A DNA stretch of 64,000 bases from Gluconacetobacter aggeris (GTDB lineage: Bacteria > Pseudomonadota > Alphaproteobacteria > Acetobacterales > Acetobacteraceae). The notes beneath the pieces were generated by a model, which had not been told where the DNA came from, ran no database searches, and worked only from the letters and a program-made list of their open reading frames with translations. Position 1 is the stretch's first letter. Each line of letters begins with the position of its first letter. The stretch is taken from assembly GCF_014174395.1 (NCBI RefSeq), contig NZ_JABEQD010000014.1, positions 1 through 64,000 of the forward strand. Direction: 5' to 3'. Both the position numbers and the translations under genes were made by a program. This document shows positions 1 to 64,000 of this stretch, one piece after another.

Positions 1-3000
1 GGTCACGGTGTCGTGGTTGGCCGTGACCAGTCCGCTGGTCGTGAACCTGCCCTGGTCGAGCGACGGGGTCTGGCCATAGGTGGAGGACTGACCGTCGGCC
101 GTGATGGTCAGCGCGGCCTTTATCACCGTATCGGTGCCCGCATAGGCGATCTGATAGCCTGGGGCTGTCACGCCATGGCCGATCAGCGGGACAGAACTGC
201 CGGCGCTGCTGGTGCTGGTCAGACCGGTGCTGCTCCAGGTCAGCGCCGTCGCGTCAACCTTGCCGGATGCGTCCAGATTGTTCTGGTCGAGAATGGAGGT
301 GAGGGCAAAGGTTACCGCGTTCTGTCCGTAGGTCTGGCTTCCCTGAGCGGTAATAACGACATAAGGCAGCGCTCTGAGGACCGGATAGGGAGAGCCGGAC
401 ACCCAATCGCCTGGGGTGCTGAAGCTGTATGGGCTGCCTGCGACCGTGGGCCCCTCGGATGCCCATTGCGTCGTCGTCAGACCAGTGATGCCGGACGACG
501 ACGATCCGTCGCCCACGCCGAGCGTCAAGCCAGAGGTGGTTGTATCGAAATAGGCGTTGGTGATTGTGCCCGTGCTCTGTCCGGCGAGCCCGCCGACAGA
601 GCCGCCGCCGGTGGCTGTGACGGAGCCTGTCGCATAGGCGTTGTTGATCGTGGCGCCATTCTCTCCGACGAGGCCGCCGACAAGGCTGCTGGAGCCGGTG
701 GCTGTGACGGAGCCTGTCGCATAGGCGTTGTTGATCGTGGCGTCATTCCCTCCGACCAGCCCACCGGCATAGGTGTAATCCCCTGCCGCCGATACCGAAG
801 CCGTCGCATAAGCGTTCCTGATCGTGCCCGCGTTGTCTCCGGCCAATCCGCCACTATCGGAATAACCGTTACCTGGGCTCGATATCGTTCCTGAAACGAA
901 AACATTGCTGATTGTGCCATTGTTATATCCGACCAGCCCGCCAACTGAGGCGTAGCCGGAATACGTGTTCGCGACAGACGCGCCTGCCAGGCCGACATTC
1001 GTCACGGTGCCGGTCGGGCCGATCTGCCCGAACAGACCTACATACTGATCCGTCGCGTCATTGATCGTCAGATTGGCGATGGTGTGGTTCGCCCCATAGA
1101 AAATGCCGGTGAACGGGGTGCTCTCCGCAAGAGGATTGAAATTTCCCAGAGGCGTGGCGTCGATATCGTTGCCCAGTCCGTAATTGCGGGACAGGTTGCT
1201 GTCGATTGCTCGCAGGCCCGAGGCGGACAGGATGACGGTCACGGGCGCACCGGCCGTGGCGCCGAAGACCGTGTTGCTGCCCGACAGAGTCTGCTGGTTG
1301 GCGGTGAATCCGAGGAGATAAGGCGTCGTCTGGTTGTTCAGATTGCCCCAGATGGATGGATCGAATCCGCCGGGCAGAGCGCTGGCCAATTGTGCCGTCG
1401 TCAGGCCCATGAGGGCGGAGGAGCCGTCGCCGCCGACGCCGAGTGTCAAGCCGGAGGGGGTCGTATCGAAATAGGCATTGGTGATCGTGCCGTCGTTTTC
1501 TCCGGCCACGCCGCCGAGGGTGCCCGAGCCCGATACGGTTCCGCTCGCGTAGGCGGTGCTGATCGAGCCGCTGGAGCCGACCCAGGTGGTGTTTTTTCCG
1601 ACTAGGCCGCCGATGGTTCCTGAGCCCGACACGGCTCCGGTTGCGTAGGCGTTGCTGATCATGCCGTCGTTCTGTCCGGTCAGGCCGCCGATGGCTCCTG
1701 AGCCCGACACGGTGCCGGTTGCGTAAATATTGCTGATTATGCTGTCGTTTTGTCCGATCAGTCCGCCAACAATGCCTGTGCCCGAGCCCGTTACGGACCC
1801 GGTTGCGTAGGCGTTGCTGACAAAGTTCTGGTTTTGTCCGATCAGGCCGCCGATGGTTCCCGAGCCCGACACGGCCCCGGTTGCGTAGGCATTGCTGAGT
1901 TGGCCGGTATTGTATCCGACCAGGCCGCCGACATCGTATGCGCCTGTGCCCGTCACGTTTCCGGTTGCGTGGGCGTTATTGAGCGTGCCGTCATTTTCTC
2001 CGACCATGCCGCCGACGGTGCTTGAACCGGAGACGGTTCCGGCTGTGTAGGCATTTGTGATCGTGCCATAATAGGAACTGTGCCCGACCAGGCCGCCGAC
2101 CGTGTTCGCACCTGAGACCGACCCGGTCATGTAGACGTTCCTGACCGTGCCGTTATTCCATCCGATCAGGCTGCCGACAAAGCTCGCGCTCGAGCTGGTA
2201 ATGGTGGCGGCCACCAGCCCGACATTCTGCACCACGCCGAGGCCGTTGCCTGTGCCGTCGCCGACCAACCCGAACAGGCCGGCATACGTGTTCGATCCGC
2301 CGTTGATGGACAGATGGGCAATGGTGTTGCCCAGGCCGTCGAATGTGCCGAGGAAAGGGGTGGCGTAGTTTGACGCGATCGTGGTGAATGTGCCGAAGCT
2401 GCTCAGATCGAGCGGTCTGGCCAGGGCGTAATTGCCTGTGGTGCCGATGCCCTGGAGGTCGGTCGCACTGGCGACCAGCGTGTAGGGCGTGCCGTTGATG
2501 GTCAGCGGGCTGTTGCTGCCGGTGGCGGTGGCGGCGGTGATGGTCGGGCTGGTGAACTGGATGGCGTTGGTGCCGAAATTCACCGTGCCGTCACTGCTGC
2601 TGGTGCCGCCGGCATTGTTGTTGGTCGTCAGGGTCAGCTTGCCCGAGCCGCTGATCGTGATGCCGGCGTTCAGCGTGATGGAATGGTAGGCGGACAGCGT
2701 CAACGCGCCCGCGCCGCTCCAGCTCAGGGGCGCGTTGACATTGATGTCGCCGCTGCCGGACGTGCTCGTGCCCGCGCCGTTGATGTTGGAGGCAGTGCTG
2801 GAGGAGGTCTGTTCCGTGACATCGGTGCCGGCATTGAGCGCGGCGTCGATGGTGCTGGCAGCCGAGGTGTCGATCGTGAGGTCGTCGGGGTCCAGCAGCC
2901 AGCTTCCGCCCACCCCGGCATTCACCGACGCCTTGCCCAGCGCCAGCGTGTGGGCCGAGGTCTCGATCATGCCGCCCTTGCCGCCGCCCTTGCCGGTGGC

Positions 3001-4074
3001 GGCCACCGTCGCCCCATCGGCGATGGTGGTGCGGCGTGCGAGGTTGACGCCACCCGGTGCGTCGGTGCCGACCAGGACCCGCCCGCCCTTTGCGCCGGGG
3101 CGGGCGGCCGAGGCCGACAGCGTGGCCTGGCCGCCGACCGTGACCGTGCCGCCATTGGCGCGGATCGTTCCCCCCGACCCATCTTCGTTGGTCGCCGTCG
3201 CCGTGGTGCCGTCGACAGTCACCGACCCGTTCGGCGCGGTCAGCCATACCTGGCCGTCGACGGTCTTCGTGCCCGTGGCCTGGACCAGGCCCTGCCGGTT
3301 GCCGGCCAGCGCGTAGACATTGCCCCCGGCCGAGGCCAGCGTGGCCGCCGCCGCCCTGATGCGGCCGGTATTCGTCACGTCGCCTTTGGCCTTGGCGTCG
3401 GCAACCACATAGATGCCGTCGGGGCCGTCGGCCTCGCTCAGCACCACCTTGTCGCCCGCCGCCAGCGCCACCGTGCCGCCTGTCGCCTCTATGGTGCCGC
3501 CGTTGGTGACGGATCGACCCACCAGCACCACGTTACCGCCGGTGCTGGTGATGTGCCCCTCGTTCTTCACCGTGCCCGACGACGTACCGGACAGGGTGAC
3601 GGCGTTGCCTTTCATGAAGGCGCTGTCGGGCGTGTCGCGCGTCGAGGCGACGAAGCTGCCGCCGGCGACGACCGTGCCCTTCGGCCCGATGACCACGCCG
3701 TTGGGGTTGATCAGGAACACCGATCCGGTGGCGCCAAGACGCCCCTGGATGGCCGACATCTGGCTGCCGGTCACCCGGTTGAGCGTGGCGCCGCTGCCGT
3801 TGTTGAACTGGACCGTGCCGCCCGCCCCGATGGAGAAGCCCTGCCAGTTGATGACGCCGCGGGCCGAGGACTGGGTGATGGTGGTGGTGGCGCCGGCCGA
3901 TGCGATCGTGCCGGAGCCGGCGACATAGGCGCCGCCTGTCGGCAGGGCCTGGGCGAAGGCCGAAACCGGCGTCAGGATGGAAAAGCCGATGAGCGCAAGC
4001 CGAAGCGAAGTCTGATGACGGCGCGCAAGGGTAAGCGTGGCCGTCGGCCTGGAGATCATGCAAGGGGCGTGCAT
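1..4074 (-). CDS. Filamentous haemagglutinin-type secreted adhesin with GLUG repeats, C-terminus off the left edge
   Basis: Large surface or secreted adhesin of the two-partner secretion type. The frame has no stop from the ATG at 4074 to the left edge, so at least 1358 residues are present. The N-terminus is basic, then hydrophobic, ending VSAFAQA (signal peptide, about 45 residues). A haemagglutination-activity/TPS domain follows (about residues 47-170) with the NPNG motif (INPNGVVIGPKG). Next come beta-helix sequence, two arrays of GLUG repeats (VGGLVG...NAYATG units, about 14 copies) and, at the left edge, the start of an MBG/YDG-like repeat (ALTITADGQSSTYGQ). An in-frame ATG at 4059 is an alternative start; neither has a strong ribosome-binding site. 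The TpsB transporter partner is not in the window. Family call is firm; the ligand is unknown. Confidence 0.88.
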   Translation of the reverse strand, partial: MHAPCMISRPTATLTLARRHQTSLRLALIGFSILTPVSAFAQALPTGGAYVAGSGTIASAGATTTITQSSARGVINWQGFSIGAGGTVQFNNGSGATLNRVTGSQMSAIQGRLGATGSVFLINPNGVVIGPKGTVVAGGSFVASTRDTPDSAFMKGNAVTLSGTSSGTVKNEGHITSTGGNVVLVGRSVTNGGTIEATGGTVALAAGDKVVLSEADGPDGIYVVADAKAKGDVTNTGRIRAAAATLASAGGNVYALAGNRQGLVQATGTKTVDGQVWLTAPNGSVTVDGTTATATNEDGSGGTIRANGGTVTVGGQATLSASAARPGAKGGRVLVGTDAPGGVNLARRTTIADGATVAATGKGGGKGGMIETSAHTLALGKASVNAGVGGSWLLDPDDLTIDTSAASTIDAALNAGTDVTEQTSSSTASNINGAGTSTSGSGDINVNAPLSWSGAGALTLSAYHSITLNAGITISGSGKLTLTTNNNAGGTSSSDGTVNFGTNAIQFTSPTITAATATGSNSPLTINGTPYTLVASATDLQGIGTTGNYALARPLDLSSFGTFTTIASNYATPFLGTFDGLGNTIAHLSINGGSNTYAGLFGLVGDGTGNGLGVVQNVGLVAATITSSSASFVGSLIGWNNGTVRNVYMTGSVSGANTVGGLVGHSSYYGTITNAYTAGTVSGSSTVGGMVGENDGTLNNAHATGNVTGTGAYDVGGLVGYNTGQLSNAYATGAVSGSGTIGGLIGQNQNFVSNAYATGSVTGSGTGIVGGLIGQNDSIISNIYATGTVSGSGAIGGLTGQNDGMISNAYATGAVSGSGTIGGLVGKNTTWVGSSGSISTAYASGTVSGSGTLGGVAGENDGTITNAYFDTTPSGLTLGVGGDGSSALMGLTTAQLASALPGGFDPSIWGNLNNQTTPYLLGFTANQQTLSGSNTVFGATAGAPVTVILSASGLRAIDSNLSRNYGLGNDIDATPLGNFNPLAESTPFTGIFYGANHTIANLTINDATDQYVGLFGQIGPTGTVTNVGLAGASVANTYSGYASVGGLVGYNNGTISNVFVSGTISSPGNGYSDSGGLAGDNAGTIRNAYATASVSAAGDYTYAGGLVGGNDATINNAYATGSVTATGSSSLVGGLVGENGATINNAYATGSVTATGGGSVGGLAGQSTGTITNAYFDTTTSGLTLGVGDGSSSSGITGLTTTQWASEGPTVAGSPYSFSTPGDWVSGSPYPVLRALPYVVITAQGSQTYGQNAVTFALTSILDQNNLDASGKVDATALTWSSTGLTSTSSAGSSVPLIGHGVTAPGYQIAYAGTDTVIKAALTITADGQSSTYGQTPSLDQGRFTTSGLVTANHDTVT
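535..985 (-). repeat. GLUG repeat array 2 (about 5 coding repeats)
   Basis: A second array of the same GLUG unit in the adhesin gene, separated from array 1 by a non-repetitive stretch. Two adjacent units around 600-760 are almost identical in DNA (both contain gtggctgtgacggagcctgt), which suggests a recent duplication. Confidence 0.75.
1460..2190 (-). repeat. GLUG repeat array 1 (about 9 coding repeats)
   Basis: Inside the adhesin gene, about nine consecutive units of 25-33 codons share the pattern (V/I)GGL(V/I)G-(Q/E)ND-G-I-NAYATG-VSGSGT. Neighbouring units are near-identical in DNA, for example the recurring gttgcgtaggcgttgctga. Such arrays can expand or contract by recombination. Confidence 0.8.
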
Positions 4075-4596
4075 CGGGCTGTGGTCCAGTAGAAGAAAGA
4101 TTCTGCGGATTGAAGGATAAATTGCAGTATAATTTATCCATATGAAAATAAATATCGTTCGTTCAAGCCGAGTTCATGCTGTATGAACTTTATGGTTACC
4201 CTGTTGCGACACAAGTATTCTTCGCAATGGTGCGGGGAATGCCCATTGGTGGCTTCTGATGGGGGAATCTGCAATGATGGCTTTCATGAAATTCCTGCCT
4301 CGGAATGGGGGCCGGCATGGAACATCAACCCTGCTGGAGGCGGGATCGGCGCCGAAAACCGACCCCTCTGAAGGTGGGTTCACCGTGAAGAGTGGCAGAA
4401 GGATGCGATATTTCGTCCTTCGATTTCCTGTCGGGTCGGTTCCCGGTGGAAAAGATGAAAATTTTTTCCATTATATTCTAGTTGATTAGCCTTAAAGAGG
4501 TTACGTGCGGATGGAGACCTTGTATATGGCCCGATCAGGCCACATGCGGCAGAATTTTTGCACGTAACATGACCTCCCGATTGGGAATCTTGACGC
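4075..4596. other. Divergent intergenic region, no convincing gene
   Basis: This 522-bp stretch separates the adhesin (leftward) from the PAS/LuxR regulator (rightward) and should hold both promoters. It is more AT-rich than the genes around it. Short frames here lack ribosome-binding sites and recognisable products. An inverted repeat, GGAAAA...TTTTTTCC, lies at about 4448-4469. I see no confident promoter or riboswitch. Confidence 0.5.
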
Positions 4597-5835
4597 TTGT
4601 GGATGGATTTCAGGCAGAGTTCTGTAAGAAATTGTGGATTGCATATGTGCCCATTATCAAATGATCAGACAATACATGAAGAGTCATTTGATGACCTGTT
4701 GAAAAGCGCTTTGGAATTAACGGGAATAGGGGCGTGGTCTTGCGATTTGCGCACTGAAAGGCTCTCGTGGACGCCAGCGGTATTCGATATCTTTGGCTTG
4801 CCGCGTGACAAGAGTGTTGAGCGGGGCGATGCCGTTGCCATGTATGCGGAGCCTAGTCGGCTCATGCTGGAGCAGTTGCGTTCAGCCGCGATTGCGAGCA
4901 GGACGTCATTTGCATTGGAGGCGCGGATCGTTCGTCCGGATGGTACGAACCGGTGGATTCGCTTGAAAGCGGGCACGAAGGTGGAAAATGGCCGTGCGGT
5001 TACGCTGTACGGCATGAAGCAGGATATTACCGCCGAGCGGCAGCATTGGGAGCAGTTGCGTCGCCTGGCCGAGCATGATGCGTTGACGGGCCTTGCTAAC
5101 CGGACGCACTTTCAGGCGCGTTTTCTCGATCGTTCCGATGGTTCCGAAATGTCTGCGCCGCCGGGGGCGTTGGTGCTGCTGGATCTGGACAATCTGGGGG
5201 AAATCAATCGGCGTTGGGGCCTTGCTGCCGGAGATGCCTGTCTGATCGCGTTTGCCAGACGGTTGCTGACCGCTTACGCGGATCGGACGTTCACGGCACG
5301 CCTTGGCGGTGGCAAATTTGCCATGGTTTTGGGCAATGGGGCGAACGAGCCGTTGCTGGAAGTGCGTGCGCGCGATCGGTTCTCTCATCTGGGAGAGCCT
5401 GTCTTCTGGAACGGCGTGCCTGTTCCCCTCAGCGTTTCCCTAGGTATCGTATTCGTGCGGCAGTTCCAGGATCATGAGGCTGAAGCGGTGTATGCGCAGG
5501 CGGATCTGGCGCTGCAGACAGCCAAAAGGAAAGAAGGGCGTTCACCGCGCGTCATGGCGTCGACGTTCAATGGCGGGAAGCACCCCGCCATCGGCCTTGA
5601 ATCGCCGGCGTATCCAGTCCCTGGCCGGACAAAACCAGGCATGCTCCCCCTTTCTCCGCGTGAGACGGAGGCGCTTCGTCACATGTCCCGAGGATGTACC
5701 GTCGATGAGATCGCCCATGAAATGGAGGTCTCGCGACATACGGTGCGTAATTTTATTCGGCGCGTGTACCAGAAACTGGAGGTTGATACCCGAGTGGAGG
5801 CAGTGCAATTGGCATATCGGAATGGGATATTATAA
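4597..5835 (+). CDS. PAS - degenerate GGDEF - LuxR-type HTH regulator
   Basis: Cytoplasmic signalling protein of about 412 residues. A PAS domain (about residues 30-145, ending YGMKQDITAER) is joined by the usual linker (HDALTGLANR) to a GGDEF-like domain (about 160-315) and a C-terminal LuxR/GerE helix-turn-helix (about 350-412; LSPRETEALRHMSRGCTVDEI...SRHTVRNFIRRVYQKL). The signature loop reads LGGGKFAM where an active cyclase has GG(D/E)EF, so diguanylate cyclase activity is unlikely and the domain may be a sensor. An in-frame ATG at 4645 is an alternative start. It lies beside the adhesin and could control it, but this is only inferred from position. Confidence 0.8.
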   Translation: MWMDFRQSSVRNCGLHMCPLSNDQTIHEESFDDLLKSALELTGIGAWSCDLRTERLSWTPAVFDIFGLPRDKSVERGDAVAMYAEPSRLMLEQLRSAAIASRTSFALEARIVRPDGTNRWIRLKAGTKVENGRAVTLYGMKQDITAERQHWEQLRRLAEHDALTGLANRTHFQARFLDRSDGSEMSAPPGALVLLDLDNLGEINRRWGLAAGDACLIAFARRLLTAYADRTFTARLGGGKFAMVLGNGANEPLLEVRARDRFSHLGEPVFWNGVPVPLSVSLGIVFVRQFQDHEAEAVYAQADLALQTAKRKEGRSPRVMASTFNGGKHPAIGLESPAYPVPGRTKPGMLPLSPRETEALRHMSRGCTVDEIAHEMEVSRHTVRNFIRRVYQKLEVDTRVEAVQLAYRNGIL

Positions 5836-5972
5836 ATAGAGTGACCAAACCGCGCAGTTCCAAACAGGCTCTGAGGGGCTGGTTTCGTGCCTTTCGCGGA
5901 TCATTCCCAGGATGATGGTTTCATGGAATCCTGTCCCCTCGACCGGAGCCGAGGCAGCGGGAGCGTGGACGC

Positions 5973-6536
5973 ATGGACGGGATGGGGATGCCGGGATCGA
6001 TCGGAGAGGCCGGCGCGCCGGTTCGCTACAGTATCGAGACGCGGTGGCTGCACTGGTCGTGCGCGTGGCTGGTCCTGGCGCAGTTCGTGCTGGGTGAGCT
6101 GATGCATCGGGTGCCGCTGGCGCTGCATGGGCCGATCGTGTCGGCGCATCTGTCGCTGGGGGTGCTGCTGGCGGCGCTGTTCGTGATGCGGGTGGCCTGG
6201 CGCGTGACCGGGGGGCGGGCGATCCGCTTTCCGGTCGGGGACGGGCTGGCCGGATGGGCGGCCCCGGCGATGCATGGCGTGCTGTATCTGGCGCTGGGGG
6301 CGGAGATCGGGCTGGGCTATCTGGCCCGCTGGTCGGGCGGCAGGCCGGTGACGGCGTTCGGCGCCGTGATCCATTCGCCCTTCGGGCCGATGTCGCAGGC
6401 GACGCATCATCTGTTCGGCAGCGCGCATGGCTGGCTGGCCTGGGCGATCATGATCCTGGCAGCCGGGCATGTGGCGGCGGTGCTGTATCATGTGCGGGTC
6501 GTACGGGACGGCGTGTTGCGCCGGATGTGGGCGTGA
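5973..6536 (+). CDS. Cytochrome b561 family protein
   Basis: Integral inner-membrane b-type cytochrome of 187 residues, predicted to carry electrons between the quinone pool and a partner. After a short N-terminus, RYSIETRWLHWSCAWLV opens the first of four membrane helices. Histidines fit the haem-ligand pattern of the family (RWLHW, a second helix around GPIVSAHLSLGV, MHGVLYLALG, AHGWLAW, and AGHVAAVLYH in the last helix). Length is normal for bacterial b561. The lipoprotein gene downstream begins within a few bases of its stop, so they are probably cotranscribed. Confidence 0.85.
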   Translation: MDGMGMPGSIGEAGAPVRYSIETRWLHWSCAWLVLAQFVLGELMHRVPLALHGPIVSAHLSLGVLLAALFVMRVAWRVTGGRAIRFPVGDGLAGWAAPAMHGVLYLALGAEIGLGYLARWSGGRPVTAFGAVIHSPFGPMSQATHHLFGSAHGWLAWAIMILAAGHVAAVLYHVRVVRDGVLRRMWA

Positions 6537-6541
6537 GGCCG

Positions 6542-6679
6542 ATGCGGATGGCACCACGCATGCTGGTCCTGACGCTGCTGCTGGCCCTGGCGGCATGCGG
6601 GGGGCGGGGGAATATGGGGCATGGGCATCGCGCGGCCGGGCCCTATCTGGATGGCGGGGCCGGTTATGGCGCGCCGTGA
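6542..6679 (+). CDS. Small lipoprotein (45 aa)
   Basis: A 45-residue predicted lipoprotein just downstream of cytochrome b561. The signal peptide (residues 1-18) ends in a lipobox, LALAAC, with the cysteine near residue 19. The mature part is short and rich in Gly and His (GGRGNMGHGHRAAG). No family is recognised. Three possible ATG codons lie close together (6542, 6548, 6560); the first is used here. The clean lipobox and spacing after the b561 stop make it a credible gene. Confidence 0.6.
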   Translation: MRMAPRMLVLTLLLALAACGGRGNMGHGHRAAGPYLDGGAGYGAP

Positions 6680-6824
6680 GGGGTCGGTCTTCTGCCCGAG
6701 GTGAGCCACGGGTGGTGCGTTTGTAGAGTCCTCCGATCCCGTCTGGATATTGCGGATTTTGTGTCGAGCTGTGGGTGGGCTATCGTCGGGCCGCGTGCTG
6801 TCCGGACAGGGTGGGAGCGGGACG

Positions 6825-8291
6825 ATGTATATCGGCATTGACGCGGGGACATCCGGGATCAAGGCGGTACTGGTCGATGAGGCGCAGACTGTGCTGGCCA
6901 CCCGCACGGAGCCCCTGACCAGCCAGTCGCCGCATGCGGGCTGGAGCGAGCAGGACCCCGAGGCGTGGTGGCGGGCCCTGCTGGCCGCCATCGATGCGTT
7001 GCGCGACAGCCATCCGCGCGCGGTTGCCGCCGTGCGGGGCATCGGCCTGTCGGGGCAGCAGCATGGTGCCGTGCTGCTGGATGGAGGCGGGCGGGTGCTG
7101 CGGCCCTGCATCCTGTGGAACGATGTGCGGGCCAGCGCCGAATGTGCGGTGTTCGAGCAGCGTTTTCCCGAAAGCCGGGCGGTGACCGGCAATATTGCCA
7201 TGCCCGGCTTTACCGCGCCGAAGCTGCTGTGGGTGGCGCGGCATGAGCCGGATATCTTTCGTGCCACGCGGCATGTCCTGCTGCCCAAGGCCTGGCTGCG
7301 CTACAGGCTGACCGGCGAGATGATCGAGGAGATGTCGGACGCGTCCGGCACGTTGTGGCTGGATGTCGGCCGCCGGCAATGGTCGGAGGCGGCGCTGGCG
7401 GCGACCGGCCTTTCGCGCGCGGCGATGCCGGCATTGTGCGAGGGGACGGATCGGGCCGGGACGCTGCGTGGGGATCTGGCGGAACGGTGGGGGATGGACG
7501 TGCCGCCGGTGCTGGCCGGCGGGGCGGGCGACAATGCCGCCGGGGCGGTCGGGCTGGGGGCGGTGCGGCCGGGGGATGCCTTTGTCTCGCTGGGTACGTC
7601 GGGGGTGGTGTGGGCGACGACGGACCGGTTCCGGCCGGGGGCAGTCTCGGCGATCCATGCTTTCTGCCATGCCGTGCCGGGGATGTGGCACCAGATGGGG
7701 GTGACGCTGTCGGCGGCGTCCTCGCTGGCGTGGTGGGCCTCGGTTGCCGGGCGGAGCGAGGCCGAATTGCTGGCGGAACTGCCGGAGGTGATCGAACGGC
7801 CGTCGGGGCTGCTGTTTCTGCCGTATCTGTCCGGCGAGCGCACGCCGCATAATGATGCCGCCATCCGGGGGGCGTTTGTCGGGCTGGATCGTGGCACCAC
7901 GCGCGCGCGGATGACGCAGGCGGTGCTGGAAGGGGTCGCGTTTTCGCTGCGCGATGCGCTGGACGGGCTGGCCGGGGCCGGGTCGGTGCTGGCGCAGGCC
8001 GATGTGATCGGTGGCGGCTCGCGCAGTCTTGCGTGGCTGACCATTCTGGCGGCGGTGATGGGCATTCGCCTGCATCGTCTGGCGCATGGCGAGCAGGGCG
8101 GTGCGTTCGGTGCCGCGCGGCTGGCGCGGCTGGCGGTGACCGGGGAGGCGGTGGCCGAATTGTGCCTGCCGCCGGAGCGTGTGGGGACGGTCGACCCGGA
8201 TGCCGGGTTGCAGGCGGCCTATGGCGCGCTGCTGCCGCGTTATCGGGCGCTGTATCCCGCGCTGTCGGATCTGCCGCCGCCGGCTCCGTAG
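6825..8291 (+). CDS. xylB: Xylulokinase (FGGY carbohydrate kinase)
   Basis: Phosphorylates D-xylulose with ATP to xylulose 5-phosphate for the pentose phosphate pathway. 488 residues, the usual size. The N-terminal ATPase motif is MYIGIDAGTSGIKAVLVDE, followed by the substrate-region motif LSGQQHGAVLLD. Its GAGDNAAGAVG carries the catalytic Asp and SLGTSGVVWA is typical of the family. The ATG at 6825 has gggag upstream; the frame stays open further 5' without a credible start. There is no xylose isomerase or transporter beside it. Confidence 0.9.
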   Translation: MYIGIDAGTSGIKAVLVDEAQTVLATRTEPLTSQSPHAGWSEQDPEAWWRALLAAIDALRDSHPRAVAAVRGIGLSGQQHGAVLLDGGGRVLRPCILWNDVRASAECAVFEQRFPESRAVTGNIAMPGFTAPKLLWVARHEPDIFRATRHVLLPKAWLRYRLTGEMIEEMSDASGTLWLDVGRRQWSEAALAATGLSRAAMPALCEGTDRAGTLRGDLAERWGMDVPPVLAGGAGDNAAGAVGLGAVRPGDAFVSLGTSGVVWATTDRFRPGAVSAIHAFCHAVPGMWHQMGVTLSAASSLAWWASVAGRSEAELLAELPEVIERPSGLLFLPYLSGERTPHNDAAIRGAFVGLDRGTTRARMTQAVLEGVAFSLRDALDGLAGAGSVLAQADVIGGGSRSLAWLTILAAVMGIRLHRLAHGEQGGAFGAARLARLAVTGEAVAELCLPPERVGTVDPDAGLQAAYGALLPRYRALYPALSDLPPPAP

Positions 8292-8292
8292 G

Positions 8293-8406
8293 GTGGGCTG
8301 GCAGAACGGCATTCATGTGTCGCCGACCTTCATGATCGACGGGCTGGTTGAGCCGGCGATCTGGAGTGGGGATGCGGTTGCCGATTGGGTGGCACGATTG
8401 GTTTGA
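8293..8406 (+). pseudogene. C-terminal scrap of a DsbA-like thioredoxin-fold protein
   Basis: The 37 codons after the xylulokinase stop read like the C-terminal end of the DSBA-like thioredoxin family (NGIHVSPTFMIDGLVEPAIW...VADWVARLV, then stop). The VSPTF cis-proline segment is characteristic. No start codon or upstream thioredoxin domain exists, because the frame runs into xylulokinase. It is best read as the tail of a gene whose 5' part was replaced when the xylulokinase region arrived. Confidence 0.6.
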
Positions 8407-8418
8407 AGCGAGCGATGT

Positions 8419-8442
8419 CCGGGCGGCCTGTCTGCCGCCCGG
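8419..8442. terminator. Possible bidirectional terminator hairpin
   Basis: Perfect 9-bp stem (CCGGGCGGC / GCCGCCCGG) with a 6-nt loop, between the DsbA-like scrap and the end of the convergent lipoprotein gene. A second stem, GATCGGA-aaaa-TCCGATC, follows at about 8446-8463. Neither has a long U-run, so termination is plausible but not proven. Confidence 0.4.
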
Positions 8443-8461
8443 TCCGATCGGAAAAATCCGA

Positions 8462-8635
8462 TCAGTAGCGGTGGTGATAGTAATCGCCGCGCCAGCCGCC
8501 GCGATCGTCGTACCAGCCGTAATGGCCGTCGTGATGGCCGCGATGCCAGCCGCGATAGGGCGGGCGTTCATAGACGCAGGCTGCCAGCGTCAGCACCGCG
8601 AGCAGCGCGCAGGCGGAACGGATCATTCTTGTCAT
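8462..8635 (-). CDS. Small His/Tyr/Gly-rich lipoprotein (57 aa)
   Basis: Predicted 57-residue lipoprotein. A short basic N-terminus and hydrophobic core (IRSACALLAVLTLAAC) end in a canonical lipobox with the cysteine at residue 20. The mature peptide is almost entirely Gly, His, Tyr, Trp, Arg and Asp (RGWHRGHHDGHYGWYDDRGG). A strong ribosome-binding site (aaggag) sits 8 nt before the ATG. Such composition is common in small cell-envelope proteins of unknown role; metal binding is possible but not shown. Confidence 0.7.
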   Translation of the reverse strand: MTRMIRSACALLAVLTLAACVYERPPYRGWHRGHHDGHYGWYDDRGGWRGDYYHHRY

Positions 8636-8753
8636 GCTCTGATCTCCTTCATCTGATCTCCATCAGTCGCCGGATCGGGGATATCCGCGCCCGATCAGGC
8701 TGACAGGGAATCATGGCCAGTCCGGGGCGGAAACGTCCGATCGGATGGTGGGA

Positions 8754-9530
8754 TCATTTCCAGACCCATTTTCCGACCACGCGGCCGTTGATATGCACCT
8801 CGTCCAATGCGCGGGTGTAGGTCGGGTAGCCGGGATTGATGCTCATGATCTGGACCATGACCGGGTCGGTGGCGCCGTAGACGATTTCCAGCCGTTTCAG
8901 CACCAGGCCGAACCCGTCCCACAGCACATAGACGCCGGGTGGCGACGGGGTGCGGTGGCCCATATCGACCAGGACCCGTTCGCCGGCCTGGTAGTCGGGT
9001 TCCATGCTGTCGCCCGCGACGCGCAGGACCACCAGGGATTCCGGACTGTCGGTAAAGGCGCCGAGGAAGCGGCGGGGCAGGAACCAGTGATCGACCGGCT
9101 GGGGGCCGTCCTCGACCGCCACATGGCTGGGCACGGCACCCGGGCCGGCCTGCGGGGCCACATTATATTCGGGAATGCGGAACAGGCCCTCGGTCGGCGG
9201 GGGATCGTGCTCGATCGGTGCGGCCCCGAACGGGGCGCGGGGGGCGGCCAGGTGCGGCCGGCGGGACTGGTCCGTGCCGTTCAGCGCGCCGGGGGCCAGG
9301 GGTTCCCAGTTCGGGTCGGTATCGTCGCGGAACACGTTGGCGCTGACGCCGAAGCGCCGGGCCAGGGCCTCGCGCACGTCCTCGGGCAGTCGCTGGGGGG
9401 TGCCCTTGTGGATATATTGCTGGAGATAGGCGTGGTTGCGCCCCAGCGCGAGCGATTCCGCCTTCAGGTTGCTGCCTGCGTCGGCGATCAGCCTGAGCAG
9501 CGCGTAGCGGGAGGGGGTCAGGACCGACAT
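8754..9530 (-). CDS. CI/LexA-like phage repressor (S24 peptidase fold)
   Basis: Predicted lysogeny repressor of 258 residues. N-terminal DNA-binding region (about 1-65: LRLIADAGSNLKAESLALGR...) and a C-terminal S24/LexA-type domain (about 145-255) with catalytic Ser175 (VAGDSMEPDY) and Lys212 (LVLKRLE). This pair supports self-cleavage and induction by DNA damage. The ATG at 9530 is chosen because a near-perfect promoter (TTGGGA, 18 bp, TATAAT) ends six bases before it, implying a leaderless mRNA; a TTG at 9566 would lie inside that promoter. Confidence 0.85.
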   Translation of the reverse strand: MSVLTPSRYALLRLIADAGSNLKAESLALGRNHAYLQQYIHKGTPQRLPEDVREALARRFGVSANVFRDDTDPNWEPLAPGALNGTDQSRRPHLAAPRAPFGAAPIEHDPPPTEGLFRIPEYNVAPQAGPGAVPSHVAVEDGPQPVDHWFLPRRFLGAFTDSPESLVVLRVAGDSMEPDYQAGERVLVDMGHRTPSPPGVYVLWDGFGLVLKRLEIVYGATDPVMVQIMSINPGYPTYTRALDEVHINGRVVGKWVWK

Positions 9531-9536
9531 GCCCCT

Positions 9537-9566
9537 ATTATACCGGGCGGAATAGGGAATTCCCAA
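9537..9566 (-). promoter_or_regulatory. Repressor promoter (PRM-like), probably leaderless
   Basis: On the minus strand the -35 hexamer TTGGGA (9566-9561) lies 18 bp before a perfect -10 TATAAT (9542-9537). The repressor ATG at 9530 begins six bases beyond the -10, about where transcription should start. Lambda cI from PRM is leaderless in the same way. Confidence 0.65.
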
Positions 9567-9580
9567 TAGGATATATCCTC

Positions 9581-9608
9581 TTGACGGCAGGAATATGCCT
9601 ATTATTCT
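9581..9608 (+). promoter_or_regulatory. Rightward early promoter (PR-like)
   Basis: TTGACG (9581-9586), 16-bp spacer, TATTCT (9603-9608). The predicted start is a base or two before the ATG at 9617, so this transcript may also be leaderless. It is divergent from the repressor promoter and overlaps half-sites at 9598 and 9610. Confidence 0.5.
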
Positions 9609-9616
9609 CCCTATTC

Positions 9617-9895
9617 ATGCAGACTGATCCTGTTTTCTCTTCCTATCGGCCTGATCCCCTGCTGGCGGTCATCGAGCGCTTCCTGACGGAGAGCGGCCTG
9701 TCGGCCACGGCTTTCGGCGTGCTGGCGATGAATGATCCGCGCTTCGTCCATGAGATGCGGGCGGGGCGGGAGGTGCGGCGGGCCACGCGGGTGCGTGTCG
9801 TGGCCTGTATGCGCGATGCCCGTGCGCGGGATGGGGAAAACCGGCCGGTCTGCCCGAATGAGGCTGGGGGGCGTGATGAGGCCATCGAAATATGA
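9617..9895 (+). CDS. Small phage protein in the Cro position
   Basis: A 92-residue soluble protein, first gene of the rightward early operon. Its N-terminal half (DPLLAVIERFLTESGLSATAFGVLAMNDPRFVHEMRAGREVRRATRVRV) looks like a small helical DNA-binding fold with a helix-turn-helix feel around residues 20-50. The gene position opposite the repressor suggests a Cro or antirepressor role, but no family is certain. Its 3' end overlaps the next gene by 20 bases. Confidence 0.6.
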   Translation: MQTDPVFSSYRPDPLLAVIERFLTESGLSATAFGVLAMNDPRFVHEMRAGREVRRATRVRVVACMRDARARDGENRPVCPNEAGGRDEAIEI

Positions 9896-10148
9896 CTGGG
9901 CGCGGCTGGACCCGCAGGTGGATGCGCTGCTGGCGCAGGGGCTGCGGGTGACGCAGGTGGCGCAGGCGCTGGAGATGCGGGTGCAGACCATTCGCGACCG
10001 GCTGAGTTATCGCCGCCGGGCGCCGAGGGCGGGGAAGAAGCGGGTGGCGCCGAAGCTGATCGACCGGAGGTGCCTGAACTGCCGGGCGGCATTTCAGGTG
10101 GCCTCACCCTTCCTGCGCCTGTGCCCAACCTGCCGGGCCGAATGCTGA
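9876..10148 (+). CDS. HTH protein with a C-terminal Cys4 zinc-binding motif
   Basis: A 90-residue protein starting with MRPSKYDWARLDPQVDALL. Residues 15-45 resemble a resolvase-like helix-turn-helix (GLRVTQVAQALEMRVQTIRDRL). The end has two CxxC pairs (CLNC...CPTC, about residues 68-86), a likely zinc ribbon. The ATG at 9876 lies inside the preceding gene's 3' end, typical of phage early operons. A role in early gene control is inferred from fold and position. Confidence 0.6.
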   Translation: MRPSKYDWARLDPQVDALLAQGLRVTQVAQALEMRVQTIRDRLSYRRRAPRAGKKRVAPKLIDRRCLNCRAAFQVASPFLRLCPTCRAEC

Positions 10149-10160
10149 TCCCCCAACGAC

Positions 10161-10210
10161 CAGGGGTGAAGGGGACGACTGTCCCCTTCCGGGTGCAGGG
10201 CGGAGCCCTG
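10161..10210. repeat. Perfect 50-bp repeat, copy 1
   Basis: Identical over all 50 bases, same orientation, to 37332-37381. It contains two hairpins: an 8-bp stem AAGGGGAC-gact-GTCCCCTT and a 6-bp stem CAGGGC-gga-GCCCTG. It lies between the HTH/zinc gene and the primase gene. Confidence 0.9.
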
Positions 10211-10230
10211 CTGCTAAAAAAGGAAAAATC

Positions 10231-12753
10231 ATGACCGGAACGGCAGGAATTCCGTTCGACGCGATCAACGCGGCGGCGCTGGCGAACTGGCCGTCGCTGG
10301 TGGCGGACTGGCTGCCGGCGGGACGGCGGCGTGGCGATGAATGGGTGGTGGGCGGCCTGGACAATGCGCCGGGGCGGTCGCTGTCGATCAATCTGCGCAC
10401 GGGACGATGGGCGGATTTTGCCGACGGGCCGCGCGGGGGAGACCCGATCAGCCTGTATGCGGCGTTGCATGCGCGGGATGACCGGGTGCGGGCGGCGCGG
10501 GAGCTGGGGGCATTGTTGGGGATAGGGGATGGGGCGGCTGTCGTCCGGGGTGCGTCGGATGAGGAGGACTGGCGCCCGGCCGTGCCGCCGCCGGGGGCGC
10601 CGATGCCGGATCTGGATGGGTGGGACCATGTCTATGCCTATCGCGATGCGGCCGGGCGGGTGATGCGCTATGTGGTGCGGCGGGATGCCACCGCGCATGC
10701 GCGCAAGCGGATCATGCCGCTGACCTGGGGCACGCTGCGGGGCGAGGGGGGCGAGCGGACGGGCTGGCATCCGCGCCATGCCGCCGTGCCGCGATCGCTG
10801 TACGGGCTGGAGCGGGTGATGCGGGCGCGCACCGTGCTGGTGTGCGAGGGCGAGAAGGCGGCCGATGCCGCGCAATGCCTGTTTCCGCGCATGGCGTGCG
10901 TGACCTGGACGGCGGGCAGCGGGCATGTGGGCCGCGCCGACTGGAGCGTGCTGGCGGGGCGGCATGTGATTCTGTGGCCCGACCATGACGCGCCGGGGGC
11001 CAAGGCGGCGGCCGAGATTGCGGCGATTCTGGGCGGGATTGCCGCGACGGTGCGGCTGGTGGATGTTGGCGACCTGGAGCCGGGGGACGATGCGGCGGAC
11101 CTGCGCGTGCCGGATGCGCGGGCGTGGCTGTGCGAGCGGGTGGGGCCGGTGCTGTGCGGCACCAGCGTGAAGCGCGCCGGGACGCGGGGCGGGCCGGCGG
11201 TGGCGCGGCGGGTGGCCGGGCTGGAGCCGATCGCGGTGCGGGGCGGGGAGATCGACCTGGTGGCCAGCGCGGGCGAGCGGGCGCTGGTGGCGGCGAATGC
11301 GCCCGTTTATCAGCGTGGCACCCGTCTGGCGCGGCCGGGGCGGCGCGAGGTGGCGGCGGCGGATGGGCGGCTGACGCAGGCAGCATGCCTGATGGATATC
11401 GGCGTGCCGGCGCTGACCGACCTGCTGTGCCAGGTGGTGGAGTGGCGGCGGTTCGACCGGCGCAGCCAGGGGTGGAAGGCGATCGACCCGCCGGCGGCGG
11501 CGGCGCAGGTGATCCTGAGCCGGGCGGGGACGTGGCCCTTTCCGGTGCTGGCGGGGGTGATTACCACGCCGACGCTGCGGCCCGACGGATCGGTGCTGAT
11601 GGCGCCGGGCTATGACGCGGCGACGCGGCTGTATCATGTCGATGATCCGACGCTGGAGCTGAGGCTGCCGGAGCCGACGCGGGCGGCGGCCAGGGACGGG
11701 CTGGCGCGGCTGGAGGGGCTGTTGGTGGAGTTTCCGTTCGCGGCCGAGGCCGATCGGTCGGTGGCGCTGGCGGCGATTTTGACCAGTGTGGTGCGGGGGA
11801 TGATGCCGGTCAGCCCGCTCTTTGCCTTTCGGGCCAATGCGCCGGGGTCGGGCAAGAGTTTTCTGGTCGACCTGGCCAGTGTGATCGCGACCGGGCGGGT
11901 GTGCCCGGTGACCAGCGCGGGGGAAGACGTGGCGGAGATGGAAAAGCGCCTGACCGGGCTGTTGCTGGCGGGCTATCCGATCATGTCGCTGGACAATGTG
12001 AACGAGGAGCTGGGCGGGGACCTGCTGTGCCAGGCGACGGAGCGGCCGATCCTGCGGTTGCGTGAACTGGGGGCGTCTTCCAGCGTCGAGATCGAGAACC
12101 GGGCGGTGATCTTTGCCACCGGCAATGCGCTGCGCGTGCGCGGCGACATGACGCGCCGGGCGCTGCTGGCGACGCTGGATGCCGGGATCGAGCAGCCGGA
12201 GCTGCGGCGTTTCGCCCGTGACCCGGTGGCCGACATCATGGCCGATCGGGGGGCGTATGTGAGTGCGTGCCTGACGATCCTGCGTGCGTGGATGGGGAGT
12301 GGGGCGGAGGTGGATCTGCCGCCGCTGGCCTCGTTCGAAGGGTGGAGCCGCACCGTGCGGGCGGCGCTGGTGTGGCTGGGGCGGGCCGATCCGTGCCTGA
12401 GCATGCAGGCGGCGCGGGAGGACGACCCGGAGCGCGGCGAGTTGCGCGAGATGCTGGGGCTGCTGGCCGAGGCGGCGGGGGTGGGCCGGCATTGCGGGCG
12501 CACGGTGCGGGAGATCGAGGATCTGTCGGCGCTGGAGCGGCAGGATGCCGCCGGGTATCGCGATGGCATGCGACATCCGGAGTTGCGGGACGCGTTGCTG
12601 CGCATTGCCGGGACGCCGGCCGGACGCGTCAATTCCCGCCGGCTGGGGCGCTGGTTTCTCGCCCGCCGAGGGCGGGTGATCGACGGGCTGCGGATTGTGG
12701 AATGCGGGATGGCGCATGGTGGGGTGAAGCGCTGGGCGGTGGAGCGGGTGTGA
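10231..12753 (+). CDS. Phage primase-helicase (TOPRIM plus P-loop ATPase)
   Basis: An 840-residue replication protein. The N-terminus (SLSINLRTGRWADFADG...GGDPISL) is typical of phage primases of this size but without zinc-ligand cysteines. A TOPRIM region (about 198-260) carries VLVCEGEKA with Glu206/Glu208 and the DxD of WPDHDAPG (Asp251/Asp253). A helicase-like P-loop, NAPGSGKS, lies near residue 535. The ATG is preceded by aaaggaaaa. It should initiate phage DNA synthesis and unwind the template. It is the last early phage gene before the sequence changes to bacterial metabolic genes. Confidence 0.8.
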   Translation: MTGTAGIPFDAINAAALANWPSLVADWLPAGRRRGDEWVVGGLDNAPGRSLSINLRTGRWADFADGPRGGDPISLYAALHARDDRVRAARELGALLGIGDGAAVVRGASDEEDWRPAVPPPGAPMPDLDGWDHVYAYRDAAGRVMRYVVRRDATAHARKRIMPLTWGTLRGEGGERTGWHPRHAAVPRSLYGLERVMRARTVLVCEGEKAADAAQCLFPRMACVTWTAGSGHVGRADWSVLAGRHVILWPDHDAPGAKAAAEIAAILGGIAATVRLVDVGDLEPGDDAADLRVPDARAWLCERVGPVLCGTSVKRAGTRGGPAVARRVAGLEPIAVRGGEIDLVASAGERALVAANAPVYQRGTRLARPGRREVAAADGRLTQAACLMDIGVPALTDLLCQVVEWRRFDRRSQGWKAIDPPAAAAQVILSRAGTWPFPVLAGVITTPTLRPDGSVLMAPGYDAATRLYHVDDPTLELRLPEPTRAAARDGLARLEGLLVEFPFAAEADRSVALAAILTSVVRGMMPVSPLFAFRANAPGSGKSFLVDLASVIATGRVCPVTSAGEDVAEMEKRLTGLLLAGYPIMSLDNVNEELGGDLLCQATERPILRLRELGASSSVEIENRAVIFATGNALRVRGDMTRRALLATLDAGIEQPELRRFARDPVADIMADRGAYVSACLTILRAWMGSGAEVDLPPLASFEGWSRTVRAALVWLGRADPCLSMQAAREDDPERGELREMLGLLAEAAGVGRHCGRTVREIEDLSALERQDAAGYRDGMRHPELRDALLRIAGTPAGRVNSRRLGRWFLARRGRVIDGLRIVECGMAHGGVKRWAVERV

Positions 12754-12902
12754 TCGGCGGAGCGAGGGGCGGGGTGGACGGGTAGCGGAACAGCAACAAC
12801 CGTTCTCGAAATTCACCTTGAACCGGATATGCGTCGCCGCAATGGTTCTTGACGTGGATTGTTCCTGATCGCCACCGAATTCCGATCGGGATGGAGATGA
12901 GA

Positions 12903-14057
12903 ATGGATTGTGTGGACATCCTGGAAAGGCTCGTGGCGTTCGATACGGTCAGTTCCCGTTCCAATCGCGACCTTGCGCGCTTCATCGCCCAATATGCGCA
13001 CGCACAGGGGGCACATGTCCGGACATTGAAGCATCCCGACATGGACAAGCACGCGTTGCATATCGTGGTGGGTGCGGTGCGTGGCGGCGGCCTGGCTTTT
13101 GCCGGTCATCTGGATACCGTGCCGGTCGAGGGGCAGGCCTGGACGAGCGATCCGTTCATCCTGACGCGGCGGGAGGGGCGGCTGCAGGGACGCGGAGCGA
13201 CCGACATGAAGGGGTTCGTCGCCTGCTGCCTGTCGGCGATTCCGGAACTGTGCCGGATGGATCTTCCATTTCCGGTGCATATGCTCCTGACCTATGACGA
13301 GGAGGTCAATGCCGAGAGCGCCCGGTTGCTGGCGGCGGACTTGGCGGATCAGTCCCTGCTGCCGGCGGCGTGCATTGTCGGCGAGCCGACGGGCATGCGG
13401 GTGGTGACGGACCAGAAGAGCAAGCTGGTGGCGCTGGTGCAGGCGACCGGCTGGCCGGCCCATTCCAGTAACCCGGCCGCGGGGCTCAATGCGATCGACG
13501 CCGTCGCGCGGGCCGTGGCGTGGCTGGGTGCGCAGGCGCGTGCCGCCATCGCGGACGGACCGTTCGACACGCTGTTCGCGCCGCCTTATTCGACGATGAA
13601 TGTCGGCAGGATATGGGGAGGGATATCGGTCAATATCATTCCGGAACTGGCTGGATTCGAAGTCGAATGGCGGGGCATCCCGCAGGATGTGCCGCAGCGC
13701 AGCCTGGCGAAGCTGTCTGATCATATCAATGACGTGATCGTTCCCACGTCCGGAGAGGGAGGGGAATGCGCCTTCTCGATCTCGGAAGTCGGCTGGTATC
13801 CGCCCCTGGGCCGGGGCGGCAATGCGGCCCTTGCCGATTGGGTGTGCCGGACGCTGGGCGTGGAACGTGAGGGCGGCGTCAGTTATGCGACCGAGGCCGG
13901 CGTCTATCAGCAGGCCGGAATCGCCACGATCATATGCGGTCCGGGCTCCATCGCCCAGGCGCACAAGCCAGATGAATGGATCGACGGAGCGCAGCTCGAT
14001 GCCTGCGCGCGGGCCATTCCCGCCTTGAGCGCCGCCTTCGGCGCCCTGGACGGGTGA
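12903..14057 (+). CDS. M20 metallopeptidase family deacylase (ArgE/DapE-like)
   Basis: Zinc-dependent amidohydrolase of 384 residues, the length of ArgE. Metal and catalytic residues are in place: His69 and Asp71 (AGHLDTVPV), Asp101 (GRGATDMKGF), Glu133/Glu134 (YDEEVNAES), then GEPTGM. The family removes acyl groups from N-acyl amino acids or cleaves small peptides. The ATG at 12903 has GGAG six bases before it and is preferred over ATG 12891. It opens an eight-gene operon with a TonB receptor and a molybdenum hydroxylase rather than arginine genes, so true acetylornithine deacetylase is unlikely. Confidence 0.78.
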   Translation: MDCVDILERLVAFDTVSSRSNRDLARFIAQYAHAQGAHVRTLKHPDMDKHALHIVVGAVRGGGLAFAGHLDTVPVEGQAWTSDPFILTRREGRLQGRGATDMKGFVACCLSAIPELCRMDLPFPVHMLLTYDEEVNAESARLLAADLADQSLLPAACIVGEPTGMRVVTDQKSKLVALVQATGWPAHSSNPAAGLNAIDAVARAVAWLGAQARAAIADGPFDTLFAPPYSTMNVGRIWGGISVNIIPELAGFEVEWRGIPQDVPQRSLAKLSDHINDVIVPTSGEGGECAFSISEVGWYPPLGRGGNAALADWVCRTLGVEREGGVSYATEAGVYQQAGIATIICGPGSIAQAHKPDEWIDGAQLDACARAIPALSAAFGALDG

Positions 14058-14084
14058 AGCACGATTCATGGAAAGAATGGCAGC

Positions 14085-14387
14085 ATGATCAGCGAAGAAA
14101 GAAAATATCGCCTTGTTCCCGGCAGCATGGCGGAATTCATATCGCTCTACAAGGCCGAGGGCTATCCCATCATCAGCCGCTACGCGACGCTGGTGGGATG
14201 CTGGACGCATGAAAGCGGCGTGCTGAACACGATATCCTTCATCTGGTCCTATGACAGTTTCGTCGAGAGGGACCGCCAGCGCCAGCTTCTGGCCGCGAAT
14301 CCGCAATGGCAGGATTTCAACAGAAAGATCATCGGATTCATCACCTTCCAGGAAAGCATCTTCCTGAAGTCGATATCTCTATCATAA
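14085..14387 (+). CDS. NIPSNAP family protein
   Basis: A 100-residue ferredoxin-like alpha/beta-barrel protein of the NIPSNAP family. It begins with an E-x-K-Y-R-LVPG strand and contains the usual aromatic core (GCWTHESGVLNTISFIWSYDSF) and the RDRQRQLLAANPQWQ segment. Function is generally unknown; members often sit in catabolic operons as small-molecule binding or isomerase-like proteins. It lies 27 bp after the M20 gene and 36 bp before the TonB receptor. Confidence 0.7.
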   Translation: MISEERKYRLVPGSMAEFISLYKAEGYPIISRYATLVGCWTHESGVLNTISFIWSYDSFVERDRQRQLLAANPQWQDFNRKIIGFITFQESIFLKSISLS

Positions 14388-14423
14388 CGGAATGACGCGG
14401 GTTTATGCAGCGGAGTTGCAAAC

Positions 14424-16796
14424 ATGAAAACGTCGAGGATTTATTATTTTGTATTCGCAATGTATTGTCTGGCGTGCGGCGGCGTGCAGGCCCAGGCACC
14501 GCGGAAGCCGGCGCCCCGTCATCCGCCGGCGCATGCCCCCCTTCGTCCGGCCGCCGCCGCGCCGGCCGCATCCGCGGAAAGCATCGTCGTCAACGCCAAT
14601 CTGGGCAATAATCAGGGGGTGACCAATACCACGCCGGGCGGCGGCCTGATGCCCATGCAGACGGCCCCCAGGGTCCAGAGCGGCATCACCCGCGACTATA
14701 TCGCCCGCCAGAGCCCGACGACCAACGGGATGGCGCTGCTGGGCAACCTGCCTGGCGTGGTCTTTTCCAGCCAGGACCCGCTGGGAGCGTCGAGCGACAA
14801 TGTTTCCATCCGTGGATTGAACCAGACCGAAATCGGCGTGGTGTATGAAGGGGTGGCGCTGAACGATTCGCTAACCTATATCCCGTATACCGAAAACGCG
14901 GCCGATACCGAGAATATCCAGTCCATGACCCTGTCGCAGGGGGCGCCCGACATCAGCGCGCCCTTCTATGGCGATGTCGGCGGCCTGATCACCATGACGC
15001 TGCGCGACCCTGCCGACAAGGCGGGGGGGATGGTCAATCTGAGCTATGGTTCCAAATCGCTGCAGCGCGAATTCGGCCGGATCGACACCGGTTATCTGGG
15101 GCATAGCGGAGTCAAGGCGTTCGTCTCGTTCTCGAACGGGACTCAGGACCAGTGGCGGGGCGTGGGCACCCAGCGCAAGATGCACATCGATGCCAAGGCA
15201 CTGAAGGAATGGGGAGACGGCAACAGGGCTTCGGTCGTCTTCTCGTTCGATAACAACGATACCAACCGCTATCGGCCCGTGACGATGGCGCAATGGAAGC
15301 AATATGGGCCGTCGCTGAATTACGACGGTCAGTACAGCTTCGGCGATACGAACTACTACAAGTTCCTGACCTATGACCGGCGGACCTATATGGTGATGGC
15401 GCCGCTGCACTTCACGCTGGCGAAGGGGCTGACGCTGGATGCCACGCCGTCCTACCTGCATTATCTCGAATATTACGGAGCAGGTACGACATTCAGCAAC
15501 GCCAGGAGCTGGTTCGGCACCATGCCGGCCGGCAATCTGAACCTGCCCTATGCCAACGCGTCGGGGATGGTGACGGCCAAATACGTCAATCCGGTGCCGC
15601 AGCGCACGGGCACGCTGTCGACCGGCCTGACCTGGAGCCATGGTATCAATACCTTCCGGTTCGGCGACATCTATTCCTATATGTCGATGTCCGAGCCGAT
15701 CGAATACCAGTTGGCGGATTATCAGGGCAATGTCTCCAACCAATGGGGGCAGTATCCGGTGCGCCTGCCGGACGGGCGGACCTATCGCACGCTGGATCTG
15801 GTGATCTGGCAGCAGATGAACACGCTGTATCTGGACGATACGCTGTCGCTGCTGAACGGGAAGCTGAAGATCAACGCGGGTTTCAAATACATGATGCTGT
15901 CGCGGCATCTGACCAACAACATTCCCGGTGCCGACTATACCAGCGGGGGAAGCTATTCCCAGCCGCTGCCGCAGGTCTCGGTCAGCTACATGATCACGCC
16001 GGAAGACCAGATCTTCGTCGACGGGACGACGTCCTACCGGGCTCCGCAATCGTTGCAGGCCTATGCGCAATTATTCTCGACCGCAAAGCCGGGGCCGGTC
16101 ACGGTGGTGAACCGGCTGAAGGGCGAATATGCGATCGGCGAGGAAATCGGCTATCGCCATCATGGGCTGGTGAATGTCTCACTGGCGCTGTTCAATTATA
16201 ATCTGGTGAATTATCAGGTCCAGTCGACGACGTTTATCGACCAGGTGCCGATTCCGACCGTGCTGGATGCCGGCGGCAAGACCATACGGGGGGCCCAGAT
16301 CGAACTGGGGCTGCGCCCGTGGCATCATTTCAGCCCCTATGTCTCGGCCCAGTACCTGCACGCGACGATGGATAACAATTTCGTCACCGGCGGCGACGTG
16401 CTGCCGACGGCCGGCAAGGTCGCGATCCAGAGCCCGGAATTTACCGCGGCGGTGGGCCTGTCGTACGATGACGGGTCCCTGTTCGGAACCTTCACGTTCA
16501 ACTATGTCGGTTCGCAATATTCGACCTTCATGAACGACGAGAAGATCCCGGCTTACGAGACCGCGAATCTGGGCCTGGGCTACCGGTTCCGGAATGTGGG
16601 CTTTGCCAAGCATCCGCAGATCCAGCTCAATTTCATGAATATCGGTGCCAATGACTGGCTTTCTGGTCTGTATAGTGTCGGAACGAATGCCCGCCCCGTC
16701 ATGGGCCTGCATGGGCACATGATCAACGCCTCCGCGCCGCTCTATACGATCGGCGGTGGATTTGCGGCGGTGGCGTCGGTCAGCACGGGGTTTTGA
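14424..16796 (+). CDS. TonB-dependent outer-membrane receptor 1
   Basis: A 790-residue beta-barrel transporter. Signal peptide 1-24 (ending GGVQAQA), a Pro/Ala-rich linker, then the plug (about 85-200; ITRDYIARQSPTTNGMALLGNLPG, NVSIRGLNQTEIGVVYEGV). The 22-strand barrel ends in a C-terminal Phe (VASVSTGF). It should import a ligand too large or scarce for porins. Its place between hydrolase and Mo-hydroxylase genes suggests that the ligand is the pathway substrate rather than a siderophore; this is inference. Confidence 0.88.
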   Translation: MKTSRIYYFVFAMYCLACGGVQAQAPRKPAPRHPPAHAPLRPAAAAPAASAESIVVNANLGNNQGVTNTTPGGGLMPMQTAPRVQSGITRDYIARQSPTTNGMALLGNLPGVVFSSQDPLGASSDNVSIRGLNQTEIGVVYEGVALNDSLTYIPYTENAADTENIQSMTLSQGAPDISAPFYGDVGGLITMTLRDPADKAGGMVNLSYGSKSLQREFGRIDTGYLGHSGVKAFVSFSNGTQDQWRGVGTQRKMHIDAKALKEWGDGNRASVVFSFDNNDTNRYRPVTMAQWKQYGPSLNYDGQYSFGDTNYYKFLTYDRRTYMVMAPLHFTLAKGLTLDATPSYLHYLEYYGAGTTFSNARSWFGTMPAGNLNLPYANASGMVTAKYVNPVPQRTGTLSTGLTWSHGINTFRFGDIYSYMSMSEPIEYQLADYQGNVSNQWGQYPVRLPDGRTYRTLDLVIWQQMNTLYLDDTLSLLNGKLKINAGFKYMMLSRHLTNNIPGADYTSGGSYSQPLPQVSVSYMITPEDQIFVDGTTSYRAPQSLQAYAQLFSTAKPGPVTVVNRLKGEYAIGEEIGYRHHGLVNVSLALFNYNLVNYQVQSTTFIDQVPIPTVLDAGGKTIRGAQIELGLRPWHHFSPYVSAQYLHATMDNNFVTGGDVLPTAGKVAIQSPEFTAAVGLSYDDGSLFGTFTFNYVGSQYSTFMNDEKIPAYETANLGLGYRFRNVGFAKHPQIQLNFMNIGANDWLSGLYSVGTNARPVMGLHGHMINASAPLYTIGGGFAAVASVSTGF

Positions 16797-16829
16797 GGGC
16801 GGCAGGTCCAGGAACGGCAGGATGACGCG

Positions 16830-17711
16830 GTGAAACCAGCTCCTTTTTCCTATCACCGGCTACAGACCGTGGCCGAACTCGTGGGGTTGAAGGCACGGCT
16901 GGGTGATGCGGCTGTCATCCTGGCCGGCGGGCAGAGCCTGGTGCCGATGCTGACCCTGCGCCTGTCCCGGCCGGAGCATGTGATCGACGTGAACGACATC
17001 GTGGAGATGGACCACATTCTGCCCGAGCAGGACGGGTTGCGGATCGGAGCCCTGGTCCGGCATCAGCATGTGGCCGAGAGTGCGGTGGTGGCGACGCACC
17101 TGCCGTTGCTGAGGCGCATGGCCGGCGGGGTCGGCAATTACGCGGTGCGCCAGCGCGGCACCATCGGCGGCAGCCTGGTCCTGGCCGATCCGGCGGCGCA
17201 CATGCCGCTGGCCGCCCTGCTGTTCGATGCGCGGCTGGTGCTGCGTTCGGCGCGGGGTGTCCGTACCGCGGCCTATCGCGATCTGTATCGCTCGCCCCTG
17301 AACTGTGCGCTGGACGCCGGGGAGGTCGTGGTGTCGGTCTGTTTTCCGCGCCAGCCCGAGGCCATGCGGGCGGTGGCGGAGATGTTCCATGTCACGGCCG
17401 GCAGTTTTCCGGCCCTGATCTGCGCCGTCCGGCTGGTTGCCGATGCGCAGGGGGGACTGGCCGGGCTGACGATCGTGGTGGCGGCCGGGGCCGTGCGGCC
17501 GCCGGTCATGGAGGGCATGTTCGACGATCTGCGCGGCGTGCGTCCCGATGCGGCCCTGCGGGGCGAGGTCGTGCGGCGGGTCGTGGCGCATATGGGCGGG
17601 CTGATCGGGCAGGACGCGGCCGGTCGCTACCTGTTGTCGGTGCTGGAGGGGCGCATGGCCATGTGCCTGGCCGGGGCGGCCGGTGATACGAAGGAGGGGG
17701 CAGGCGCATGA
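16830..17711 (+). CDS. Molybdenum hydroxylase FAD-binding subunit (CoxM-like)
   Basis: Medium subunit (293 residues) of a xanthine dehydrogenase-family enzyme; passes electrons from the iron-sulfur subunit to an acceptor through FAD. Family FAD motifs are visible: AGGQSLVPML (about residues 32-41) and RGTIGGSLVLADP (about 109-121). GTG start at 16830 with aggat upstream. It overlaps the next gene by 4 bp. With the two following genes it forms the usual M-S-L trio. Confidence 0.88.
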   Translation: MKPAPFSYHRLQTVAELVGLKARLGDAAVILAGGQSLVPMLTLRLSRPEHVIDVNDIVEMDHILPEQDGLRIGALVRHQHVAESAVVATHLPLLRRMAGGVGNYAVRQRGTIGGSLVLADPAAHMPLAALLFDARLVLRSARGVRTAAYRDLYRSPLNCALDAGEVVVSVCFPRQPEAMRAVAEMFHVTAGSFPALICAVRLVADAQGGLAGLTIVVAAGAVRPPVMEGMFDDLRGVRPDAALRGEVVRRVVAHMGGLIGQDAAGRYLLSVLEGRMAMCLAGAAGDTKEGAGA

Positions 17712-18184
17712 TCATCAGCCTGACGGTCAATGGCGAGGTCCGGGATGTGGCGGTCGAGCCGCATTACCTGCTGTCGGACGTGCTGCGGGACCGGTTGGAC
17801 CTGACGGCGACCCATGTCGGTTGCGAGCAGGGGATCTGCGGGGCCTGTACCGTGCTGGTCGACGGGCAGCCGGCGCGGGCGTGCCTGCTCTTTGCCGTGC
17901 AGATGGAGGGCCATGCCGTCACCACGCTGGAGGGAGGGGCTCCGTCGGTCGAACTGCGGGCATTGCGCGCGGCCTTCCATACGCATCATGCCCAGCAATG
18001 CGGGTTCTGCACGCCCGGGATATTGATGACGTTCGCCGCCTATCTGCGCGACCATCCCGATTGCGACGAAGCGGGCGTTCGCGCGGTGCTGGGCGGCAAT
18101 CTGTGCCGCTGCACCGGCTACGGGCCCATCGTGCGGGCGATCATGGCGGCTTCCGCCGCCTTGCGGGAGGTGGCGGATGTCTGA
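17708..18184 (+). CDS. Molybdenum hydroxylase 2Fe-2S subunit (CoxS-like)
   Basis: Small subunit (158 residues) with two [2Fe-2S] clusters. The N-terminal plant-type ferredoxin motif is CEQGICGACTVLVDG plus a later Cys (ARACLL), and the C-terminal four-helix cluster has QCGFCTPG and GNLCRCTGYGP. All eight cysteines are present. The length matches CO dehydrogenase or isoquinoline oxidoreductase small subunits. It overlaps its neighbours by 4 and 8 bp, consistent with translational coupling. Confidence 0.93.
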   Translation: MIISLTVNGEVRDVAVEPHYLLSDVLRDRLDLTATHVGCEQGICGACTVLVDGQPARACLLFAVQMEGHAVTTLEGGAPSVELRALRAAFHTHHAQQCGFCTPGILMTFAAYLRDHPDCDEAGVRAVLGGNLCRCTGYGPIVRAIMAASAALREVADV

Positions 18185-20543
18185 GCGCGAGGCGTATGTC
18201 GGGCAGCCGCGGCCGCGCCGCGAGGACCACCGGCTACTGGCCGGGCTGGCGCGCTATGTGGACGATATCAAGGTCGCGGGGGCGTTGCATGCCGCCTTCC
18301 TGCGCTCGCCGCATGGGCATGCGCGCATCGTCTCGATCGACGTGACGGCCGCGCTGGAGCTGCTGGGCGTCGTGACGGTGGTGACGGGGGAGGATCTGGC
18401 CGAGGATGTGACCGACCTGACCGTCGCCCCGCCGATCGAGGGTCTGCGGCCCACCAGCATGCCGGTCATGCCGGTGGACCGCGTGCGGTTTCAGGGCGAC
18501 CTGGTGGCCTGCGTGGTTGCCGCGGATCGTTACGTCGCCGAGGAGGCGATGGAGCGCATCGTGGTGGAATATGCCGAATTGCCGGCGGTTTCCGACATGT
18601 TCGCCGCCTTGCGGGACGACAGCGTGCTGGTCGACGAGGCGCTGGGCACCAATCTGGTGGCCCGGCGCGTCCATCGCGCCGGCGATCCCGAAGCCCGCCT
18701 GGCCGCCGCGCCCCGGGTGATCGAGGCCGAATTCCACCAGCAGCGCCAGACCCATGCGCCGATCGAGACGCGCGGCTGCATCGCGCAGTGGGACCCGGGC
18801 CGCGAACATCTGACACTGGTGATCGGCTCGCAGGTACCGCATCCGCTGCGCACGCAGATCGTCCGACGGCTGGGACTGCGCGACAGCCAGGTCAGCGTCT
18901 CCTCGCCCGATGTCGGGGGCAGTTTCGGCCAGAAGATCGCCCTGTATCGCGAGGAGCTGGCCATATGCGCCCTGGCGCGGCGGCTGGGGCGGCCGGTCCG
19001 CTGGAAGGAGGACCGCATGGAGAACCTGCTGGCGGCCTGCCATGCGCGCGAGCAATGGTGCCGCACCCGGGCGGCGGTGGACGATACGGGGCGCATCCTG
19101 GGCCTGACATTGGAGATGGTCGAGGATTTCGGGGCCTATTGCTTCTATCCCGCGAACTACATTTCCGAGGTCGTGGGCATCATCCTGACCGGGCAATACG
19201 GGATCGCGGATTACGGTTACGAGATCCGGGTCGCCCTGACCAACAAATGCGGGGTCGGCCCGATGCGGGCCCCCATGGCGATGGCGAGCTGGGTGATGGA
19301 GGGCACGCTGGACGTCATCGCCCGGCGGCTGGGGCTCGATCCGGCCGAGGTCAGGCGCCGAAACATGCTGGCCGACCAGGCGCTGCCTTATGTCATGCCG
19401 GGCGGCGAGACGCTGCTCGACGTCAATTGCGCCGAGACGATGGAAACTGCGCTGGACGAAATCGGCTATGCTGCGCATCGCCCGCATGACGATGGCCGGT
19501 ACCTCTACGGGCTCGGCCTGTGCAATGTCGTGGAATCGACGACCTACGGGTCGCGCTTCTACAAGAATTCCGGCATCGGCGGCTCGGGGCACGAGGCCGC
19601 GCGCATCATCGTGGAACCAGATGGCACGGTCAGCGCCTCGGTCGGGATGGCGGCCGCGGGCCAGGGATACGAGACCACCTTTGCCCAGGTCGTGGCCGAC
19701 GGGGTGGGCGTGCGCCCCGACGACGTGGCCGTCACGTTGGGACATAGCGACACCTCGCCCTATGGCATGGGCAGCCGGGGCGGGAGGGGGGCGACGGCCG
19801 GCGGGGGAGCGCTGTATCTCTGCGCGGCGGAGGTGCGGGCGCATCTGCTGCGGCTGGCGGCCCACCGGCTGGGTCTGAACGCCACCGATGGGCTGGGACT
19901 GCGGGACGGCAGGATCGTATGGGTGCGCGCCGGCGGGAGCGAGGAGACCGGCCTGGACGTGGCCGACCTGGCGCGCACGGCCTATTTCGACCCGCTGGCC
20001 CTGCCGGAGGGGATGCGGCCGGGGCTGGAATTCTATCGCACATACGATCCGCCGCCGATGACGTTCTCGAACTCCACCCACGCGTGCCGGGTGCGGATCG
20101 CGCGCGAGACCGGGCGGCTGGAGATCCTCGATTATCTGGTGGTGGAGAATTGCGGCACCGTCATCAACCCGCTGGTCGTTCATGGGCAGCAGGCGGGCGC
20201 GGTGGCGATGGGATTGAGCGGCACGCTGCTGGAGAACGTCGTCTACGACCAGGCGGGCCGGAATCTGTCGGCCACGTTTGCCGACTACACGATCGCCACC
20301 GTGGCCGACATTCCCGCCATTCGCATCATCGCACGTGCGACGCCGTCATCCCGTACGCCGCTGGGGCTGAAAGGGATGGCGGAAGGCGGCGTCATGGGGG
20401 CGATCGGCGCCGTGGCGAACGCGGTCAACGACGCCCTGTCGGTTGTCGGCGCGCAGGTGACGTGCCTGCCGCTGACGCCGATGCGGCTGCATGCCGCGAT
20501 CCATGACGGGATCGGCCGGGCGGCACAGGGACAGGAAGGATAG
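18177..20543 (+). CDS. Molybdenum hydroxylase catalytic subunit (CoxL-like, substrate unknown)
   Basis: Large Mo-cofactor subunit (788 residues). It has the family start (GQPRPRREDHRLLAGLARYVDDI), the DVGGSFGQK moco loop and the C-terminal catalytic-Glu segment GLKGMAEGGVMGAIG. True CO dehydrogenases carry the AYRCSFR active-site loop; here the corresponding region (NKCGVGPMRAPMAMASW) is different and even lacks the YRGAGRPE sequence common to aldehyde/xanthine enzymes. It is therefore not CO dehydrogenase. A substituted N-heterocycle or aldehyde substrate is plausible; the exact one cannot be read from sequence. Confidence 0.85.
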   Translation: MSEREAYVGQPRPRREDHRLLAGLARYVDDIKVAGALHAAFLRSPHGHARIVSIDVTAALELLGVVTVVTGEDLAEDVTDLTVAPPIEGLRPTSMPVMPVDRVRFQGDLVACVVAADRYVAEEAMERIVVEYAELPAVSDMFAALRDDSVLVDEALGTNLVARRVHRAGDPEARLAAAPRVIEAEFHQQRQTHAPIETRGCIAQWDPGREHLTLVIGSQVPHPLRTQIVRRLGLRDSQVSVSSPDVGGSFGQKIALYREELAICALARRLGRPVRWKEDRMENLLAACHAREQWCRTRAAVDDTGRILGLTLEMVEDFGAYCFYPANYISEVVGIILTGQYGIADYGYEIRVALTNKCGVGPMRAPMAMASWVMEGTLDVIARRLGLDPAEVRRRNMLADQALPYVMPGGETLLDVNCAETMETALDEIGYAAHRPHDDGRYLYGLGLCNVVESTTYGSRFYKNSGIGGSGHEAARIIVEPDGTVSASVGMAAAGQGYETTFAQVVADGVGVRPDDVAVTLGHSDTSPYGMGSRGGRGATAGGGALYLCAAEVRAHLLRLAAHRLGLNATDGLGLRDGRIVWVRAGGSEETGLDVADLARTAYFDPLALPEGMRPGLEFYRTYDPPPMTFSNSTHACRVRIARETGRLEILDYLVVENCGTVINPLVVHGQQAGAVAMGLSGTLLENVVYDQAGRNLSATFADYTIATVADIPAIRIIARATPSSRTPLGLKGMAEGGVMGAIGAVANAVNDALSVVGAQVTCLPLTPMRLHAAIHDGIGRAAQGQEG

Positions 20544-20550
20544 AAAGAGA

Positions 20551-21456
20551 ATGTCGCAGCAGAAACGGCGGCTCGGCTTTATCGGGCTGGGGCAGATGGG
20601 CGCGCCGATCGCCGTGCGCCTGCTGGAAGCGGGATATCGGGTCACGGTTCACACGCGGACGCGGACCTCGGCCGCGCGGGTGCAGGAGGCCGGGGCCCGC
20701 TGGGTCGACAGCGTGGCCGAGGTCGCGCGCGCGGCCGACGTGATCCTGACCATGCTGGGGATGCCCGACGATGTGCGGCAAATCTACCTGGGCGATGACG
20801 GATTGCTGGCCCATGGCCGGGCCGGGCAGGTCTGTCTGGACCTGACGACCTCCAGCGCCTGTCTGGCGGCCGAGATCGCGGCCCGCGCCGAGGCGATAGG
20901 GATCGCGGTACTCGATGCCCCGGTTTCAGGCGGCGTGCCGGGGGCGCGGGCGGGTACGCTGTCGATCATGGTCGGCGGCGATGCGGCGGCTTTCGCGCGC
21001 ATGCGGTCGATGCTGGAGCGGGTGGGTGCCACGATCTGCCGGTTCGGCGGTCCCGGCGCGGGCCAGCGGGCCAAGGCCTGCAACCAGATCGTGATCGCCG
21101 GGACGATGATGGGCGTCTGCGAAGGGCTGGCCCTGGCCGGGCGGGCCGGCCTGCAGCAGCAGGACCTGCTGCGGATGCTGGCGGGTGGCGCGGCGGGCGG
21201 CTTTCTGGTGCAGCATATGGGGCCGCGCATCGTCGCCGGGGATTATCGGGCCGATTTCTATGTCCGGCATTTCCTCAAGGATCTGGGCATTGCGCTGCGC
21301 GAGGCCGAACGGCTGAAACTGGTGCTGCCCGCGACCGAACTGGCCCACCGCCTGTATGCCCGCCTGGAGAAGGAGGGCAGCGCGGCGCTGGGGACCCAGG
21401 CCCTGGCGACCTTGTACGGGCCGGAGAGCATGATGCAGAAGGAACATCATCCATGA
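20551..21456 (+). CDS. NAD(P)-dependent beta-hydroxyacid dehydrogenase (HIBADH family)
   Basis: A 301-residue oxidoreductase of the 3-hydroxyisobutyrate/tartronate-semialdehyde reductase family. N-terminal Rossmann motif GFIGLGQMGAPIAVRLLEAG, substrate motif DAPVSGGVPGARAGTLSIMVGG (about residues 127-148), and the catalytic-Lys segment GAGQRAKACNQI. A ribosome-binding site (aaagag) fits the ATG at 20551, 7 bp after the Mo-hydroxylase stop. It probably reduces or oxidises a short hydroxyacid intermediate. Confidence 0.85.
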   Translation: MSQQKRRLGFIGLGQMGAPIAVRLLEAGYRVTVHTRTRTSAARVQEAGARWVDSVAEVARAADVILTMLGMPDDVRQIYLGDDGLLAHGRAGQVCLDLTTSSACLAAEIAARAEAIGIAVLDAPVSGGVPGARAGTLSIMVGGDAAAFARMRSMLERVGATICRFGGPGAGQRAKACNQIVIAGTMMGVCEGLALAGRAGLQQQDLLRMLAGGAAGGFLVQHMGPRIVAGDYRADFYVRHFLKDLGIALREAERLKLVLPATELAHRLYARLEKEGSAALGTQALATLYGPESMMQKEHHP

Positions 21457-22040
21457 ACATCGAAGGGCAGCACGAGATCGCGGCACCTGTCGACATTGTA
21501 TGGCGGGCGCTGAACGATCCGGAGATCCTGCGGCGCAGCGTTCCCGGCTGCACGCTGTTCGAACTGTCGGGACCCGACGAATACGCAATCCAGGTCGAGG
21601 CGCGTATCGGGCCGCTTTCTGCGCGGTTCGGGGGCAAGGCGCAGATTTCCGATATCGTGCCGGGCCGTTCGTATGTGCTGTCCGGCCGGGGGCAGGGCGG
21701 GGCCGCCGGCTTTGCCCAGGGGATGGCGCGTGTTCGCCTGGAGGCGCGCGATGAGGCGACGCTGTTGCATTACGAGGGCAGTTTCGATGTCGGCGGCAAG
21801 CTGGCCTCGGTCGGCGCGCGCATGATCGACGGGCTGGCGCGGGACAGGACGGAGGATTTCTTCCGGGCCTTTTCCGCGATCGTCGTCGGCGGAGAGGCCG
21901 CCGCGCCCGAGCCCGCGCCCGGCCCCGCAGGCCGCGCGGCGATGGAGGGAGGGACGATATCGAAGATCGCGCTCGTGCTGTCCGGCATGTCGCTGCTGCT
22001 GGCGCTGGCGGCGTTGCTGCGGGCGGGGCGTCGCCGCTAG
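21453..22040 (+). CDS. CoxG-like SRPBCC protein with C-terminal membrane anchor
   Basis: A 195-residue protein of the CO dehydrogenase subunit G family. A START/SRPBCC fold (residues 1-150) begins MNIEGQHEIAAPVDIVWRALNDPEILRRSVPGC; a linker and one transmembrane helix (about 170-190, IALVLSGMSLLLALAALL) with a basic RAGRRR end follow. CoxG proteins recruit Mo hydroxylases to the membrane. ATGA overlap with the dehydrogenase gene; last gene of the plus operon. Confidence 0.85.
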   Translation: MNIEGQHEIAAPVDIVWRALNDPEILRRSVPGCTLFELSGPDEYAIQVEARIGPLSARFGGKAQISDIVPGRSYVLSGRGQGGAAGFAQGMARVRLEARDEATLLHYEGSFDVGGKLASVGARMIDGLARDRTEDFFRAFSAIVVGGEAAAPEPAPGPAGRAAMEGGTISKIALVLSGMSLLLALAALLRAGRRR

Positions 22041-22052
22041 ACAGGCGGCCGG

Positions 22053-23009
22053 TCAGGCGACCGCCTGCGGCGCGGTATTGCCGTTGGAGAGGGATTCGAG
22101 CCGTTCGCGCATGAAGGCCACGAATTGCTGGACCGGAAGGGAGATGTTGGGCTGCGCCCGGGTGAACAGATGGACCGATGCCTCGGTGCAGAGCCGGTTT
22201 TCGATCGGCAGGGCGACCAGTGTGCCGGCATCGATTTCGGCCCGGACGGCGAAGACCGGCAGGAAGGTGATGCCGCGCCCGGACAGGACGAACCGCTTGA
22301 GGATACGGAAGGCGTTCGATTCCAGTTCGGGGAAGATGTGCACCCCGTGATTGACCTCGATGCTCTTGAGCAACTTGCGGATGCCGTGGCTGCGGGTCGG
22401 CAGGGCCAGCTTGCGGTCCAGGATGTCCTCGATCGTCATATGGCTGCCGGCACTTTGGGCGTCCTGCGCCGACAGGATGGCATAGAGCGGCTTGTGGGTA
22501 TGCAGGATCATGTTGATGCCGTTGAAATCCTCCATATTGTAGGATAGCCCGATCTCGGACACGCCGTCCGACACGGCTTGGCGGATGTCGTCGGTGCTGC
22601 CGACCGTGACGCGGACGCGGATGCCGGGATGCCGGTCGGAAAAGGGCAGGACGGCGCGGTCTGTCAGGTCCTCGACGAAGCCGTCGCCGCAATGTACCGA
22701 GATCTGGTGGATGCGGTGCCGTTTCTGGTTCGACAGATAGGCCAGGAGTTTCTTGTTTTCGTCCATCTGCTGGCGGGCATATTCGGCGATGACCATGCCC
22801 GTCTCGGTCGGGATGATGCCGCGTACGGTGCGTTCGAACAGCGGCACGCCATAGCGGATCTCGGCATCCGAAATCTTGCGGCTGATCAGCGAGGCCGGCA
22901 GGCCGAGCGATCTGGCGGCGTCGCGCACGGATCCCAGGCGTGTCACCTCCAGCACGCATTGCAAGAAGCGGGCATCCAGGCAGCGATCGAACGACTGAAT
23001 GGTGTCCAT
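22053..23009 (-). CDS. LysR-type transcriptional regulator 1
   Basis: A 318-residue LysR regulator. Helix-turn-helix at about residues 15-70 (ARFLQCVLEVTRLGSVRDAARSLGLPASLISRKISDAE), with the usual effector-binding domain after it. It is convergent with the plus operon and divergent from the secreted cupin gene. The ATG at 23009 is the first that gives the standard N-terminus; the frame is open further upstream but without LysR sequence. Likely controls the cupin gene and probably the plus operon. Confidence 0.88.
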   Translation of the reverse strand: MDTIQSFDRCLDARFLQCVLEVTRLGSVRDAARSLGLPASLISRKISDAEIRYGVPLFERTVRGIIPTETGMVIAEYARQQMDENKKLLAYLSNQKRHRIHQISVHCGDGFVEDLTDRAVLPFSDRHPGIRVRVTVGSTDDIRQAVSDGVSEIGLSYNMEDFNGINMILHTHKPLYAILSAQDAQSAGSHMTIEDILDRKLALPTRSHGIRKLLKSIEVNHGVHIFPELESNAFRILKRFVLSGRGITFLPVFAVRAEIDAGTLVALPIENRLCTEASVHLFTRAQPNISLPVQQFVAFMRERLESLSNGNTAPQAVA

Positions 23010-23358
23010 GATCCGTCCTTTCCCCCCGGATATCCTGTCCTGGAGGTGAATATGGCGACCCGCTTTTCGACGCGGGCCAGCGTGACGATTTCTATTTCGA
23101 TGACGGATCGGACCAGACTCTCCTGTTTCTGTCCAGAATTTTCTTGTGCGAAGAGCCCGCCGCCCCGGGCGGATACTGGATGACGGGGCGTCCGGTATTG
23201 ATGCGCGTCGTGTCGGACGATACGCTCGGCCGCGATGGGCGGGTTTCCGACGGGACGGGCGGCAACGTTTTCTTCGCTCGGTGCGCCGCGAAGCACGGGA
23301 AGGGCGCGTCGGGTCGTCGTTGGCGTGCGTTTTCGGGCGGCTTCCAGGAGGGGATGTC
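23010..23358. other. Intergenic region between LysR 1 and cupin
   Basis: A 349-bp divergent control region. Several frames are open by chance because of high GC, but none has a recognisable product. A strong ribosome-binding site (aggagg) for the cupin gene lies at its right end. I did not find a convincing T-N11-A LysR box. Confidence 0.5.
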
Positions 23359-23922
23359 ATGAGGAACGATGATCGCCCGCGGTCGCGCGCGTGCCGGCAG
23401 GCAGTCGGTGCGGTGATGGGGATTGCCCTTCTCGCCGGGCAGGTGCCCGCCGTCGGATCGGCCCGTGCGGAGCGTGCGCCGCCGCGTCCGACGATGTGGT
23501 ATTGGCATAACTGGACCGATCATGATGGCATCAGCCACATGACGAAATGTCCGGTGCGGGATTTCGATCTGAAGACCATGTCGGCGCCTGCCGGGCCGCA
23601 ATGGCAGGACCGGTTGAAGAGCGGCCATGCGCAGGTGATCTTTACCGTGCAGCCGGCGCATTGGAATGGCGTCTGGCATCCGGACCCGACGGTGCAATGG
23701 ATCATTCCACTGCGGGGGACGTGGTATGTGACTGCCATGGATGGGCACAAGGTGGTGATGGGGCCGGGGGAGGTCTCGCTGGGAGAAGACCAGTTGAGCC
23801 GGAAGGACGCGCAGGGGCGTGTGGGGCACGATGCCGGGAATGTGGGGGATGGGCCGGTGGAGTTGATGGTGATCCAGACGGATGAGGTGCCGACGGTGGA
23901 TCGGCCTTGCCGGTTCGGGTGA
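23359..23922 (+). CDS. Secreted cupin-domain protein
   Basis: A 187-residue protein with a signal peptide (about 1-37, ending SARAER) and one cupin fold (about 95-175: HWNGVWHPDPTVQWIIPLRGTWYV, then MGPGEVSLGEDQ and GRVGHDAGN). Metal-type cupin histidines occur at WHPDP and VGHD. Conserved-looking WYWHNWTDHDGISHM precedes the barrel. Cupins of this type may be enzymes or sugar/acid-binding proteins; no reaction can be assigned. Periplasmic location would put it between the TonB receptors and the inner-membrane symporter. Confidence 0.7.
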   Translation: MRNDDRPRSRACRQAVGAVMGIALLAGQVPAVGSARAERAPPRPTMWYWHNWTDHDGISHMTKCPVRDFDLKTMSAPAGPQWQDRLKSGHAQVIFTVQPAHWNGVWHPDPTVQWIIPLRGTWYVTAMDGHKVVMGPGEVSLGEDQLSRKDAQGRVGHDAGNVGDGPVELMVIQTDEVPTVDRPCRFG

Positions 23923-24028
23923 GGGGGAATGAACCGCCCCGGATGATGCCCTGTCACCCCCGGACCGCGCTTCGGCCGCGTGATCGTGCGGCGGGCAACC
24001 GAGAAACCGTCCCCGCCCCACTGAAGAT

Positions 24029-25519
24029 TCATTCAGGTCGAATTCCGCCCTCATGCTCCGGGAGCGCGATCCCCGGAATGCGAACCGTGCCCCGGCTGTG
24101 CAGCCAGGCGAACCCTTTTCCGGCGAGTACGACCAGGCCGTTCGCCAGCAGCCCCACCCAGCCGACATTGACGCCGCCGACGGCGATGCCCGCCCAATAG
24201 AGCGACATGGCGGTCATATCCCCCGCGACGATCCCGGCCGCCAGGAATGGCGGGGGAACTGCGACGCGGCCCAGCATGCATATGACACAGGGAAGCAATT
24301 GCGGAACGCCCAGATACAACATGGTGTTCAGCGTGGTCATGACTCCGTTGGCAAATTGCGTGCCCGCCACCGAACAGAGCAGATAGATCGCGATGACGAT
24401 CCGCGCCCCCTGTCTCTGCCGGCCGTCCGACAGGCCGTGCAGCAGGTTGCGCGATACCAGGGCGCCTATCGTCAGGCACGCGGCCGCCGAGACGACCAGG
24501 GCCGCTAGCGTGACCGCCGCGATGACGATACCGGACAGTGCCCCGGGAAGCAGCGCGCCGGCAACCGCGACAAAAACCTCGTTCGGCGTGCCGGCTGCGA
24601 CCCGCGACTGGATCGCGAAGCTGGCAACGGCGATCAGAAACGGGAACATGACGAGATAGAGCGGCATGATGATCTGGGTCCGCCGCACGATCCGGGCCGA
24701 CCGGCTGGTGAAGTTGAACGCGAATGCCTGGGGGACGAGGCAGAAGCCCACAGCCTGCAGGAGGATCGTGGAGATGTCGAAACGCATCTGGCGCGGGGAG
24801 AGAGGCGTCGAAAGGACCGCCGGGGCATGCCGCGCCTGCGGCGGAAGATGCCCGATGGCGCGCAGCGACACCGCCCCGACGACGACGATCGCCGCCAGGA
24901 GCAGGATGTCCTTGATGATGGAGACATAGGCCGGGGCACGGATGCCCGAGACGATGACATAGGCAAAGGTCAGGACGGCGGCCCCGCATACCGCCGCCGA
25001 GGGCGGGATGGGCCAGCCCAGCCCGTGGAATGCGACCAGGAATCCGGTGAACTGCATCACGCCCATCGGAATCAGGAACAGGATCGAACTGATCGCGACG
25101 ACCAGTTCCAGGCCCCGATGACCGAAATGGGCCCCGAACAGGTCGGCGACCGTCACCGCGTCGTAGCGGCGTCCCATCGTCCACAGGGCCGGGGACAGGA
25201 AATAGGCGACGGGATAGGCCAGGACGATATATCCCAGGAACCACACCGCGAAGGATGTTCCGTTCGCGATTACGCCGGCGGGAAATCCCAGGATGCTCCC
25301 GACGCTGTAGCTCTCTCCGGCGGAGAGAAAAAACACCAGGAATCCGCCGAATTTTCCCGAGGCGACGAAGAAGTCCTTCGCGTCGTCGCGGGCGTTTCCA
25401 CGCCCGGACACAAGTGCCACGACAAGCGAGGACAGCAGGATCGCGCAGAAGGCCGCGATCGGCATGGCATGGCCGGCGTGGGGCGGGAAGGCAAGGGGAT
25501 CGCCAGGCTGCCCGGTCAT
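24029..25519 (-). CDS. Sodium:solute symporter family permease
   Basis: A 496-residue inner-membrane transporter of the SSS family, with about 13 hydrophobic helices. Family features are visible: the first helix (PIAAFCAILLSSLVVALVSG), the FFVASGKFGGFLVFFLSAGESYSVGSILGFPAG segment (sodium-site region) and VIVSGIRAPAYVSIIKD. It uses sodium to import an organic solute. Its ATG overlaps the stop of the DUF3311 gene by 4 bp, the typical two-gene arrangement. Last gene of the minus operon. Confidence 0.87.
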   Translation of the reverse strand: MTGQPGDPLAFPPHAGHAMPIAAFCAILLSSLVVALVSGRGNARDDAKDFFVASGKFGGFLVFFLSAGESYSVGSILGFPAGVIANGTSFAVWFLGYIVLAYPVAYFLSPALWTMGRRYDAVTVADLFGAHFGHRGLELVVAISSILFLIPMGVMQFTGFLVAFHGLGWPIPPSAAVCGAAVLTFAYVIVSGIRAPAYVSIIKDILLLAAIVVVGAVSLRAIGHLPPQARHAPAVLSTPLSPRQMRFDISTILLQAVGFCLVPQAFAFNFTSRSARIVRRTQIIMPLYLVMFPFLIAVASFAIQSRVAAGTPNEVFVAVAGALLPGALSGIVIAAVTLAALVVSAAACLTIGALVSRNLLHGLSDGRQRQGARIVIAIYLLCSVAGTQFANGVMTTLNTMLYLGVPQLLPCVICMLGRVAVPPPFLAAGIVAGDMTAMSLYWAGIAVGGVNVGWVGLLANGLVVLAGKGFAWLHSRGTVRIPGIALPEHEGGIRPE

Positions 25520-25737
25520 GGCGCGTCGCGATCGAACAGGAGCCAGCACAGGCCAAGGCTGGCCGATGTCAGGAAAAACCACAGATAGATCCATAGCAGC
25601 AGCACCGGCTGCCCCAGCAGAAGCTGGCCGGAAAACCGGTTCAGCCAGGGTAGAGGCAGAACGATCCCGCAGGCGGGAACCCCGCCGCCCAGTCCCAGGC
25701 GCAGGATTGTCCGCACGCCCTTGCTTCCGGTCTTCAT
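25516..25737 (-). CDS. DUF3311 small membrane protein (symporter partner)
   Basis: A 73-residue protein with two membrane helices (LGGGVPACGIVLPLPWLNRF and PVLLLWIYLWFFLTSASLGLCWLLF). DUF3311 proteins are nearly always encoded directly before an SSS symporter, as here, and are thought to be a subunit or assembly factor. A ggggg-rich ribosome-binding site precedes the ATG at 25737. Confidence 0.75.
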   Translation of the reverse strand: MKTGSKGVRTILRLGLGGGVPACGIVLPLPWLNRFSGQLLLGQPVLLLWIYLWFFLTSASLGLCWLLFDRDAP

Positions 25738-25811
25738 GCCGCCCCCTTGGTCCGGTGCCACGCAGGCCCGAACCGATCCTGTCGTTTCGTTTCGATTCCG
25801 GCCATATCCGG

Positions 25812-27095
25812 CTACCCGCATGCGTCCGCGCCCGCAAGGCGGACAAGCTGCTCCGTGACCCGGTACGAAGAGAGAAAATCCGCCACCGGCAGGCATTCGA
25901 AGCGGGAATGGAAATTCAGGGCGCCGGTAAAATAATTGGGAGTCGGAATACCGCGCGCCGAAATCACCGCGCCGTCCGTCGATCCGCGCATGGCGATGAC
26001 CTTCGGTGCGATGCGCAGCGCCGTCATGGCGCGCGTCAGCAGGCTCACCGAGCGATCGTCGCCGGGCAGGCTCTCCGCTATGTTTCTGTATCGCTCGGAA
26101 AAGACGCAGGAGAATCCCGCCCTGGGATGACGCCGCTCCATCCGTTCGACATGCGCCAGCACCGTCCGGCGGCGCGCCGCCATCGCGGTCCAGTCGAAAT
26201 CGCGGAGCGACAGCGACAGGACCGCCTCCGCGCCGTTCGCCTCGATCGCGGTGAACAGGAAATAGCCCTGCCGGCCGTCACTCTGTTCCGGCACGTCCAT
26301 CGGATCGAACAGCGACATGAATTCGGCCGCCAGCGTCACCGGATTGACCAGCCGCCCTTTGGCCGACATGGGATGTGCCGGGACACCGGTAATGCGAATC
26401 GTCGCGTTGACCGCATTGAATGTTTCATAAACCATCTCGCCCAGCGCGCAGGCGTCGATCGTATAGGCGAAATCGGCGGGAAAACGGGCTAAATCCAGCG
26501 CCCGCGCACCATTCAGGCCGATTTCCTCGTCGGGCACGAAGGCGACGACGACGTCCCCCCGCAGCGGAACCGCGTGCGGCAGGCGAGCCAGCAACGTCAT
26601 GATCGTCGCGATCGCCGCCTTGTTGTCGGCCCCCAGCACGGAAGAGCCGTCACCGAAAATGACCTCCTGGCCGGCATGCCGATCCAGCTCGGGATGGTCG
26701 GCCGCGCGCAGCCAGATCCCTTCCCGTGCGTTCAGGCACAGATCCGCCCCCTCGTAGCGCAGGATCTGCGGCCGGATCTCCGGCGCCAGCCCGACATCCA
26801 CGGTGTCGAGATGCGCGACGAAGCCGATGGCCGGGGCCTGGGGCACGGTCCCGGGCAGGCGTGCCGTCACGCAACATGTGTCGTCGTCCAGATGCACGTC
26901 GCGGATTCCCGGCAGCGTGGCCAGTTCCCGCGCCAGCGCATCGGCCATCTTCCGCTGGCCGGGGGTGCTGGGCAGGCCGGACGCCGCCGCGTCGCTCTGG
27001 CTGGGAATGGACAGGTAGCGGAAAAAGCGCCCTGTCAGCTCATGTCGCAGCATGTCGTCCGGATCGCGCGCCGCGTCCGGAGGGTTCTCGCACAT
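25812..27095 (-). CDS. pepT: Peptidase T (tripeptide aminopeptidase, M20B)
   Basis: Zinc aminopeptidase that releases the N-terminal residue of tripeptides; 427 residues, close to the usual 408-420. Metal ligands and catalytic residues are present: His95 and Asp97 (GFVAHLDTVD), Asp157 (SSVLGADNKA), Glu190/Glu191 (FVPDEEIGLNGA), and the RGSTDGA motif near the C-terminus that is diagnostic for PepT. It lies between the TonB receptor and the symporter pair on the same strand, which suggests that short peptides or peptide-like amides are handled here. Confidence 0.9.
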   Translation of the reverse strand: MCENPPDAARDPDDMLRHELTGRFFRYLSIPSQSDAAASGLPSTPGQRKMADALARELATLPGIRDVHLDDDTCCVTARLPGTVPQAPAIGFVAHLDTVDVGLAPEIRPQILRYEGADLCLNAREGIWLRAADHPELDRHAGQEVIFGDGSSVLGADNKAAIATIMTLLARLPHAVPLRGDVVVAFVPDEEIGLNGARALDLARFPADFAYTIDACALGEMVYETFNAVNATIRITGVPAHPMSAKGRLVNPVTLAAEFMSLFDPMDVPEQSDGRQGYFLFTAIEANGAEAVLSLSLRDFDWTAMAARRRTVLAHVERMERRHPRAGFSCVFSERYRNIAESLPGDDRSVSLLTRAMTALRIAPKVIAMRGSTDGAVISARGIPTPNYFTGALNFHSRFECLPVADFLSSYRVTEQLVRLAGADACG

Positions 27096-27153
27096 TGTTG
27101 GATGACTTTCCTTGGATATGCCAGGCGGGGCGCGGACGAACCTGGGGGCGATC

Positions 27154-29511
27154 CTAATATTGCAGGCTGACCCGGCCGCCGATGAAGCGCGGCTCGCCGG
27201 AAAACCAGAGATAGGTCGTCGTGGTCTGTCCTCCGGCCACCGCGTACTGGCGATTCAGCAGGTTGGTGGCATAGACCGTCGCCGACCATGGCCCCTTCAG
27301 GGGCCGGTAGGTCATATGGGCGCCCAGCAGGAAATAATTGGGCAGCCGCTGATATCCCAGTCCGCCTGGCGTCAGGGCCTGGGAATCGCGGTATGTCCAG
27401 TCCAGGCCGGTTTCCCACTGATAATGCGTGAACACCGGCAGCCGGTAGTCGGCCGAACCGTTGAGGGTCAGCTTGGGAATGCCGGAATCGACGCCGCCAT
27501 AATCCTGGTAGAAGGGCTTCCACACCCCCGTCGCGGCATAGTACGCATCGACCGTCGCCAGATTGACCTGCTGGAACTGCTGGAATTTTCCGCGCTCGTA
27601 GCCGAAATTCTGCTGGATGAAGAGATATTTCACTGGGTGGATTTCGGTATTGAACTCGATGCCCCAGACTTCGGATTTGGGAATATTGGTGTACCGACCT
27701 AATGTTCCATAATTCGGGGCGACATAGATGCCCAGGATCTGCTGGTCGTGGTAATCGTAATAGAACGCGGCCCCGTTCAGGCGGAAGACGTTGGGAATGA
27801 TGTCGCTCTTGAATCCGGCTTCGTACGCCAGCACTGTTTCCGGCTTGAAGGGCGTCAACTGGTCCTGGACGACCGTGTCGTTGGCCGAAAATCCGCCCGG
27901 CTTGAAGCCCTTGGAGACCTTGAAGTAAAGCTGGAGGTTCCGGCGCGCCTGCCACTGTATGCCGGCATTGCCGCTGAACTGGTTGGCCTCCGCCCCCTCG
28001 TCGTGGAATTTCAGGGACGCGATCTGCTGCAGGCTGGCGTTGTAATGGTTCGTTTCCAGGCCGAGCATCTGCCGGTCGTCGGATTCATGCGTGATGCCGC
28101 CGAACAGCGTCACATGCGCCGGCAGGCGGTAGGACAGGTTCGCATATTGCGAGAAGGTCTGCTGGTTCTGCCGGAATGGCGTCTCGGTCATGAATCCCCG
28201 GTAGTCCAGGAAATCGTAGTAGAAGCTCTGCAACACCCTGACCCGGTTGTAGAACGCCCCGACCGCCCATTGCAGGGGCGCCTGACGGGCCTGCGACGCC
28301 AGGCGCAGTTCCTGCGAGAAGGAGTTGGCGACGATGTTGCGATAGGCGTTGCCGGTCGAGTAGGTCAGGCCGTCCTGGTCGGTGAACTCGCCCTCGCGCT
28401 CGGTTTCGTAGGCGCTGATGCTCTGGAGCGTCGCGAAGCCCAGGTCGCGCCGCATCCTCAGATCTGCGCCCCAGAACGTATTGTGTTCGCTGGGATACAG
28501 CGTCGACGGGCGGCCGACCAGTTGCGCGAACGGCCGGGTCATGTTCCAGTTCGCCTGCTGGTAGGACGGCATGGGGTTGGAGAATGCGGGCAGCACGTTC
28601 TTGACCGGACGGCCCACGATGACGTTGGAATCGTCCTGGACCCAGTGCCCGGTCAGCATGATTTCGGTCTTCTCGTCGGGCGTCCAGCGAAGCTTGGCCC
28701 GCAGGCCGCCCTCCTGCGCATCGCCGAGATGGGTGTGGTTCATCGGGCTGTACTGCCATCCGCCGCCATGCATGGTCTGGCCGGCGATGCGGAAGGACAG
28801 GTTGCGGGCCAGTGGTCCGGACACATACAGGTCGGTCCGGCTGCGGGCATAGCTGGCGATATCCTCCGTCACCCCGCCATGCCAGGTATCCGTCGGGTCG
28901 GCGGTATGGATATTCACCTCGCCCCCCGAATCCGCCATGCCATGCGTCGTGCCCACCGGGCCCGGCACGATATCGACATTCGCAAGGTCGAACATCATGC
29001 CGTTGGACATGGTGCTGAGTGGAAAGGCGACTCCGTCCACATAGGTCATGACCGATGACATATTGTTCTGGGTGAAATCGCTCATGCCGATGCCGCGGAT
29101 GAAATAATTGGTGCTGGCCGTGCCCATCAGCGACTGGATCGTCACGTTGGGGGCCAGGTTCTGCAGGTCGGTATTCCTCACCACGCCCTTTCTGGTCAGG
29201 GTTTCGCCCGTCAGGCGGGTCGCGGAGTCCGGCTGGGTCTGCGCCTCCTGAAAATGGAAATAGCGGCGCACTGTGCTGACGGTGATGTTTTCGGCCCTGG
29301 ACGCGCTGCCCGCCTTGGACCCGCCATTGGCCCCGGGCGCGCCGGTCGTCCTGGCGTGCGGGCTGTCCTGCGGCGCGGACGCTGCCCGGGCATCGCCCTG
29401 GCCCAGATACAGGGAGCAGGCACCCGCCATCAGCAGGATCTTCAGGCCAGGCGCCGTGCCTGTCCTGCACGTGGCCGGGGGGAGGGCCGGGGTACCGGGA
29501 TCGATCGTCAT
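27154..29511 (-). CDS. TonB-dependent outer-membrane receptor 2
   Basis: A 785-residue receptor. A long N-terminus with a hydrophobic stretch (KILLMAGACSLYLGQGDARAAS) acts as signal peptide. The plug includes TLTRKGVVRNTDLQNLAPNV and NYFIRGIGMSDFTQ. The barrel shows KVSKGFKPGGFSANDTV, a sequence typical of receptors linked to organic-substrate uptake, and ends SLQY with an aromatic terminus. It is unrelated in detail to receptor 1. Gap to peptidase T is 58 bp. Confidence 0.88.
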   Translation of the reverse strand: MTIDPGTPALPPATCRTGTAPGLKILLMAGACSLYLGQGDARAASAPQDSPHARTTGAPGANGGSKAGSASRAENITVSTVRRYFHFQEAQTQPDSATRLTGETLTRKGVVRNTDLQNLAPNVTIQSLMGTASTNYFIRGIGMSDFTQNNMSSVMTYVDGVAFPLSTMSNGMMFDLANVDIVPGPVGTTHGMADSGGEVNIHTADPTDTWHGGVTEDIASYARSRTDLYVSGPLARNLSFRIAGQTMHGGGWQYSPMNHTHLGDAQEGGLRAKLRWTPDEKTEIMLTGHWVQDDSNVIVGRPVKNVLPAFSNPMPSYQQANWNMTRPFAQLVGRPSTLYPSEHNTFWGADLRMRRDLGFATLQSISAYETEREGEFTDQDGLTYSTGNAYRNIVANSFSQELRLASQARQAPLQWAVGAFYNRVRVLQSFYYDFLDYRGFMTETPFRQNQQTFSQYANLSYRLPAHVTLFGGITHESDDRQMLGLETNHYNASLQQIASLKFHDEGAEANQFSGNAGIQWQARRNLQLYFKVSKGFKPGGFSANDTVVQDQLTPFKPETVLAYEAGFKSDIIPNVFRLNGAAFYYDYHDQQILGIYVAPNYGTLGRYTNIPKSEVWGIEFNTEIHPVKYLFIQQNFGYERGKFQQFQQVNLATVDAYYAATGVWKPFYQDYGGVDSGIPKLTLNGSADYRLPVFTHYQWETGLDWTYRDSQALTPGGLGYQRLPNYFLLGAHMTYRPLKGPWSATVYATNLLNRQYAVAGGQTTTTYLWFSGEPRFIGGRVSLQY

Positions 29512-29541
29512 ATGTCTGTCCTTTTCCTGTGCATATCTGTT

Positions 29542-29567
29542 CGTCAGGATATTTTTGTCCCCTGACG
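29542..29567. promoter_or_regulatory. Inverted repeat in the leader of TonB receptor 2
   Basis: CGTCAGG and its complement CCTGACG are separated by 12 bases, in the AT-rich 134-bp gap before the receptor gene. The receptor may therefore have its own promoter or leader control. It could be a protein-binding site or an RNA hairpin. Confidence 0.4.
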
Positions 29568-29645
29568 TGTATTCGGTAAAGAATTTCTGTATTTAATTAC
29601 TTGTTGTTCGTTGTATTTTTCAATAAAATATCGACGAATACGGAG

Positions 29646-30920
29646 TCATATCTCTTCCAGGCCACACCATTTCGATATGAATACGGAAAGTGTGCAGGTG
29701 ACGGACTTCAGCGTGTCCAGGTCGACATATTCGTCATATCCGTGCGCATTGGCGCCCGAAACGCCGTAGCTCAGGCTGGGAATGCTGAAATAGCGCCCAT
29801 AGAACCGGCAATCCGTGACGGCCGGCAGGACGATTTCCTCCGCCTCGGTCCCGGTGACGTCGCGATGCGCGGCACGCACCGTGTCCTCGAAAGCCGATCC
29901 CGGCGGCAGGACATAGTCCTCGGCCTGGAAGCCGTTCCAGACGATTTCCGGCCCGTTGTCGCGCAGGAACGGGTCGCGGCGTGCCGCTGCCTCCACGACG
30001 GCCGCGATATCGGCGCGAAAGACGGCAAGGTCCCGGCCGGGCGGCACGCCGATCCGGCAGTCGACCGCGCACCAGGCGGGAACGCTGCTGGCCCAGTCCC
30101 CGCCCCTGATCCTGCCCACGTTGAACTTGATCGGGTTTTCGATCCGTGAGAACCACGGGTCGTCTCCCAGAGTTCGGTTCAGCCGCGCCACCTCCTGCTG
30201 GATGGCCGACAGGATCGGATAGGCCGAAAGGATCGCGTTCGCGCCGCTGCCGGCGGAATGGACGTGAACCGGATTGCCCCGCACCACCAGCCGGAACCAC
30301 ATGACGCCGATAGTGCCCCGCAGGATATTCTGCCCCGTCGGTTCCGGGATCAGGCAGGCATCCGCGCGATATCCCCGCGCCAGGGTGGAAAGCGCCCCAT
30401 TGCCGGTGCATTCCTCTTCGGTCACCGTCTGGACGTACACGTCGGAACCCGGCGCCTTTCCCAGGCGCCGCAGCGCGTCCAGGGCGAACACCATGGCGCA
30501 GACGCCCGATTTCATGTCGTAGCTGCCGCGGCCATACAGGCGTCCGTCCCGGATGACGGGGCGGAAGGGCGGCGACGACCACATCTCCGCCGGCCCTGTC
30601 GGCACGACATCCACATGGCCTTGCAGGATCAGGCTGCGTCCCCGCTGGACGGGCGCGCGCAGGGCCGCGACCAGTTGCACCGCCCGCGCGTAATCGGTGT
30701 CGTGCACCGGCGAGTATCCGGGCAGGTGGGCGATCGCGACATCGTCCAGCGTATAGCGGTCGACCGCCCACCCGCGCGACCGGAATTCGCGCGCCAGCCA
30801 GTCCTGGCAGGGGGCTTCCTCTCCCCGCGTGCTGGGAAAGGATACGAGTTCCGACAGCCATGCGATCTGGCTGGACCAGTTTTCCGCCACCGCGTTCCTG
30901 ATATCGTCGGTCTTCAGCAT
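29646..30920 (-). CDS. M20 family deacylase/dipeptidase 2 (ArgE/DapE-like)
   Basis: A 424-residue zinc hydrolase. Active-site residues: His102 and Asp104 (LQGHVDVVPTG), Asp135 (GRGSYDMKSGV), Glu168/Glu169 (TVTEEECTGN), then PEPTGQN. The lid domain has the NPVHVHSAGSGANAI dimer-interface segment. It is longer than the first M20 protein and only distantly similar. The start at 30920 (MLKTDDIRNAV) is preferred over 30953 or 30980. Substrate probably an N-acyl amino acid or dipeptide. Confidence 0.82.
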   Translation of the reverse strand: MLKTDDIRNAVAENWSSQIAWLSELVSFPSTRGEEAPCQDWLAREFRSRGWAVDRYTLDDVAIAHLPGYSPVHDTDYARAVQLVAALRAPVQRGRSLILQGHVDVVPTGPAEMWSSPPFRPVIRDGRLYGRGSYDMKSGVCAMVFALDALRRLGKAPGSDVYVQTVTEEECTGNGALSTLARGYRADACLIPEPTGQNILRGTIGVMWFRLVVRGNPVHVHSAGSGANAILSAYPILSAIQQEVARLNRTLGDDPWFSRIENPIKFNVGRIRGGDWASSVPAWCAVDCRIGVPPGRDLAVFRADIAAVVEAAARRDPFLRDNGPEIVWNGFQAEDYVLPPGSAFEDTVRAAHRDVTGTEAEEIVLPAVTDCRFYGRYFSIPSLSYGVSGANAHGYDEYVDLDTLKSVTCTLSVFISKWCGLEEI

Positions 30921-31007
30921 CGTCCGTCCTGTCGCTCGTCGTGGGCCATTCATGGGCGGGCGCGGGCTGGCAGCGGCCATGATGGCACGTGAATGGAAAT
31001 GTCGTTG

Positions 31008-32738
31008 TTAAAGCGGGATATCGGGCCGATAGACGATCCTGCCGCCGATCATGACCATCTGGACATGCGTATCCAGAATCCGTTGCTCCGGCTCCGTCAT
31101 GATGTCCTGGTCCAGGACGATCATGTCGGCCAGCTTTCCGGGCTCGATACTGCCCTTGCTGTTCTCTTCCCACGAGAAATAGGCCGGATCGATGGTGTAG
31201 TGCCGGATGGCCTCGGTGCGCGAGACGGCCTCGCCGCCGCCCAGGACCCGGCCGTCGGGTCCCTTGCGCGTTATCGCGGCGTACAGGCCCACCATCGGGC
31301 CGATCGGCAGGTTGTCGCTGCTGAAGGCGATCCGGAGGCCGAACCTGTTGGGCGTGGCGACGGCATTGTTGTGGGCCAGGCGCCAGTCGTCCAGATTGTC
31401 CTCGTACCGGCGCTCCAGATCATACAGGAAATTCGGCTGCTGTACGATCATGATTCCGTCGCGCGCCATGGTCTCCATGGTCGCCTCCGGCGGCATGATC
31501 GTGAAATGGCACAGGAACCAGCGACGGTCGCGGCCCTTGCGGTCGGGACCGGGGATGGTGGCCAACGCCTTGTCGTAAGCCCTGACCGTCTGGACGATGG
31601 CCGCGTCGCCGATCGTATGCAGTGCCATCTGCCATCCGGTCCTGGCCGCCGTATCGACCATCTCCTGCAAGCGCGCATCGGTGAAGAAGCCTCGCCCGCG
31701 AAAGCCGGGCTGGCCCTTATAATCCGCCAGCAGCCATGCCGTGGGGCCGGTAAAGCCGCCATCGACAAGATTTTCGCCGATGCCGCCCAGGCGCACGCGA
31801 TCGTCCCCATAGCCGCTATGATGCGGGTATTCCGCCAGCCGTCGCGCCCCGGGATAGGCGATATAGGTCGTCACCCGGGGCAATGCCTCGCCCTGCTGGC
31901 GGTAGATGGCCTGCAGGCGGCGGAAGGTCAGGGTCGGCGGCGGATCGGCGATCCCGCCCAGGCCGACGGGTTCGTCGTCGATCGAGGTCGTCGCGGAATG
32001 AAAGCTCGTGATGCCCAGCGGAATCAGCCGCCGGATGGACGCCACATAGGTCGGCTTCAATTCCTCCCATGAATCCAGGGGAATGAGCCGGCGGTACAGA
32101 TCGACGCGCTCGCGAACGATGCCGGTCGGCTCGCCGGCGGCATCGTGCTCGATGATGCCCCCCACCGGGTCGGGGGTCGCACGGCCGATATGCGCCAGCT
32201 TCATCGCCAGCGCGTTTCCAACGGCGGAGTGGCCGCCTGCCCGTGTCAGCAGCACGGGATTGTCCGGCACAGCGGCATCAATGTCCGCGTGCGTGATGAC
32301 CCGCCGCTCGGCCAACTGGGCTTCGTCCCATCCATTTCCGGTGATCCACTCGCCGGGTTTCAACACCGACGCCTTCTGCTTCAGCCGAGCCTGGATGTCG
32401 GCGATGGATTTCGCTCCTTCCAGACTGACCTGACGGTGCGACATGGGCAGCATATGGACATGCGTATCCGTGAAGCCCGGCATCAGGACATGGTGGTGAA
32501 GGTCGATCACCTGCCGGGCATCAAAACGATCCAAAATCGACTCGTCGCCGACCGCCAGTATCCGATCGCCCCTGATCGCGACGGCATCGGCGACGGAAAA
32601 ATGACGGTCGACCGTCAGCACCTTGCCATTGTGGAAGATGATGTCGGCGCCCTCCCGGGCTACGGAGGGGGACGGCAGGACCATGCATGCGACGATGGCG
32701 CCGGCGATCTGGTCCCGAAACGATCTGGTCATCGACAT
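31008..32738 (-). CDS. Secreted amidohydrolase, YtcJ/NfdA-like (amidohydrolase_3)
   Basis: A 576-residue metal-dependent hydrolase with a signal peptide (about 1-27, ending PSVAREG). The family start ADIIFHNGKVLTVD and the metal-binding HxH (GFTDTHVHM, His93/His95) are visible. LHTIGDAA and FSSDNLPIGP supply later ligands, and KLADMIVLD closes the fold. Relatives include N-substituted formamide deformylase, but most YtcJ members are uncharacterised. First gene of the minus operon, transcribed away from LysR 2 across an AT-rich gap. Confidence 0.83.
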   Translation of the reverse strand: MSMTRSFRDQIAGAIVACMVLPSPSVAREGADIIFHNGKVLTVDRHFSVADAVAIRGDRILAVGDESILDRFDARQVIDLHHHVLMPGFTDTHVHMLPMSHRQVSLEGAKSIADIQARLKQKASVLKPGEWITGNGWDEAQLAERRVITHADIDAAVPDNPVLLTRAGGHSAVGNALAMKLAHIGRATPDPVGGIIEHDAAGEPTGIVRERVDLYRRLIPLDSWEELKPTYVASIRRLIPLGITSFHSATTSIDDEPVGLGGIADPPPTLTFRRLQAIYRQQGEALPRVTTYIAYPGARRLAEYPHHSGYGDDRVRLGGIGENLVDGGFTGPTAWLLADYKGQPGFRGRGFFTDARLQEMVDTAARTGWQMALHTIGDAAIVQTVRAYDKALATIPGPDRKGRDRRWFLCHFTIMPPEATMETMARDGIMIVQQPNFLYDLERRYEDNLDDWRLAHNNAVATPNRFGLRIAFSSDNLPIGPMVGLYAAITRKGPDGRVLGGGEAVSRTEAIRHYTIDPAYFSWEENSKGSIEPGKLADMIVLDQDIMTEPEQRILDTHVQMVMIGGRIVYRPDIPL

Positions 32739-33079
32739 CCTTGTCCTTCACTCCAGGAGCAATTTTACAAAACGGAAAGCATTTAATTCATAAAACAAAA
32801 TAAAAAACCTTTCAAAACTGACAATTAGATATAAATTCTCTCAAAAATAAAACATAAACTTGATAATTATTATAAATATAATAAAAATAAATTGACATAT
32901 ACGTAAATTTTATGCTGATACGTGAAATGTAACTTATTATTTTTGTTATTTTCTCTCAAATATATCCTGACTGGTGGTTCTCATGCATTTGTCATACATG
33001 ACGATTCGATACGGCAATAAGATGCTTTATTCGTTGTGCTGTGGTGACGAATGATCACCGCCCACTTTTGGAGGAACGC
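32739..33079. promoter_or_regulatory. Extremely AT-rich divergent control region
   Basis: The 341 bp between the amidohydrolase and LysR 2 are overwhelmingly A and T from about 32760 to 32970, unlike anything else in the window. They hold runs of AAAATAAA/TTATAAATAT type and one perfect TTGACA (32892-32897) on the plus strand. No gene is seen. Such a tract is a natural target for H-NS-like silencers and for LysR control of both flanking genes. Confidence 0.6.
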
Positions 33080-33988
33080 ATGCCATATGGTCGTTTCTTG
33101 CCATCCATGGCGCTGCTGCGCGCCTTTGTCGTCATCGGACGTGAAGAGGGAATCCGGCGCGCCGCGAAGACGCTCATGGTCGACCATGCGGTCATGAGCC
33201 GTCATCTGCGCGATCTGGAACGCTTCCTGGGCCGTGAGCTGGTCGACCGCGCGTCCGGCCGGCTGACGCCGGCCGGACGCGCCTATCACGATCGCGTCGC
33301 CCTGGCACTGGACCAGATCGAAGGGGCCACGCTCGATACGCGTGCCCATGTCGCCGAGCGTTCGCTGACCATCTGGTGCGTGCCGGGGTTCGCATTCCAC
33401 TGGCTTGCCGGGCGCTGCCAGCATTTCCGGGCCAGCCATCCGGACATCGACCTGGTCATACGGCCGTCCGAGACGCCGGCCATGTTCCGCGACGACGGGG
33501 CCGACGCCGACATCCGCTTCGTGCGCGACGGCTGCACCGGAACCATGCGGCAGATGGAAATTACCCGCCCCAGCGTCTTTCCGGTCGCCAGTCCCGATTG
33601 CGTCAGGGCCCTGCCCTTCCAGCCCGTCTGTGCGGCGGACCTCGCCATGCTGCCTCTTCTGGAAGAAGGCAGCGACCAGAGCTGGAACCGCTGGTTCGCC
33701 ACGCAATGTCCTTCCCTGCATCTTTCCTACAAGCCGGTGGCCAAGCTGTGGCAGGCCCACATGGTTCTGGCGGCCGCGCGGGAGAGCGCGGGCATTGCCC
33801 TGGCCAACCGCTTCCTGGTGGAAACCGACCTGGCCCGGGGGACCCTGACCAAAATCCGGCCTCTGTCCGAGGATTTCGTCGATGTATCCTTCGGGGCCTA
33901 TGTCCTGCGGGCACCGGACAAGAATTGGGGGCACCCTCCGATCGCGAGCTTTGCCTCGTGGCTGGTGGAGGAAGTGCGCAAATCCTGA
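33080..33988 (+). CDS. LysR-type transcriptional regulator 2
   Basis: A 302-residue GcvA-like LysR regulator. Helix-turn-helix at about residues 8-60 (SMALLRAFVVIGREEGIRRAAKTLMVDHAVMSRHLRDLE), followed by a substrate-binding domain (LTIWCVPGFAFHWLAGR...). The ATG at 33080 has a strong ggagg eight bases upstream and gives the standard N-terminus; a GTG at 33041 is weaker. It is divergent from the amidohydrolase operon, its likely target. Confidence 0.88.
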   Translation: MPYGRFLPSMALLRAFVVIGREEGIRRAAKTLMVDHAVMSRHLRDLERFLGRELVDRASGRLTPAGRAYHDRVALALDQIEGATLDTRAHVAERSLTIWCVPGFAFHWLAGRCQHFRASHPDIDLVIRPSETPAMFRDDGADADIRFVRDGCTGTMRQMEITRPSVFPVASPDCVRALPFQPVCAADLAMLPLLEEGSDQSWNRWFATQCPSLHLSYKPVAKLWQAHMVLAAARESAGIALANRFLVETDLARGTLTKIRPLSEDFVDVSFGAYVLRAPDKNWGHPPIASFASWLVEEVRKS

Positions 33989-34054
33989 GATCGCCGCGTT
34001 CTCTATAATTGCGGAGCGTGGCGCGGGTGTCGGCGCGTTCGGACGGTTGGGCGG

Positions 34055-34708
34055 CTATGCCGGCACCGGCCAGGCCTGCATCCCGATGCGGGCGATTTCC
34101 TGCAGTCTTTGGCGCGGTACGCCGTCCCGGGCCTGCACCGCCATGCCGCGCAGGAGGGCGCTGTAGAAGGTGGCCAGGGCCTTGATGGCGGTGTCGGGGG
34201 GGAGGTCGCCGGCCTCGATTCCCTGGTGGAGGCGGGTGGCCAGGGCGGTTTCGGCCTGGATGCGTTGGGTGGCGAGCAGGTCGCGCAGGCGGGCCTGGGT
34301 GGGGGCGCATTGGGTGGCGGCGGCTGCGATCATGCAGCCGGTCGGCAGGTCGTTGCGCGTGAATTCGGTGGCGGCTGTGGTCAGCAGGTGCGCGAAGGTG
34401 CTGCGGGTGTCGGTCTGTGCGTTCAGGATGGTGAAGAACCAGGTGCCGACGAGCTTGATGTAGGCCTCGATGGCCTCCTGATACAGGGCTTCCTTGCTGC
34501 CGAACGCGTTGTAGAAGCTCGACGCGCTGATGCCCATGGCGGCGGTCAGGTCGTCGAAGCTGGTGCCGTCATAGCCCCGGTCCCAGAACAGGCGCATCGC
34601 GGCGCACAGGGCCTGCGCCCGGTCGAAGGATTGCGGGCGGCCCCGGCCGCGGCGGGTGGGGGCGGTCTGCGGGGCGGCCTGCGTGTCGGCGATTATTTTT
34701 GTAGTCAT
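34055..34708 (-). CDS. TetR-family repressor
   Basis: A 217-residue TetR regulator. N-terminal basic arm (TRRGRGRPQSFDRAQAL) and helix-turn-helix (about 30-70: MRLFWDRGYDGTSFDDLTAAMGISASSFYNAFGSKEAL), then the all-helical ligand domain. It is divergent from an SDR gene with a palindrome between them, so it probably represses that gene and itself in response to an unknown small molecule. ATG at 34708. Confidence 0.88.
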   Translation of the reverse strand: MTTKIIADTQAAPQTAPTRRGRGRPQSFDRAQALCAAMRLFWDRGYDGTSFDDLTAAMGISASSFYNAFGSKEALYQEAIEAYIKLVGTWFFTILNAQTDTRSTFAHLLTTAATEFTRNDLPTGCMIAAAATQCAPTQARLRDLLATQRIQAETALATRLHQGIEAGDLPPDTAIKALATFYSALLRGMAVQARDGVPRQRLQEIARIGMQAWPVPA

Positions 34709-34759
34709 CGCTCCATAAATCCTTGAACGCGGGGATGCGTCTCTCAATATGCCTCATGT

Positions 34760-34775
34760 TGGAGCGGGCGCTCCA
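34760..34775. promoter_or_regulatory. Probable TetR operator
   Basis: Perfect 7-bp inverted repeat with a 2-bp centre, TGGAGCG-gg-CGCTCCA, in the 142-bp gap between the divergent TetR and SDR genes. Size and place match a TetR-family operator. Confidence 0.6.
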
Positions 34776-34850
34776 CATTTTAACCTATCCGTTTTGCAAA
34801 CCGGGCATGAGGGGCGGAGGCGCTTCCCGGCCCAGAAGAGGCATGGACCA

Positions 34851-35597
34851 ATGAGCAAGCTTTCAGGAAAAGTCGCGATCGTCACCGGCGCCTCCAAGGG
34901 GATCGGGGCCGGGATCGCCAAGGCGCTGGCGGCGGAAGGGGCTGCCGTCATCGTCAATTATGCGTCCAGCAGGGCGGGGGCCGATGCGGTGGTCTCCGCA
35001 ATCACCGAAGCCGGTGGCAAGGCCGTTGCCGTGCAGGGCGACGTGTCGCGCAAGGCCGACGCGCAGGGCCTGGTCGATGCCGCGATCAGCCAGTTCGGCC
35101 GGCTGGATATTCTGGTGAACAATTCGGGCGTTTATGAATTCGGGTCGATCGAGGAGATCACCGAAGAGCATTTCCACCGGCAGTTCAACGTCAACGTGCT
35201 GGGCGTGCTGCTGACAACCCAGGCCGCGGTGGCGCATCTGGGGGCCGGGGGCAGCATCATCAATATCAGTTCGGTCGTCTCGCGCATCACGCCGCCCAAT
35301 TCGGCGGTCTATACCGGCACCAAAGGCGCGGTCGATGCCATTACCGGGTCGCTGGCGCGGGAACTCGGGCCGAAGAAGATCCGGGTGAATGCCATCAATC
35401 CGGGGCTGATCGAGACCGAGGGAACACAGACCGCGCAGGTCGTCGGCTCGGAGATGGAGCAGGCCATCATCGCGCAGACGCCGCTGGGCCGCACGGGGCA
35501 GGTGCGCGACATTGCGCCGCTGGCGGTTTTCCTGGCGTCGGACGATGCCGGGTGGCTGACGGGGGAAACGCTGATCGCGTCCGGCGGCCTGCGCTGA
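34851..35597 (+). CDS. Short-chain dehydrogenase/reductase (3-oxoacyl-ACP reductase-like)
   Basis: A classical SDR of 248 residues. Cofactor motif TGASKGIGAGIAKAL (about 12-26) with no Asp at the end of beta-2 (VNYASS), suggesting NADP preference. NNSG (about 90), catalytic Ser in NISSVVS, and the YTGTK motif (YxxxK) are all present; it ends LIASGGLR. It reduces a carbonyl or oxidises an alcohol; the true substrate is unknown. Likely target of the divergent TetR repressor. Confidence 0.87.
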   Translation: MSKLSGKVAIVTGASKGIGAGIAKALAAEGAAVIVNYASSRAGADAVVSAITEAGGKAVAVQGDVSRKADAQGLVDAAISQFGRLDILVNNSGVYEFGSIEEITEEHFHRQFNVNVLGVLLTTQAAVAHLGAGGSIINISSVVSRITPPNSAVYTGTKGAVDAITGSLARELGPKKIRVNAINPGLIETEGTQTAQVVGSEMEQAIIAQTPLGRTGQVRDIAPLAVFLASDDAGWLTGETLIASGGLR

Positions 35598-35658
35598 TAT
35601 GGGGACCGGCCTGGCGCGACAGCGCCGGGCCGGGATTTCGCCGGTTGTGGCCGGCGCA

Positions 35659-35690
35659 TAAAAAAACCGCCCCGAAGAGCGGGGCGGTTT
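35659..35690 (-). terminator. Rho-independent terminator of the cold-shock gene
   Basis: On the minus strand an 11-bp GC-rich stem (AAACCGCCCCG / CGGGGCGGTTT) with a short loop is followed directly by a run of T. It lies about 25 bases after the cold-shock stop codon. Confidence 0.85.
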
Positions 35691-35714
35691 CCGAGGGTGC
35701 CGCTGGCGGAACCT

Positions 35715-35921
35715 TCACGCAGCCTTGAGATTGACCGCGGACTTCTTGCCGTTGCGGCCAGCCTCGATTTCATACGAAATCTTCTGGCCTTCGTTGAGGG
35801 TGGCCATGCCGGCGCGCTCAAGCGCGGTGATGTGGACGAACACGTCGGCGGTTCCGTCCTCCGGCTGGATGAAGCCATAGCCCTTGGTGCCGTTGAACCA
35901 TTTTACGGTGCCTGTTGTCAT
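35715..35921 (-). CDS. Cold-shock domain protein (CspA family)
   Basis: A 68-residue single-stranded nucleic acid-binding OB-fold protein. RNP1 (KGYGFIQP) and RNP2 (VFVHI) are intact. Length is normal. It ends in NLKAA. A strong aaagga ribosome-binding site precedes the ATG at 35921, and a clean terminator follows. The 5' region is AT-rich, as expected for a regulated cold-shock leader. Confidence 0.95.
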
Positions 35922-36330
35922 AACGAGGCTCCTTTACTGTAGTGCGGTGGTGCATACAAAACGTGTACGCAATCGTAACTTGTCACGGAACAACACCGAC
36001 ACAACGCGCGCCAGGGGTCCTCATAAAAGCATCCACCGCCACCATCTGCACATGAATAAATTTCAGAATCAAGTTAAAAATTCTTCCTTCCGTCATTATT
36101 ACATGGAAATATTTTCTACGGCGTTGATTATGCCTGTCGTTATCCCGAAAATATCAGAAAGCGGCAAGATTTCGTGATGGAGATTTTCTCCCGGACGGGA
36201 TGGTGGGAGAGGTGGGAATGGTGAGGTTGGGGCCGCCAGATGGGGGAGACTGGCTGTGCCAATGAGGGAGGGCTGGCCGACGGGAACCCGGCTTTCCCAC
36301 CCTAACCACCGCCTGTGCTTCAATGGGGAC
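35922..36330. other. Intergenic region upstream of csp
   Basis: About 400 bp without a supported gene. The left part should be the promoter and leader of the cold-shock gene; 36040-36130 is AT-rich. The rest resembles degraded coding sequence and may be part of the broken GAF gene to the right. Confidence 0.4.
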
Positions 36331-36334
36331 GGTG

Positions 36335-36640
36335 CCTGAAATCGCGGGGTTTGCCGTCGCCGACGTACAGCACGCCGACACGCTCGCCCTCGAAATGCAG
36401 GGGGCGCCGGCGTAGAAAACCCAGTTGCGGGCCAGGACGCTGTCATGCATGCGGGCGTCCAGCCTTGCGTCGCGAAATCAGGCAGATGCCGTTGTCCATC
36501 ATCGTGTAATGGCAACAGGAATCCTTGCGCAGCCCTTCGATGCCGCCGAAGTCCTGCGCGCCAGCCGGGTGATGCGGTCGAACCGTTCCTCGGCCGTGGC
36601 GCGCAGCCAGTGAAAGTGTCAGTGGTGCATGGAACGTGCC
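36335..36640 (-). pseudogene. Frameshifted GAF-domain gene remnant
   Basis: Read across at least three frames on the minus strand, this stretch encodes a recognisable GAF domain: EERFDRITRLAR, GLRKDSCCHYTMMDNGICLIS, DARMHDSVLARNWVFYAGAP, then LHFEGERVGVLYVGDGKPRD. Single-base gains or losses between these segments destroy the frame. Intact relatives are GAF sensors, often joined to a kinase or cyclase. The fragment lies next to the phage packaging genes and may mark an integration or deletion scar. Confidence 0.7.
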
Positions 36641-36808
36641 CTGCTTCGCCAGTTTGTGATGCAGGGGGATGGCGCCAGCGATTCCGGCTTTCGTTTGTTT
36701 TTATAAAAAACAAACCAAACCATCCCGAGGGAATGTGGGGGTGAATAAGGATATCCGGCCCCCCGGATCGGGCGATATGGTCGGTGCGGTGAGACCGGGG
36801 GGAAGGCG

Positions 36809-37330
36809 ATGGCGGCGGACGCGGGGGAGAAGCAGGCGCGGGGGTTGACCGTGCGGCAGGCGCGGTTCGTCGCGGAATATCTGGTCGACCTGAACACGAC
36901 GCGGGCGGCGATGCGGGCCGGGTATGGGGCGGGGTATGCGCGCCAGCATGCGTGGAAGCTGCTGCGGTCGGTGCGGGTGCGCGAGGCGATCCGCCAAGCG
37001 GAGCTGGCGCTGGAAGAACGGACGAAGTTCAGCCAGGACCGGGTGATTGCCGAGCTGACGCGGCTGGCCTTCTACGATGTGGGCACGATTGCGGCGCATC
37101 CGCTGAGGGGGCCGGAGGATATCGCGACGCTGCCGGTGGAGGTGCGTGCGGCGGTGACGGGGTGGTCGTGGGACAAGGCGGGGAATTTCACGGTGCGGCT
37201 GGCGGCGCGTACGCCGAGCCTGGACCTGCTGGCGCGGCATTTCGGGCTGCTGAAGGATGTGAAGCAGCATCTGGGCCGCGACGGCAAGCCCGCCGATCCG
37301 CCGGGCCTGTACACCGTCGTCGTGCGCTGA
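36809..37330 (+). CDS. Phage terminase small subunit
   Basis: A 173-residue DNA-recognition subunit of the packaging motor. The N-terminal Terminase_2 motif is clear: LTVRQARFVAEYLVDLNTTRAAMRAGYG (helix-turn-helix), followed by RVREAIRQAELALEERTKFSQDRVIAELTRLAFYD. Length is typical. It opens the late gene block. The 50-bp repeat begins 1 base after its stop. Confidence 0.88.
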   Translation: MAADAGEKQARGLTVRQARFVAEYLVDLNTTRAAMRAGYGAGYARQHAWKLLRSVRVREAIRQAELALEERTKFSQDRVIAELTRLAFYDVGTIAAHPLRGPEDIATLPVEVRAAVTGWSWDKAGNFTVRLAARTPSLDLLARHFGLLKDVKQHLGRDGKPADPPGLYTVVVR

Positions 37331-37331
37331 A

Positions 37332-37381
37332 CAGGGGTGAAGGGGACGACTGTCCCCTTCCGGGTGCAGGGCGGAGCCCTG
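37332..37381. repeat. Perfect 50-bp repeat, copy 2
   Basis: Identical to 10161-10210 in the same orientation, directly after the small terminase stop and before a small hypothetical gene. The two copies flank 27 kb containing the primase gene, the metabolic island, csp and the small terminase gene. Confidence 0.9.
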
Positions 37382-37405
37382 CGGAAAGATCGGGGGAGAG
37401 TATTC

Positions 37406-37639
37406 ATGCGACAGCATAAAGAACTGGCCGAGGGCGAGATGATTCCGGGCGAGACTCAGGATTTCGGCGTGGAAAAGCTGGCGGGGGCGCAGGACCGGGT
37501 GCGTGCCGGCAGGGCGGATGGTGTTGTCCTGAAGGACCATGAGCGCGCGGCGGCCCCTGCGCCGCGTTCGCGTGGCGGGCGGATGGGGGTGGCGCCGCTG
37601 CCCGATCATGGACCGCATCGTGTGGGAAAGGGGCGCTGA
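37406..37639 (+). CDS. Small phage protein of unknown function (77 aa)
   Basis: A 77-residue hydrophilic, charged protein between the two terminase genes. It has a good ribosome-binding site (gggggag) before the ATG. The C-terminal half is basic and Pro/Gly/Arg-rich (APAPRSRGGRMGVAPL). No family recognised. Probably a minor packaging or regulatory factor by position. Confidence 0.5.
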   Translation: MRQHKELAEGEMIPGETQDFGVEKLAGAQDRVRAGRADGVVLKDHERAAAPAPRSRGGRMGVAPLPDHGPHRVGKGR

Positions 37640-37654
37640 GGGCGCCGGCTGCGC

Positions 37655-39127
37655 GTGCTGGGATATAATCGGGAGTCGGTGCCGACGATCCGGCGGTTTA
37701 TGGAATCGGATGCCTTTATCAGGGGGCTGATGGGGCCGTTCGGGTCCGGGAAAAGCTCGGGCTGCGTCTGGGAAATCGTGCTGCGGGGGTTGCGGCAGGC
37801 GCCGGGGGCGGATGGCGTGCGGCGCTCGCGCTGGGCGGTGATCCGCAATTCCTATCGCCAGCTTGAGGACACCACGATCCGCACCGTGCACCAATGGTTT
37901 CCGCCGGTGCGCTTCGGGCGGTGGAAGCCGAGCGAGCATTCCTATGTGATCGACCGGATGGTGGCGGAGGGGGACGAGAAGCCGGCCGAGATCGAGTTTC
38001 TGTTTCGGGCGCTGGACCGGCCGGACCAGGTGGGGAACCTGCTGTCGCTGGAGCTGACCGGGGCGTGGGTGAACGAGGCGCGCGAGGTGCCGTGGGCGAT
38101 CATCGAGGCGGTGCAGGGGCGTGTGGGGCGGTATCCGGCGCGGCGGGACGGTGGGGCGACATGGTCGGGCGTGATCATGGATACCAATCCGCCGGATGCG
38201 GAATCGGACTGGTACCGGTTCTTCGAGGAAAAGGATCATGGGGAGGCGGTGGCGGCGCTGGCGCAGGTGATTCCGGGCATGAATGTGGAACGCTTCGCGC
38301 GGATCTTTCGCCAGCCCGGCGGGCGGGCCGCCATGGCGGAGAATCTGGACAATCTGCCGCCGGGTTATTACCAGCGGCTGGCGGTCGGGAAAAGCGACGA
38401 GTGGAACAAGGTTTATATCGACGGGGATTACGGGTTCGTCATGGAAGGGCGGCCGGTCTTCGGCGAGTATAACGATGGGTTCCATTGCCGGGAATGCCGG
38501 ACGGTGCCGGCGCTGCCGGTTTATCGGGGCTGGGATTTCGGGCTGACGCCGGCCTGTGTCTTTACGCAGATGCTGCCGTCCGGGCAGTGGATCGTGGTGG
38601 ACGAGCTGGTGTCGGACGCCATGGGGATCGAGCGGTTTGCCGAGATCGTGGGGCGGCATTCGGCGCAGCATTTTCCCGATACGCGGTTTGTGGATATCGG
38701 CGATCCGGCGGGGATGCAGAAGGCGCAGACCGACGAGCGGACCTGTTTCGAGATCCTGCATGCGCGGGGGATTGCCATCACGCCGGGGATGCAGACGCTG
38801 GCGATCCGGCTGGAGAGTGTGCGCCGGCCGTTGCGCACGCTGCTGGACGGGGCGGCGCCGGGCTTTGTGCTGCATCCGCGCTGCACGACCGTGCGGCGGG
38901 CGCTGATGGGCGGCTACCAGTATCGGCGCGTGCAGGTGAGTGGCGAGCGCTATACCGACCGGCCGGAGAAGAACCGGTGGTCGCATGTGATGGACGCGCT
39001 GCAATACGTGGCCACGCGGCTGTTCGGCAGCGAATTGCGCGGGGCCGGCGGGGCGGAGGCGGATGACGATATCTGGCGCGCGCTGCCCGATGACGGGCGG
39101 ACGCGATCGCACATTACGGGATACTGA
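37655..39127 (+). CDS. Phage terminase large subunit
   Basis: The 490-residue ATPase/nuclease of the packaging motor. Walker A is GPFGSGKSS (residues 27-35); the Walker B/coupling region is LELTGAWVNEAREV; the nuclease domain starts VYRGWDFGLTP with its first acidic residue, and VDIGDPAG and HVMDALQY supply later ones. GTG start at 37655. All motor motifs look intact. Confidence 0.9.
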   Translation: MLGYNRESVPTIRRFMESDAFIRGLMGPFGSGKSSGCVWEIVLRGLRQAPGADGVRRSRWAVIRNSYRQLEDTTIRTVHQWFPPVRFGRWKPSEHSYVIDRMVAEGDEKPAEIEFLFRALDRPDQVGNLLSLELTGAWVNEAREVPWAIIEAVQGRVGRYPARRDGGATWSGVIMDTNPPDAESDWYRFFEEKDHGEAVAALAQVIPGMNVERFARIFRQPGGRAAMAENLDNLPPGYYQRLAVGKSDEWNKVYIDGDYGFVMEGRPVFGEYNDGFHCRECRTVPALPVYRGWDFGLTPACVFTQMLPSGQWIVVDELVSDAMGIERFAEIVGRHSAQHFPDTRFVDIGDPAGMQKAQTDERTCFEILHARGIAITPGMQTLAIRLESVRRPLRTLLDGAAPGFVLHPRCTTVRRALMGGYQYRRVQVSGERYTDRPEKNRWSHVMDALQYVATRLFGSELRGAGGAEADDDIWRALPDDGRTRSHITGY

Positions 39128-39128
39128 C

Positions 39129-39386
39129 ATGGCAGGATTGGTGATTCCGGCGCATCTGGGGGCGCATCTGGGGTTGGGGCGGCGTAGCTGCCGCCAGTGC
39201 CGCCATCATGGCGTGGAGGGCGGCGATGTGGTGTGCCGGCGCTATCCGCCGCAGGTGACGGTGGTGCTGGTGCCGCAGGGGGCGCCGCGTGTGGGGCAAC
39301 TGGCGCCGCAGCCCTTCGCCACCTTTCCGCCGGTGGTGCCCGAGCATGTGTGCGGCGAGTTCTCGCCCGGCGGCGAGGGGTGCTGA
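39129..39386 (+). CDS. Small cysteine-rich phage protein (85 aa)
   Basis: An 85-residue protein between terminase and portal. Cysteines cluster as CRQCRHHGVEGGDVVCRR, with two more near the end, which suggests a small zinc-binding site. The middle is hydrophobic and proline-rich. Its ATG overlaps the last base of the terminase stop region. No family recognised. Confidence 0.55.
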   Translation: MAGLVIPAHLGAHLGLGRRSCRQCRHHGVEGGDVVCRRYPPQVTVVLVPQGAPRVGQLAPQPFATFPPVVPEHVCGEFSPGGEGC

Positions 39387-39388
39387 GC

Positions 39389-41281
39389 ATGGATGCGGCG
39401 GAGCGGGATGGACCCGACATGGATCTGGCGGAGCGGCTGCGGCGCTGGATCGAGATCCCGAATATTGCGGAGGAGCTGGACGAGGCGACGCACGGGCGGG
39501 TGGCGGACCGGGTGGCGCGCGACTGGCGGGCCGACGAGGCCACGCGGGCCGAATGGAAGGAGAATTGCCGCCGCTGGCTGGATCTGGCCCAGCAGGTGGC
39601 CGAGCCCAAGACCTATCCCTGGCCGGGGGCGTCGAACGTCATCTATCCGCTGCTGACGGTGGCGGCGGTGCAGTTTGCGGCACGGGCCTATCCGGGCATC
39701 GTGCGTGACCGGGACGTGGTGCGGGGCACCGTGCTGGGGGTTGATTCCGGTGTGCCGGTGCCCGATCCGCTGCGGCCGGGGCAGGTCTTGACGGGGCCGG
39801 ATGGCGGGCCGTTATGGTTGGTGCCGCCGGGGGCGAAGCGGGCGCGGGCGACGGCGATCGGCCGGCATATGAGCTGGCAGTTGCTGGACGAGATGGCGGA
39901 GTGGGAGGAGCAGACCGACAAGCTGCTGCTGAAGCTGTCCATTATCGGCACCATGTTCCGCAAGACCTATTTCGACCCGGCCTTGCAGCGCAATGTCAGC
40001 GAGACGGTCGACCCGCTGCGGCTGTGCATCGATTACCATGCCAAATCCTTTGCCACCGCGCCGCGGATAACCGAGGAGATCGACCTCTATCCTTGGGAGA
40101 TCGAGGAGCGAATCCGGGCCGGGCTGTTCCTGGAACAGGATTATGGCGGCAATCATGAGGGCGGCGAGGACAGCGATGCGCCGGTGACGTTCCTGGAGCA
40201 GCATCGGCGGCTGGATCTGGATGGGGACGGGTATGCCGAGCCCTATATCGTGACCATCGCCCGCGATTCGGGCCGGCTTGCGCGCATTGCCGCCGGGTTC
40301 GACATGGATGGGGTGATGTTCGATGCGCAGGATCATCGCATCCGGCGGATCGAGGCGGTTTCGTATTACACCAAATTCTCCTTTATCCCGTCGCCGGATT
40401 CCGCGATCTACGATATCGGGTTCGGCACGTTGCTGCATCCGCTGAACGCGGCGGTGAATACCAGCCTGAACCAGATGTTCGATGCCGCGCATCTCGCCAA
40501 CGCCGGCGGTGGCTTTGTCGGCTCGGGCATGTCGCTGAACAGCGGGTCCGTGCGCTTTCAGGTCGGCGAATACAAGGTGGTGAATACGCCGGGTGCCACA
40601 TTGCGCGAGAATCTGGTGCCGTTGCAGTTTCCGGGGCCCAATCCGGTATTGTTTCAGTTGCTGGGCTTTCTGGTCGATGCCGGGCGGGAGATTGCGTCGG
40701 TCAAGGATATCCTCTCCGGCGCCATGCCGGGTGGGAATGTGTCCGGTGTGCTGGGGCTGGCGGTGATCCAGCAGGGGCTGAAAGTGTTCAGCGCCATCTT
40801 TAAGCGTATTCATCGCAGTCTGGGCGGGGAGTTTCGCAAGCTCTACCGCCTGAACCGGCTGTATCTGCCCGATGAATCCGGCTTTCGGGACGGCAGCGCG
40901 TTCTTTCGCGTCACCCGCGCCGATTACGAGCAGGGGGGCGGGGTGGAGCCGGTGTCGGACCCCGAGATCGTCACCGACATGCAGCAACTGGCACGCGCCA
41001 ATTTCCTGCTCGCCTTCAAGGACGATCCCTGGTGCGACGGGCATGAAATCCGCCGCCGTGCCTTCGAGGCTGCTGCCATCGGGATGGTGGACAAGGTGTT
41101 GCGGCCCGCGCCCACGCCCGATCCGGCGGCGATGGCGCGGGCGGCGGAGCTGGATCTGCGCGCGAAGCGTGAGGCGCGGGAGATGGAGATGCGGGCGGGG
41201 AGCGCGGCGGTGGAGCAGGTCTCGACGCTGGCGGAGGCGGCTTTGCGGTTGGCGCAGGCTCGGAAGGTGGAGCTTGGGTGA
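39389..41281 (+). CDS. Phage portal protein (P22 gp1-like)
   Basis: A 630-residue portal subunit that forms the dodecameric DNA gate at one capsid vertex. The long form and the sequence (NCRRWLDLAQQVAEPKTYPWPGASNVIYPLLTVAA, then a glycine-rich stem region and LNAAVNTSLNQMFDAAHLAN) fit the P22-like family. A long helical C-terminus (ELDLRAKREAREMEMRAG) is the expected barrel. ATG at 39389, directly after the small Cys-rich gene. Confidence 0.85.
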   Translation: MDAAERDGPDMDLAERLRRWIEIPNIAEELDEATHGRVADRVARDWRADEATRAEWKENCRRWLDLAQQVAEPKTYPWPGASNVIYPLLTVAAVQFAARAYPGIVRDRDVVRGTVLGVDSGVPVPDPLRPGQVLTGPDGGPLWLVPPGAKRARATAIGRHMSWQLLDEMAEWEEQTDKLLLKLSIIGTMFRKTYFDPALQRNVSETVDPLRLCIDYHAKSFATAPRITEEIDLYPWEIEERIRAGLFLEQDYGGNHEGGEDSDAPVTFLEQHRRLDLDGDGYAEPYIVTIARDSGRLARIAAGFDMDGVMFDAQDHRIRRIEAVSYYTKFSFIPSPDSAIYDIGFGTLLHPLNAAVNTSLNQMFDAAHLANAGGGFVGSGMSLNSGSVRFQVGEYKVVNTPGATLRENLVPLQFPGPNPVLFQLLGFLVDAGREIASVKDILSGAMPGGNVSGVLGLAVIQQGLKVFSAIFKRIHRSLGGEFRKLYRLNRLYLPDESGFRDGSAFFRVTRADYEQGGGVEPVSDPEIVTDMQQLARANFLLAFKDDPWCDGHEIRRRAFEAAAIGMVDKVLRPAPTPDPAAMARAAELDLRAKREAREMEMRAGSAAVEQVSTLAEAALRLAQARKVELG

Positions 41282-41286
41282 AGGAT

Positions 41287-41493
41287 GTTCTTTTTTTTGA
41301 AAAAAAGAACCAAAAAAACTTTTGATCTGTTTGGGTTCGGTGGGGTTGGTGGGTTGGGTGGAGATGCTTGTTTTATTCTTATGATTTAAAAATGGAAGAC
41401 TATGGATTTTTAGGAATACTCCCTCTCCATCCTGATGCTATCGAGAAACGTCGAAAAAGTCTTTTTGCTTCTTTTTCTTCAGAAAAAGAAGAA
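41287..41493. repeat. MITE-like inverted-repeat element A
   Basis: A 207-bp AT-rich element between portal and the next gene. Its left end (GTTCTTTTTTTTG..CAAAAGAAC-like, then CAAAAAAACTTTT) is nearly the reverse complement of its right end (CTTTTTGCTTCTTTTTC...). Each end is itself a hairpin. A 95-bp internal-plus-right block (41399-41493) recurs in element B. Confidence 0.7.
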
Positions 41494-41517
41494 GACCCAA
41501 AGAAAGGATCCCCCCCG

Positions 41518-41802
41518 ATGGAGCAGCGTCAGGCGATGTTGGAGGATCTGTCGGAGGAGGCGTTCCTGGCCTGGCGGCATCATCCGGTGACGCGGGCGGT
41601 GCGTCTGTTTCTGACGGATTATGGTGAAAGCATCGAGCAGCGGATGCTGGGCCAGTGGCGGGCGGGGACGATTACGCTGGCGCAGGAGCATGAGGCGCGG
41701 GGCCGGGCGGCGCTGGCGGCCGAGATGGCCGAGCTGCGATGGGCGGCGATGCGGGCGTTTTACGGCGATGTGCCGGAACGGAAGGAGACGGGTAATGCGT
41801 GA
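41518..41802 (+). CDS. Phage protein of unknown function (94 aa)
   Basis: A 94-residue helical protein with many Ala, Glu and Arg residues (MEQRQAMLEDLSEEAFLAWRHHPVTRAV...). ATG at 41518 with aaagga upstream; the frame extends further 5' only through the repeat element. The FLAWRHHPVTRAVRLFLTD segment resembles small proteins next to portal genes in related phages. Function unknown. Confidence 0.6.
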   Translation: MEQRQAMLEDLSEEAFLAWRHHPVTRAVRLFLTDYGESIEQRMLGQWRAGTITLAQEHEARGRAALAAEMAELRWAAMRAFYGDVPERKETGNA

Positions 41803-42208
41803 GGGACGCATTCTGAAATTCGACCAGCAGGAATTCGTGGTTTCCGATTGGGACGGGGTGAATCGGGCGGGGTATGTGCCGCTGGACGACAAGATCCTGG
41901 TGCTGGCGGATGTGCATGCCGAGATGACCAGCGGGGCGGTGCAGTTGCCGGCGGAATATGTGGAGCGCCAGACGCTGGCGGCCGAGCATGGGACGGTGAT
42001 TGCGGTGGGGCCGGCGGCGTTTCGCTGGAACGATGACGGCACGCGGCAGTGGGTGGGGACGATTCCGGCGGCGGGGGATCGGGTTTATTTCGAACGCTAT
42101 GCCGGGCAGTTGCTGAAGGGTGAGGATGGGCGGCTGTACCGGCTGATGTCGCAGCGCTGTATTGCCGCGATTGCGGCAGTGGCGAAGCAGGAGGGAGAGC
42201 TTGCATGA
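41795..42208 (+). CDS. Phage GroES-like co-chaperonin
   Basis: A 137-residue protein that fits the Cpn10 fold: PLDDKILVLADVHAEMTSGAVQLP (start and mobile-loop region of GroES), then GTVIAVGP, then AAGDRVYFERYAGQLLK and finally RLMSQRCIAAI. Order and spacing match GroES apart from a longer centre. Such proteins could cap host GroEL and help fold the capsid, as gp31 does in T4. Good ggaaggag ribosome-binding site; 8-bp overlap with the previous gene; ATGA overlap with the scaffold gene. Confidence 0.7.
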   Translation: MREGRILKFDQQEFVVSDWDGVNRAGYVPLDDKILVLADVHAEMTSGAVQLPAEYVERQTLAAEHGTVIAVGPAAFRWNDDGTRQWVGTIPAAGDRVYFERYAGQLLKGEDGRLYRLMSQRCIAAIAAVAKQEGELA

Positions 42209-43080
42209 CGGACGAGCGCGAAGAGGGCGTGGTGCTGCACGCGGAGGCCGAGGGCCACGAGCCGGTGGCCGATGCGCCGGAGGGTGGGGCGCCTGTCGAG
42301 GGGGATGCGGAGGTCGAGGCGCAGGCGCGGCGGATGGGCTGGGTGCCGCGTGACGATTTTCGGGGTGATGTGGAGAAATGGCGGCCGGCACGGGACTTTC
42401 TGGACCGGGGGATGAATTTGCTGCCGGTGTTGCAGCAGCAATATCGGGCGCTGGATGGGCGGTATGCGACCATGCAGGCGCAGTTGCGCGACAGCCAGAA
42501 GGCGCTGGCGGACCTGACGGAGCGCACGCGGCGGGCCGACGAGCGGGCCTATCAGCGTGCGGTGCGCGATATCGAGGGCCGGCGGCAGGCGGCGGTGGCC
42601 AGTGGCGACACGACGGCGTTTGCGGTGGCCGAGCGGGATTTGCAGGATCTGCGCGATACGGCGCCGCCGGCTCCGGCTCCGGTGGAGCGGGTGGAGAGCA
42701 TGCCGCCGGAGATTATGGATTTCGTGCAGGCGAATCCGTGGTTTTCGCGCGATGCGGAGGCGCGGCAGGATGCGATTGCGATCCAGTCGGCGGTGGATCG
42801 GCAGCATCCGGGGTTGAGCCTGGCGGAACGGCTGGAGATCACGCGGCGCAAGGTACGGCAATTGCATCCTGCCCTGTTCGAGAACAAACGCCGCGAGGCG
42901 CCGCCGCCGGTGAGTCCGTCGCGCGGTGAGGGCGGGCGCGGGGGGAATCCGCGCGGGTTCGAGGCGCTGCCGGCGGAGGCGCGGCGGGAATATGACCGTT
43001 ATGCCCGCGCGCTGGCGGGCAAGGGCAAGCCGCTGACGAAGGACGAATGGGCCGGATATTACTGGGAGAACGACGCATGA
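42205..43080 (+). CDS. Phage scaffold-like assembly protein
   Basis: A 291-residue acidic, coiled protein between portal and capsid genes. The N-terminus is very acidic (EGDAEVEAQARRMGWVPRDDF), the centre is a coiled coil (about 85-135: LQQQYRALDGRYATMQAQLRDSQK...), and the C-terminus is basic. This composition and position are typical of scaffolds. It would direct capsid assembly and then leave. The C-terminal basic part may bind the coat protein. Confidence 0.7.
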   Translation: MTDEREEGVVLHAEAEGHEPVADAPEGGAPVEGDAEVEAQARRMGWVPRDDFRGDVEKWRPARDFLDRGMNLLPVLQQQYRALDGRYATMQAQLRDSQKALADLTERTRRADERAYQRAVRDIEGRRQAAVASGDTTAFAVAERDLQDLRDTAPPAPAPVERVESMPPEIMDFVQANPWFSRDAEARQDAIAIQSAVDRQHPGLSLAERLEITRRKVRQLHPALFENKRREAPPPVSPSRGEGGRGGNPRGFEALPAEARREYDRYARALAGKGKPLTKDEWAGYYWENDA

Positions 43081-43571
43081 GCGACGAAACACGCGGGCGC
43101 GTGCCGCTGAACGAGGCGGCGCGGAGCCGTGCCGCCCAGAATGTTGCATCGGGTGCCGCGCCGGGGGTGGGGCCTGTCAGGCGCGTGGCCTCGCGCCGGC
43201 CGTTCGGGCTGCGGGAACAGAAGCTGGCCTATCCGGATCGGGAAGGGTACCACCGGCACTGGTTCAATGACGAGCCGGGGCGGATCGCGCGGGCCGGGGA
43301 TGCGGGATACAAGCAGGTTCTGGATGAATCCGGAAAACCCGTGAGCATGACTGTTGGGGTCGCGCGCGGCGGCGGGGCGCAGATTGCGTATCTGATGGAA
43401 ATCCCGGCCGAATGGTATCGGGAGGATATGGCGGCGCAGGAATCGGGACATCGGGAATTGATGGACCAGATCCGGGAAGGGCGTGTGCCGGGTGGCCCCA
43501 CGGGCGCGGACCGGCAGGCGCAGTATGTGCCGCGGGATGTGGGGATCTCGATCCGGGAAGAGCGACGCTAG
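43077..43571 (+). CDS. Phage head-region protein of unknown function (164 aa)
   Basis: A 164-residue soluble protein following the scaffold with ATGA overlap. The centre (PFGLREQKLAYPDREGYHRHWFNDEPGRIARA) is a recognisable motif of small head-region proteins in related phages; the end mentions no known fold. Basic N-terminus. Probably a minor capsid or assembly component. Confidence 0.6.
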   Translation: MSDETRGRVPLNEAARSRAAQNVASGAAPGVGPVRRVASRRPFGLREQKLAYPDREGYHRHWFNDEPGRIARAGDAGYKQVLDESGKPVSMTVGVARGGGAQIAYLMEIPAEWYREDMAAQESGHRELMDQIREGRVPGGPTGADRQAQYVPRDVGISIREERR

Positions 43572-44029
43572 GCGTCTGGTCGTAAATGCGCGCTGGTGGC
43601 GATCCGACGTGCGTTTCCTGCGCTCCGATGCTAACGCCTAGTGAGGCCGCTCCGCTTCGGTGCTCGGAAACACGCGACGGGCGCGGCCCGTAGCGGGCCG
43701 CTCTCGCTCACCAGCCCACATTTCCAGCCAGACTCCGGGAGTAGGGCGTTCTTTTTTGAAAAAAAGAACCAAAAAACTTTTTGGATTTTGGGTTCGGTTT
43801 CTCGTGGTGAGGCAGAGTCTGGAATGGGGTCCTGATTATTTTAATATATAAAACTATGGATTTTTAGGAATACTCCCTCTCCATCCATATGCTATCGAGA
43901 AACGACTGAAAGTCTTTTTGCTTCTTTTTCTGCAGAAAAAGAAGAGTTCAGGCAGCACAAACAGGCAAGGACGATTCGGCGGGTGCATGGCGTGCCTGCT
44001 GCCTTTTCACCCGTGCAGAGGTCTGCCCG
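43572..44029. other. Intergenic gap with repeats before the cement gene
   Basis: A 458-bp gap interrupts the tight late operon. It holds a perfect GC-rich hairpin (GCGGCCCG-tag-CGGGCCGC, 43683-43701) and MITE-like element B. No gene is supported. Confidence 0.6.
43748..43944. repeat. MITE-like inverted-repeat element B
   Basis: A 197-bp copy of the same family as element A, same orientation. The right 92 bp (43853-43944) matches 41399-41493 almost base for base; the left end is the same AT hairpin plus CAAAAAACTTTT. Confidence 0.7.
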
Positions 44030-44623
44030 ATGAATTCCAATGCTCCATTTGGCCTGCGGCCGATGGCTTATGCGTCCGGTGCGCCGTATGCCGGCGGCGT
44101 GCAGGTTTATTATGTGCCGGCGAGCAATCCCACGCCGTTGTTTCTGGGCGATCCGCTGGTGGTTCTGCCGGGGGCGGATGCCAATGGCGTGCCGGCGGTG
44201 GGGATTGCCACGGCCGGGGCGTCTGGCCTGGTGACCGGGGCGATGCAGGGCATTGCCAGCAATGCGGGCGAGCTGGTGGTGCCGCTGTTGCAGAACCAGG
44301 CGCCGTATCTACCGGCGGGGCAGGCGGCCTATGTCTATGTGGCCGACGATCCGAATCTGGTCTTTGCGGTGCAGGAGGATTCGGTGGGCGGTGCACTGCC
44401 GGCCGGTGCGGTGTCGGGCAATGTCAACCTGGTGGCGGGGGCGGGATCGACCGTGTCGGCGCAGTCCGGGTGGCAGATCCAGTCGAGCAGCGCGGGGACG
44501 CTGGCGACCGGGCAGATGCGCATTCTGCGGGCGTATCAGGCGATCGACAATGCGATCGGCGCCAACGCGAAATGGCTGTGCCGCATCAATCTTCATTCCA
44601 TCACCAGCACGCTTGGCGTCTGA
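44030..44623 (+). CDS. Phage capsid decoration (cement-like) protein
   Basis: A 197-residue protein directly upstream of the major capsid gene. It begins MNSNAPFGLRPMAYASGAPYAGGVQVYYVP and is glycine/alanine-rich and beta-like (LVTGAMQGIASNAGELVVPLLQ, ILRAYQAIDNAIGANAKWLCRIN), as expected of the structural cement family of short-tailed phages. It probably stabilises the expanded capsid. Confidence 0.65.
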   Translation: MNSNAPFGLRPMAYASGAPYAGGVQVYYVPASNPTPLFLGDPLVVLPGADANGVPAVGIATAGASGLVTGAMQGIASNAGELVVPLLQNQAPYLPAGQAAYVYVADDPNLVFAVQEDSVGGALPAGAVSGNVNLVAGAGSTVSAQSGWQIQSSSAGTLATGQMRILRAYQAIDNAIGANAKWLCRINLHSITSTLGV

Positions 44624-44635
44624 GGAGTCTGTTCA

Positions 44636-45544
44636 ATGGCCGTAATTACGACGGGCGCGCACCCCAAGGCTCTGTGGCCCGGTATCAAGGCGTGGTGGGG
44701 GCGCAGCTATGACGAACACCGCGTCGAATATCTGGATCTGTTCGACAAGCAGACGTCGGACAAGGCGTATGAGGAGGAGGTCGAGATTACCGGCTTCGGC
44801 CTGGCGCCGGTGAAGCCGCAGGGGCAGCAGATCTATTACGACACGGAAGCGCAGGGGGCGGTCAGCCGCTTTACGCATGTGGCGTATGCGCTGGGTTATA
44901 TCGTGACCTATGAGGAGCTGCGCGACAATCTGTATGAGGCGGTGTCGAAGCGCCGGGCCGCGCAGCTGGCGTTTTCGATGCGCCAGACCAAGGAAAACGT
45001 GCTGGCCGGCATCTACAACATGGCGTTCTCGGCCAGTGCGCTGGGGGGTGACGGGGCGCCGCTGATTTCGGCCGGTCATCCGACGCTGGCGGGCAGCCAG
45101 TCGAACCTGCTGGGGACGGCGGCGGATCTGTCGGAGGCGGCGATCGAGGATCTGACGGTGCAGATCATGCAGTGCCAGAACAACCGGGGGATGCGGATCT
45201 CGGCGCTGCCGCGCACGCTCAATGTGCCTTCGGCGCTGTGGTTCGAGGCCAACCGGGTGTGCAATTCGGTGCTGCAGAACGATACGGCGAACAATGCGAT
45301 CAACGTGCTGCGGGCGACCAATGCGTTCCCCGAAGGCATCAAGCTGAACCATTATTTCACCAGCCAGACGGCGTGGTTCATCCGGACCAATGTGCCGAAT
45401 TCGCTGACCTATTATGAGCGCGATCCGATCTCGTTCGATCAGGACAATGATTTCGACACGAGGAATGCCAAGGCGGCCTGTTATGAGCGCTATTCCGGAT
45501 ACTGGGCGGATTGGCGGGGGTTGTATGGGACGCCTGGGGTTTAA
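44636..45544 (+). CDS. Phage major capsid protein
   Basis: A 302-residue major head subunit, 12 bp after the cement gene. It starts MAVITTGAHPKALWPGIKAWWGRSYDEH and has a clear Mu/P2-unrelated capsid pattern, with YVTYEELRDNLYEAVSKRRAAQLAFSMRQ-like helical spine segments (partial) and SLTYYERDPISFDQDND near the end. Position, size and its own upstream gap (possible separate promoter) support the call. Confidence 0.82.
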   Translation: MAVITTGAHPKALWPGIKAWWGRSYDEHRVEYLDLFDKQTSDKAYEEEVEITGFGLAPVKPQGQQIYYDTEAQGAVSRFTHVAYALGYIVTYEELRDNLYEAVSKRRAAQLAFSMRQTKENVLAGIYNMAFSASALGGDGAPLISAGHPTLAGSQSNLLGTAADLSEAAIEDLTVQIMQCQNNRGMRISALPRTLNVPSALWFEANRVCNSVLQNDTANNAINVLRATNAFPEGIKLNHYFTSQTAWFIRTNVPNSLTYYERDPISFDQDNDFDTRNAKAACYERYSGYWADWRGLYGTPGV

Positions 45545-45550
45545 GGTTCT

Positions 45551-45670
45551 CTTCTTTTTCTGAAGAAAAAGAAGCAAAAAGACTTTTATTCGTTTGGTGT
45601 TGTATGCGCGGATAAGAGTCTTTTCTTTAATTGATCAAAAGTTTTTTGGTTCTTTTTTTCAAAAAAGAAC
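45551..45670. repeat. MITE-like inverted-repeat element C (short, inverted)
   Basis: A 120-bp element with the same two hairpin ends as A and B, but in the opposite order and strand, and with a much shorter interior. It fills the gap after the major capsid gene. Confidence 0.65.
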
Positions 45671-45696
45671 AGAACGCTGACAATGGAGCAATCCTC

Positions 45697-45846
45697 ATGA
45701 CCAAACGCAAACCGACTCCTCCGACTCCCCGCCGTCCCGCCGTGGTGGAGGTGCATCATCATTACCATGGTGCCGCGCAGGCGCCGGCCGAAGCGAAGAC
45801 CGTGCCGGTACGCCGCAAGCCGGCGCCGACGACGCGTCGGGGCTGA
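45697..45846 (+). CDS. Small Pro/Arg-rich phage peptide (49 aa)
   Basis: A 49-residue basic, disordered peptide (MTKRKPTPPTPRRPAVVEVHHHYH..., ending PVRRKPAPTTRRG). A GGAG ribosome-binding site lies before the ATG at 45697. The HHHYH cluster could bind metal; the basic tails could bind DNA or coat protein. Position after the capsid gene suggests a minor virion component. No family recognised. Confidence 0.5.
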   Translation: MTKRKPTPPTPRRPAVVEVHHHYHGAAQAPAEAKTVPVRRKPAPTTRRG

Positions 45847-45900
45847 TGGCGTGGGCGCGGCCGGTGGGGCCGGCTGCGCCCTGATGCGGGGAGGGACGGC

Positions 45901-46308
45901 ATGGCGGATGTGACGACTGTTCAGGTGATCGCGAATGGTCCGCGTCATCTGGTTTTGCGCGTGACGGATGTCAGCGATGGGACCGGGCTGGCAGCGATGA
46001 AGATCGTGGATGCGCAATCCATGGCTTTTGCGGTCGGTGGACAGGTGCCGGGGGTGCATCTGATGGTGCGGCGCATTGCCTATGATGTGCATGGGATGGT
46101 GGCGCGGCTGCAATGGGAGGCGACGGAGCCGGTGGATCTGGCGACGCTGTCGGGCTTCGGGCATCTGGATTTTCGTCGGTTTCAGGGCATTCCCAATCCG
46201 AAAGCGGCGGGGGCGACGGGATCGATCCTGCTGACGACGATGGGGGCCGGGGCGGGGAGCGCGGCCACGATCGTTCTCGAGATGATCAAGGGTGTGCCGC
46301 AGGCGTGA
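45901..46308 (+). CDS. Phage structural protein of unknown function (135 aa)
   Basis: A 135-residue beta-rich protein (TTVQVIANGPRHLVLRVTDVSDGTGLAAM..., then GGQVPGVHLMVRRIAYDVHGMVARLQWEA). The pattern is common just downstream of capsid genes in related phages and may be a head-completion or tail-adaptor protein. ATG at 45901. A 13-bp gap separates it from the next gene. Confidence 0.6.
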   Translation: MADVTTVQVIANGPRHLVLRVTDVSDGTGLAAMKIVDAQSMAFAVGGQVPGVHLMVRRIAYDVHGMVARLQWEATEPVDLATLSGFGHLDFRRFQGIPNPKAAGATGSILLTTMGAGAGSAATIVLEMIKGVPQA

Positions 46309-46321
46309 CGGGAGAGCGAAT

Positions 46322-46846
46322 GTGAGCGAGCCCTGGCGGTACCGGCCTGGCGACCATTATGTGCTGGACGACCTGTCGGGTTTCAAGATCCGGCGGTCTC
46401 GGGCGCGCACCATCCCTGGCGGGCAGACCGGGCAGGCCCTGGTGGATGGAAGGCGGTGGGAGGCGCAGCAGCCGCAGGATTTCGTGCGCGGGGTGGCGGA
46501 CGAGCAGAGTGTGGATGTGGCCCGGCCGCGCCAGGAGAACCGCTTTACCGTGGTGGGAACCTGCGTGGCGGCGCCCGCCGCCGCCGGGAGCGGCGTGGTG
46601 GCGGTGGCGTCCACGCTCGGTTTCGCCGTTGGCGACCGGGTTCAGATCATGCTCGACCGGGGTGAGAATGTTGCGGTCTCGATCGTGGCGATCGGCGGCG
46701 GAATGCTGACCATCGTGCCTGTTTTGCCGGGTGCGGTGGGGGTGCTGGGCGGGGGGATGGAGAACATGGTGCTGAAGATAGTGCGGGAATCGTCTTCGTC
46801 TTTCCTGATGGTCGAGGGCGATAAGCCGCTTGGGGCCGGGGCGTGA
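46322..46846 (+). CDS. Phage structural protein carrying the GDRV module
   Basis: A 174-residue protein with GTG start (gggaga upstream). The first half (YRPGDHYVLDDLSGFKIRRSRARTIPGG...) resembles an adaptor protein. The second half (about 88-150: VVAVASTLGFAVGDRVQIML...IGGGMLTIVPVLPGA) is a beta module also found twice in the next gene. It is probably a head-tail connector component. Confidence 0.6.
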   Translation: MSEPWRYRPGDHYVLDDLSGFKIRRSRARTIPGGQTGQALVDGRRWEAQQPQDFVRGVADEQSVDVARPRQENRFTVVGTCVAAPAAAGSGVVAVASTLGFAVGDRVQIMLDRGENVAVSIVAIGGGMLTIVPVLPGAVGVLGGGMENMVLKIVRESSSSFLMVEGDKPLGAGA

Positions 46847-46856
46847 CGGTGCCGGC

Positions 46857-48743
46857 ATGATGACGGGGAGCGCGGGCTGGAACCCCGGGACATCCGACAT
46901 CATCAACGGCGCGCTGCGGCTGATCGGCGCGATCGCCAGCGGGGAGGTGCCGCCGGCGAACGAATATCAGGACGCGCTGTCCGCGTTGAACGGGTTGATC
47001 AAGGCGTGGCAGGTATCGGGCGTGCATGTCTGGGCGCAGGGCGAGGGGACGGTGTTTCTCCAGCCCGGGCAGGCCCGGTATGGGATCGGCGCCGGCAGCG
47101 CGGACAATGTGGCGCAGGGCTATGTGGCCACGGTTGCGGGAGCGCCGGTGGTGGCGGGGGCGGCGCAGGTGACGGTGGCCTCTGTTGCCGGCATCGCGGC
47201 CGGCTGCCGGATCGGCATTGTGCTGGATGGGGGCGGGCTGTTCTGGTGCTCGGTTCTGTCGGTGGTCGGTGGGACGGTCTATCTGGCGTCGGGGCTGGGC
47301 GGTCCGGTATCGGCGGGGGCGGTGGTGGTCGCTTATGGCGCGCCGTTCGTGCGGCCGCTGACGGTGATCGGGGCGCGGGCCGTCGATCTGGCGACGGGGG
47401 TGGAGACGCCGCTGATTCCGATGTCGCGGCTGGATTATGCGAACCTGTCGGGCAAGGGGACGCCGGGTGGGAGCCCGATGCAGTATTTTTACGATCCGCA
47501 GGTGGGGACGGGTCTTTTCAGCGTCTATCCGGCGCCTGCCGGCGGGCAGGTGGCGGTGACCCTGACCTGCCAGCTTCCGTTGCAGGATGTGGGTGGTGCG
47601 GCCGATCGTGCCGATGTGCCGCAGGAATGGATCTCGGCGCTGCGTTTCGCGCTGGCGGTGGAACTGGCGCCGGAATATGACTGCCCGGCCCAGCGTTTCG
47701 AGATGCTGAAGGCGATGGCGGCGGAGAAATTCGCCGTGGTGGCGCGGTGGGATCGGGAGCCGGCGGGGACGACCACCTGCCCGTTCAGCCAGCCGGTCTA
47801 TCAGATGATCGCGGGCGCGTTGCGGCTGTGCGGGGCGGTGGGGCCGCAGGACGTGCCGCGCCTGGGGCTGGTGGAGAATGCATTCGCGTCGCTGAATGCG
47901 ATGGTGCAGGCGTGGCAGGCTTCGGGCATTCATGTGTGGGCCGAAGAAGAGTGCACGCTGTTCCTGCAGCCGGGGCAGGTGCGGTACCTGATCGGGGCCG
48001 GGTCGGCGGATGCGGTTGCGGTGAGCAGCCAGTGTGTCGAGACGGTGCTGGCGGCGGCGGGTGCCGGGGTGCAGGTGAGGGTTGGGGCTGTGGCGGGGAT
48101 CGCTGCCGGCTGGCGGGTGGGGCTTTGGCTGGATGGCGGAGGTGTGTTCTGGACCGGTGTGGTGGCGGTTTCGGGCGGTGGACTGACGCTGGCCGCGCCA
48201 TTGCCGTCCGCGGCGTCGGCGGGGGCGCGGGTTGTGGCCTATCCTTGCCCGATGGTGCGGCCGTTGCGGGTGCCGGCGGCGCGGCGGCGGCAGTTCGCGG
48301 GCGACGGGCAGGCGGTGGAGGTCCCGCTGGTGCCGATGTCGCGGCTGGATTACGCCAATATTCCGAACAAGAGCGTGCCTGGCGTGGTGACGCAGTTCTT
48401 CTACGATCCGCAATTGGGGGCGGGGGTGCTGCATGTATGGCCCGCGCCCTCGGACAGTGGCTGTGCGGTGGCGTTTACCGCACAGCGGCCGCTGATGCCG
48501 TTTGCCGATCTGGGTTCGGTGCCGGATTTTCCCGATGAGTGGCTGGCGGCGATGCGCTGGAACCTCGCTGTGGAATTATGGCCGGAATATAACGGATCGG
48601 GGAAAGGGCCGGTCGATCCGGCGCAATATGCGATTCTGAAGCAGGAGGCCGTCAGCAAGTTGATGGTGGCGCAGGCCTGGGATCGGGAGCCGCAATCGGT
48701 GTTGTTTGGTGCCGGCGCGGGGCCGGCCGGGCGGGCGGGGTAG
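46857..48743 (+). CDS. Tandem-duplicated P22 gp4-like head-completion protein
   Basis: A 628-residue protein made of two homologous halves, residues about 13-310 and 314-615. Each half starts with the gp4-like segment (INGALRLIGAI...LNGLIKAWQVSGVHVW and IAGALRLCGAV...LNAMVQAWQASGIHVW), followed by LQPGQ-RY-IGAGSAD, a GDRV-type module, then PMSRLDYAN, YFYDPQ and ALRFALAVELAPEY/AMRWNLAVELWPEY. Single gp4 proteins (about 160-220 residues) seal the portal. The fusion of two expanded copies is unusual. Confidence 0.78.
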   Translation: MMTGSAGWNPGTSDIINGALRLIGAIASGEVPPANEYQDALSALNGLIKAWQVSGVHVWAQGEGTVFLQPGQARYGIGAGSADNVAQGYVATVAGAPVVAGAAQVTVASVAGIAAGCRIGIVLDGGGLFWCSVLSVVGGTVYLASGLGGPVSAGAVVVAYGAPFVRPLTVIGARAVDLATGVETPLIPMSRLDYANLSGKGTPGGSPMQYFYDPQVGTGLFSVYPAPAGGQVAVTLTCQLPLQDVGGAADRADVPQEWISALRFALAVELAPEYDCPAQRFEMLKAMAAEKFAVVARWDREPAGTTTCPFSQPVYQMIAGALRLCGAVGPQDVPRLGLVENAFASLNAMVQAWQASGIHVWAEEECTLFLQPGQVRYLIGAGSADAVAVSSQCVETVLAAAGAGVQVRVGAVAGIAAGWRVGLWLDGGGVFWTGVVAVSGGGLTLAAPLPSAASAGARVVAYPCPMVRPLRVPAARRRQFAGDGQAVEVPLVPMSRLDYANIPNKSVPGVVTQFFYDPQLGAGVLHVWPAPSDSGCAVAFTAQRPLMPFADLGSVPDFPDEWLAAMRWNLAVELWPEYNGSGKGPVDPAQYAILKQEAVSKLMVAQAWDREPQSVLFGAGAGPAGRAG

Positions 48744-48748
48744 GGGCG

Positions 48749-51700
48749 ATGGCGGTTCAGCAGGTGGCCTTTGCCGCGCAATCGTACCAGGCGCATTCGG
48801 TGGCGCTGGATGCGCAGCGTTGCGTCAATTTCTATGCCGAATACGCGCCGAAGGATGCCAAGACGCCGGTGCCGGTGTGGGGTTGCCCGGGCATGGTGGC
48901 GTTCGCGCAGTGCGGGGCGGGGCCGGTGTGGGGCATGTGCCTGATGGGCGGGGCGCTGTATGTGGTCTCGGGGCAGGCGCTGTATCGGGTGGATGCGGAT
49001 GGGTCGAGCGTGGAGCTGGGCGCGACCTGGGTGACGGGGCCGGTATCGATGGATACCAATGGCGTCGATCTGGTGTGGGTGGATGGGGAATCCGGCTGGT
49101 CCTATTCGGTGGCCGGCGGGGTGCGGCAGATCACGGATGAGAATTTCTATCCGGCGGATTCTGTCGTTTATTTCGATACCTATTTCGTTTTCAACCGGGC
49201 CGGGACGCAGGAATTCTTTCTCTCGCCGCAGGAGGCGGTGACGCCGTTCGACGGGACGATGTTCGCCGCGAAGGAGGCGACGGCCGACCCTTTGCTGGCG
49301 GTCGTGAATTCGCATGAGCAGCTCTACCTGTTCGGCGCGGCGCGGACGGAGGTTTGGTACGATGCCGGGACTGCGGCGCCGTCCTTTCCGTTCCAGCGGT
49401 TCGATGGGGCGTTTATCCAGCGCGGCATTGCGGGGCCGCATGCGCATTGCCTGGAGGATAATACGCTCTTTTTCCTGGGCGATGACGGGATGTTCTATCG
49501 CCTGGCGGGGTACCAGCCGCAGCGCGTTTCGACCCATGCGATCGAGGGGGCGTGGCAGGCCTATGCGACGCGGGCGGATGCGCGCTGTTTCAGCTACACG
49601 CTGGAAGGGCATAAATTCGTCACCCTGCTGTTTCCCTCGGCGACCGCGACCTGGGTGTATGATGTGGCGACCGGGTTGTGGCACGAGCGGGAATCCTGGA
49701 CCGGCAGCGGGGCAGACAGTTCGATCGGTCGCTGGCGGGCCAATTGCGCGATCATGGCCCATGGCAGGGTGCTGGTGGGCGATTGGCTGAGCGGTGTGGT
49801 CGGGGCGTTGAATCCGCTGGTCTATACCGAGCTGGGGGCGACCATGCGCGGGTTGCTGGCCGCGCCGCCGGTGCAGGGGTTGCGCGGGCGCGTGTTCATG
49901 CGGCGCTTCGAGCTGGATGTGGAGACGGGGATCGGCCTGCCGGGCGTGCCTGGCGTGCGGAACGTGACCTATCAGCCGCAGGGGGTGGAACTGACGACGC
50001 CCACCGCGCTGGCGCGGGCGACGGCGCCGGAGGGCATGGCGGTGGGGCTGGCCAGTCTGCTGGTCAGCCTGTGGGTGGACCTGCCCGATGACGGCGCGCC
50101 GCGCGGGCTGGTGCTGGGCAGCGGGGATGCGACGGGCAGCCGGCCGGGCTTCTTTATCGGCGTGGCCAATGACGACACGCTGGCCGGGGCGCAGATCGTG
50201 GTGCGGGCGACCGACATGCAGGGCGGGGAGATCGTGCGTGCGTCTTACGATTTTGCCGGCTGGGGGGCGGGGTGGGTGAATCTGCTGCTGTCGCTGTCGC
50301 CGGGGGCGCGGCAGGTGCAGCTTTATGCCGGAGGGGTGGCGCTGGTGCCGGCCTCGGTCATGTGGTCGTCGGCGGCGCCGGTGGGCAATATGGCGGGGCA
50401 GGGGTGGCGCGTTGCGCCCTGGAACGGCGTTGTCGAGGGGGCGGGGCTGCTGGCGGCGCCGCAGTTTGGCGGCCATACGGCCGGGTCGACCGCCGTTTAT
50501 AACGGGTGGGCGAATATGTCGTGCATGCCGGACCGGTCGGGCAACATGATTTCGCTGGGCAGCGGGGCGGTGAATGCGGTCTCGCCTTCGGGCACGGTGG
50601 TGTGGACGCTGGAGCAGGCGAGTGTGCAGGCCGACATCCTGACCATGGCGCCGGGGCTGGACATGCTGAATGTCCGGCTGAATGCGGTCTCGGTTCTGCT
50701 GCTGGGCCAGTATCTGGTGGTGGGGGTGGATGACGGCGCGGTGTGGGAAGGCATTGCGCTGTATCAGGCCAATGGCCAGGCGGCGCCGGTCTTTCTAGGA
50801 TTTGTCTATAACGCCATTGGCGGGCCGGGGCCGATCTATGGCGCCAATCAATGTTTCCTGGCCGGGTCTCAGACGATCGACGATCCGATCCTGTCCTATC
50901 AGGTCGATTATCCGGCGGTGCCGCGTGTGGTGCTGGTCTTTCCCAGTATTGCGCAGATCATCAGCGGGGCGGCGCGGTCGGGTGGGCTCAACGGGCTGTA
51001 TCCGCAATTGGGCAGCATGGTGGCGTGGGCGGCGTGCCGGGTGCCGGTGATCAAATATGCCTATCCCGCGCAGTTGGGGACGCATCTGCTGATCCAGTCC
51101 GGCTATAACGGCAATGTCGGGTTCTTTCTGCCGGACGGGCAGGGCGGGACCAACCATTATCTGTATTTCAGCCGGGGCGACATGGCGGCCAATGCGGTGG
51201 CCGGGGGGAATGCCAATCCGGAATTGCAGGCGGTGATCGGGCCGGCCTGGCCGCATGGGGCGATGGTGCGGATTGCCATGGGGGCTGTCAGCTACGATGC
51301 GCTGGCGGCGCAGTTTGCCGGGAATAGCGCGACGTCGTCTACCGGTACATTGCCGATGTACACGATCGACAATGAAAACTGGATCGATGCTGCCGGCGTG
51401 GTGCAGATTCCGTTTGCGGATGAATATGCGTTCATTGCCGACGGGCAGCCGGGAGGGACGGATGTTTATGGCGGCCAGCCGGGGCTGACGCCGATCGGGG
51501 GGAGTGGCGACTGGCTGGTGTCGTTTCTGCTGGTGGGGCTGTCGGACAGTGCGGCCAACCGGGGCAATGCGCGCATGTGGGACACGGTGCGGGTGTTCCG
51601 GTATTCCGCCGGGCGGGCGACGCAGATCGGGGCGCCGGTTTCGGGCGAGGCTTATGCCGCCACCGACTGGGCGGGCTACACGATCGGGCCGTGGAGCGAT

Positions 51701-52369
51701 GGCAATGCCGTGGCCTATGTGAGCGGATCGGCGGTGACGATCTGCGGCAACATGAAGCAGACGGCGGTGGGGACATATCCGGTGCCGGCCGGCACGCAGT
51801 ATCAGACGCGTTTCGGCAGCCTGGCCTTTGCCACGGCGCGGATTGCCGATCTGTTCGTGGCGGCGCCGGGAGATTTCGTGGATCTGTCGGTGGCGGCGAA
51901 CCGGGCGTTGTTCCTGACCGATGCGGGTGGGGCGCGTTATCTGGCGTCTGACGGGTCTGCGCCGCTGGGGCTGGCGCCGCCGGTTTTCCTGACCGTGGCG
52001 GCGGGGGCGCCGGTGGCGGCCTTCGCCGATAATGGCGGGGCGGGTGGTGGCTTTGCGGTGACGGGGGGGATCGTGCCGGCAGGCTCGAACCCGGTGGGCA
52101 GTGCGTTTGTGGAATCGGCTGATGCCGTCGCCGACGATCCGCCCGGTGTGGACCCGCGGATCATGCTGGACTGGTCGGATGACGGGGCGCGGACCTGGAG
52201 CGCGTTGCGGCTTTGGCGGTCGATGGGGCGGCAGGGGGCGTATCGGACGCGGCTGCGCTGGCAGAAGCTGGGGCAGGCGCGGCAGCGGGTGCTGCGGTTG
52301 CAGGTGACGGACCCGGTGCGGCGCAATCTGCTCGGGTTCTATCTGGACACCGAAACGGGGATGGAGTGA
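48749..52369 (+). CDS. Giant P22 gp10-like hub protein with internal insertion
   Basis: A 1206-residue protein. Residues 1-400 (MAVQQVAFAAQSYQAHSVALDAQRCVN, then VYDVATGLWHERESWTGSG... and FMRRFELDVETGIGLPG) and residues 1134-1206 (PRIMLDWSDDGARTW...YRTRLRWQKLGQARQRVLRLQVTDPV) match the P22 gp10 tail-hub family, which is normally about 470 residues. The intervening ~730 residues are foreign to the family: a LamG/concanavalin-like start (VSLWVDLPDDG...GFFIGVAND) and Gly/Ala-rich beta sequence. gp10 binds gp4 and the tailspikes, so the insert may replace a receptor-binding protein. Confidence 0.78.
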   Translation: MAVQQVAFAAQSYQAHSVALDAQRCVNFYAEYAPKDAKTPVPVWGCPGMVAFAQCGAGPVWGMCLMGGALYVVSGQALYRVDADGSSVELGATWVTGPVSMDTNGVDLVWVDGESGWSYSVAGGVRQITDENFYPADSVVYFDTYFVFNRAGTQEFFLSPQEAVTPFDGTMFAAKEATADPLLAVVNSHEQLYLFGAARTEVWYDAGTAAPSFPFQRFDGAFIQRGIAGPHAHCLEDNTLFFLGDDGMFYRLAGYQPQRVSTHAIEGAWQAYATRADARCFSYTLEGHKFVTLLFPSATATWVYDVATGLWHERESWTGSGADSSIGRWRANCAIMAHGRVLVGDWLSGVVGALNPLVYTELGATMRGLLAAPPVQGLRGRVFMRRFELDVETGIGLPGVPGVRNVTYQPQGVELTTPTALARATAPEGMAVGLASLLVSLWVDLPDDGAPRGLVLGSGDATGSRPGFFIGVANDDTLAGAQIVVRATDMQGGEIVRASYDFAGWGAGWVNLLLSLSPGARQVQLYAGGVALVPASVMWSSAAPVGNMAGQGWRVAPWNGVVEGAGLLAAPQFGGHTAGSTAVYNGWANMSCMPDRSGNMISLGSGAVNAVSPSGTVVWTLEQASVQADILTMAPGLDMLNVRLNAVSVLLLGQYLVVGVDDGAVWEGIALYQANGQAAPVFLGFVYNAIGGPGPIYGANQCFLAGSQTIDDPILSYQVDYPAVPRVVLVFPSIAQIISGAARSGGLNGLYPQLGSMVAWAACRVPVIKYAYPAQLGTHLLIQSGYNGNVGFFLPDGQGGTNHYLYFSRGDMAANAVAGGNANPELQAVIGPAWPHGAMVRIAMGAVSYDALAAQFAGNSATSSTGTLPMYTIDNENWIDAAGVVQIPFADEYAFIADGQPGGTDVYGGQPGLTPIGGSGDWLVSFLLVGLSDSAANRGNARMWDTVRVFRYSAGRATQIGAPVSGEAYAATDWAGYTIGPWSDGNAVAYVSGSAVTICGNMKQTAVGTYPVPAGTQYQTRFGSLAFATARIADLFVAAPGDFVDLSVAANRALFLTDAGGARYLASDGSAPLGLAPPVFLTVAAGAPVAAFADNGGAGGGFAVTGGIVPAGSNPVGSAFVESADAVADDPPGVDPRIMLDWSDDGARTWSALRLWRSMGRQGAYRTRLRWQKLGQARQRVLRLQVTDPVRRNLLGFYLDTETGME

Positions 52370-52992
52370 TGCCGGCGGTACCGCGCCAGACCCTGCCGGT
52401 GGGGGACTGGCCGTTCGTCGACACCGCGACCGGGCGGCTGACGCTGTCGGCCTATCAGTTTCTCGCGCGGCTTCAGGCCGGGTCCAGCGGGTCGATCCGC
52501 AACCTGTCGGTGATTGCCGGGGCGCTGGGCGTGCCGGTGGCAAGTATTGGTGCCAGCGGGCCGGATTCGGTGATCCTGCCGGCGTCCTTTCCGCCGCCGG
52601 CACCCGTGCCGGCGGGGCGGGGGGAACGGTTGTCGGCGTTGCTGGCGGCCGTGCCGCGCCCGGTTGTGCCGGGTTCGCGAATGTTGCCCGTGGCGCCGGC
52701 GCGGCCGGGGGATGTGGTGGTGCTGCATCATGGCGCGCGGGTGATGGACGGGTTCGGCGGGCCGGAGGGGCGTGTCGCCGGGTGGGTGGGCGATGTCTTC
52801 CTGCAACGCGATGGCGGGCCGGCGGGGGCGGTGTGGGCCAAGCAGTCGGGCGCCGGGACGGTGGCGGGCTGGGCGGTGCTGGGGCAGGGGGCTGGCGCGG
52901 GGGGCGGCGTGCTGCCGCTGGTCAACGGGAATATCGCGCCGGTCGGCATGCTGTCCGATCCGGCGGGGCAGACAATCGGGGTGCCGATCTGA
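52369..52992 (+). CDS. Phage tail-region protein of unknown function (207 aa)
   Basis: A 207-residue protein overlapping the gp10-like stop by 1 base (TGATG). Residues 1-40 (MPAVPRQTLPVGDWPFVDTATG, then TLSAYQFLARLQAG) are a short conserved start found in tail-end proteins of related phages. The rest is Pro/Ala/Gly-rich and extended, with one hydrophobic beta patch (GDVVVLHHGARVMDGFGGPEG). Function unknown; probably virion-associated. Confidence 0.6.
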   Translation: MPAVPRQTLPVGDWPFVDTATGRLTLSAYQFLARLQAGSSGSIRNLSVIAGALGVPVASIGASGPDSVILPASFPPPAPVPAGRGERLSALLAAVPRPVVPGSRMLPVAPARPGDVVVLHHGARVMDGFGGPEGRVAGWVGDVFLQRDGGPAGAVWAKQSGAGTVAGWAVLGQGAGAGGGVLPLVNGNIAPVGMLSDPAGQTIGVPI

Positions 52993-53450
52993 TGGGCAAC
53001 AGCACGCTGATTACCGATTATCTCGGTTACGGCACCCTTGCCGCGCGGCCGGTGGCGCCGAACCTGCCGGCGGGGTGTCTCGGGGTCTATTACGCCACCG
53101 ATACCGGGCAGATCCAGGTGTGGAACGGGGCGTGGCAGGATTGGACGCCGTCCGCCCTTTCCTTCTCCGGCAGTCTGGTGGCGGCGGGAAGCGGGCAGGG
53201 CACGGCGGCTGCCGTGTCGTCGGAGGTCAATCTGTTCACCACTGTGGCGGCCGGCACCGGGGCGGTGCTGGTGGCGGGGCTGGCGGGAACCTGGCGCAAG
53301 GTGCTGAACCGGGGCGGTTCCGCGCTGCTGGTCTATCCGCCCGTGGGGGGCGTGATCGATGCGCTGGCGGCGGGAGTGCCGGTTGCGATCGTGCCCGGCG
53401 GGGGCGCCACGTTCTGGCAGAACAGTGCAACGCAATGGTATTCGGAATGA
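52992..53450 (+). CDS. Phage tail-region protein of unknown function (152 aa)
   Basis: A 152-residue beta-rich protein, TGATG-coupled to its upstream neighbour. The N-terminus (LPAGCLGVYYATDTGQIQVWNGAWQDW) is a short WNG-type motif seen in phage fibre or decoration proteins; the C-terminus resembles a small beta-barrel (AAAVSSEVNLFTTVAAGTGAVLV, ending ATFWQNSATQWYSE). Likely a virion or fibre-like component. Confidence 0.6.
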   Translation: MGNSTLITDYLGYGTLAARPVAPNLPAGCLGVYYATDTGQIQVWNGAWQDWTPSALSFSGSLVAAGSGQGTAAAVSSEVNLFTTVAAGTGAVLVAGLAGTWRKVLNRGGSALLVYPPVGGVIDALAAGVPVAIVPGGGATFWQNSATQWYSE

Positions 53451-54052
53451 AGAGAATCCTGTTGATGCTGGCCGGCATGCTGGTGCTGGCGCCGTATGCT
53501 GCCGGCCCGGCGCGGGCGCAGATGGTGGGGCCGGTCGGGCATGGTGAAATTCCGTCCTGCCCCGACAGCGGCGGCAGCCATCTGAATTATGTGCCCGCGA
53601 GCGGAAGTTTTGCCTGCGGCACCACGGGTGTGCCCTGGGTGGGGGCGATGGTGAGCCTGTCGGCGGATGCGGCGATGGCGGCGACCGGCGGCAGCTTCGT
53701 GCAGATGAAGGTATGGAACAGCGAAATTCTCGATACGTCGTCTTTCTGGTCGGCGGGTACGCCGGGGCAGTTCACGATTCCGGCCGGGGTGAGCCGGGTG
53801 CGGGTTGCGCTGTCGATCGCGCAGTCGGGTATCGGGTCCAACCAGTTCCTGGTGTATCGGAACGGGGTGCGGGTGGCCGGATCGTTCCGGATCTCGGTGC
53901 CGGCGGGCTACAATAATGACGGGGTGACGGGCATGTCGGGGGTCATTCCTGTTTCTGCGGGCGATGCGATCAGTGTTTCCTATGCCTCGGCGGCGGCTTT
54001 TACGCTTTCTGCCGATGTCAGTACCTGGTTCCAGATCGAGGCCGTTCAATAG
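53447..54052 (+). CDS. Exported C1q-like phage protein with signal peptide
   Basis: A 201-residue protein, last gene of the late block, with 4-bp overlap. A clear signal peptide (about 1-25: MKRILLMLAGMLVLAPYAAGPARA) is followed by a C1q/TNF-like beta-sandwich (about 75-201: VKVWNSEILDTSSFW..., FTIPAGVSRVRVALSIAQSG, YNNDGVTGMSGVIPV, ending TWFQIEAVQ). Phage structural proteins normally lack signal peptides, so this one may be exported by the lysogen. Either host-surface modification or an acquired cell gene is possible. Confidence 0.65.
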   Translation: MKRILLMLAGMLVLAPYAAGPARAQMVGPVGHGEIPSCPDSGGSHLNYVPASGSFACGTTGVPWVGAMVSLSADAAMAATGGSFVQMKVWNSEILDTSSFWSAGTPGQFTIPAGVSRVRVALSIAQSGIGSNQFLVYRNGVRVAGSFRISVPAGYNNDGVTGMSGVIPVSAGDAISVSYASAAAFTLSADVSTWFQIEAVQ

Positions 54053-54174
54053 AATCTGTCTGGAAATGAGGACGGGGTCCGCGTGGGGTGCATATCCGTG
54101 CCGCGCGTCCTGGCCTCTTGACCGCGTTGCCCGTGGCGGCCCACTTTCTGCCCGTCGAGAGAAGGTGAGGCGGG

Positions 54175-54828
54175 ATGATGGATCTGATCGAAATTCTCAA
54201 GCATCGCTATACGGCTAAGGCCTATGATACCGGCCGCCGGCTGCCGGACGATGTCGTGGCGCAGCTGATGGCGGCGCTGCGCTTCAGCCCGTCCTCGGTC
54301 AATGCGCAGCCCTGGCATTTTTTCGTGGCCGACGATGCGGCCGGCAAGGCGCGCGTGGCCACGGGGGCGGCGGGGCCGTTCGCCTATAATGCGCCGAAGA
54401 TCCTCAATGCCTCGCATGTGGTGCTGCTGTGCGCGCGCACGACCCTGCCGCCGGCGCATTTGCAGGCAGTGCTGGACCAGGAGCAGGCTGACGGCCGCTT
54501 TGCCGGCGAGGAGGCCCGCGAGGGGCAGCGCAAGACCCGGGGCGGCTATGTGACGCTGCATGAAGAAGCGGGCGACCTGGCCATGTGGACGCAGAAGCAG
54601 GCCTATATCGCGCTGGGCTTCCTGCTGCTGGCGGCCGGCGCGCTGGGGGTGGATGCGACGCCGATGGAGGGTTTCGACGCCGGGGCGCTGGATGCGGCGT
54701 TCGGCCTGACGGAGAAGGGGCTGGCGCCGGCGGTGATCGTGTCGCTGGGTTATCATGCCGAGAGCGATTTCAACGCGAAACTGCCGAAATCGCGTCTGGC
54801 GGACGATGTGCTGTTCTCGCGCGCCTGA
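54175..54828 (+). CDS. NAD(P)H nitroreductase (NfsB-like)
   Basis: A 217-residue FMN enzyme of the oxygen-insensitive nitroreductase family. It starts LIEILKHRYTAKAYD and contains LRFSPSSVNAQPWHFFVAD (FMN-binding), the central helices, and GYHAESDFNAKLPKSRL at the end. Reduces nitroaromatics or quinones with NAD(P)H. First host gene right of the prophage; ATG at 54175 or 54178, with gagaagg upstream. No attachment repeat is seen between it and the phage genes. Confidence 0.9.
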   Translation: MMDLIEILKHRYTAKAYDTGRRLPDDVVAQLMAALRFSPSSVNAQPWHFFVADDAAGKARVATGAAGPFAYNAPKILNASHVVLLCARTTLPPAHLQAVLDQEQADGRFAGEEAREGQRKTRGGYVTLHEEAGDLAMWTQKQAYIALGFLLLAAGALGVDATPMEGFDAGALDAAFGLTEKGLAPAVIVSLGYHAESDFNAKLPKSRLADDVLFSRA

Positions 54829-54879
54829 CGGCCGGCCCGGCCTGCGGGCGTCCCTGGATTATCTGTGCGGGAAGCGTTC

Positions 54880-56139
54880 ATGACCACCCTGTCCGGCGCC
54901 GATGCGCGCGACGCCGATCTGGCGGCCCAGTACGAGGCCTATCCCTATCCCGAGCGCGACCCGCGCGATGAGGCGAAGCGGCTGCTGATCGGCAGCCCCA
55001 GCCATCTGCGGGAGATCGACTACTGGGTGTTCGGTGCCCGCCGGCCGGAGGCGGCCCCGTTACGGGCGCTGGTGGCGGGGTGCGGCACCGGGGACGGGGC
55101 GATCATGCTGGCCACGCATATGGCGCGTGCCGGACGGGCCGGGGAGGTGGTGTGCGTCGATCGTTCGGTCCATGCGCTGGGCATCGCGCGCGCGCGGGCC
55201 GAGGCGCGGGGGCTGGAGAACATCCGCTTCGTCCAGGGGTCGCTGACCGCGCTGGACGGGGTGGTGTCGGGCGTATTCGACTATATCGACTGCTGCGGGG
55301 TGCTGCATCATCTGCCCGACCCGCTGGCGGTGCTGCGCGGGCTGGTGGGCTTGCTGGCGCCGGGCGGCGGGATGGGGCTGATGGTCTATGCCCCCTATGG
55401 CCGCACCGGCGTGTACATGATGCAGGAGGCGCTGGAGATTCTGGCACCGCATGGCCAAAAGCCGGCGGAGCGGCTGGGCACCGCCAAGCGCGTGATGGCC
55501 GCGCTGCCGGCCACGGCGTGGCTGCGGCAGAACGGCAATTTCGGCGACCATCTGACCGGGGGCGATGCCGGGTTGTATGACCTGCTGCTGAACCCGCGCG
55601 ACCGGGCCTATACGATTGCCGCCTTTCTCGACCTGCTCGACGCGGCGGGGCTGGAGCCGGCGTGCCTGATGGAGCCTGCGCGCTATGACCCCGCGCTGTT
55701 CCTGCCCAATCCGCGCCTGCGGGCGCGGGTGGCGGAACTGGACCGGCGGGAGCGGGCCAGCGTGGCCGAGGCGCTGACGGGCAACATGGCCACCCATGTG
55801 GCCTATGTGGTGCGCCGGGGCGCGCGGGTGGCGCCGCTCGATTGCTGCGACGAGGATGCGGTGCCGGTGATGCGAGAAATCCCCGGCGCCGAGCTGGCGC
55901 GGCAGATCCGCCCCGATGGCATCCTGCCCTTTGCCTTCGGCACGCTGACCGTGCCGGTGCCGGTGCCGCCGCAGATGCGGACCATTCTGCCGCTGGTGGA
56001 CGGCGTGCGCAGCGTGGGCGCGCTGGCCGGGCTGATGGCCGAGCGGGGGATGGAGCGGGCCCGGTTCCTCAAGGTCTGGCGCGAGGGGTTTGCCGTGCTG
56101 GAAAGCCTGAACCGGTTGTTGCTGCGGGCTGCCGCGTAG
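54880..56139 (+). CDS. SAM-dependent methyltransferase (class I)
   Basis: A 419-residue protein. N-terminal AQYEAYPYPERDPRDE is typical of a family of large class I methyltransferases; the SAM-binding motif I is LVAGCGTGDGAIMLA (about residues 70-84), followed by EVVCVDRSVHALGIARARA and CGVLHHLPDPLAVLRGL. A further C-terminal region (about 250-419) contains a winged-helix-like segment, RTILPLVDGVRSVGALAGL. Acceptor unknown. A GTG at 54865 is an alternative start. Confidence 0.83.
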   Translation: MTTLSGADARDADLAAQYEAYPYPERDPRDEAKRLLIGSPSHLREIDYWVFGARRPEAAPLRALVAGCGTGDGAIMLATHMARAGRAGEVVCVDRSVHALGIARARAEARGLENIRFVQGSLTALDGVVSGVFDYIDCCGVLHHLPDPLAVLRGLVGLLAPGGGMGLMVYAPYGRTGVYMMQEALEILAPHGQKPAERLGTAKRVMAALPATAWLRQNGNFGDHLTGGDAGLYDLLLNPRDRAYTIAAFLDLLDAAGLEPACLMEPARYDPALFLPNPRLRARVAELDRRERASVAEALTGNMATHVAYVVRRGARVAPLDCCDEDAVPVMREIPGAELARQIRPDGILPFAFGTLTVPVPVPPQMRTILPLVDGVRSVGALAGLMAERGMERARFLKVWREGFAVLESLNRLLLRAAA

Positions 56140-56145
56140 GGCGTG

Positions 56146-56613
56146 TCAGTCGTGATCCTGGCCGCCGGAGGGGGCGCGTGCCGGCCAGATGCTGCGCATG
56201 GGATAGACGGTACCCCCCTTGAAGCGCACGCTGTCGCCTTCGCTGAACAGGGCGACGCGGGCGAATTTTTCCCATGGAAAGACTGTTTCCGTCATCACCG
56301 TCTGTCCGTTATCGGCGAAGAGTTCCATGGATGCCGCGTCCATCAGTAGCCGCAGGGTGATGGGCTGGCGCGCGTCGGTGCGCGGGGCGGTGTCGATCCG
56401 GGGGGCGAATTTGGGCGAGAAGGCCGGGTCGGCGGCCTTGCGCCGGTCGCTGAAATAGCGGCCGGTCATGCCGTCATAGCCGACGCGGAGTTCTTCGCCG
56501 CGCGCATTGGAGAAGACCAGTCCGCAACGGACTGCCCCGGTGGGGCGGTCGAAGCGCAGTTGCAGGTCCGACTGGCTGACGGTGGCGGGGGGGGGGATAT
56601 CCAGCTTCAGCAT
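56146..56613 (-). pseudogene. C-terminal fragment of a GH32 levanase/sucrase
   Basis: A 155-codon frame with an apparent ATG at 56613 encodes only the C-terminal beta-sandwich of a glycoside hydrolase 32 enzyme: FDRPTGAVRCGLVFSNARG, VGYDGMTGRYFSDRRKA, LRLLMDAASMELFADNGQ and VFPWEKFARVALFSE are hallmark segments. The whole five-bladed catalytic propeller is missing; the AraC gene starts its 3' end here and overlaps it. Truncated, so without catalytic function. Confidence 0.75.
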
Positions 56614-57608
56614 GCCGTCGATTGTGTGGACGGTGGTTTTCGGCGGGCAAAGTTGCGGCGGTATTCGCTGGGGCTGAGTTTGACGCGGCTGCGGAAATGG
56701 TGCCGCAGGGCGAAGACGCTGCCGAAACCGACGGCTTCGGCGATGTCTTCCATCGGGCGTGACGTTTCCTGCAGGAGCGTCTTGGCGGCTTCGACGCGTT
56801 CGGTGGCCAGCCATTCGCCGGCCGGCATGCCGGTGGCCGCGACGACGCGGCGTTCGAAGCTGCGGCGGCTCATCGCGGCTTCGTCGGCCAGGCGGGCGAT
56901 GGGCCAGGATTGATGGAGTGCCTGGCGGACACGGTCGAGGACGGGGGCGATATCGGCTTCGGCGCGCAGGCTGACGGGGCGTTCGAGAAACTGCGCCTGG
57001 CCGCCGGTGCGATGCGCGGGCATGACGATGCGGCGGGCCACGGAATTGGCGGCCGCCGGCCCGTAATCCTGCCGGACGATTTCGATCAGCAGGTCGATGC
57101 CGGCGGCGCTGCCGGCGGAGGTGAAGATGCGGTCGGTCTCGCGATAGAGCGAGGTGCTGTCGACGCGGAGGGCGGGAAAGCGGCGTTGCAGGGCCTGGGC
57201 GTGGCGCCAGTGCGTGGTGACCGCCGCGCCGTCGAGCAGGCCGGTAGCGGCCAGCACGAAGGCGCCGGAACAGATCGACGCCAGGCGGGCCCCACACGCG
57301 TGGGCGCGGCGCAGTCGATCGATGAGAGCGGGGGGGATCGGTGTTTCGGTATCTTTCCAGCCGGGGATGACGATCAGGTCTGCCTGGTCCAGGAGTTCCG
57401 CTCCGTGGTCGGGGAGGATGCGGACACCGCCATGGGCGCGCAGGGGGCCGTCCTCGATCGCGCAACTGGCGAAGCGGTACCAGTCCGGCCCCATTTCGGG
57501 ACGGGGCAGGCCGAAGATTTCGGACACGATGCCGAATTCGAACGTGCAGAGGCCGTCATAGAGCAGGGCGGCGACCAGCGGGCCGGTTGTGTTTGGCATG
57601 ATCTGCAT
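56607..57608 (-). CDS. ftrA: AraC-family regulator with DJ-1/PfpI domain (FtrA-like)
   Basis: A 333-residue regulator of the GlxA/FtrA type. N-terminal DJ-1/PfpI-like domain (about 8-185: VAALLYDGLCTFEFGIVSEIFGLPRPE, then LASICSGAFVLAATGLL with the nucleophile-elbow Cys) and C-terminal AraC HTH (about 225-325: WPIARLADEAAMSRRSFERRV...). FtrA genes typically sit divergently next to a rhodanese gene, as here. Likely activates the rhodanese operon. Confidence 0.85.
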   Translation of the reverse strand: MQIMPNTTGPLVAALLYDGLCTFEFGIVSEIFGLPRPEMGPDWYRFASCAIEDGPLRAHGGVRILPDHGAELLDQADLIVIPGWKDTETPIPPALIDRLRRAHACGARLASICSGAFVLAATGLLDGAAVTTHWRHAQALQRRFPALRVDSTSLYRETDRIFTSAGSAAGIDLLIEIVRQDYGPAAANSVARRIVMPAHRTGGQAQFLERPVSLRAEADIAPVLDRVRQALHQSWPIARLADEAAMSRRSFERRVVAATGMPAGEWLATERVEAAKTLLQETSRPMEDIAEAVGFGSVFALRHHFRSRVKLSPSEYRRNFARRKPPSTQSTAC

Positions 57609-57684
57609 GATGATTGTCGTTTATGCCAATTGCAAGCGGGGCGCGGGGAAAGGATGCTGGCGGGGAGAAGCAGGGAGGCTTTCG

Positions 57685-58086
57685 ATGGCAACGTCCGTCA
57701 CCTTTGTCCCGCCCGCGTCGTCTGCCGAAGCCGTTGCGCATTTCTCGGCGCTGTTCGCGTTCGAGACGGATTGCTGGGATGTGCATGAGGCTTTGGCCGG
57801 GGAGGCCGATTTCGTGTTGCTTGATGTGCGGAACCCGGATCTCTTCGCCAGGGGGCATGTGGGCGGGGCGATCGATCTGCCGCATGGGAAAATCACGGCT
57901 GCACGCATGGCAATGTGGCCTGGCGAGACGGTTTTCGTTGTTTACTGCGCGGGGCCGCATTGTAATGGCGCGGCGCGCGGGGCCCTGCGTCTGGCCCGGT
58001 TGGGGCGGCCGGTGAAGATCATGGCTGGTGGTGTGATGGGCTGGCTGGATGAGGGTTTTGCCCTTGAGAATGGCACCCATGCTTGA
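57685..58086 (+). CDS. Rhodanese-like sulfurtransferase
   Basis: A 133-residue single-domain rhodanese, divergent from FtrA. Features: DFVLLDVRNPDLFARGHVGGAIDLPHG (family signature) and the active-site loop YCAGPHCNGA with catalytic Cys. It transfers sulfane sulfur. ATG at 57685 has gggagg upstream. Followed with overlap by a DUF1272 gene; the FtrA-rhodanese-DUF1272 cassette is a known arrangement. Confidence 0.88.
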   Translation: MATSVTFVPPASSAEAVAHFSALFAFETDCWDVHEALAGEADFVLLDVRNPDLFARGHVGGAIDLPHGKITAARMAMWPGETVFVVYCAGPHCNGAARGALRLARLGRPVKIMAGGVMGWLDEGFALENGTHA

Positions 58087-58270
58087 GATGCGCCCCGATT
58101 GCGGCTGTTGCGGCAGGGGGCTTCCGCAATCATCGGCCGAGGCGATGATCTGCTCTTTCGAGTGTACTTTCTGCGCGGCCTGCGCGTCGGAGGTACTGGA
58201 CCATCGGTGTCCGAATTGTGGTGGGGATCTGGTCAGGAGGCCGATCCGCGATGTGCCGGCTTCGGCGTGA
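58079..58270 (+). CDS. DUF1272 zinc-binding protein
   Basis: A 63-residue protein with four CxxC-like pairs (CGCCGRG, CSFECTFC, CAACA, CPNCGG). DUF1272 proteins are small zinc-binding ribbons of unknown function. Its ATG overlaps the rhodanese stop, so it is translationally coupled. Ends DVPASA. Confidence 0.8.
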   Translation: MLEMRPDCGCCGRGLPQSSAEAMICSFECTFCAACASEVLDHRCPNCGGDLVRRPIRDVPASA

Positions 58271-58321
58271 CGTGCGAAATTCGTATCCTGACCAGTTTGC
58301 GACTGGGGCGATGACCCTGTA

Positions 58322-58888
58322 TCAGTTCATAGGGAAGCGAACCGTGTCCGATGGCACCACGCGAACGGTTCTTGATCCGGCGTCGAACCCCGATAACAAG
58401 CGGTTGTGGTGATCGACGATCTGCTCGGCAGTCAGTGGGCCGAAATCGGCGGTTGTATGACCATCACTGAGTAACAGCACGTCGAAGCCCAACGAAACGG
58501 CCCGCCGTGTGGTGGTATCGATGCAGAATTGGGTCATGCAGCCACCGATTATCAGACGATCGACACCAAGCTCTGCCAGACGTTCGCTCAGGTCCGTGTC
58601 GTGGAACGAGTCGCAACTGCGCTTGTGGACGATGAGCGTATCGTCGCGCGGTGCGATTTCGTCGCGGAACAGCCAGCCGGTCGTTCCGACCGCCAGACGA
58701 TGCCCGGCGTTCCCGTCATGCTGAACGAGGATGACGGGAATTCCCGATGCTTCCGCTGCATGTTTCATCCGGCCCAATCGGGCCGCGACCGCATCGAGGC
58801 GGGCATCGATGGACGATTGCCGATCGGCATGGGCCAGCCCTGTGAGGATGGCCCGCTGGAGGTCGATGATGAGAAGGGCTGTTGTCAT
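58322..58888 (-). CDS. Isochorismatase-family cysteine hydrolase
   Basis: A 188-residue hydrolase of the isochorismatase/nicotinamidase fold. Catalytic Asp in ALLIIDLQRAIL (near residue 10), Lys in LIVHKRSCDSFHD, and the catalytic Cys in IIGGCMTQFCIDTTTRRA. The ATG at 58888 overlaps the GNAT stop by 4 bp (ATGA), which decides the start over ATG 58903. Hydrolyses an amide or vinyl-ether type substrate; the exact substrate is unknown. Confidence 0.87.
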   Translation of the reverse strand: MTTALLIIDLQRAILTGLAHADRQSSIDARLDAVAARLGRMKHAAEASGIPVILVQHDGNAGHRLAVGTTGWLFRDEIAPRDDTLIVHKRSCDSFHDTDLSERLAELGVDRLIIGGCMTQFCIDTTTRRAVSLGFDVLLLSDGHTTADFGPLTAEQIVDHHNRLLSGFDAGSRTVRVVPSDTVRFPMN

Positions 58889-59334
58889 TGGCTGTCGATC
58901 CATAGTGCCATTCCTCTTGCATCTGGCAGGACATTCGAGAAACCGAATCGTTCGTAGAGCCGCCAGGCTTCGCCATTTGCCATCAGGCTTACATATGTTT
59001 CGGCAGGAATGGTGGATCGGATATGACGCATGATAGCGCCCACGATCGCAGACCCGATTCCGTGCCCGTGATGGGCAGGATCGACGGCGATATCGACGAG
59101 ATGGATGAAGAGCGCGCCGTCGCCGATCATCCGTCCCATCCCCACGATGTCAGCATCGTACACGACATGCACCCCGTAGAGTGTATGGGGCAGGCCCATC
59201 TGGGCGGCGCGCAGGCTGCGCGGTGTCAGACCGCTTATTCTGCGCAGACGGCAATAGGTTTCTGCGTCGGGAACGCCCGCGCGGAAGGCGTATCCCTCAG
59301 GTAAGGGATAATGGTCCTGGAGACCGGGAGACAT
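58885..59334 (-). CDS. GNAT-family N-acetyltransferase
   Basis: A 149-residue acetyltransferase. Motif A is VDIAVDPAHHGHGIGSAIVGAIMRHI (V/I-x-x-x-x-Q/R-G-x-G/A pattern as HGHGIGSA), followed by YVSLMANGEAWRLYERFGF. The ATG at 59334 has an AGGAGG upstream; ATG 59364 is the alternative. It is coupled to the isochorismatase gene, forming a two-gene operon. Confidence 0.83.
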   Translation of the reverse strand: MSPGLQDHYPLPEGYAFRAGVPDAETYCRLRRISGLTPRSLRAAQMGLPHTLYGVHVVYDADIVGMGRMIGDGALFIHLVDIAVDPAHHGHGIGSAIVGAIMRHIRSTIPAETYVSLMANGEAWRLYERFGFSNVLPDARGMALWIDSQ

Positions 59335-59646
59335 GATGGCTGTTTCCTCCTGGGAAGCCTCCATCGTCAGCCTGACTGGTCGTTTCTGGTAAAATGACTC
59401 AACACAAGCCGACTGATGCGGCTTGAGTCATGAAAAGAGACCCTATGCCGCTCCGCGAACGGAGCGCCACCAGACATGTGAAGCTGTATTTTCTGTGTGG
59501 GTCATGGATTCATGCGTGCCATATTAAAGCCTCTTGCGCAATGGAAAGATGTCCGCTTGTGGTGAGCGGACATCGCGAAGTGGAGCGCCTCTTTCCCGCG
59601 CCGGCATTGTGTATTCGCAGACTTGTCCGGGCATGATTCGGTTTGC
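59335..59646. other. Intergenic region, no gene seen
   Basis: 312 bp between the GNAT gene and the zinc-GTPase gene. An imperfect inverted repeat (ACTCAA..AAGCCG / CGGCTTGAGT) lies at 59396-59430. Promoter signals for the GNAT operon are expected on the minus strand, but I find no clear box. Confidence 0.4.
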
Positions 59647-60858
<1,212 letters not shown>

Positions 60859-60903
60859 GACGCGATGCTCCGTGGCGGTTGCGTTTCCGGCCTCTAGACC
60901 GTA

Positions 60904-60918
60904 TGTTATAATATATCA
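60904..60918. promoter_or_regulatory. Probable Zur box
   Basis: TGTTATAATATATCA: 12 of 15 positions are palindromic (TGnTATAnTATAnCA), the pattern of proteobacterial Zur operators. It lies 45 bp upstream of the zinc-GTPase start and 26 bp upstream of the DUF1826-like start, so it can control both. Confidence 0.65.
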
Positions 60919-60943
60919 ATACGTGCTGGAGCTGTACCTGCCG

Positions 60944-61558
60944 ATGTCTTCCTGCCCGACACGCCATCGCCTGACCGATCTGGCATCCTGCGGTGCCATC
61001 CGGGCGGCCGGACGGTCCATCCTGGTGCATCCCCGCATGCCTGGCGCGCGGGTGCTGGACGCGGCGCGCCTGCATGTGACGGAGGGCGCGCGGCTGGTCC
61101 AGGCACGGGGCACGATTCAGGACATTCGCCGGCGGATTGCCGGGGCGTTTACGGTACGCACCGGGGCGCTGCTGGACGATGCGCTGGTGCTGGCGACGCT
61201 TTATGCCACGGTGGCGCGGCAGCCGCTGCTGCGGGTGCGCCTGGAGCGGATCGTCACCGACAGTTGCCGTAAATTCCATGTCGATCATGTCGGCCTGCGT
61301 CTGCTGTGTGCCTATCTGGGCCCGGGCGTGCAGTGGACCGCGGATGACGGCGCGACCATCGGGCAGGCCGAAACCGGAGCGGTGGTGCTGCTGAAGGGGC
61401 GGCGTTTTCCCAATTGGACGGAGGAGCATGGCGTCCTGCACCGTTCGCCGCCGCTTTCGGCATTGCCCGTGACGGAGCGGATGCGGTTGCTGCTGACGGT
61501 CGATGCGGCCGATGCCTGCGGCGGGGCCGACGATGGGCCTGTGACGGTCGCGGCCTGA
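60944..61558 (+). CDS. DUF1826-like protein, C-terminal-type
   Basis: A 204-residue protein divergent from the zinc GTPase. Its second half (SCRKFHVDHVGLRLLCAYLGPGVQW... VVLLKGRRFPNW... GVLHRSPPL) matches the conserved C-terminal part of DUF1826 proteins, with the FHxDH histidines as likely metal ligands. DUF1826 genes commonly sit in Zur-controlled loci. The N-terminal part (IRAAGRSILVHPRMPGARVLD) is unlike the usual family start. ATG at 60944. Confidence 0.65.
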   Translation: MSSCPTRHRLTDLASCGAIRAAGRSILVHPRMPGARVLDAARLHVTEGARLVQARGTIQDIRRRIAGAFTVRTGALLDDALVLATLYATVARQPLLRVRLERIVTDSCRKFHVDHVGLRLLCAYLGPGVQWTADDGATIGQAETGAVVLLKGRRFPNWTEEHGVLHRSPPLSALPVTERMRLLLTVDAADACGGADDGPVTVAA

Positions 61559-61561
61559 GCG

Positions 61562-62137
61562 GTGTTCACGATCGAAAGCTGGCCGGCTCCGGCGATGGGA
61601 GAGGCTCCGCGCGTTCGGGCCTCCAGCATGCCCGGCAGTCTGGTGGATCTCGCCGCGCCTGGCGTGGACATGGTGGTGTGGGCGCGGGACGTGCCGCCGG
61701 TCTGGCATGAGACGCTGGAGACGTACGCCCTGCCGGACGGGTGCATCACCCTGGCCGGGACACTGGACGAGGTGACGCTTGCGCTGCGGCGGCCCGATCT
61801 GCGGCGGCGCTATCCGGCGTTTCTGATCGAGGATGTCGCGCAGACGGCGGCCCTGGTGGCGGCGCTTGCGGTGTGTACGAGCCTGACCGTCATGCTGGGC
61901 GATCTGGCGGCGTGGCCGGGTGCGGGCCCGTTGCCGGCCGGGCGGCTGCGGGCGCTGTGCTGCTATGGCGCGGGCACGGTGGACTGGGTGTCGGGCCGGG
62001 TGGGGGGATGCGATCTGCTCAGCAGCATGTCACCCTATGCGCTGGCCTTCGTGCCTGCCTGGGGCGAGGCGCATGTGGCGTGGCGGTTCGCCCGGCTGCG
62101 GGAGCGGGCGGTGGGGCTGGAGATCGTGGCCGGGTAG
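61562..62137 (+). CDS. DUF1826-like protein, N-terminal-type
   Basis: A 191-residue protein 3 bp after the previous gene, GTG start at 61562. Residues 28-75 (LVDLAAPGVDMVVWARDVPP...) resemble the conserved start of DUF1826 (a vNLavWqR pattern). The C-terminus (SLTVMLGDLAAWPGAGPLPAGRLRALCCYGAGTVDWV) is not recognised. It may form one functional unit with its neighbour. Confidence 0.55.
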   Translation: MFTIESWPAPAMGEAPRVRASSMPGSLVDLAAPGVDMVVWARDVPPVWHETLETYALPDGCITLAGTLDEVTLALRRPDLRRRYPAFLIEDVAQTAALVAALAVCTSLTVMLGDLAAWPGAGPLPAGRLRALCCYGAGTVDWVSGRVGGCDLLSSMSPYALAFVPAWGEAHVAWRFARLRERAVGLEIVAG

Positions 62138-62162
62138 AAGCCGTGCGGGCGAACGGGCGGGA

Positions 62163-62193
62163 CCCGCGCGCTGGTTCGTCGCCAGCGCGCGGG
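62163..62193. terminator. Hairpin between convergent genes
   Basis: Perfect 12-bp stem (CCCGCGCGCTGG / CCAGCGCGCGGG) with a 7-nt loop, between the stop codons of the convergent DUF1826-like and TonB-receptor genes. No U-run; a bidirectional terminator is likely but unproven. Confidence 0.5.
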
Positions 62194-62205
62194 CCCTGGT
62201 CCGGG

Positions 62206-64000
62206 TCAGAAATCCATGCCGGCCTGGACGAAGGCGTAGCGGCCGATCACGTTCTGGCCGTAGGCCGCGAGGTCGGTGTTGATGACGCCGTCGGGGACGA
62301 AGGGCGGGTTCTTGTCGAACAGGTTGTTGACGCCGGCCTGGAACGTCCACTGGCGCAGGCGATAGCCCAGCGTGATGTCCTGCGTGAAGATGCCCGGAAC
62401 CTTGTAGTAGGTTGCCGAGGCGGGCAGCAGGTCCTTCGAGCCGTTATTGAGTTTCATGCCGCCGATATAGTTCATCATGTAGGTGATGCTGTACGGTCCG
62501 TGCGTCCATGTGACCGTGGCGTAGTCGGACACGCGCGGATGGGCGACGCCGGCGCCGGCATAGGCGCCGCCGCCCGCGTAATACAGCCGTCCGGCGCCGT
62601 TGAGTACCGGCGAGCCGGCATAGGGGCGCACGTTGTAGGCGATCAGTTCCTGGAAGTTGTTCGAGACGCTCAGCACGTCGAGCGAGGTCAGCCGGATGCG
62701 GTAGTCGAGGTCGAAATCGATGCCGTCGGTGTTCATCGTGCCGAGATTCTGCATCGTCGCGTTGACCATGGTGATCTGGCCGTTGGCGTCACGCGGCGAG
62801 ATGTCGGCGCAATAGCCCGGCGAAGAGCCGGTATAGCACTGGTCGACGATATATTGCGTGCCGACGCTGCCGATCGTGTTCTGCAACGAAGTGTGCCAGT
62901 ATTCGACCGATGCCGAGAGACCGGGGACCCAGCGGGGCGTCACCACCGTGCCGAACGTGTAAGTGCGGCCGATTTCGGGGCGCAGTTTGGGGTTGCCGCC
63001 TTCCAGCGTCGGCAACTGGTTGGCATAGGCCTGCGATGGGTGGGCCAGGTTGGCGCCGTAGCGCGCGCAGTTGGCCACGACCGTCGCTGCCGCCGCGCCG
63101 TAATAGGACGGACGGGTGCAGGGATCGACCGCCGCCGGATAGCCGACCGACTGGCCGCCATAGAGTTCGTAGACGTTGGGCTGGCGGAAGGAGGTGCCCA
63201 GGGTGGCGCGGAAGCGGATGTCGCGCACGGGTGCCCAGTTGATGCTGGTCTTCCAGTTCTGGGCATTGCCGAACGTGTTGTAGTGCGACCAGCGGCCCTG
63301 GGCGTCGATCGTCAGGTCCCTGGCGAAACGCACGTTGTGGAGCAGCGGGATCTTGGCTTCGCCATAGATTTCGGTCGCGTTGAAGCCGCCGCTGGTGGAC
63401 GAGGTATAGGAGCCCGCGATGTTGCCGGCCTGGACCTGGGGGTCCGCGTAATAGGAGAGCTGTTCGCTGCGATGTTCCAGGCCCAGGGCGAGGCCGATCG
63501 GGCCGCCGCCTTCATAGGGCAGTTTCACCACCTCGTTGTTGTTGACGCGCAGGTTGAAGTCGCGGAGCTGGTAGGTGGCGTGGTCGACTTCGGTATGTTT
63601 GGCATAGTTGACGGCGGAATCGGGCCAGGTCCGGAACGGGTTGAACAGCGTGCAACCCGGCTGGCTGGTACAGACCGACGGATCGTAGGAGACGCGGCCG
63701 CCCGCCGTGGAGACGCCCAGTTCCTGCATGATGTCGGCATAATTGACCATGCCCTGGGTGCGCATGGTGTTCTGCGTCTGCCCGTAGGTCATGGACGCAT
63801 CGTATTTCCAGTTGTCGACGATGGTGCCCTTGCCGCCGGCCACGACCTGCCAGGTATCGTTGGCTGAATCGTACTGGCGGGGACCGAATTCGGTCGTCCG
63901 CTTGTACATGCTGACATTGTGGCCCCAGACATTGTACGGGTTGCCGGCGGGCAGGACGAAGGCGGGCGGCAGGTCGTTGACGCCGACGCTGCCGGTCAGC
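62206..64000 (-). CDS. TonB-dependent outer-membrane receptor 3, N-terminus off the right edge
   Basis: At least 598 residues of barrel sequence. The frame continues to the window edge, so the signal peptide and plug are missing. Visible barrel features are WAPVRDIRFRATLGTSFRQPNVYELYGG, LRPEIGRTYTFGTVVTPRWVPGL and the terminal GRYAFVQAGMDF ending in Phe. The Cys pairs in extracellular loops (DPCTRPSYY, ANCARYGAN, DQCYTGSSPGYCADI) fit large organic-ligand receptors of alphaproteobacteria. Its proximity to the zinc locus is noted, but nothing in the sequence shows zinc specificity. Confidence 0.85.
   Translation of the reverse strand, partial: LTGSVGVNDLPPAFVLPAGNPYNVWGHNVSMYKRTTEFGPRQYDSANDTWQVVAGGKGTIVDNWKYDASMTYGQTQNTMRTQGMVNYADIMQELGVSTAGGRVSYDPSVCTSQPGCTLFNPFRTWPDSAVNYAKHTEVDHATYQLRDFNLRVNNNEVVKLPYEGGGPIGLALGLEHRSEQLSYYADPQVQAGNIAGSYTSSTSGGFNATEIYGEAKIPLLHNVRFARDLTIDAQGRWSHYNTFGNAQNWKTSINWAPVRDIRFRATLGTSFRQPNVYELYGGQSVGYPAAVDPCTRPSYYGAAAATVVANCARYGANLAHPSQAYANQLPTLEGGNPKLRPEIGRTYTFGTVVTPRWVPGLSASVEYWHTSLQNTIGSVGTQYIVDQCYTGSSPGYCADISPRDANGQITMVNATMQNLGTMNTDGIDFDLDYRIRLTSLDVLSVSNNFQELIAYNVRPYAGSPVLNGAGRLYYAGGGAYAGAGVAHPRVSDYATVTWTHGPYSITYMMNYIGGMKLNNGSKDLLPASATYYKVPGIFTQDITLGYRLRQWTFQAGVNNLFDKNPPFVPDGVINTDLAAYGQNVIGRYAFVQAGMDF

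Follow-up and report, generated by a model that had tools for sequence, protein, structure and literature searches.

A phage-type GroES co-chaperonin in the head operon of a vertically inherited, integrase-less phage-derived cluster of Gluconacetobacter

Introduction

Phage T4 encodes a co-chaperonin of its own, gp31, which replaces GroES for folding of the capsid protein; a larger chamber under gp31 has been proposed for the folding of gp23, and other features may matter (PMC3012670). Phage-encoded GroES is also established outside the T4 group. It is one of 13 core genes of the HTVC023P-type pelagiphages, as determined across 82 genomes (PMC9599517), and it is labelled in CRP-901-type genomes (PMC10149686). 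In a different setting, phage structural genes persist in bacterial chromosomes as gene transfer agents (GTAs), whose attributes are an endogenised genome that is often spread over several loci, vertical inheritance, loss of phage replication, and the packaging and delivery of host DNA (PMC9662315).

Here we analyse a 64,000-nucleotide stretch of Gluconacetobacter aggeris DNA (hereafter the window; positions 1 to 64,000 of the forward strand of contig NZ_JABEQD010000014.1). The original prediction, made from the sequence of this DNA, read the open reading frame at 41795-42208 as a phage-encoded GroES-like co-chaperonin located between the portal and scaffold genes of a P22-like head operon, and supposed that annotation pipelines would leave such a gene hypothetical.

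Results

The co-chaperonin gene (41795..42208, + strand, 137 aa) begins with an ATG at 41795 and ends with a TGA whose last base is 42208. A Shine-Dalgarno sequence, AAGGAG (41782..41787, +), lies 7 nt 5' of the ATG, and the frame overlaps both of its neighbours, with the upstream ORF ending at 41802 and the downstream ORF starting at 42205; these overlaps and the good Shine-Dalgarno are as expected for a gene of the head operon. The four predicted GroES landmarks are present and in order: PLDDKILV (residues 29-36), GTVIAVG (66-72), GDRVYFERYAG (94-104) and IAAI (123-126). Pfam Cpn10 (PF00166) matched residues 28-126 with 41.5 bits (E = 1.3e-10; cut-off 21.1 bits), PHROG 3188, 'co-chaperonin GroES', matched with E = 1.9e-8, and mycobacterial Cpn10 structures matched among PDB sequences with E = 1.6e-9. 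NCBIfam GroES models also matched, but under their curated cut-offs. With a profile made from cellular GroES only, the protein scored 26.4 bits against a best of 7.2 in 2000 shuffles, and it was the sole real match to that profile among the 545 stop-to-stop frames of the window. A chance motif match was ruled out by the shuffle test and the frame scan. Neither a head-fibre family, the competing assignment named in the original prediction, nor any other non-Cpn10 family matched the protein in Pfam, PHROGs, NCBIfam or PDB sequences.

The predicted fold led to the same family. Single-chain AlphaFold2 prediction from a 43-sequence alignment of the window protein and its viral relatives gave a mean pLDDT of 87, with values of 95-96 over most of residues 21-40 and 61-120 and lower values (82-87) over the loop region, residues 41-60. 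The best PDB folds for this model were all Cpn10/GroES, with a Z of 10.2 to GroEL-bound GroES (8wuc_a), and T4 gp31 was among the matches (Z of 7.5, and 8.3 in its GroEL complex). The closest non-GroES folds were the GroES-like domains of oxidoreductases (Z of 5.3 or less); the GroES-like domain of alcohol dehydrogenases was rejected as an assignment, being a weaker fold match than Cpn10 (Z of 8-10). A recent copy of host GroES was also ruled out, by an identity of 32% to that protein and by a differing loop length. Thus, the product of 41795-42208 is a true Cpn10/GroES-family protein, as had been predicted.

The protein differs from cellular GroES at its N-terminus and in its mobile loop. An N-terminal extension (residues 1-26; 41795..41872, +) precedes the GroES core; it is kept in close relatives and absent from host GroES. 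The mobile-loop region, G47-G66 (41933..41992, +), spans 20 residues. From G47 to the next strand glycine, G66, the length is 20 residues in 63 of 65 full-length phage relatives and 21 in the other two, in contrast to 16 residues in 20 of 20 cellular GroES proteins, including both host copies and that of E. coli. A 4-residue extension in the mobile-loop arm, as read from the alignments, is thus common to the phage GroES family, and the added length may lift the cap higher or adjust its affinity. The segment corresponding to the GroES roof hairpin is kept, with 23 residues versus 19 in cellular GroES. T4 gp31 is not known to have this hairpin.

The hydrophobic triad expected in a GroES mobile loop is only partly preserved. 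At V49-Q50-L51 (41939..41947, +), which aligns with I-V-L of E. coli GroES, the two outer positions are hydrophobic, the middle one is polar, and A48 stands where glycine is expected. The middle position is also R, Q, E or H in phage relatives, and the outer positions are hydrophobic in most of about 65 of them. Because several relatives have a polar middle residue, the outer two hydrophobics appear to carry the GroEL contact. The polar triad residue, together with the conserved extension absent from GroES and the location of the gene between portal and scaffold, could instead mean that a Cpn10 fold has been co-opted for head structure or assembly, for instance as an accessory of the portal or scaffold, and has lost GroEL docking. 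A loop that no longer bound GroEL should drift; this one has been kept at uniform length with its outer positions hydrophobic in most relatives, and the model matches GroEL-bound GroES chains with a Z of about 10. We therefore consider such repurposing quite unlikely and favour a protein that still functions as a GroEL lid.

The gene is embedded in an operon of head genes, all on the + strand, and could be co-transcribed with them. Upstream lie the terminase small subunit (36809..37330; Pfam Terminase_2, 1.6e-24), the terminase large subunit (37655..39127; PHROG 2, E = 2.1e-23), the portal protein, whose start is uncertain (39389..41281; PHROG 1216, 6.5e-8; SU10_portal, 2.7e-4), and, in the gap between portal and GroES, a small ORF (41518..41802) of a kind found there in most relatives too. 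Downstream, a putative scaffold protein of 291 aa (42205..43080), assigned by position and charge and without a family match, is followed by two conserved head-module proteins that occupy the same slots in phage relatives (about 165 aa, 43077..43571; about 190 aa, 44030..44623, PHROG 37556). Next come the major capsid protein (MCP; 44636..45544; 302 aa, 33.6 kDa; Pfam Phage_capsid_4, 1.5e-8), a head-tail adaptor-like protein (46857..48743; SU10_adaptor, 2.4e-15; PHROG 637 Ad3, 2.7e-6), the head closure protein Hc3, which is P22 gp10-like (48749..52369; 1206 aa; PHROG 578, 2.8e-105), and the last three genes of the structural module (52369..54052), co-conserved in the genus. The co-chaperonin gene thus lies where it had been placed, between the portal gene and the putative scaffold gene, and it is conserved as a head gene.

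The description of this operon as P22-like applies in part. The order portal, scaffold, coat is that of P22, with the scaffold placed by position, and the connectors are of P22/SU10 type (PHROG 578, 637 and 1216). However, the MCP matched Phage_capsid_4 and Mu gpT-like or other major head protein families and no P22 coat family, so 'P22-like' fits the connectors and the general order only. No sequence relative of the MCP was found in the PDB. As negative controls we inspected the head operons of P22 and of SU10, the latter being the namesake of the portal and adaptor families matched in the window. Both run portal, (small ORF), scaffold, capsid, and neither has a Cpn10.

Gaps of the head operon at 41287-41491, 43748-43944 and 45551-45670 contain AT-rich perfect hairpins, paired about 80 nt apart. 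Paired copies occur at dozens of sites in the window genome, and also in G. diazotrophicus and in a further genome of the genus (G011). They resemble a dispersed element of the REP/MITE type. A dispersed host hairpin repeat has entered the head operon.

Among phages, the co-chaperonin accompanied this MCP with great regularity. A tblastn search with the MCP returned 18 annotated phage records. Thirteen of these, from Pelagibacter, Roseobacter, Caulobacter, Alcaligenes and Planktothrix hosts and from uncultured phages, with MCP identities of 32-58%, were examined for gene content; the remaining five are similar to them in record length and MCP match. In all 13, the same slot upstream of the MCP is occupied by a gene annotated as GroES, co-chaperonin or chaperonin 10. 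Together with the published core-gene status of GroES in HTVC023P-type phages (PMC9599517), this shows that the original prediction was mistaken in treating the gene as unfamiliar and likely to be left hypothetical. In an IMG/VR sample of the 80 best MCP relatives (61-99% identity), each of the 46 contigs with at least 3.6 kb of sequence upstream of the MCP carried one same-strand Cpn10 and no second copy; these comprised 39 distinct proteins, ending 1.8-4.1 kb before the MCP. In contigs that lacked a Cpn10, the sequence ahead of the MCP was shorter than 2.4 kb. This pairing extended to another Acetobacteraceae genus, in which an MCP of 33% identity has a Cpn10 2.2 kb upstream (E = 2.2e-12); in a second genus (MCP 29% identical) the Cpn10 match was weak (E = 2.8e-4). 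Wherever the available sequence reaches far enough, therefore, this MCP family is accompanied by the co-chaperonin.

Such strict linkage suggests, short of proof, that the MCP is the client, and is also compatible with the portal, scaffold or another head protein in that role, any of which may be served by the lid. It also bears on whether there is a specific head client at all. The protein could be a general booster or replacement of GroES, serving bulk folding during infection or under heat or acid stress; its core fold is GroES-like, and in E. coli both T4 gp31 and RB49 CocO can stand in for GroES in protein folding (PMC3012670). Such a role would not account for a position that is constant within the head operon, or for a strict association with one MCP family rather than with phages in general; nor would it explain why a cluster that has ceased to look infectious retains the gene in a host with two GroES genes of its own. 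A general folding aid is accordingly improbable, and a lid dedicated to a head protein remains the reading that we prefer.

Within the genus, the co-chaperonin (86-100% identical) and the MCP (91-100%) were found in all 13 good Gluconacetobacter genomes, with the same gene order in each. About 12 of the 13 are independent, because G004 and G012 have identical groEL over the compared stretch; these look like two assemblies of one strain. The two genes were absent only from one fragmented assembly (G013). That assembly is without capsid, co-chaperonin and repressor, but a right-module gene, the one of 171 aa, is still there (78% identity); either part of the element may have been lost from G013 or the assembly may have missed it.

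Within-genus dN/dS was about 0.04 for the MCP (0.03-0.08 in most pairs, 0.01-0.08 overall) and about 0.12 for the co-chaperonin (0.10-0.14 in most pairs, 0 to 0.24 overall). Values for portal and terminase were approximately 0.07-0.18 in most pairs, with a few deeper pairs higher (up to 0.39 for the portal), and tail-side genes were looser. The head genes, including GroES and MCP, are under purifying selection. It is very improbable that the co-chaperonin is a functionless remnant of a prophage in decay: the lack of an integrase nearby and the shortening of some tail genes in G005 and G008 would fit that view, but the gene itself is intact in 13 of 13 good genomes, with a dN/dS of about 0.12 across between-species dS of 0.2-0.6. 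The shortened frames are those of the orthologues of 48749-52369 in G005 and G008 (785 or 664 aa instead of 1206) and of 46857-48743 in G008 and G002 (459 or 324 aa instead of 628), and they reflect either assembly errors or loosened tail-side constraint.

The structural module does not appear to be the whole of the element. The idea that it marks the element by itself was dropped, since its contig also carries a left (repressor) and a right (collar) module, at distances of 24 kb and 22 kb. In the window genome three modules are collinear: a left module (8462-12753), the structural module (36809-54052) and a right, tail-collar module at 76.1-79.4 kb of the contig (12135-15408 of L238, contig C14). 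The left module includes an S24-type repressor (8754..9530, - strand; Pfam Peptidase_S24, 1.9e-10), present in all 13 good genomes, and an 840-aa protein (10231..12753, +) that is also found in an integrase-bearing prophage copy. No Pfam family supported reading the 840-aa gene as a primase or the 171-aa gene as a lysozyme, and both labels were dropped. The 24 kb and 22 kb that part the modules consist mostly of host-type genes (TonB receptor, M20 peptidase, cupin, nitroreductase and methyltransferase). The three collinear modules (repressor, structural and tail-collar) appear to be one phage-derived element that has been split; in G. diazotrophicus and G011 their counterparts lie close to one another. 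In G011 and G004, a gene of about 1000 aa that was judged GGDEF/EAL-like by eye separates the repressor from the terminase small subunit; in G011 it occupies the place held in other species by the 840-aa gene.

These elements might be ordinary prophages, integrated independently in each species. Flanks beside the structural module vary between clades, and G. diazotrophicus NC_011365 carries an extra, divergent copy (G004b; G004:C1 around 2722902-2726366, L068-L070; absent from G012) that belongs to a viral contig or prophage of about 54 kb; an integrase lies about 25 kb from this copy. Against this, G004b aside, no Phage_integrase was found within 50 kb of any of the 13 copies. Third-position distances of head genes correlated with those of host groEL (Mantel r = 0.90, p = 0.0001), and head-gene distances also with groEL2 (r = 0.63, p = 0.0003); the head-gene and host trees agree in their main groups, and head-gene dS falls in the range seen for a flanking host gene. 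In eight genomes, drawn from both clades, the element has the same gene to its left, a lipoprotein-like gene of 54 aa next to the S24 repressor, which fits one ancestral site. Independent integration is therefore unlikely. The Gluconacetobacter element is not an ordinary prophage: it is a vertically inherited, integrase-less phage-derived cluster, and its tracking of the host, the splitting of its modules and the entry of a host repeat indicate long residence and retention by selection.

Discussion

We conclude, with a probability of roughly 0.8, that 41795-42208 encodes a dedicated phage-type GroES that acts as a heptameric lid on host GroEL for a head protein, probably the MCP. By analogy with GroES and gp31, seven copies of the co-chaperonin would form the lid, which would dock on host GroEL through the mobile loop; the closed chamber would then fold a head protein, most probably the MCP encoded downstream in the same operon. 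The host genome has two GroES/GroEL pairs of its own. A capsid protein too large for GroES, the rationale offered in the original prediction, does not explain a special lid here: at 302 aa and 33.6 kDa the MCP fits an ordinary GroES cage, which rules out size alone as the reason. The co-chaperonin is already known and annotated in related phages, and the unusual part is its retention in a host-inherited cluster.

Could the cluster be a GTA? It is endogenised over several loci, with modules 24 and 22 kb apart and, G004b aside, no integrase within 50 kb, and it is vertically inherited and co-diversifying with the host (Mantel r = 0.90; a common left neighbour in both clades). On the side of phage replication there is no nearby integrase, yet every one of the 13 good genomes has the repressor and several have the 840-aa protein. 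We tentatively suggest, at somewhat below even odds, that the cluster is a functional GTA or similar domesticated particle of Gluconacetobacter, derived from a short-tailed phage with an HTVC023P/ct2G2228-type capsid unrelated to that of RcGTA, and carrying its own GroES as its shell cannot fold with the host lids. In the literature searched we found no report of a GTA of this type from Gluconacetobacter or other Acetobacteraceae.

The strict pairing of capsid and GroES offers a clean natural system in which to ask what a phage lid does beyond host GroES. The MCP in this system is small, so the usual size argument fails, and the common 4-residue loop extension is a concrete feature that can be tested. 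Retention of this pair in a vertically inherited cluster without an integrase suggests host-selected production of particles, possibly for gene transfer, in acetic acid bacteria, in a genus that includes the sugarcane nitrogen fixer G. diazotrophicus.

Among known systems, the RcGTA-like GTAs of alphaproteobacteria (PMC9662315) resemble the cluster in that phage structural genes have been endogenised and are host-inherited over several loci. The cluster differs from them in its P22/SU10-like connectors and its different capsid family and in keeping a repressor and a co-chaperonin of its own. T4 gp31 and RB49 CocO share with the window protein a phage-encoded GroES-fold lid tied to head assembly (Z of 7.5-8.3). 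Identity to gp31 is only 8-11%; the window protein keeps the roof-hairpin segment, 4 residues longer than in cellular GroES, where gp31 differs, and a larger cage is the reason proposed for the gp31 client gp23, in contrast to an MCP of only 33.6 kDa here. The host cellular GroES proteins (G000:C3:65686 and 421392) have the Cpn10 family and fold in common with the window protein, to which the copy at C3:65686 is 32% identical, but their loop is 4 residues shorter and they have no N-terminal extension.

There is also a close likeness to a group of phages made up of the HTVC023P-type pelagiphages, the Roseobacter phages CRP-901/902, Caulobacter phage RW, Alcaligenes phage vB_Af_QDWS535, Planktothrix phage Pag-Yong1 and the podovirus ct2G2228, which have the same Cpn10 family with the longer loop and a homologous MCP. 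They share with the window the arrangement portal, small ORF, GroES, about 290 aa, about 165 aa, about 190 aa, MCP; the window thus contains a head module of the HTVC023P/ct2G2228 type, with a homologous MCP, GroES a few genes upstream and the portal further upstream. Its co-chaperonin differs from those of the HTVC023P/ct2G2228-type phages in the Q of the loop triad and is only about 35% identical to them. Those are free phages, whereas the module described here belongs to a genus-wide, vertically inherited element without an integrase.

Follow-up and report, generated by a model that had tools for sequence, protein, structure and literature searches.

The tail hub gene and its boundaries

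The window analysed here is a stretch of 64 000 nucleotides from Gluconacetobacter aggeris (GCF_014174395.1, NZ_JABEQD010000014.1:1-64000). Directly 3' of a gene for a head-tail adaptor, in the gene order typical of the family, it carries an open reading frame with an ATG start (48749-52369, plus strand) that encodes a protein of 1206 amino acids (Table 1). Residues 1-397 of this protein match positions 1-400 of the 486 positions of phrog_578, 'head closure Hc3' (E = 2.8e-105), residues 1130-1203 match phrog_19101 (E = 5e-13), and two solved hub structures (9vyg and 7eeq) cover residues 21-317 and, weakly, residues 1134-1203. By its N part, its C module and its gene position, the protein is a member of the gp10/Hc3 tail hub family. 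Membership refers here to the PHROG Hc3 family and not to Pfam PF11134 (Phage_stabilise), a narrower P22 gp10 model that found no match in the G. aggeris genome. By analogy with the family, the product would form, as a hexamer, the nozzle of a short-tailed phage-derived particle.

The first-pass annotation had described a gp10-like hub interrupted by an insertion of about 730 residues, and had stated that the C-terminal motif normally stands close behind the DVETG segment; both statements hold. Alignment of the hub with phage relatives falls into two pieces that leave residues 398-1133 without a partner, i.e. an insert of 736 residues with family matches at both ends. In 14 homologues from other Acetobacteraceae (459-520 amino acids, versus 1206 here) this block is missing between 'LDMQNGSG' and 'VDWSDDRG', and the flanking strands '..LDVETG' and 'DWSDDG..' adjoin directly. 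Thus the G. aggeris hub has its N part, C module and post-adaptor position in common with P22 gp10 and PHROG 578 Hc3 (packaged DNA stabilisation protein), but ordinary members of this family seen here have only ~440-520 amino acids, and 736 residues are added before the C module in G. aggeris.

Table 1. Features of the hub gene and of the phage-derived element in G. aggeris. Positions are counted from the first base of the window; that of the collar fibre gene is given on the contig.
Feature	Position	Strand	Evidence and remarks
Module A: S24-type CI-like repressor	8754-9530	-	Peptidase_S24; phrog_4
Module A: primase/helicase	10231-12753	+	phrog_29234, phrog_19930, phrog_239; in 12 of 13 good-quality genomes
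Metabolic/host gene block between modules A and B, outside the phage set	13041-36700		Gene calls
Terminase small subunit (terS)	36809-37330	+	phrog_51, E = 4.6e-27
Terminase large subunit	37655-39127	+	phrog_2, E = 2e-23
Portal	39386-41281	+	phrog_1216; phage portals up to 40% identical
GroES-like co-chaperonin	41795-42208	+	Cpn10, E = 1.3e-10; phrog_3188
Putative scaffold	42205-43080	+	Position only; conserved in all copies; no family match
Major coat protein	44636-45544	+	Phage_capsid_4; 91-100% identical across the genus; dN/dS 0.03
Head-tail adaptor, two fused tandem adaptor domains	46830-48743	+	SU10_adaptor, E = 2.5e-15; halves 50% identical
Long tail hub (nozzle), P22 gp10/Hc3 type, 1206 aa	48749-52369	+	PHROG, solved-structure and phage-relative matches
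Hub N part, residues 1-397	48749-49939	+	phrog_578, E = 2.8e-105; dN/dS 0.12
Insert of 736 residues, residues 398-1133	49940-52147	+	Missing from 14 short homologues; dN/dS 0.37
Probable ConA/LamG-like lectin-type domain, residues ~400-560	49946-50428	+	Foldseek on low-confidence model; ~31-38% identical domain in wild relatives
Two blade-like units, possibly beta-propeller-like, residues ~588-690	50510-50818	+	VIA-align Z up to 9.7, low-confidence model
Conserved end block of the insert, residues 1027-1132	51827-52144	+	30-40% identity to second hub gene of relatives
Hub C module, residues 1134-1206	52148-52366	+	phrog_19101; ~40-67% identity to C module of most wild relatives
Small post-hub gene, conserved in the cassette	52369-52992	+	Cassette comparison
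Small gene, possible tail component	52992-53450	+	Cassette comparison
Fast-evolving protein, signal-like N terminus, possible fibre; end of module B	53465-54052	+	dN/dS 0.39
Collar-domain tail fibre	77558-78463 (contig)		Phage_Collar; 25 kb downstream of the hub

Fold of the insert

The insert is recognised by no Pfam, PHROG or PDB family; in Pfam neither LamG nor anything else matched it at E up to 1. The insert alone returned nothing from phage records at E up to 1, and in scans of IMG/VR and GTDB its matches were confined to Gluconacetobacter. Structure prediction was poor (AlphaFold mean pLDDT 38 both for the insert alone and for its later part), but two parts of the model, insert residues ~40-150 and 200-290, were usable and show resemblances. 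With residues 40-150 of this low-confidence model Foldseek retrieved CBM66, CBM40 and galectins (probability 0.80-0.96, E = 0.03-0.09), no match of the insert models reaching E < 0.001, and for residues 191-293 nearly all top VIA-align rows were propeller blades (Z up to 9.7, again on a low-confidence model).

The first-pass annotation had the insert begin with a LamG-like domain. The weak model resembles ConA-like modules but Pfam finds no LamG in the insert, and the domain is called lectin-like here because no Pfam sequence model matches it. Support independent of the models comes from a homologue of this domain in wild relatives (~31-38% identity). Thus the insert probably starts with a ConA/LamG-like lectin domain, and the models suggest that its middle part may be a beta-propeller.

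A dispersed, genus-wide element

The cassette that contains the hub starts at terS and finishes with the gene that ends at 54052; its genes correspond one to one in 14 copies. In G. aggeris the phage genes form three modules (A, B and C; 8.7-12.8, 36.8-54.1 and 75.8-79.4 kb of the contig) whose order agrees with that in other species, and metabolic genes separate them by ~24 and ~22 kb. The third module comprises genes for a GNAT protein, an ejection protein, the collar fibre and two more conserved small proteins; one small gene of this module possibly encodes a lysozyme-like product, judging by its sequence. The distance from primase to collar is variable: the two genes lie 30 kb apart in G. 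diazotrophicus and 38 kb apart in G. takamatsuzukensis, but 68 kb in G. aggeris and ~97 kb in G. asukensis. The whole element spans 70.6 kb in G. aggeris and ~30-34 kb in G. diazotrophicus; genomes of hub-related phages measure ~33-51 kb. No Pfam tyrosine integrase was found on the contig of the element in G000, G008 and G041, or within the element in G317, G159, G271 and G075.

Several genes of the element vary within the genus. The number of fused adaptor copies per chain is 1, 2, 3 or ~2.7 (one in most wild relatives seen), a variation that would alter the composition of the adaptor ring. The protein encoded at 53465-54052 has ~200 amino acids in G. aggeris and 272-345 in the other clade. 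G317 has no primase and carries in its place, between repressor and terS, an MHYT-like gene of regulator type; in G. diazotrophicus the MHYT-like gene adjoins an intact primase. The cassette's own GroES-like co-chaperonin is 86-100% conserved within the genus.

The long hub was found in all 13 good-quality Gluconacetobacter genomes (64-97% identical to that of G. aggeris) and in none of ~380 other genomes of the order, where only short hubs were detected. A further genome, G397, in which no long hub was detected, is an assembly of 1310 contigs and 87% completeness in which the collar gene of the element is present. Prophages of the ordinary kind, with a short hub, were seen in only 2 of the 13 genomes. 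In the G. liquefaciens and G. tumulisoli assemblies (2 of 13) the hub frame is broken by a single-base frameshift inside the insert, which in G. liquefaciens sits at a G run; the two pieces that result resemble the hubs that relatives, described below, naturally encode on two genes, or the breaks may be assembly errors.

Inheritance and selection

Distances between cassettes were strongly correlated with rpoB distances (Mantel r = 0.93, P = 1e-4). The two trees have their main groups in common; they disagree on the branching order inside two trios of close species and on deep nodes of weak support. An AU test on the cassette rejected the exact topology of rpoB, so that some gene exchange among closely related species, or a conflict at these weak deep nodes, is likely. 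Since the flanks of the cassette included the element's own modules A and C, the comparison of loci rested on outer chromosomal genes. G. aggeris, G008 and the main copy in G. diazotrophicus have such genes in common, and so do that copy and G317, which links them in a chain; a common chromosomal locus was thus seen for part of the genus only, and not for azotocaptans, johannae and tumulisoli.

Pooled dN/dS values in the G. aggeris clade were 0.03 for the coat, 0.09 for the portal, 0.12 for the hub N part, 0.20 for the C module, 0.33 for the adaptor and 0.37 for the insert; gene p46322 gave 0.27 and the co-chaperonin 0.09. Across genes the ratio ranged from 0.03 to 0.49, with synonymous divergence mostly 0.2-0.47 in one clade. 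The element is under purifying selection and vertically inherited through the genus. Within the hub, divergence is roughly threefold faster in the insert than in the N part, a pattern that indicates a constrained yet fast-evolving segment; its best-conserved stretch lies mid-way (residues 766-857, 79-83% mean identity), with lower values at the ends. Faster divergence is as expected of a surface-binding part.

A second copy, in G. diazotrophicus PA1 5 (~2702-2735 kb), lies ~100 kb from the main copy and is missing from G075, a nearly identical genome. It has integrases on both sides, genes for exonuclease VIII-like and UvsX-like recombinase proteins, and large ejection-like proteins. Its hub is 64-65% identical and of the same long type; the insert is therefore not specific to domestication. 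The genus-wide element probably descends from a phage of this kind. G. aggeris and most other members of the genus lack the large ejection-like protein that this second copy encodes, which speaks against efficient delivery of DNA by the genus-wide element.

Split and modular hubs in wild relatives

Coats related to that of the element were found on at least 600 stretches in IMG/VR (61-84% identity for those kept). Their hubs form a series: short hubs on one gene, hubs with an insert near residue 124, and hubs split near residue 320, the C part of which is on a second gene behind ~400-650 new residues. In the hubs nearest by sequence (G398, G412 and G411) the first gene encodes the N part and, behind it, a ConA-like domain. 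A second gene, which shares one base with the first, is present in G411 and G412 and closes with the end block of the insert plus the C module; the G398 record stops short of this second gene, and the two-gene layout is probable there. The end block of the G. aggeris insert is 30-40% identical to the relatives' second gene (E = 3e-9 to 5e-14; hhalign probability 95% and 78%), and the middle of the insert (~residues 560-1025) has no detectable similarity to the N-terminal part of that gene. G411 also has the hub C module at the end of each of two consecutive genes, which would fit a phage with two alternative hub-borne adhesins.

The relatives' hubs and those of Gluconacetobacter are thus alike in the succession of N part, ConA-like domain, end block and C module, but differ in that the former are encoded by two genes and have a middle part of unrelated sequence. 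As judged from these alignments, the Gluconacetobacter hub is the one-chain form of the relatives' two-gene layout; two neighbouring genes holding the hub halves would there give the arrangement that a single chain gives here. It could accordingly be asked whether the long hub arose by fusion rather than by insertion, two ancestral overlapping hub genes having been joined by loss of the stop between them. The end of the first gene after the lectin-like domain in all three nearest relatives and the one-base overlap in two of them speak for it, but the dissimilar insert middle does not, and since hubs that are short and encoded by one gene abound in this phage group, splitting of a long one-gene hub is equally possible. 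We give fusion slightly less than an even chance. It concerns origin only and is compatible with an adhesive role of the hub.

A hub that may also be an adhesin

A close parallel is the nozzle protein gp17 of phage SU10 (PMC9509320), which also has extra domains inserted in the nozzle; an SU10-like adaptor and portal are encoded nearby here too. In gp17 four Ig-like domains have been added between blades 2 and 3 of the propeller, together with a fibre-dock loop, whereas the G. aggeris insert belongs to the C-terminal part of the chain and its first domain is probably lectin-like. The SU10 platform is formed from both chain ends of the nozzle protein (PMC9509320). By analogy, the insert-bearing C-terminal part of the G. 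aggeris hub would be the platform, and the insert would then hang beside the tail.

We infer the fold of the insert and its binding to glycans. The proposed insert is a ConA/LamG-like lectin-type domain, then a middle part that is perhaps a beta-propeller, then the second conserved block, and the whole most likely points away from the tail, to the side or downward, and attaches to a glycan on the cell surface. If it does, the hub would also be one of the particle's adhesins, and it is plausible that hub and adhesin are one chain. We favour, with moderate confidence, a hub bearing an outward, glycan-binding insert within a domesticated, vertically inherited prophage set that has no tyrosine integrase. 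The structural set looks like a domesticated prophage, dispersed among host genes in several species. Because the element is such a derivative, host range may not be the relevant role.

A more specific alternative is that the element is a podovirus-derived gene transfer agent (GTA), or a PBSX-like killer particle, conserved in the genus, unrelated to RcGTA and binding surfaces through a lectin-propeller block of the hub. Assembly of the gene products into particles, and a function of these, we likewise infer. Co-inheritance with the host lineage (13 of 13 genomes, the Mantel correlation and the main rpoB groups) and the absence of a tyrosine integrase for autonomous integration in the seven genomes searched are as expected of a GTA, and an integrase of the kind that goes with an active temperate prophage accompanies only the second G. 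diazotrophicus copy. The likeness to the Bartonella GTA (BaGTA; PMC9662315) is one of dispersal and co-inheritance, with phage-derived structural genes scattered over ~70-80 kb and co-inherited with the host genus. An RcGTA-type cluster was sought and not found: its marker TIGR02217 was detected in none of 14 genomes, with Caulobacter as a positive control. In a mitomycin screen of 177 acetic acid bacteria, Gluconacetobacter included, only particles of the myovirus type were seen (PMC8566455); particles of this element, if made, may therefore need another trigger. On balance a GTA or killer particle is possible but doubtful.

The first-pass annotation had also noted that no tailspike gene was present in the block, and had proposed that the hub had absorbed the receptor-binding function. 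Family searches indeed detected no P22-type spike, but the same element encodes a collar fibre and small tail candidates (52369-54052). With the Phage_Collar fibre gene present in 14 of 14 genomes of the genus, the hub is not the only candidate adhesin; the collar fibre could be the true adhesin, and the small post-hub genes are further candidates. The insert might then extend the nozzle for a structural or assembly purpose, making the tail longer or offering a dock for fibres, and the host would be recognised by the collar fibre and the products of these small genes. The extended nozzle that the Ig-like domains and fibre-dock loop build in SU10 (PMC9509320) and the ubiquity of the collar fibre are in agreement with this, as is the better conservation of the insert middle than of its ends. 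However, the insert diverges about threefold faster than the hub N part, probably starts lectin-like, and an in-frame TGA interrupts the collar gene of three genomes (G134, G144 and G075); we consider a structural extension rather unlikely.

Finally, a decaying remnant that has no present function and is conserved through recent common ancestry would account for the hub frameshifts (2 of 13 species), the loss of primase in G317, the collar stops, the metabolic genes that landed between modules and the missing large ejection-like protein, but it is unlikely given dN/dS values of 0.03-0.49 despite substantial synonymous divergence and a coat that is 91-100% identical across the genus.

No report of such an element or particle was found in the open papers searched. 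If the reading that we favour, an outward glycan-binding insert on a domesticated hub, is correct, the hub of a short tail and an adhesin can be one chain, and close phage relatives preserve short, split and possibly fused stages of the origin of this one-chain hub. The element is a candidate for a new domesticated particle of the podovirus type in acetic acid bacteria, including the nitrogen-fixing G. diazotrophicus.
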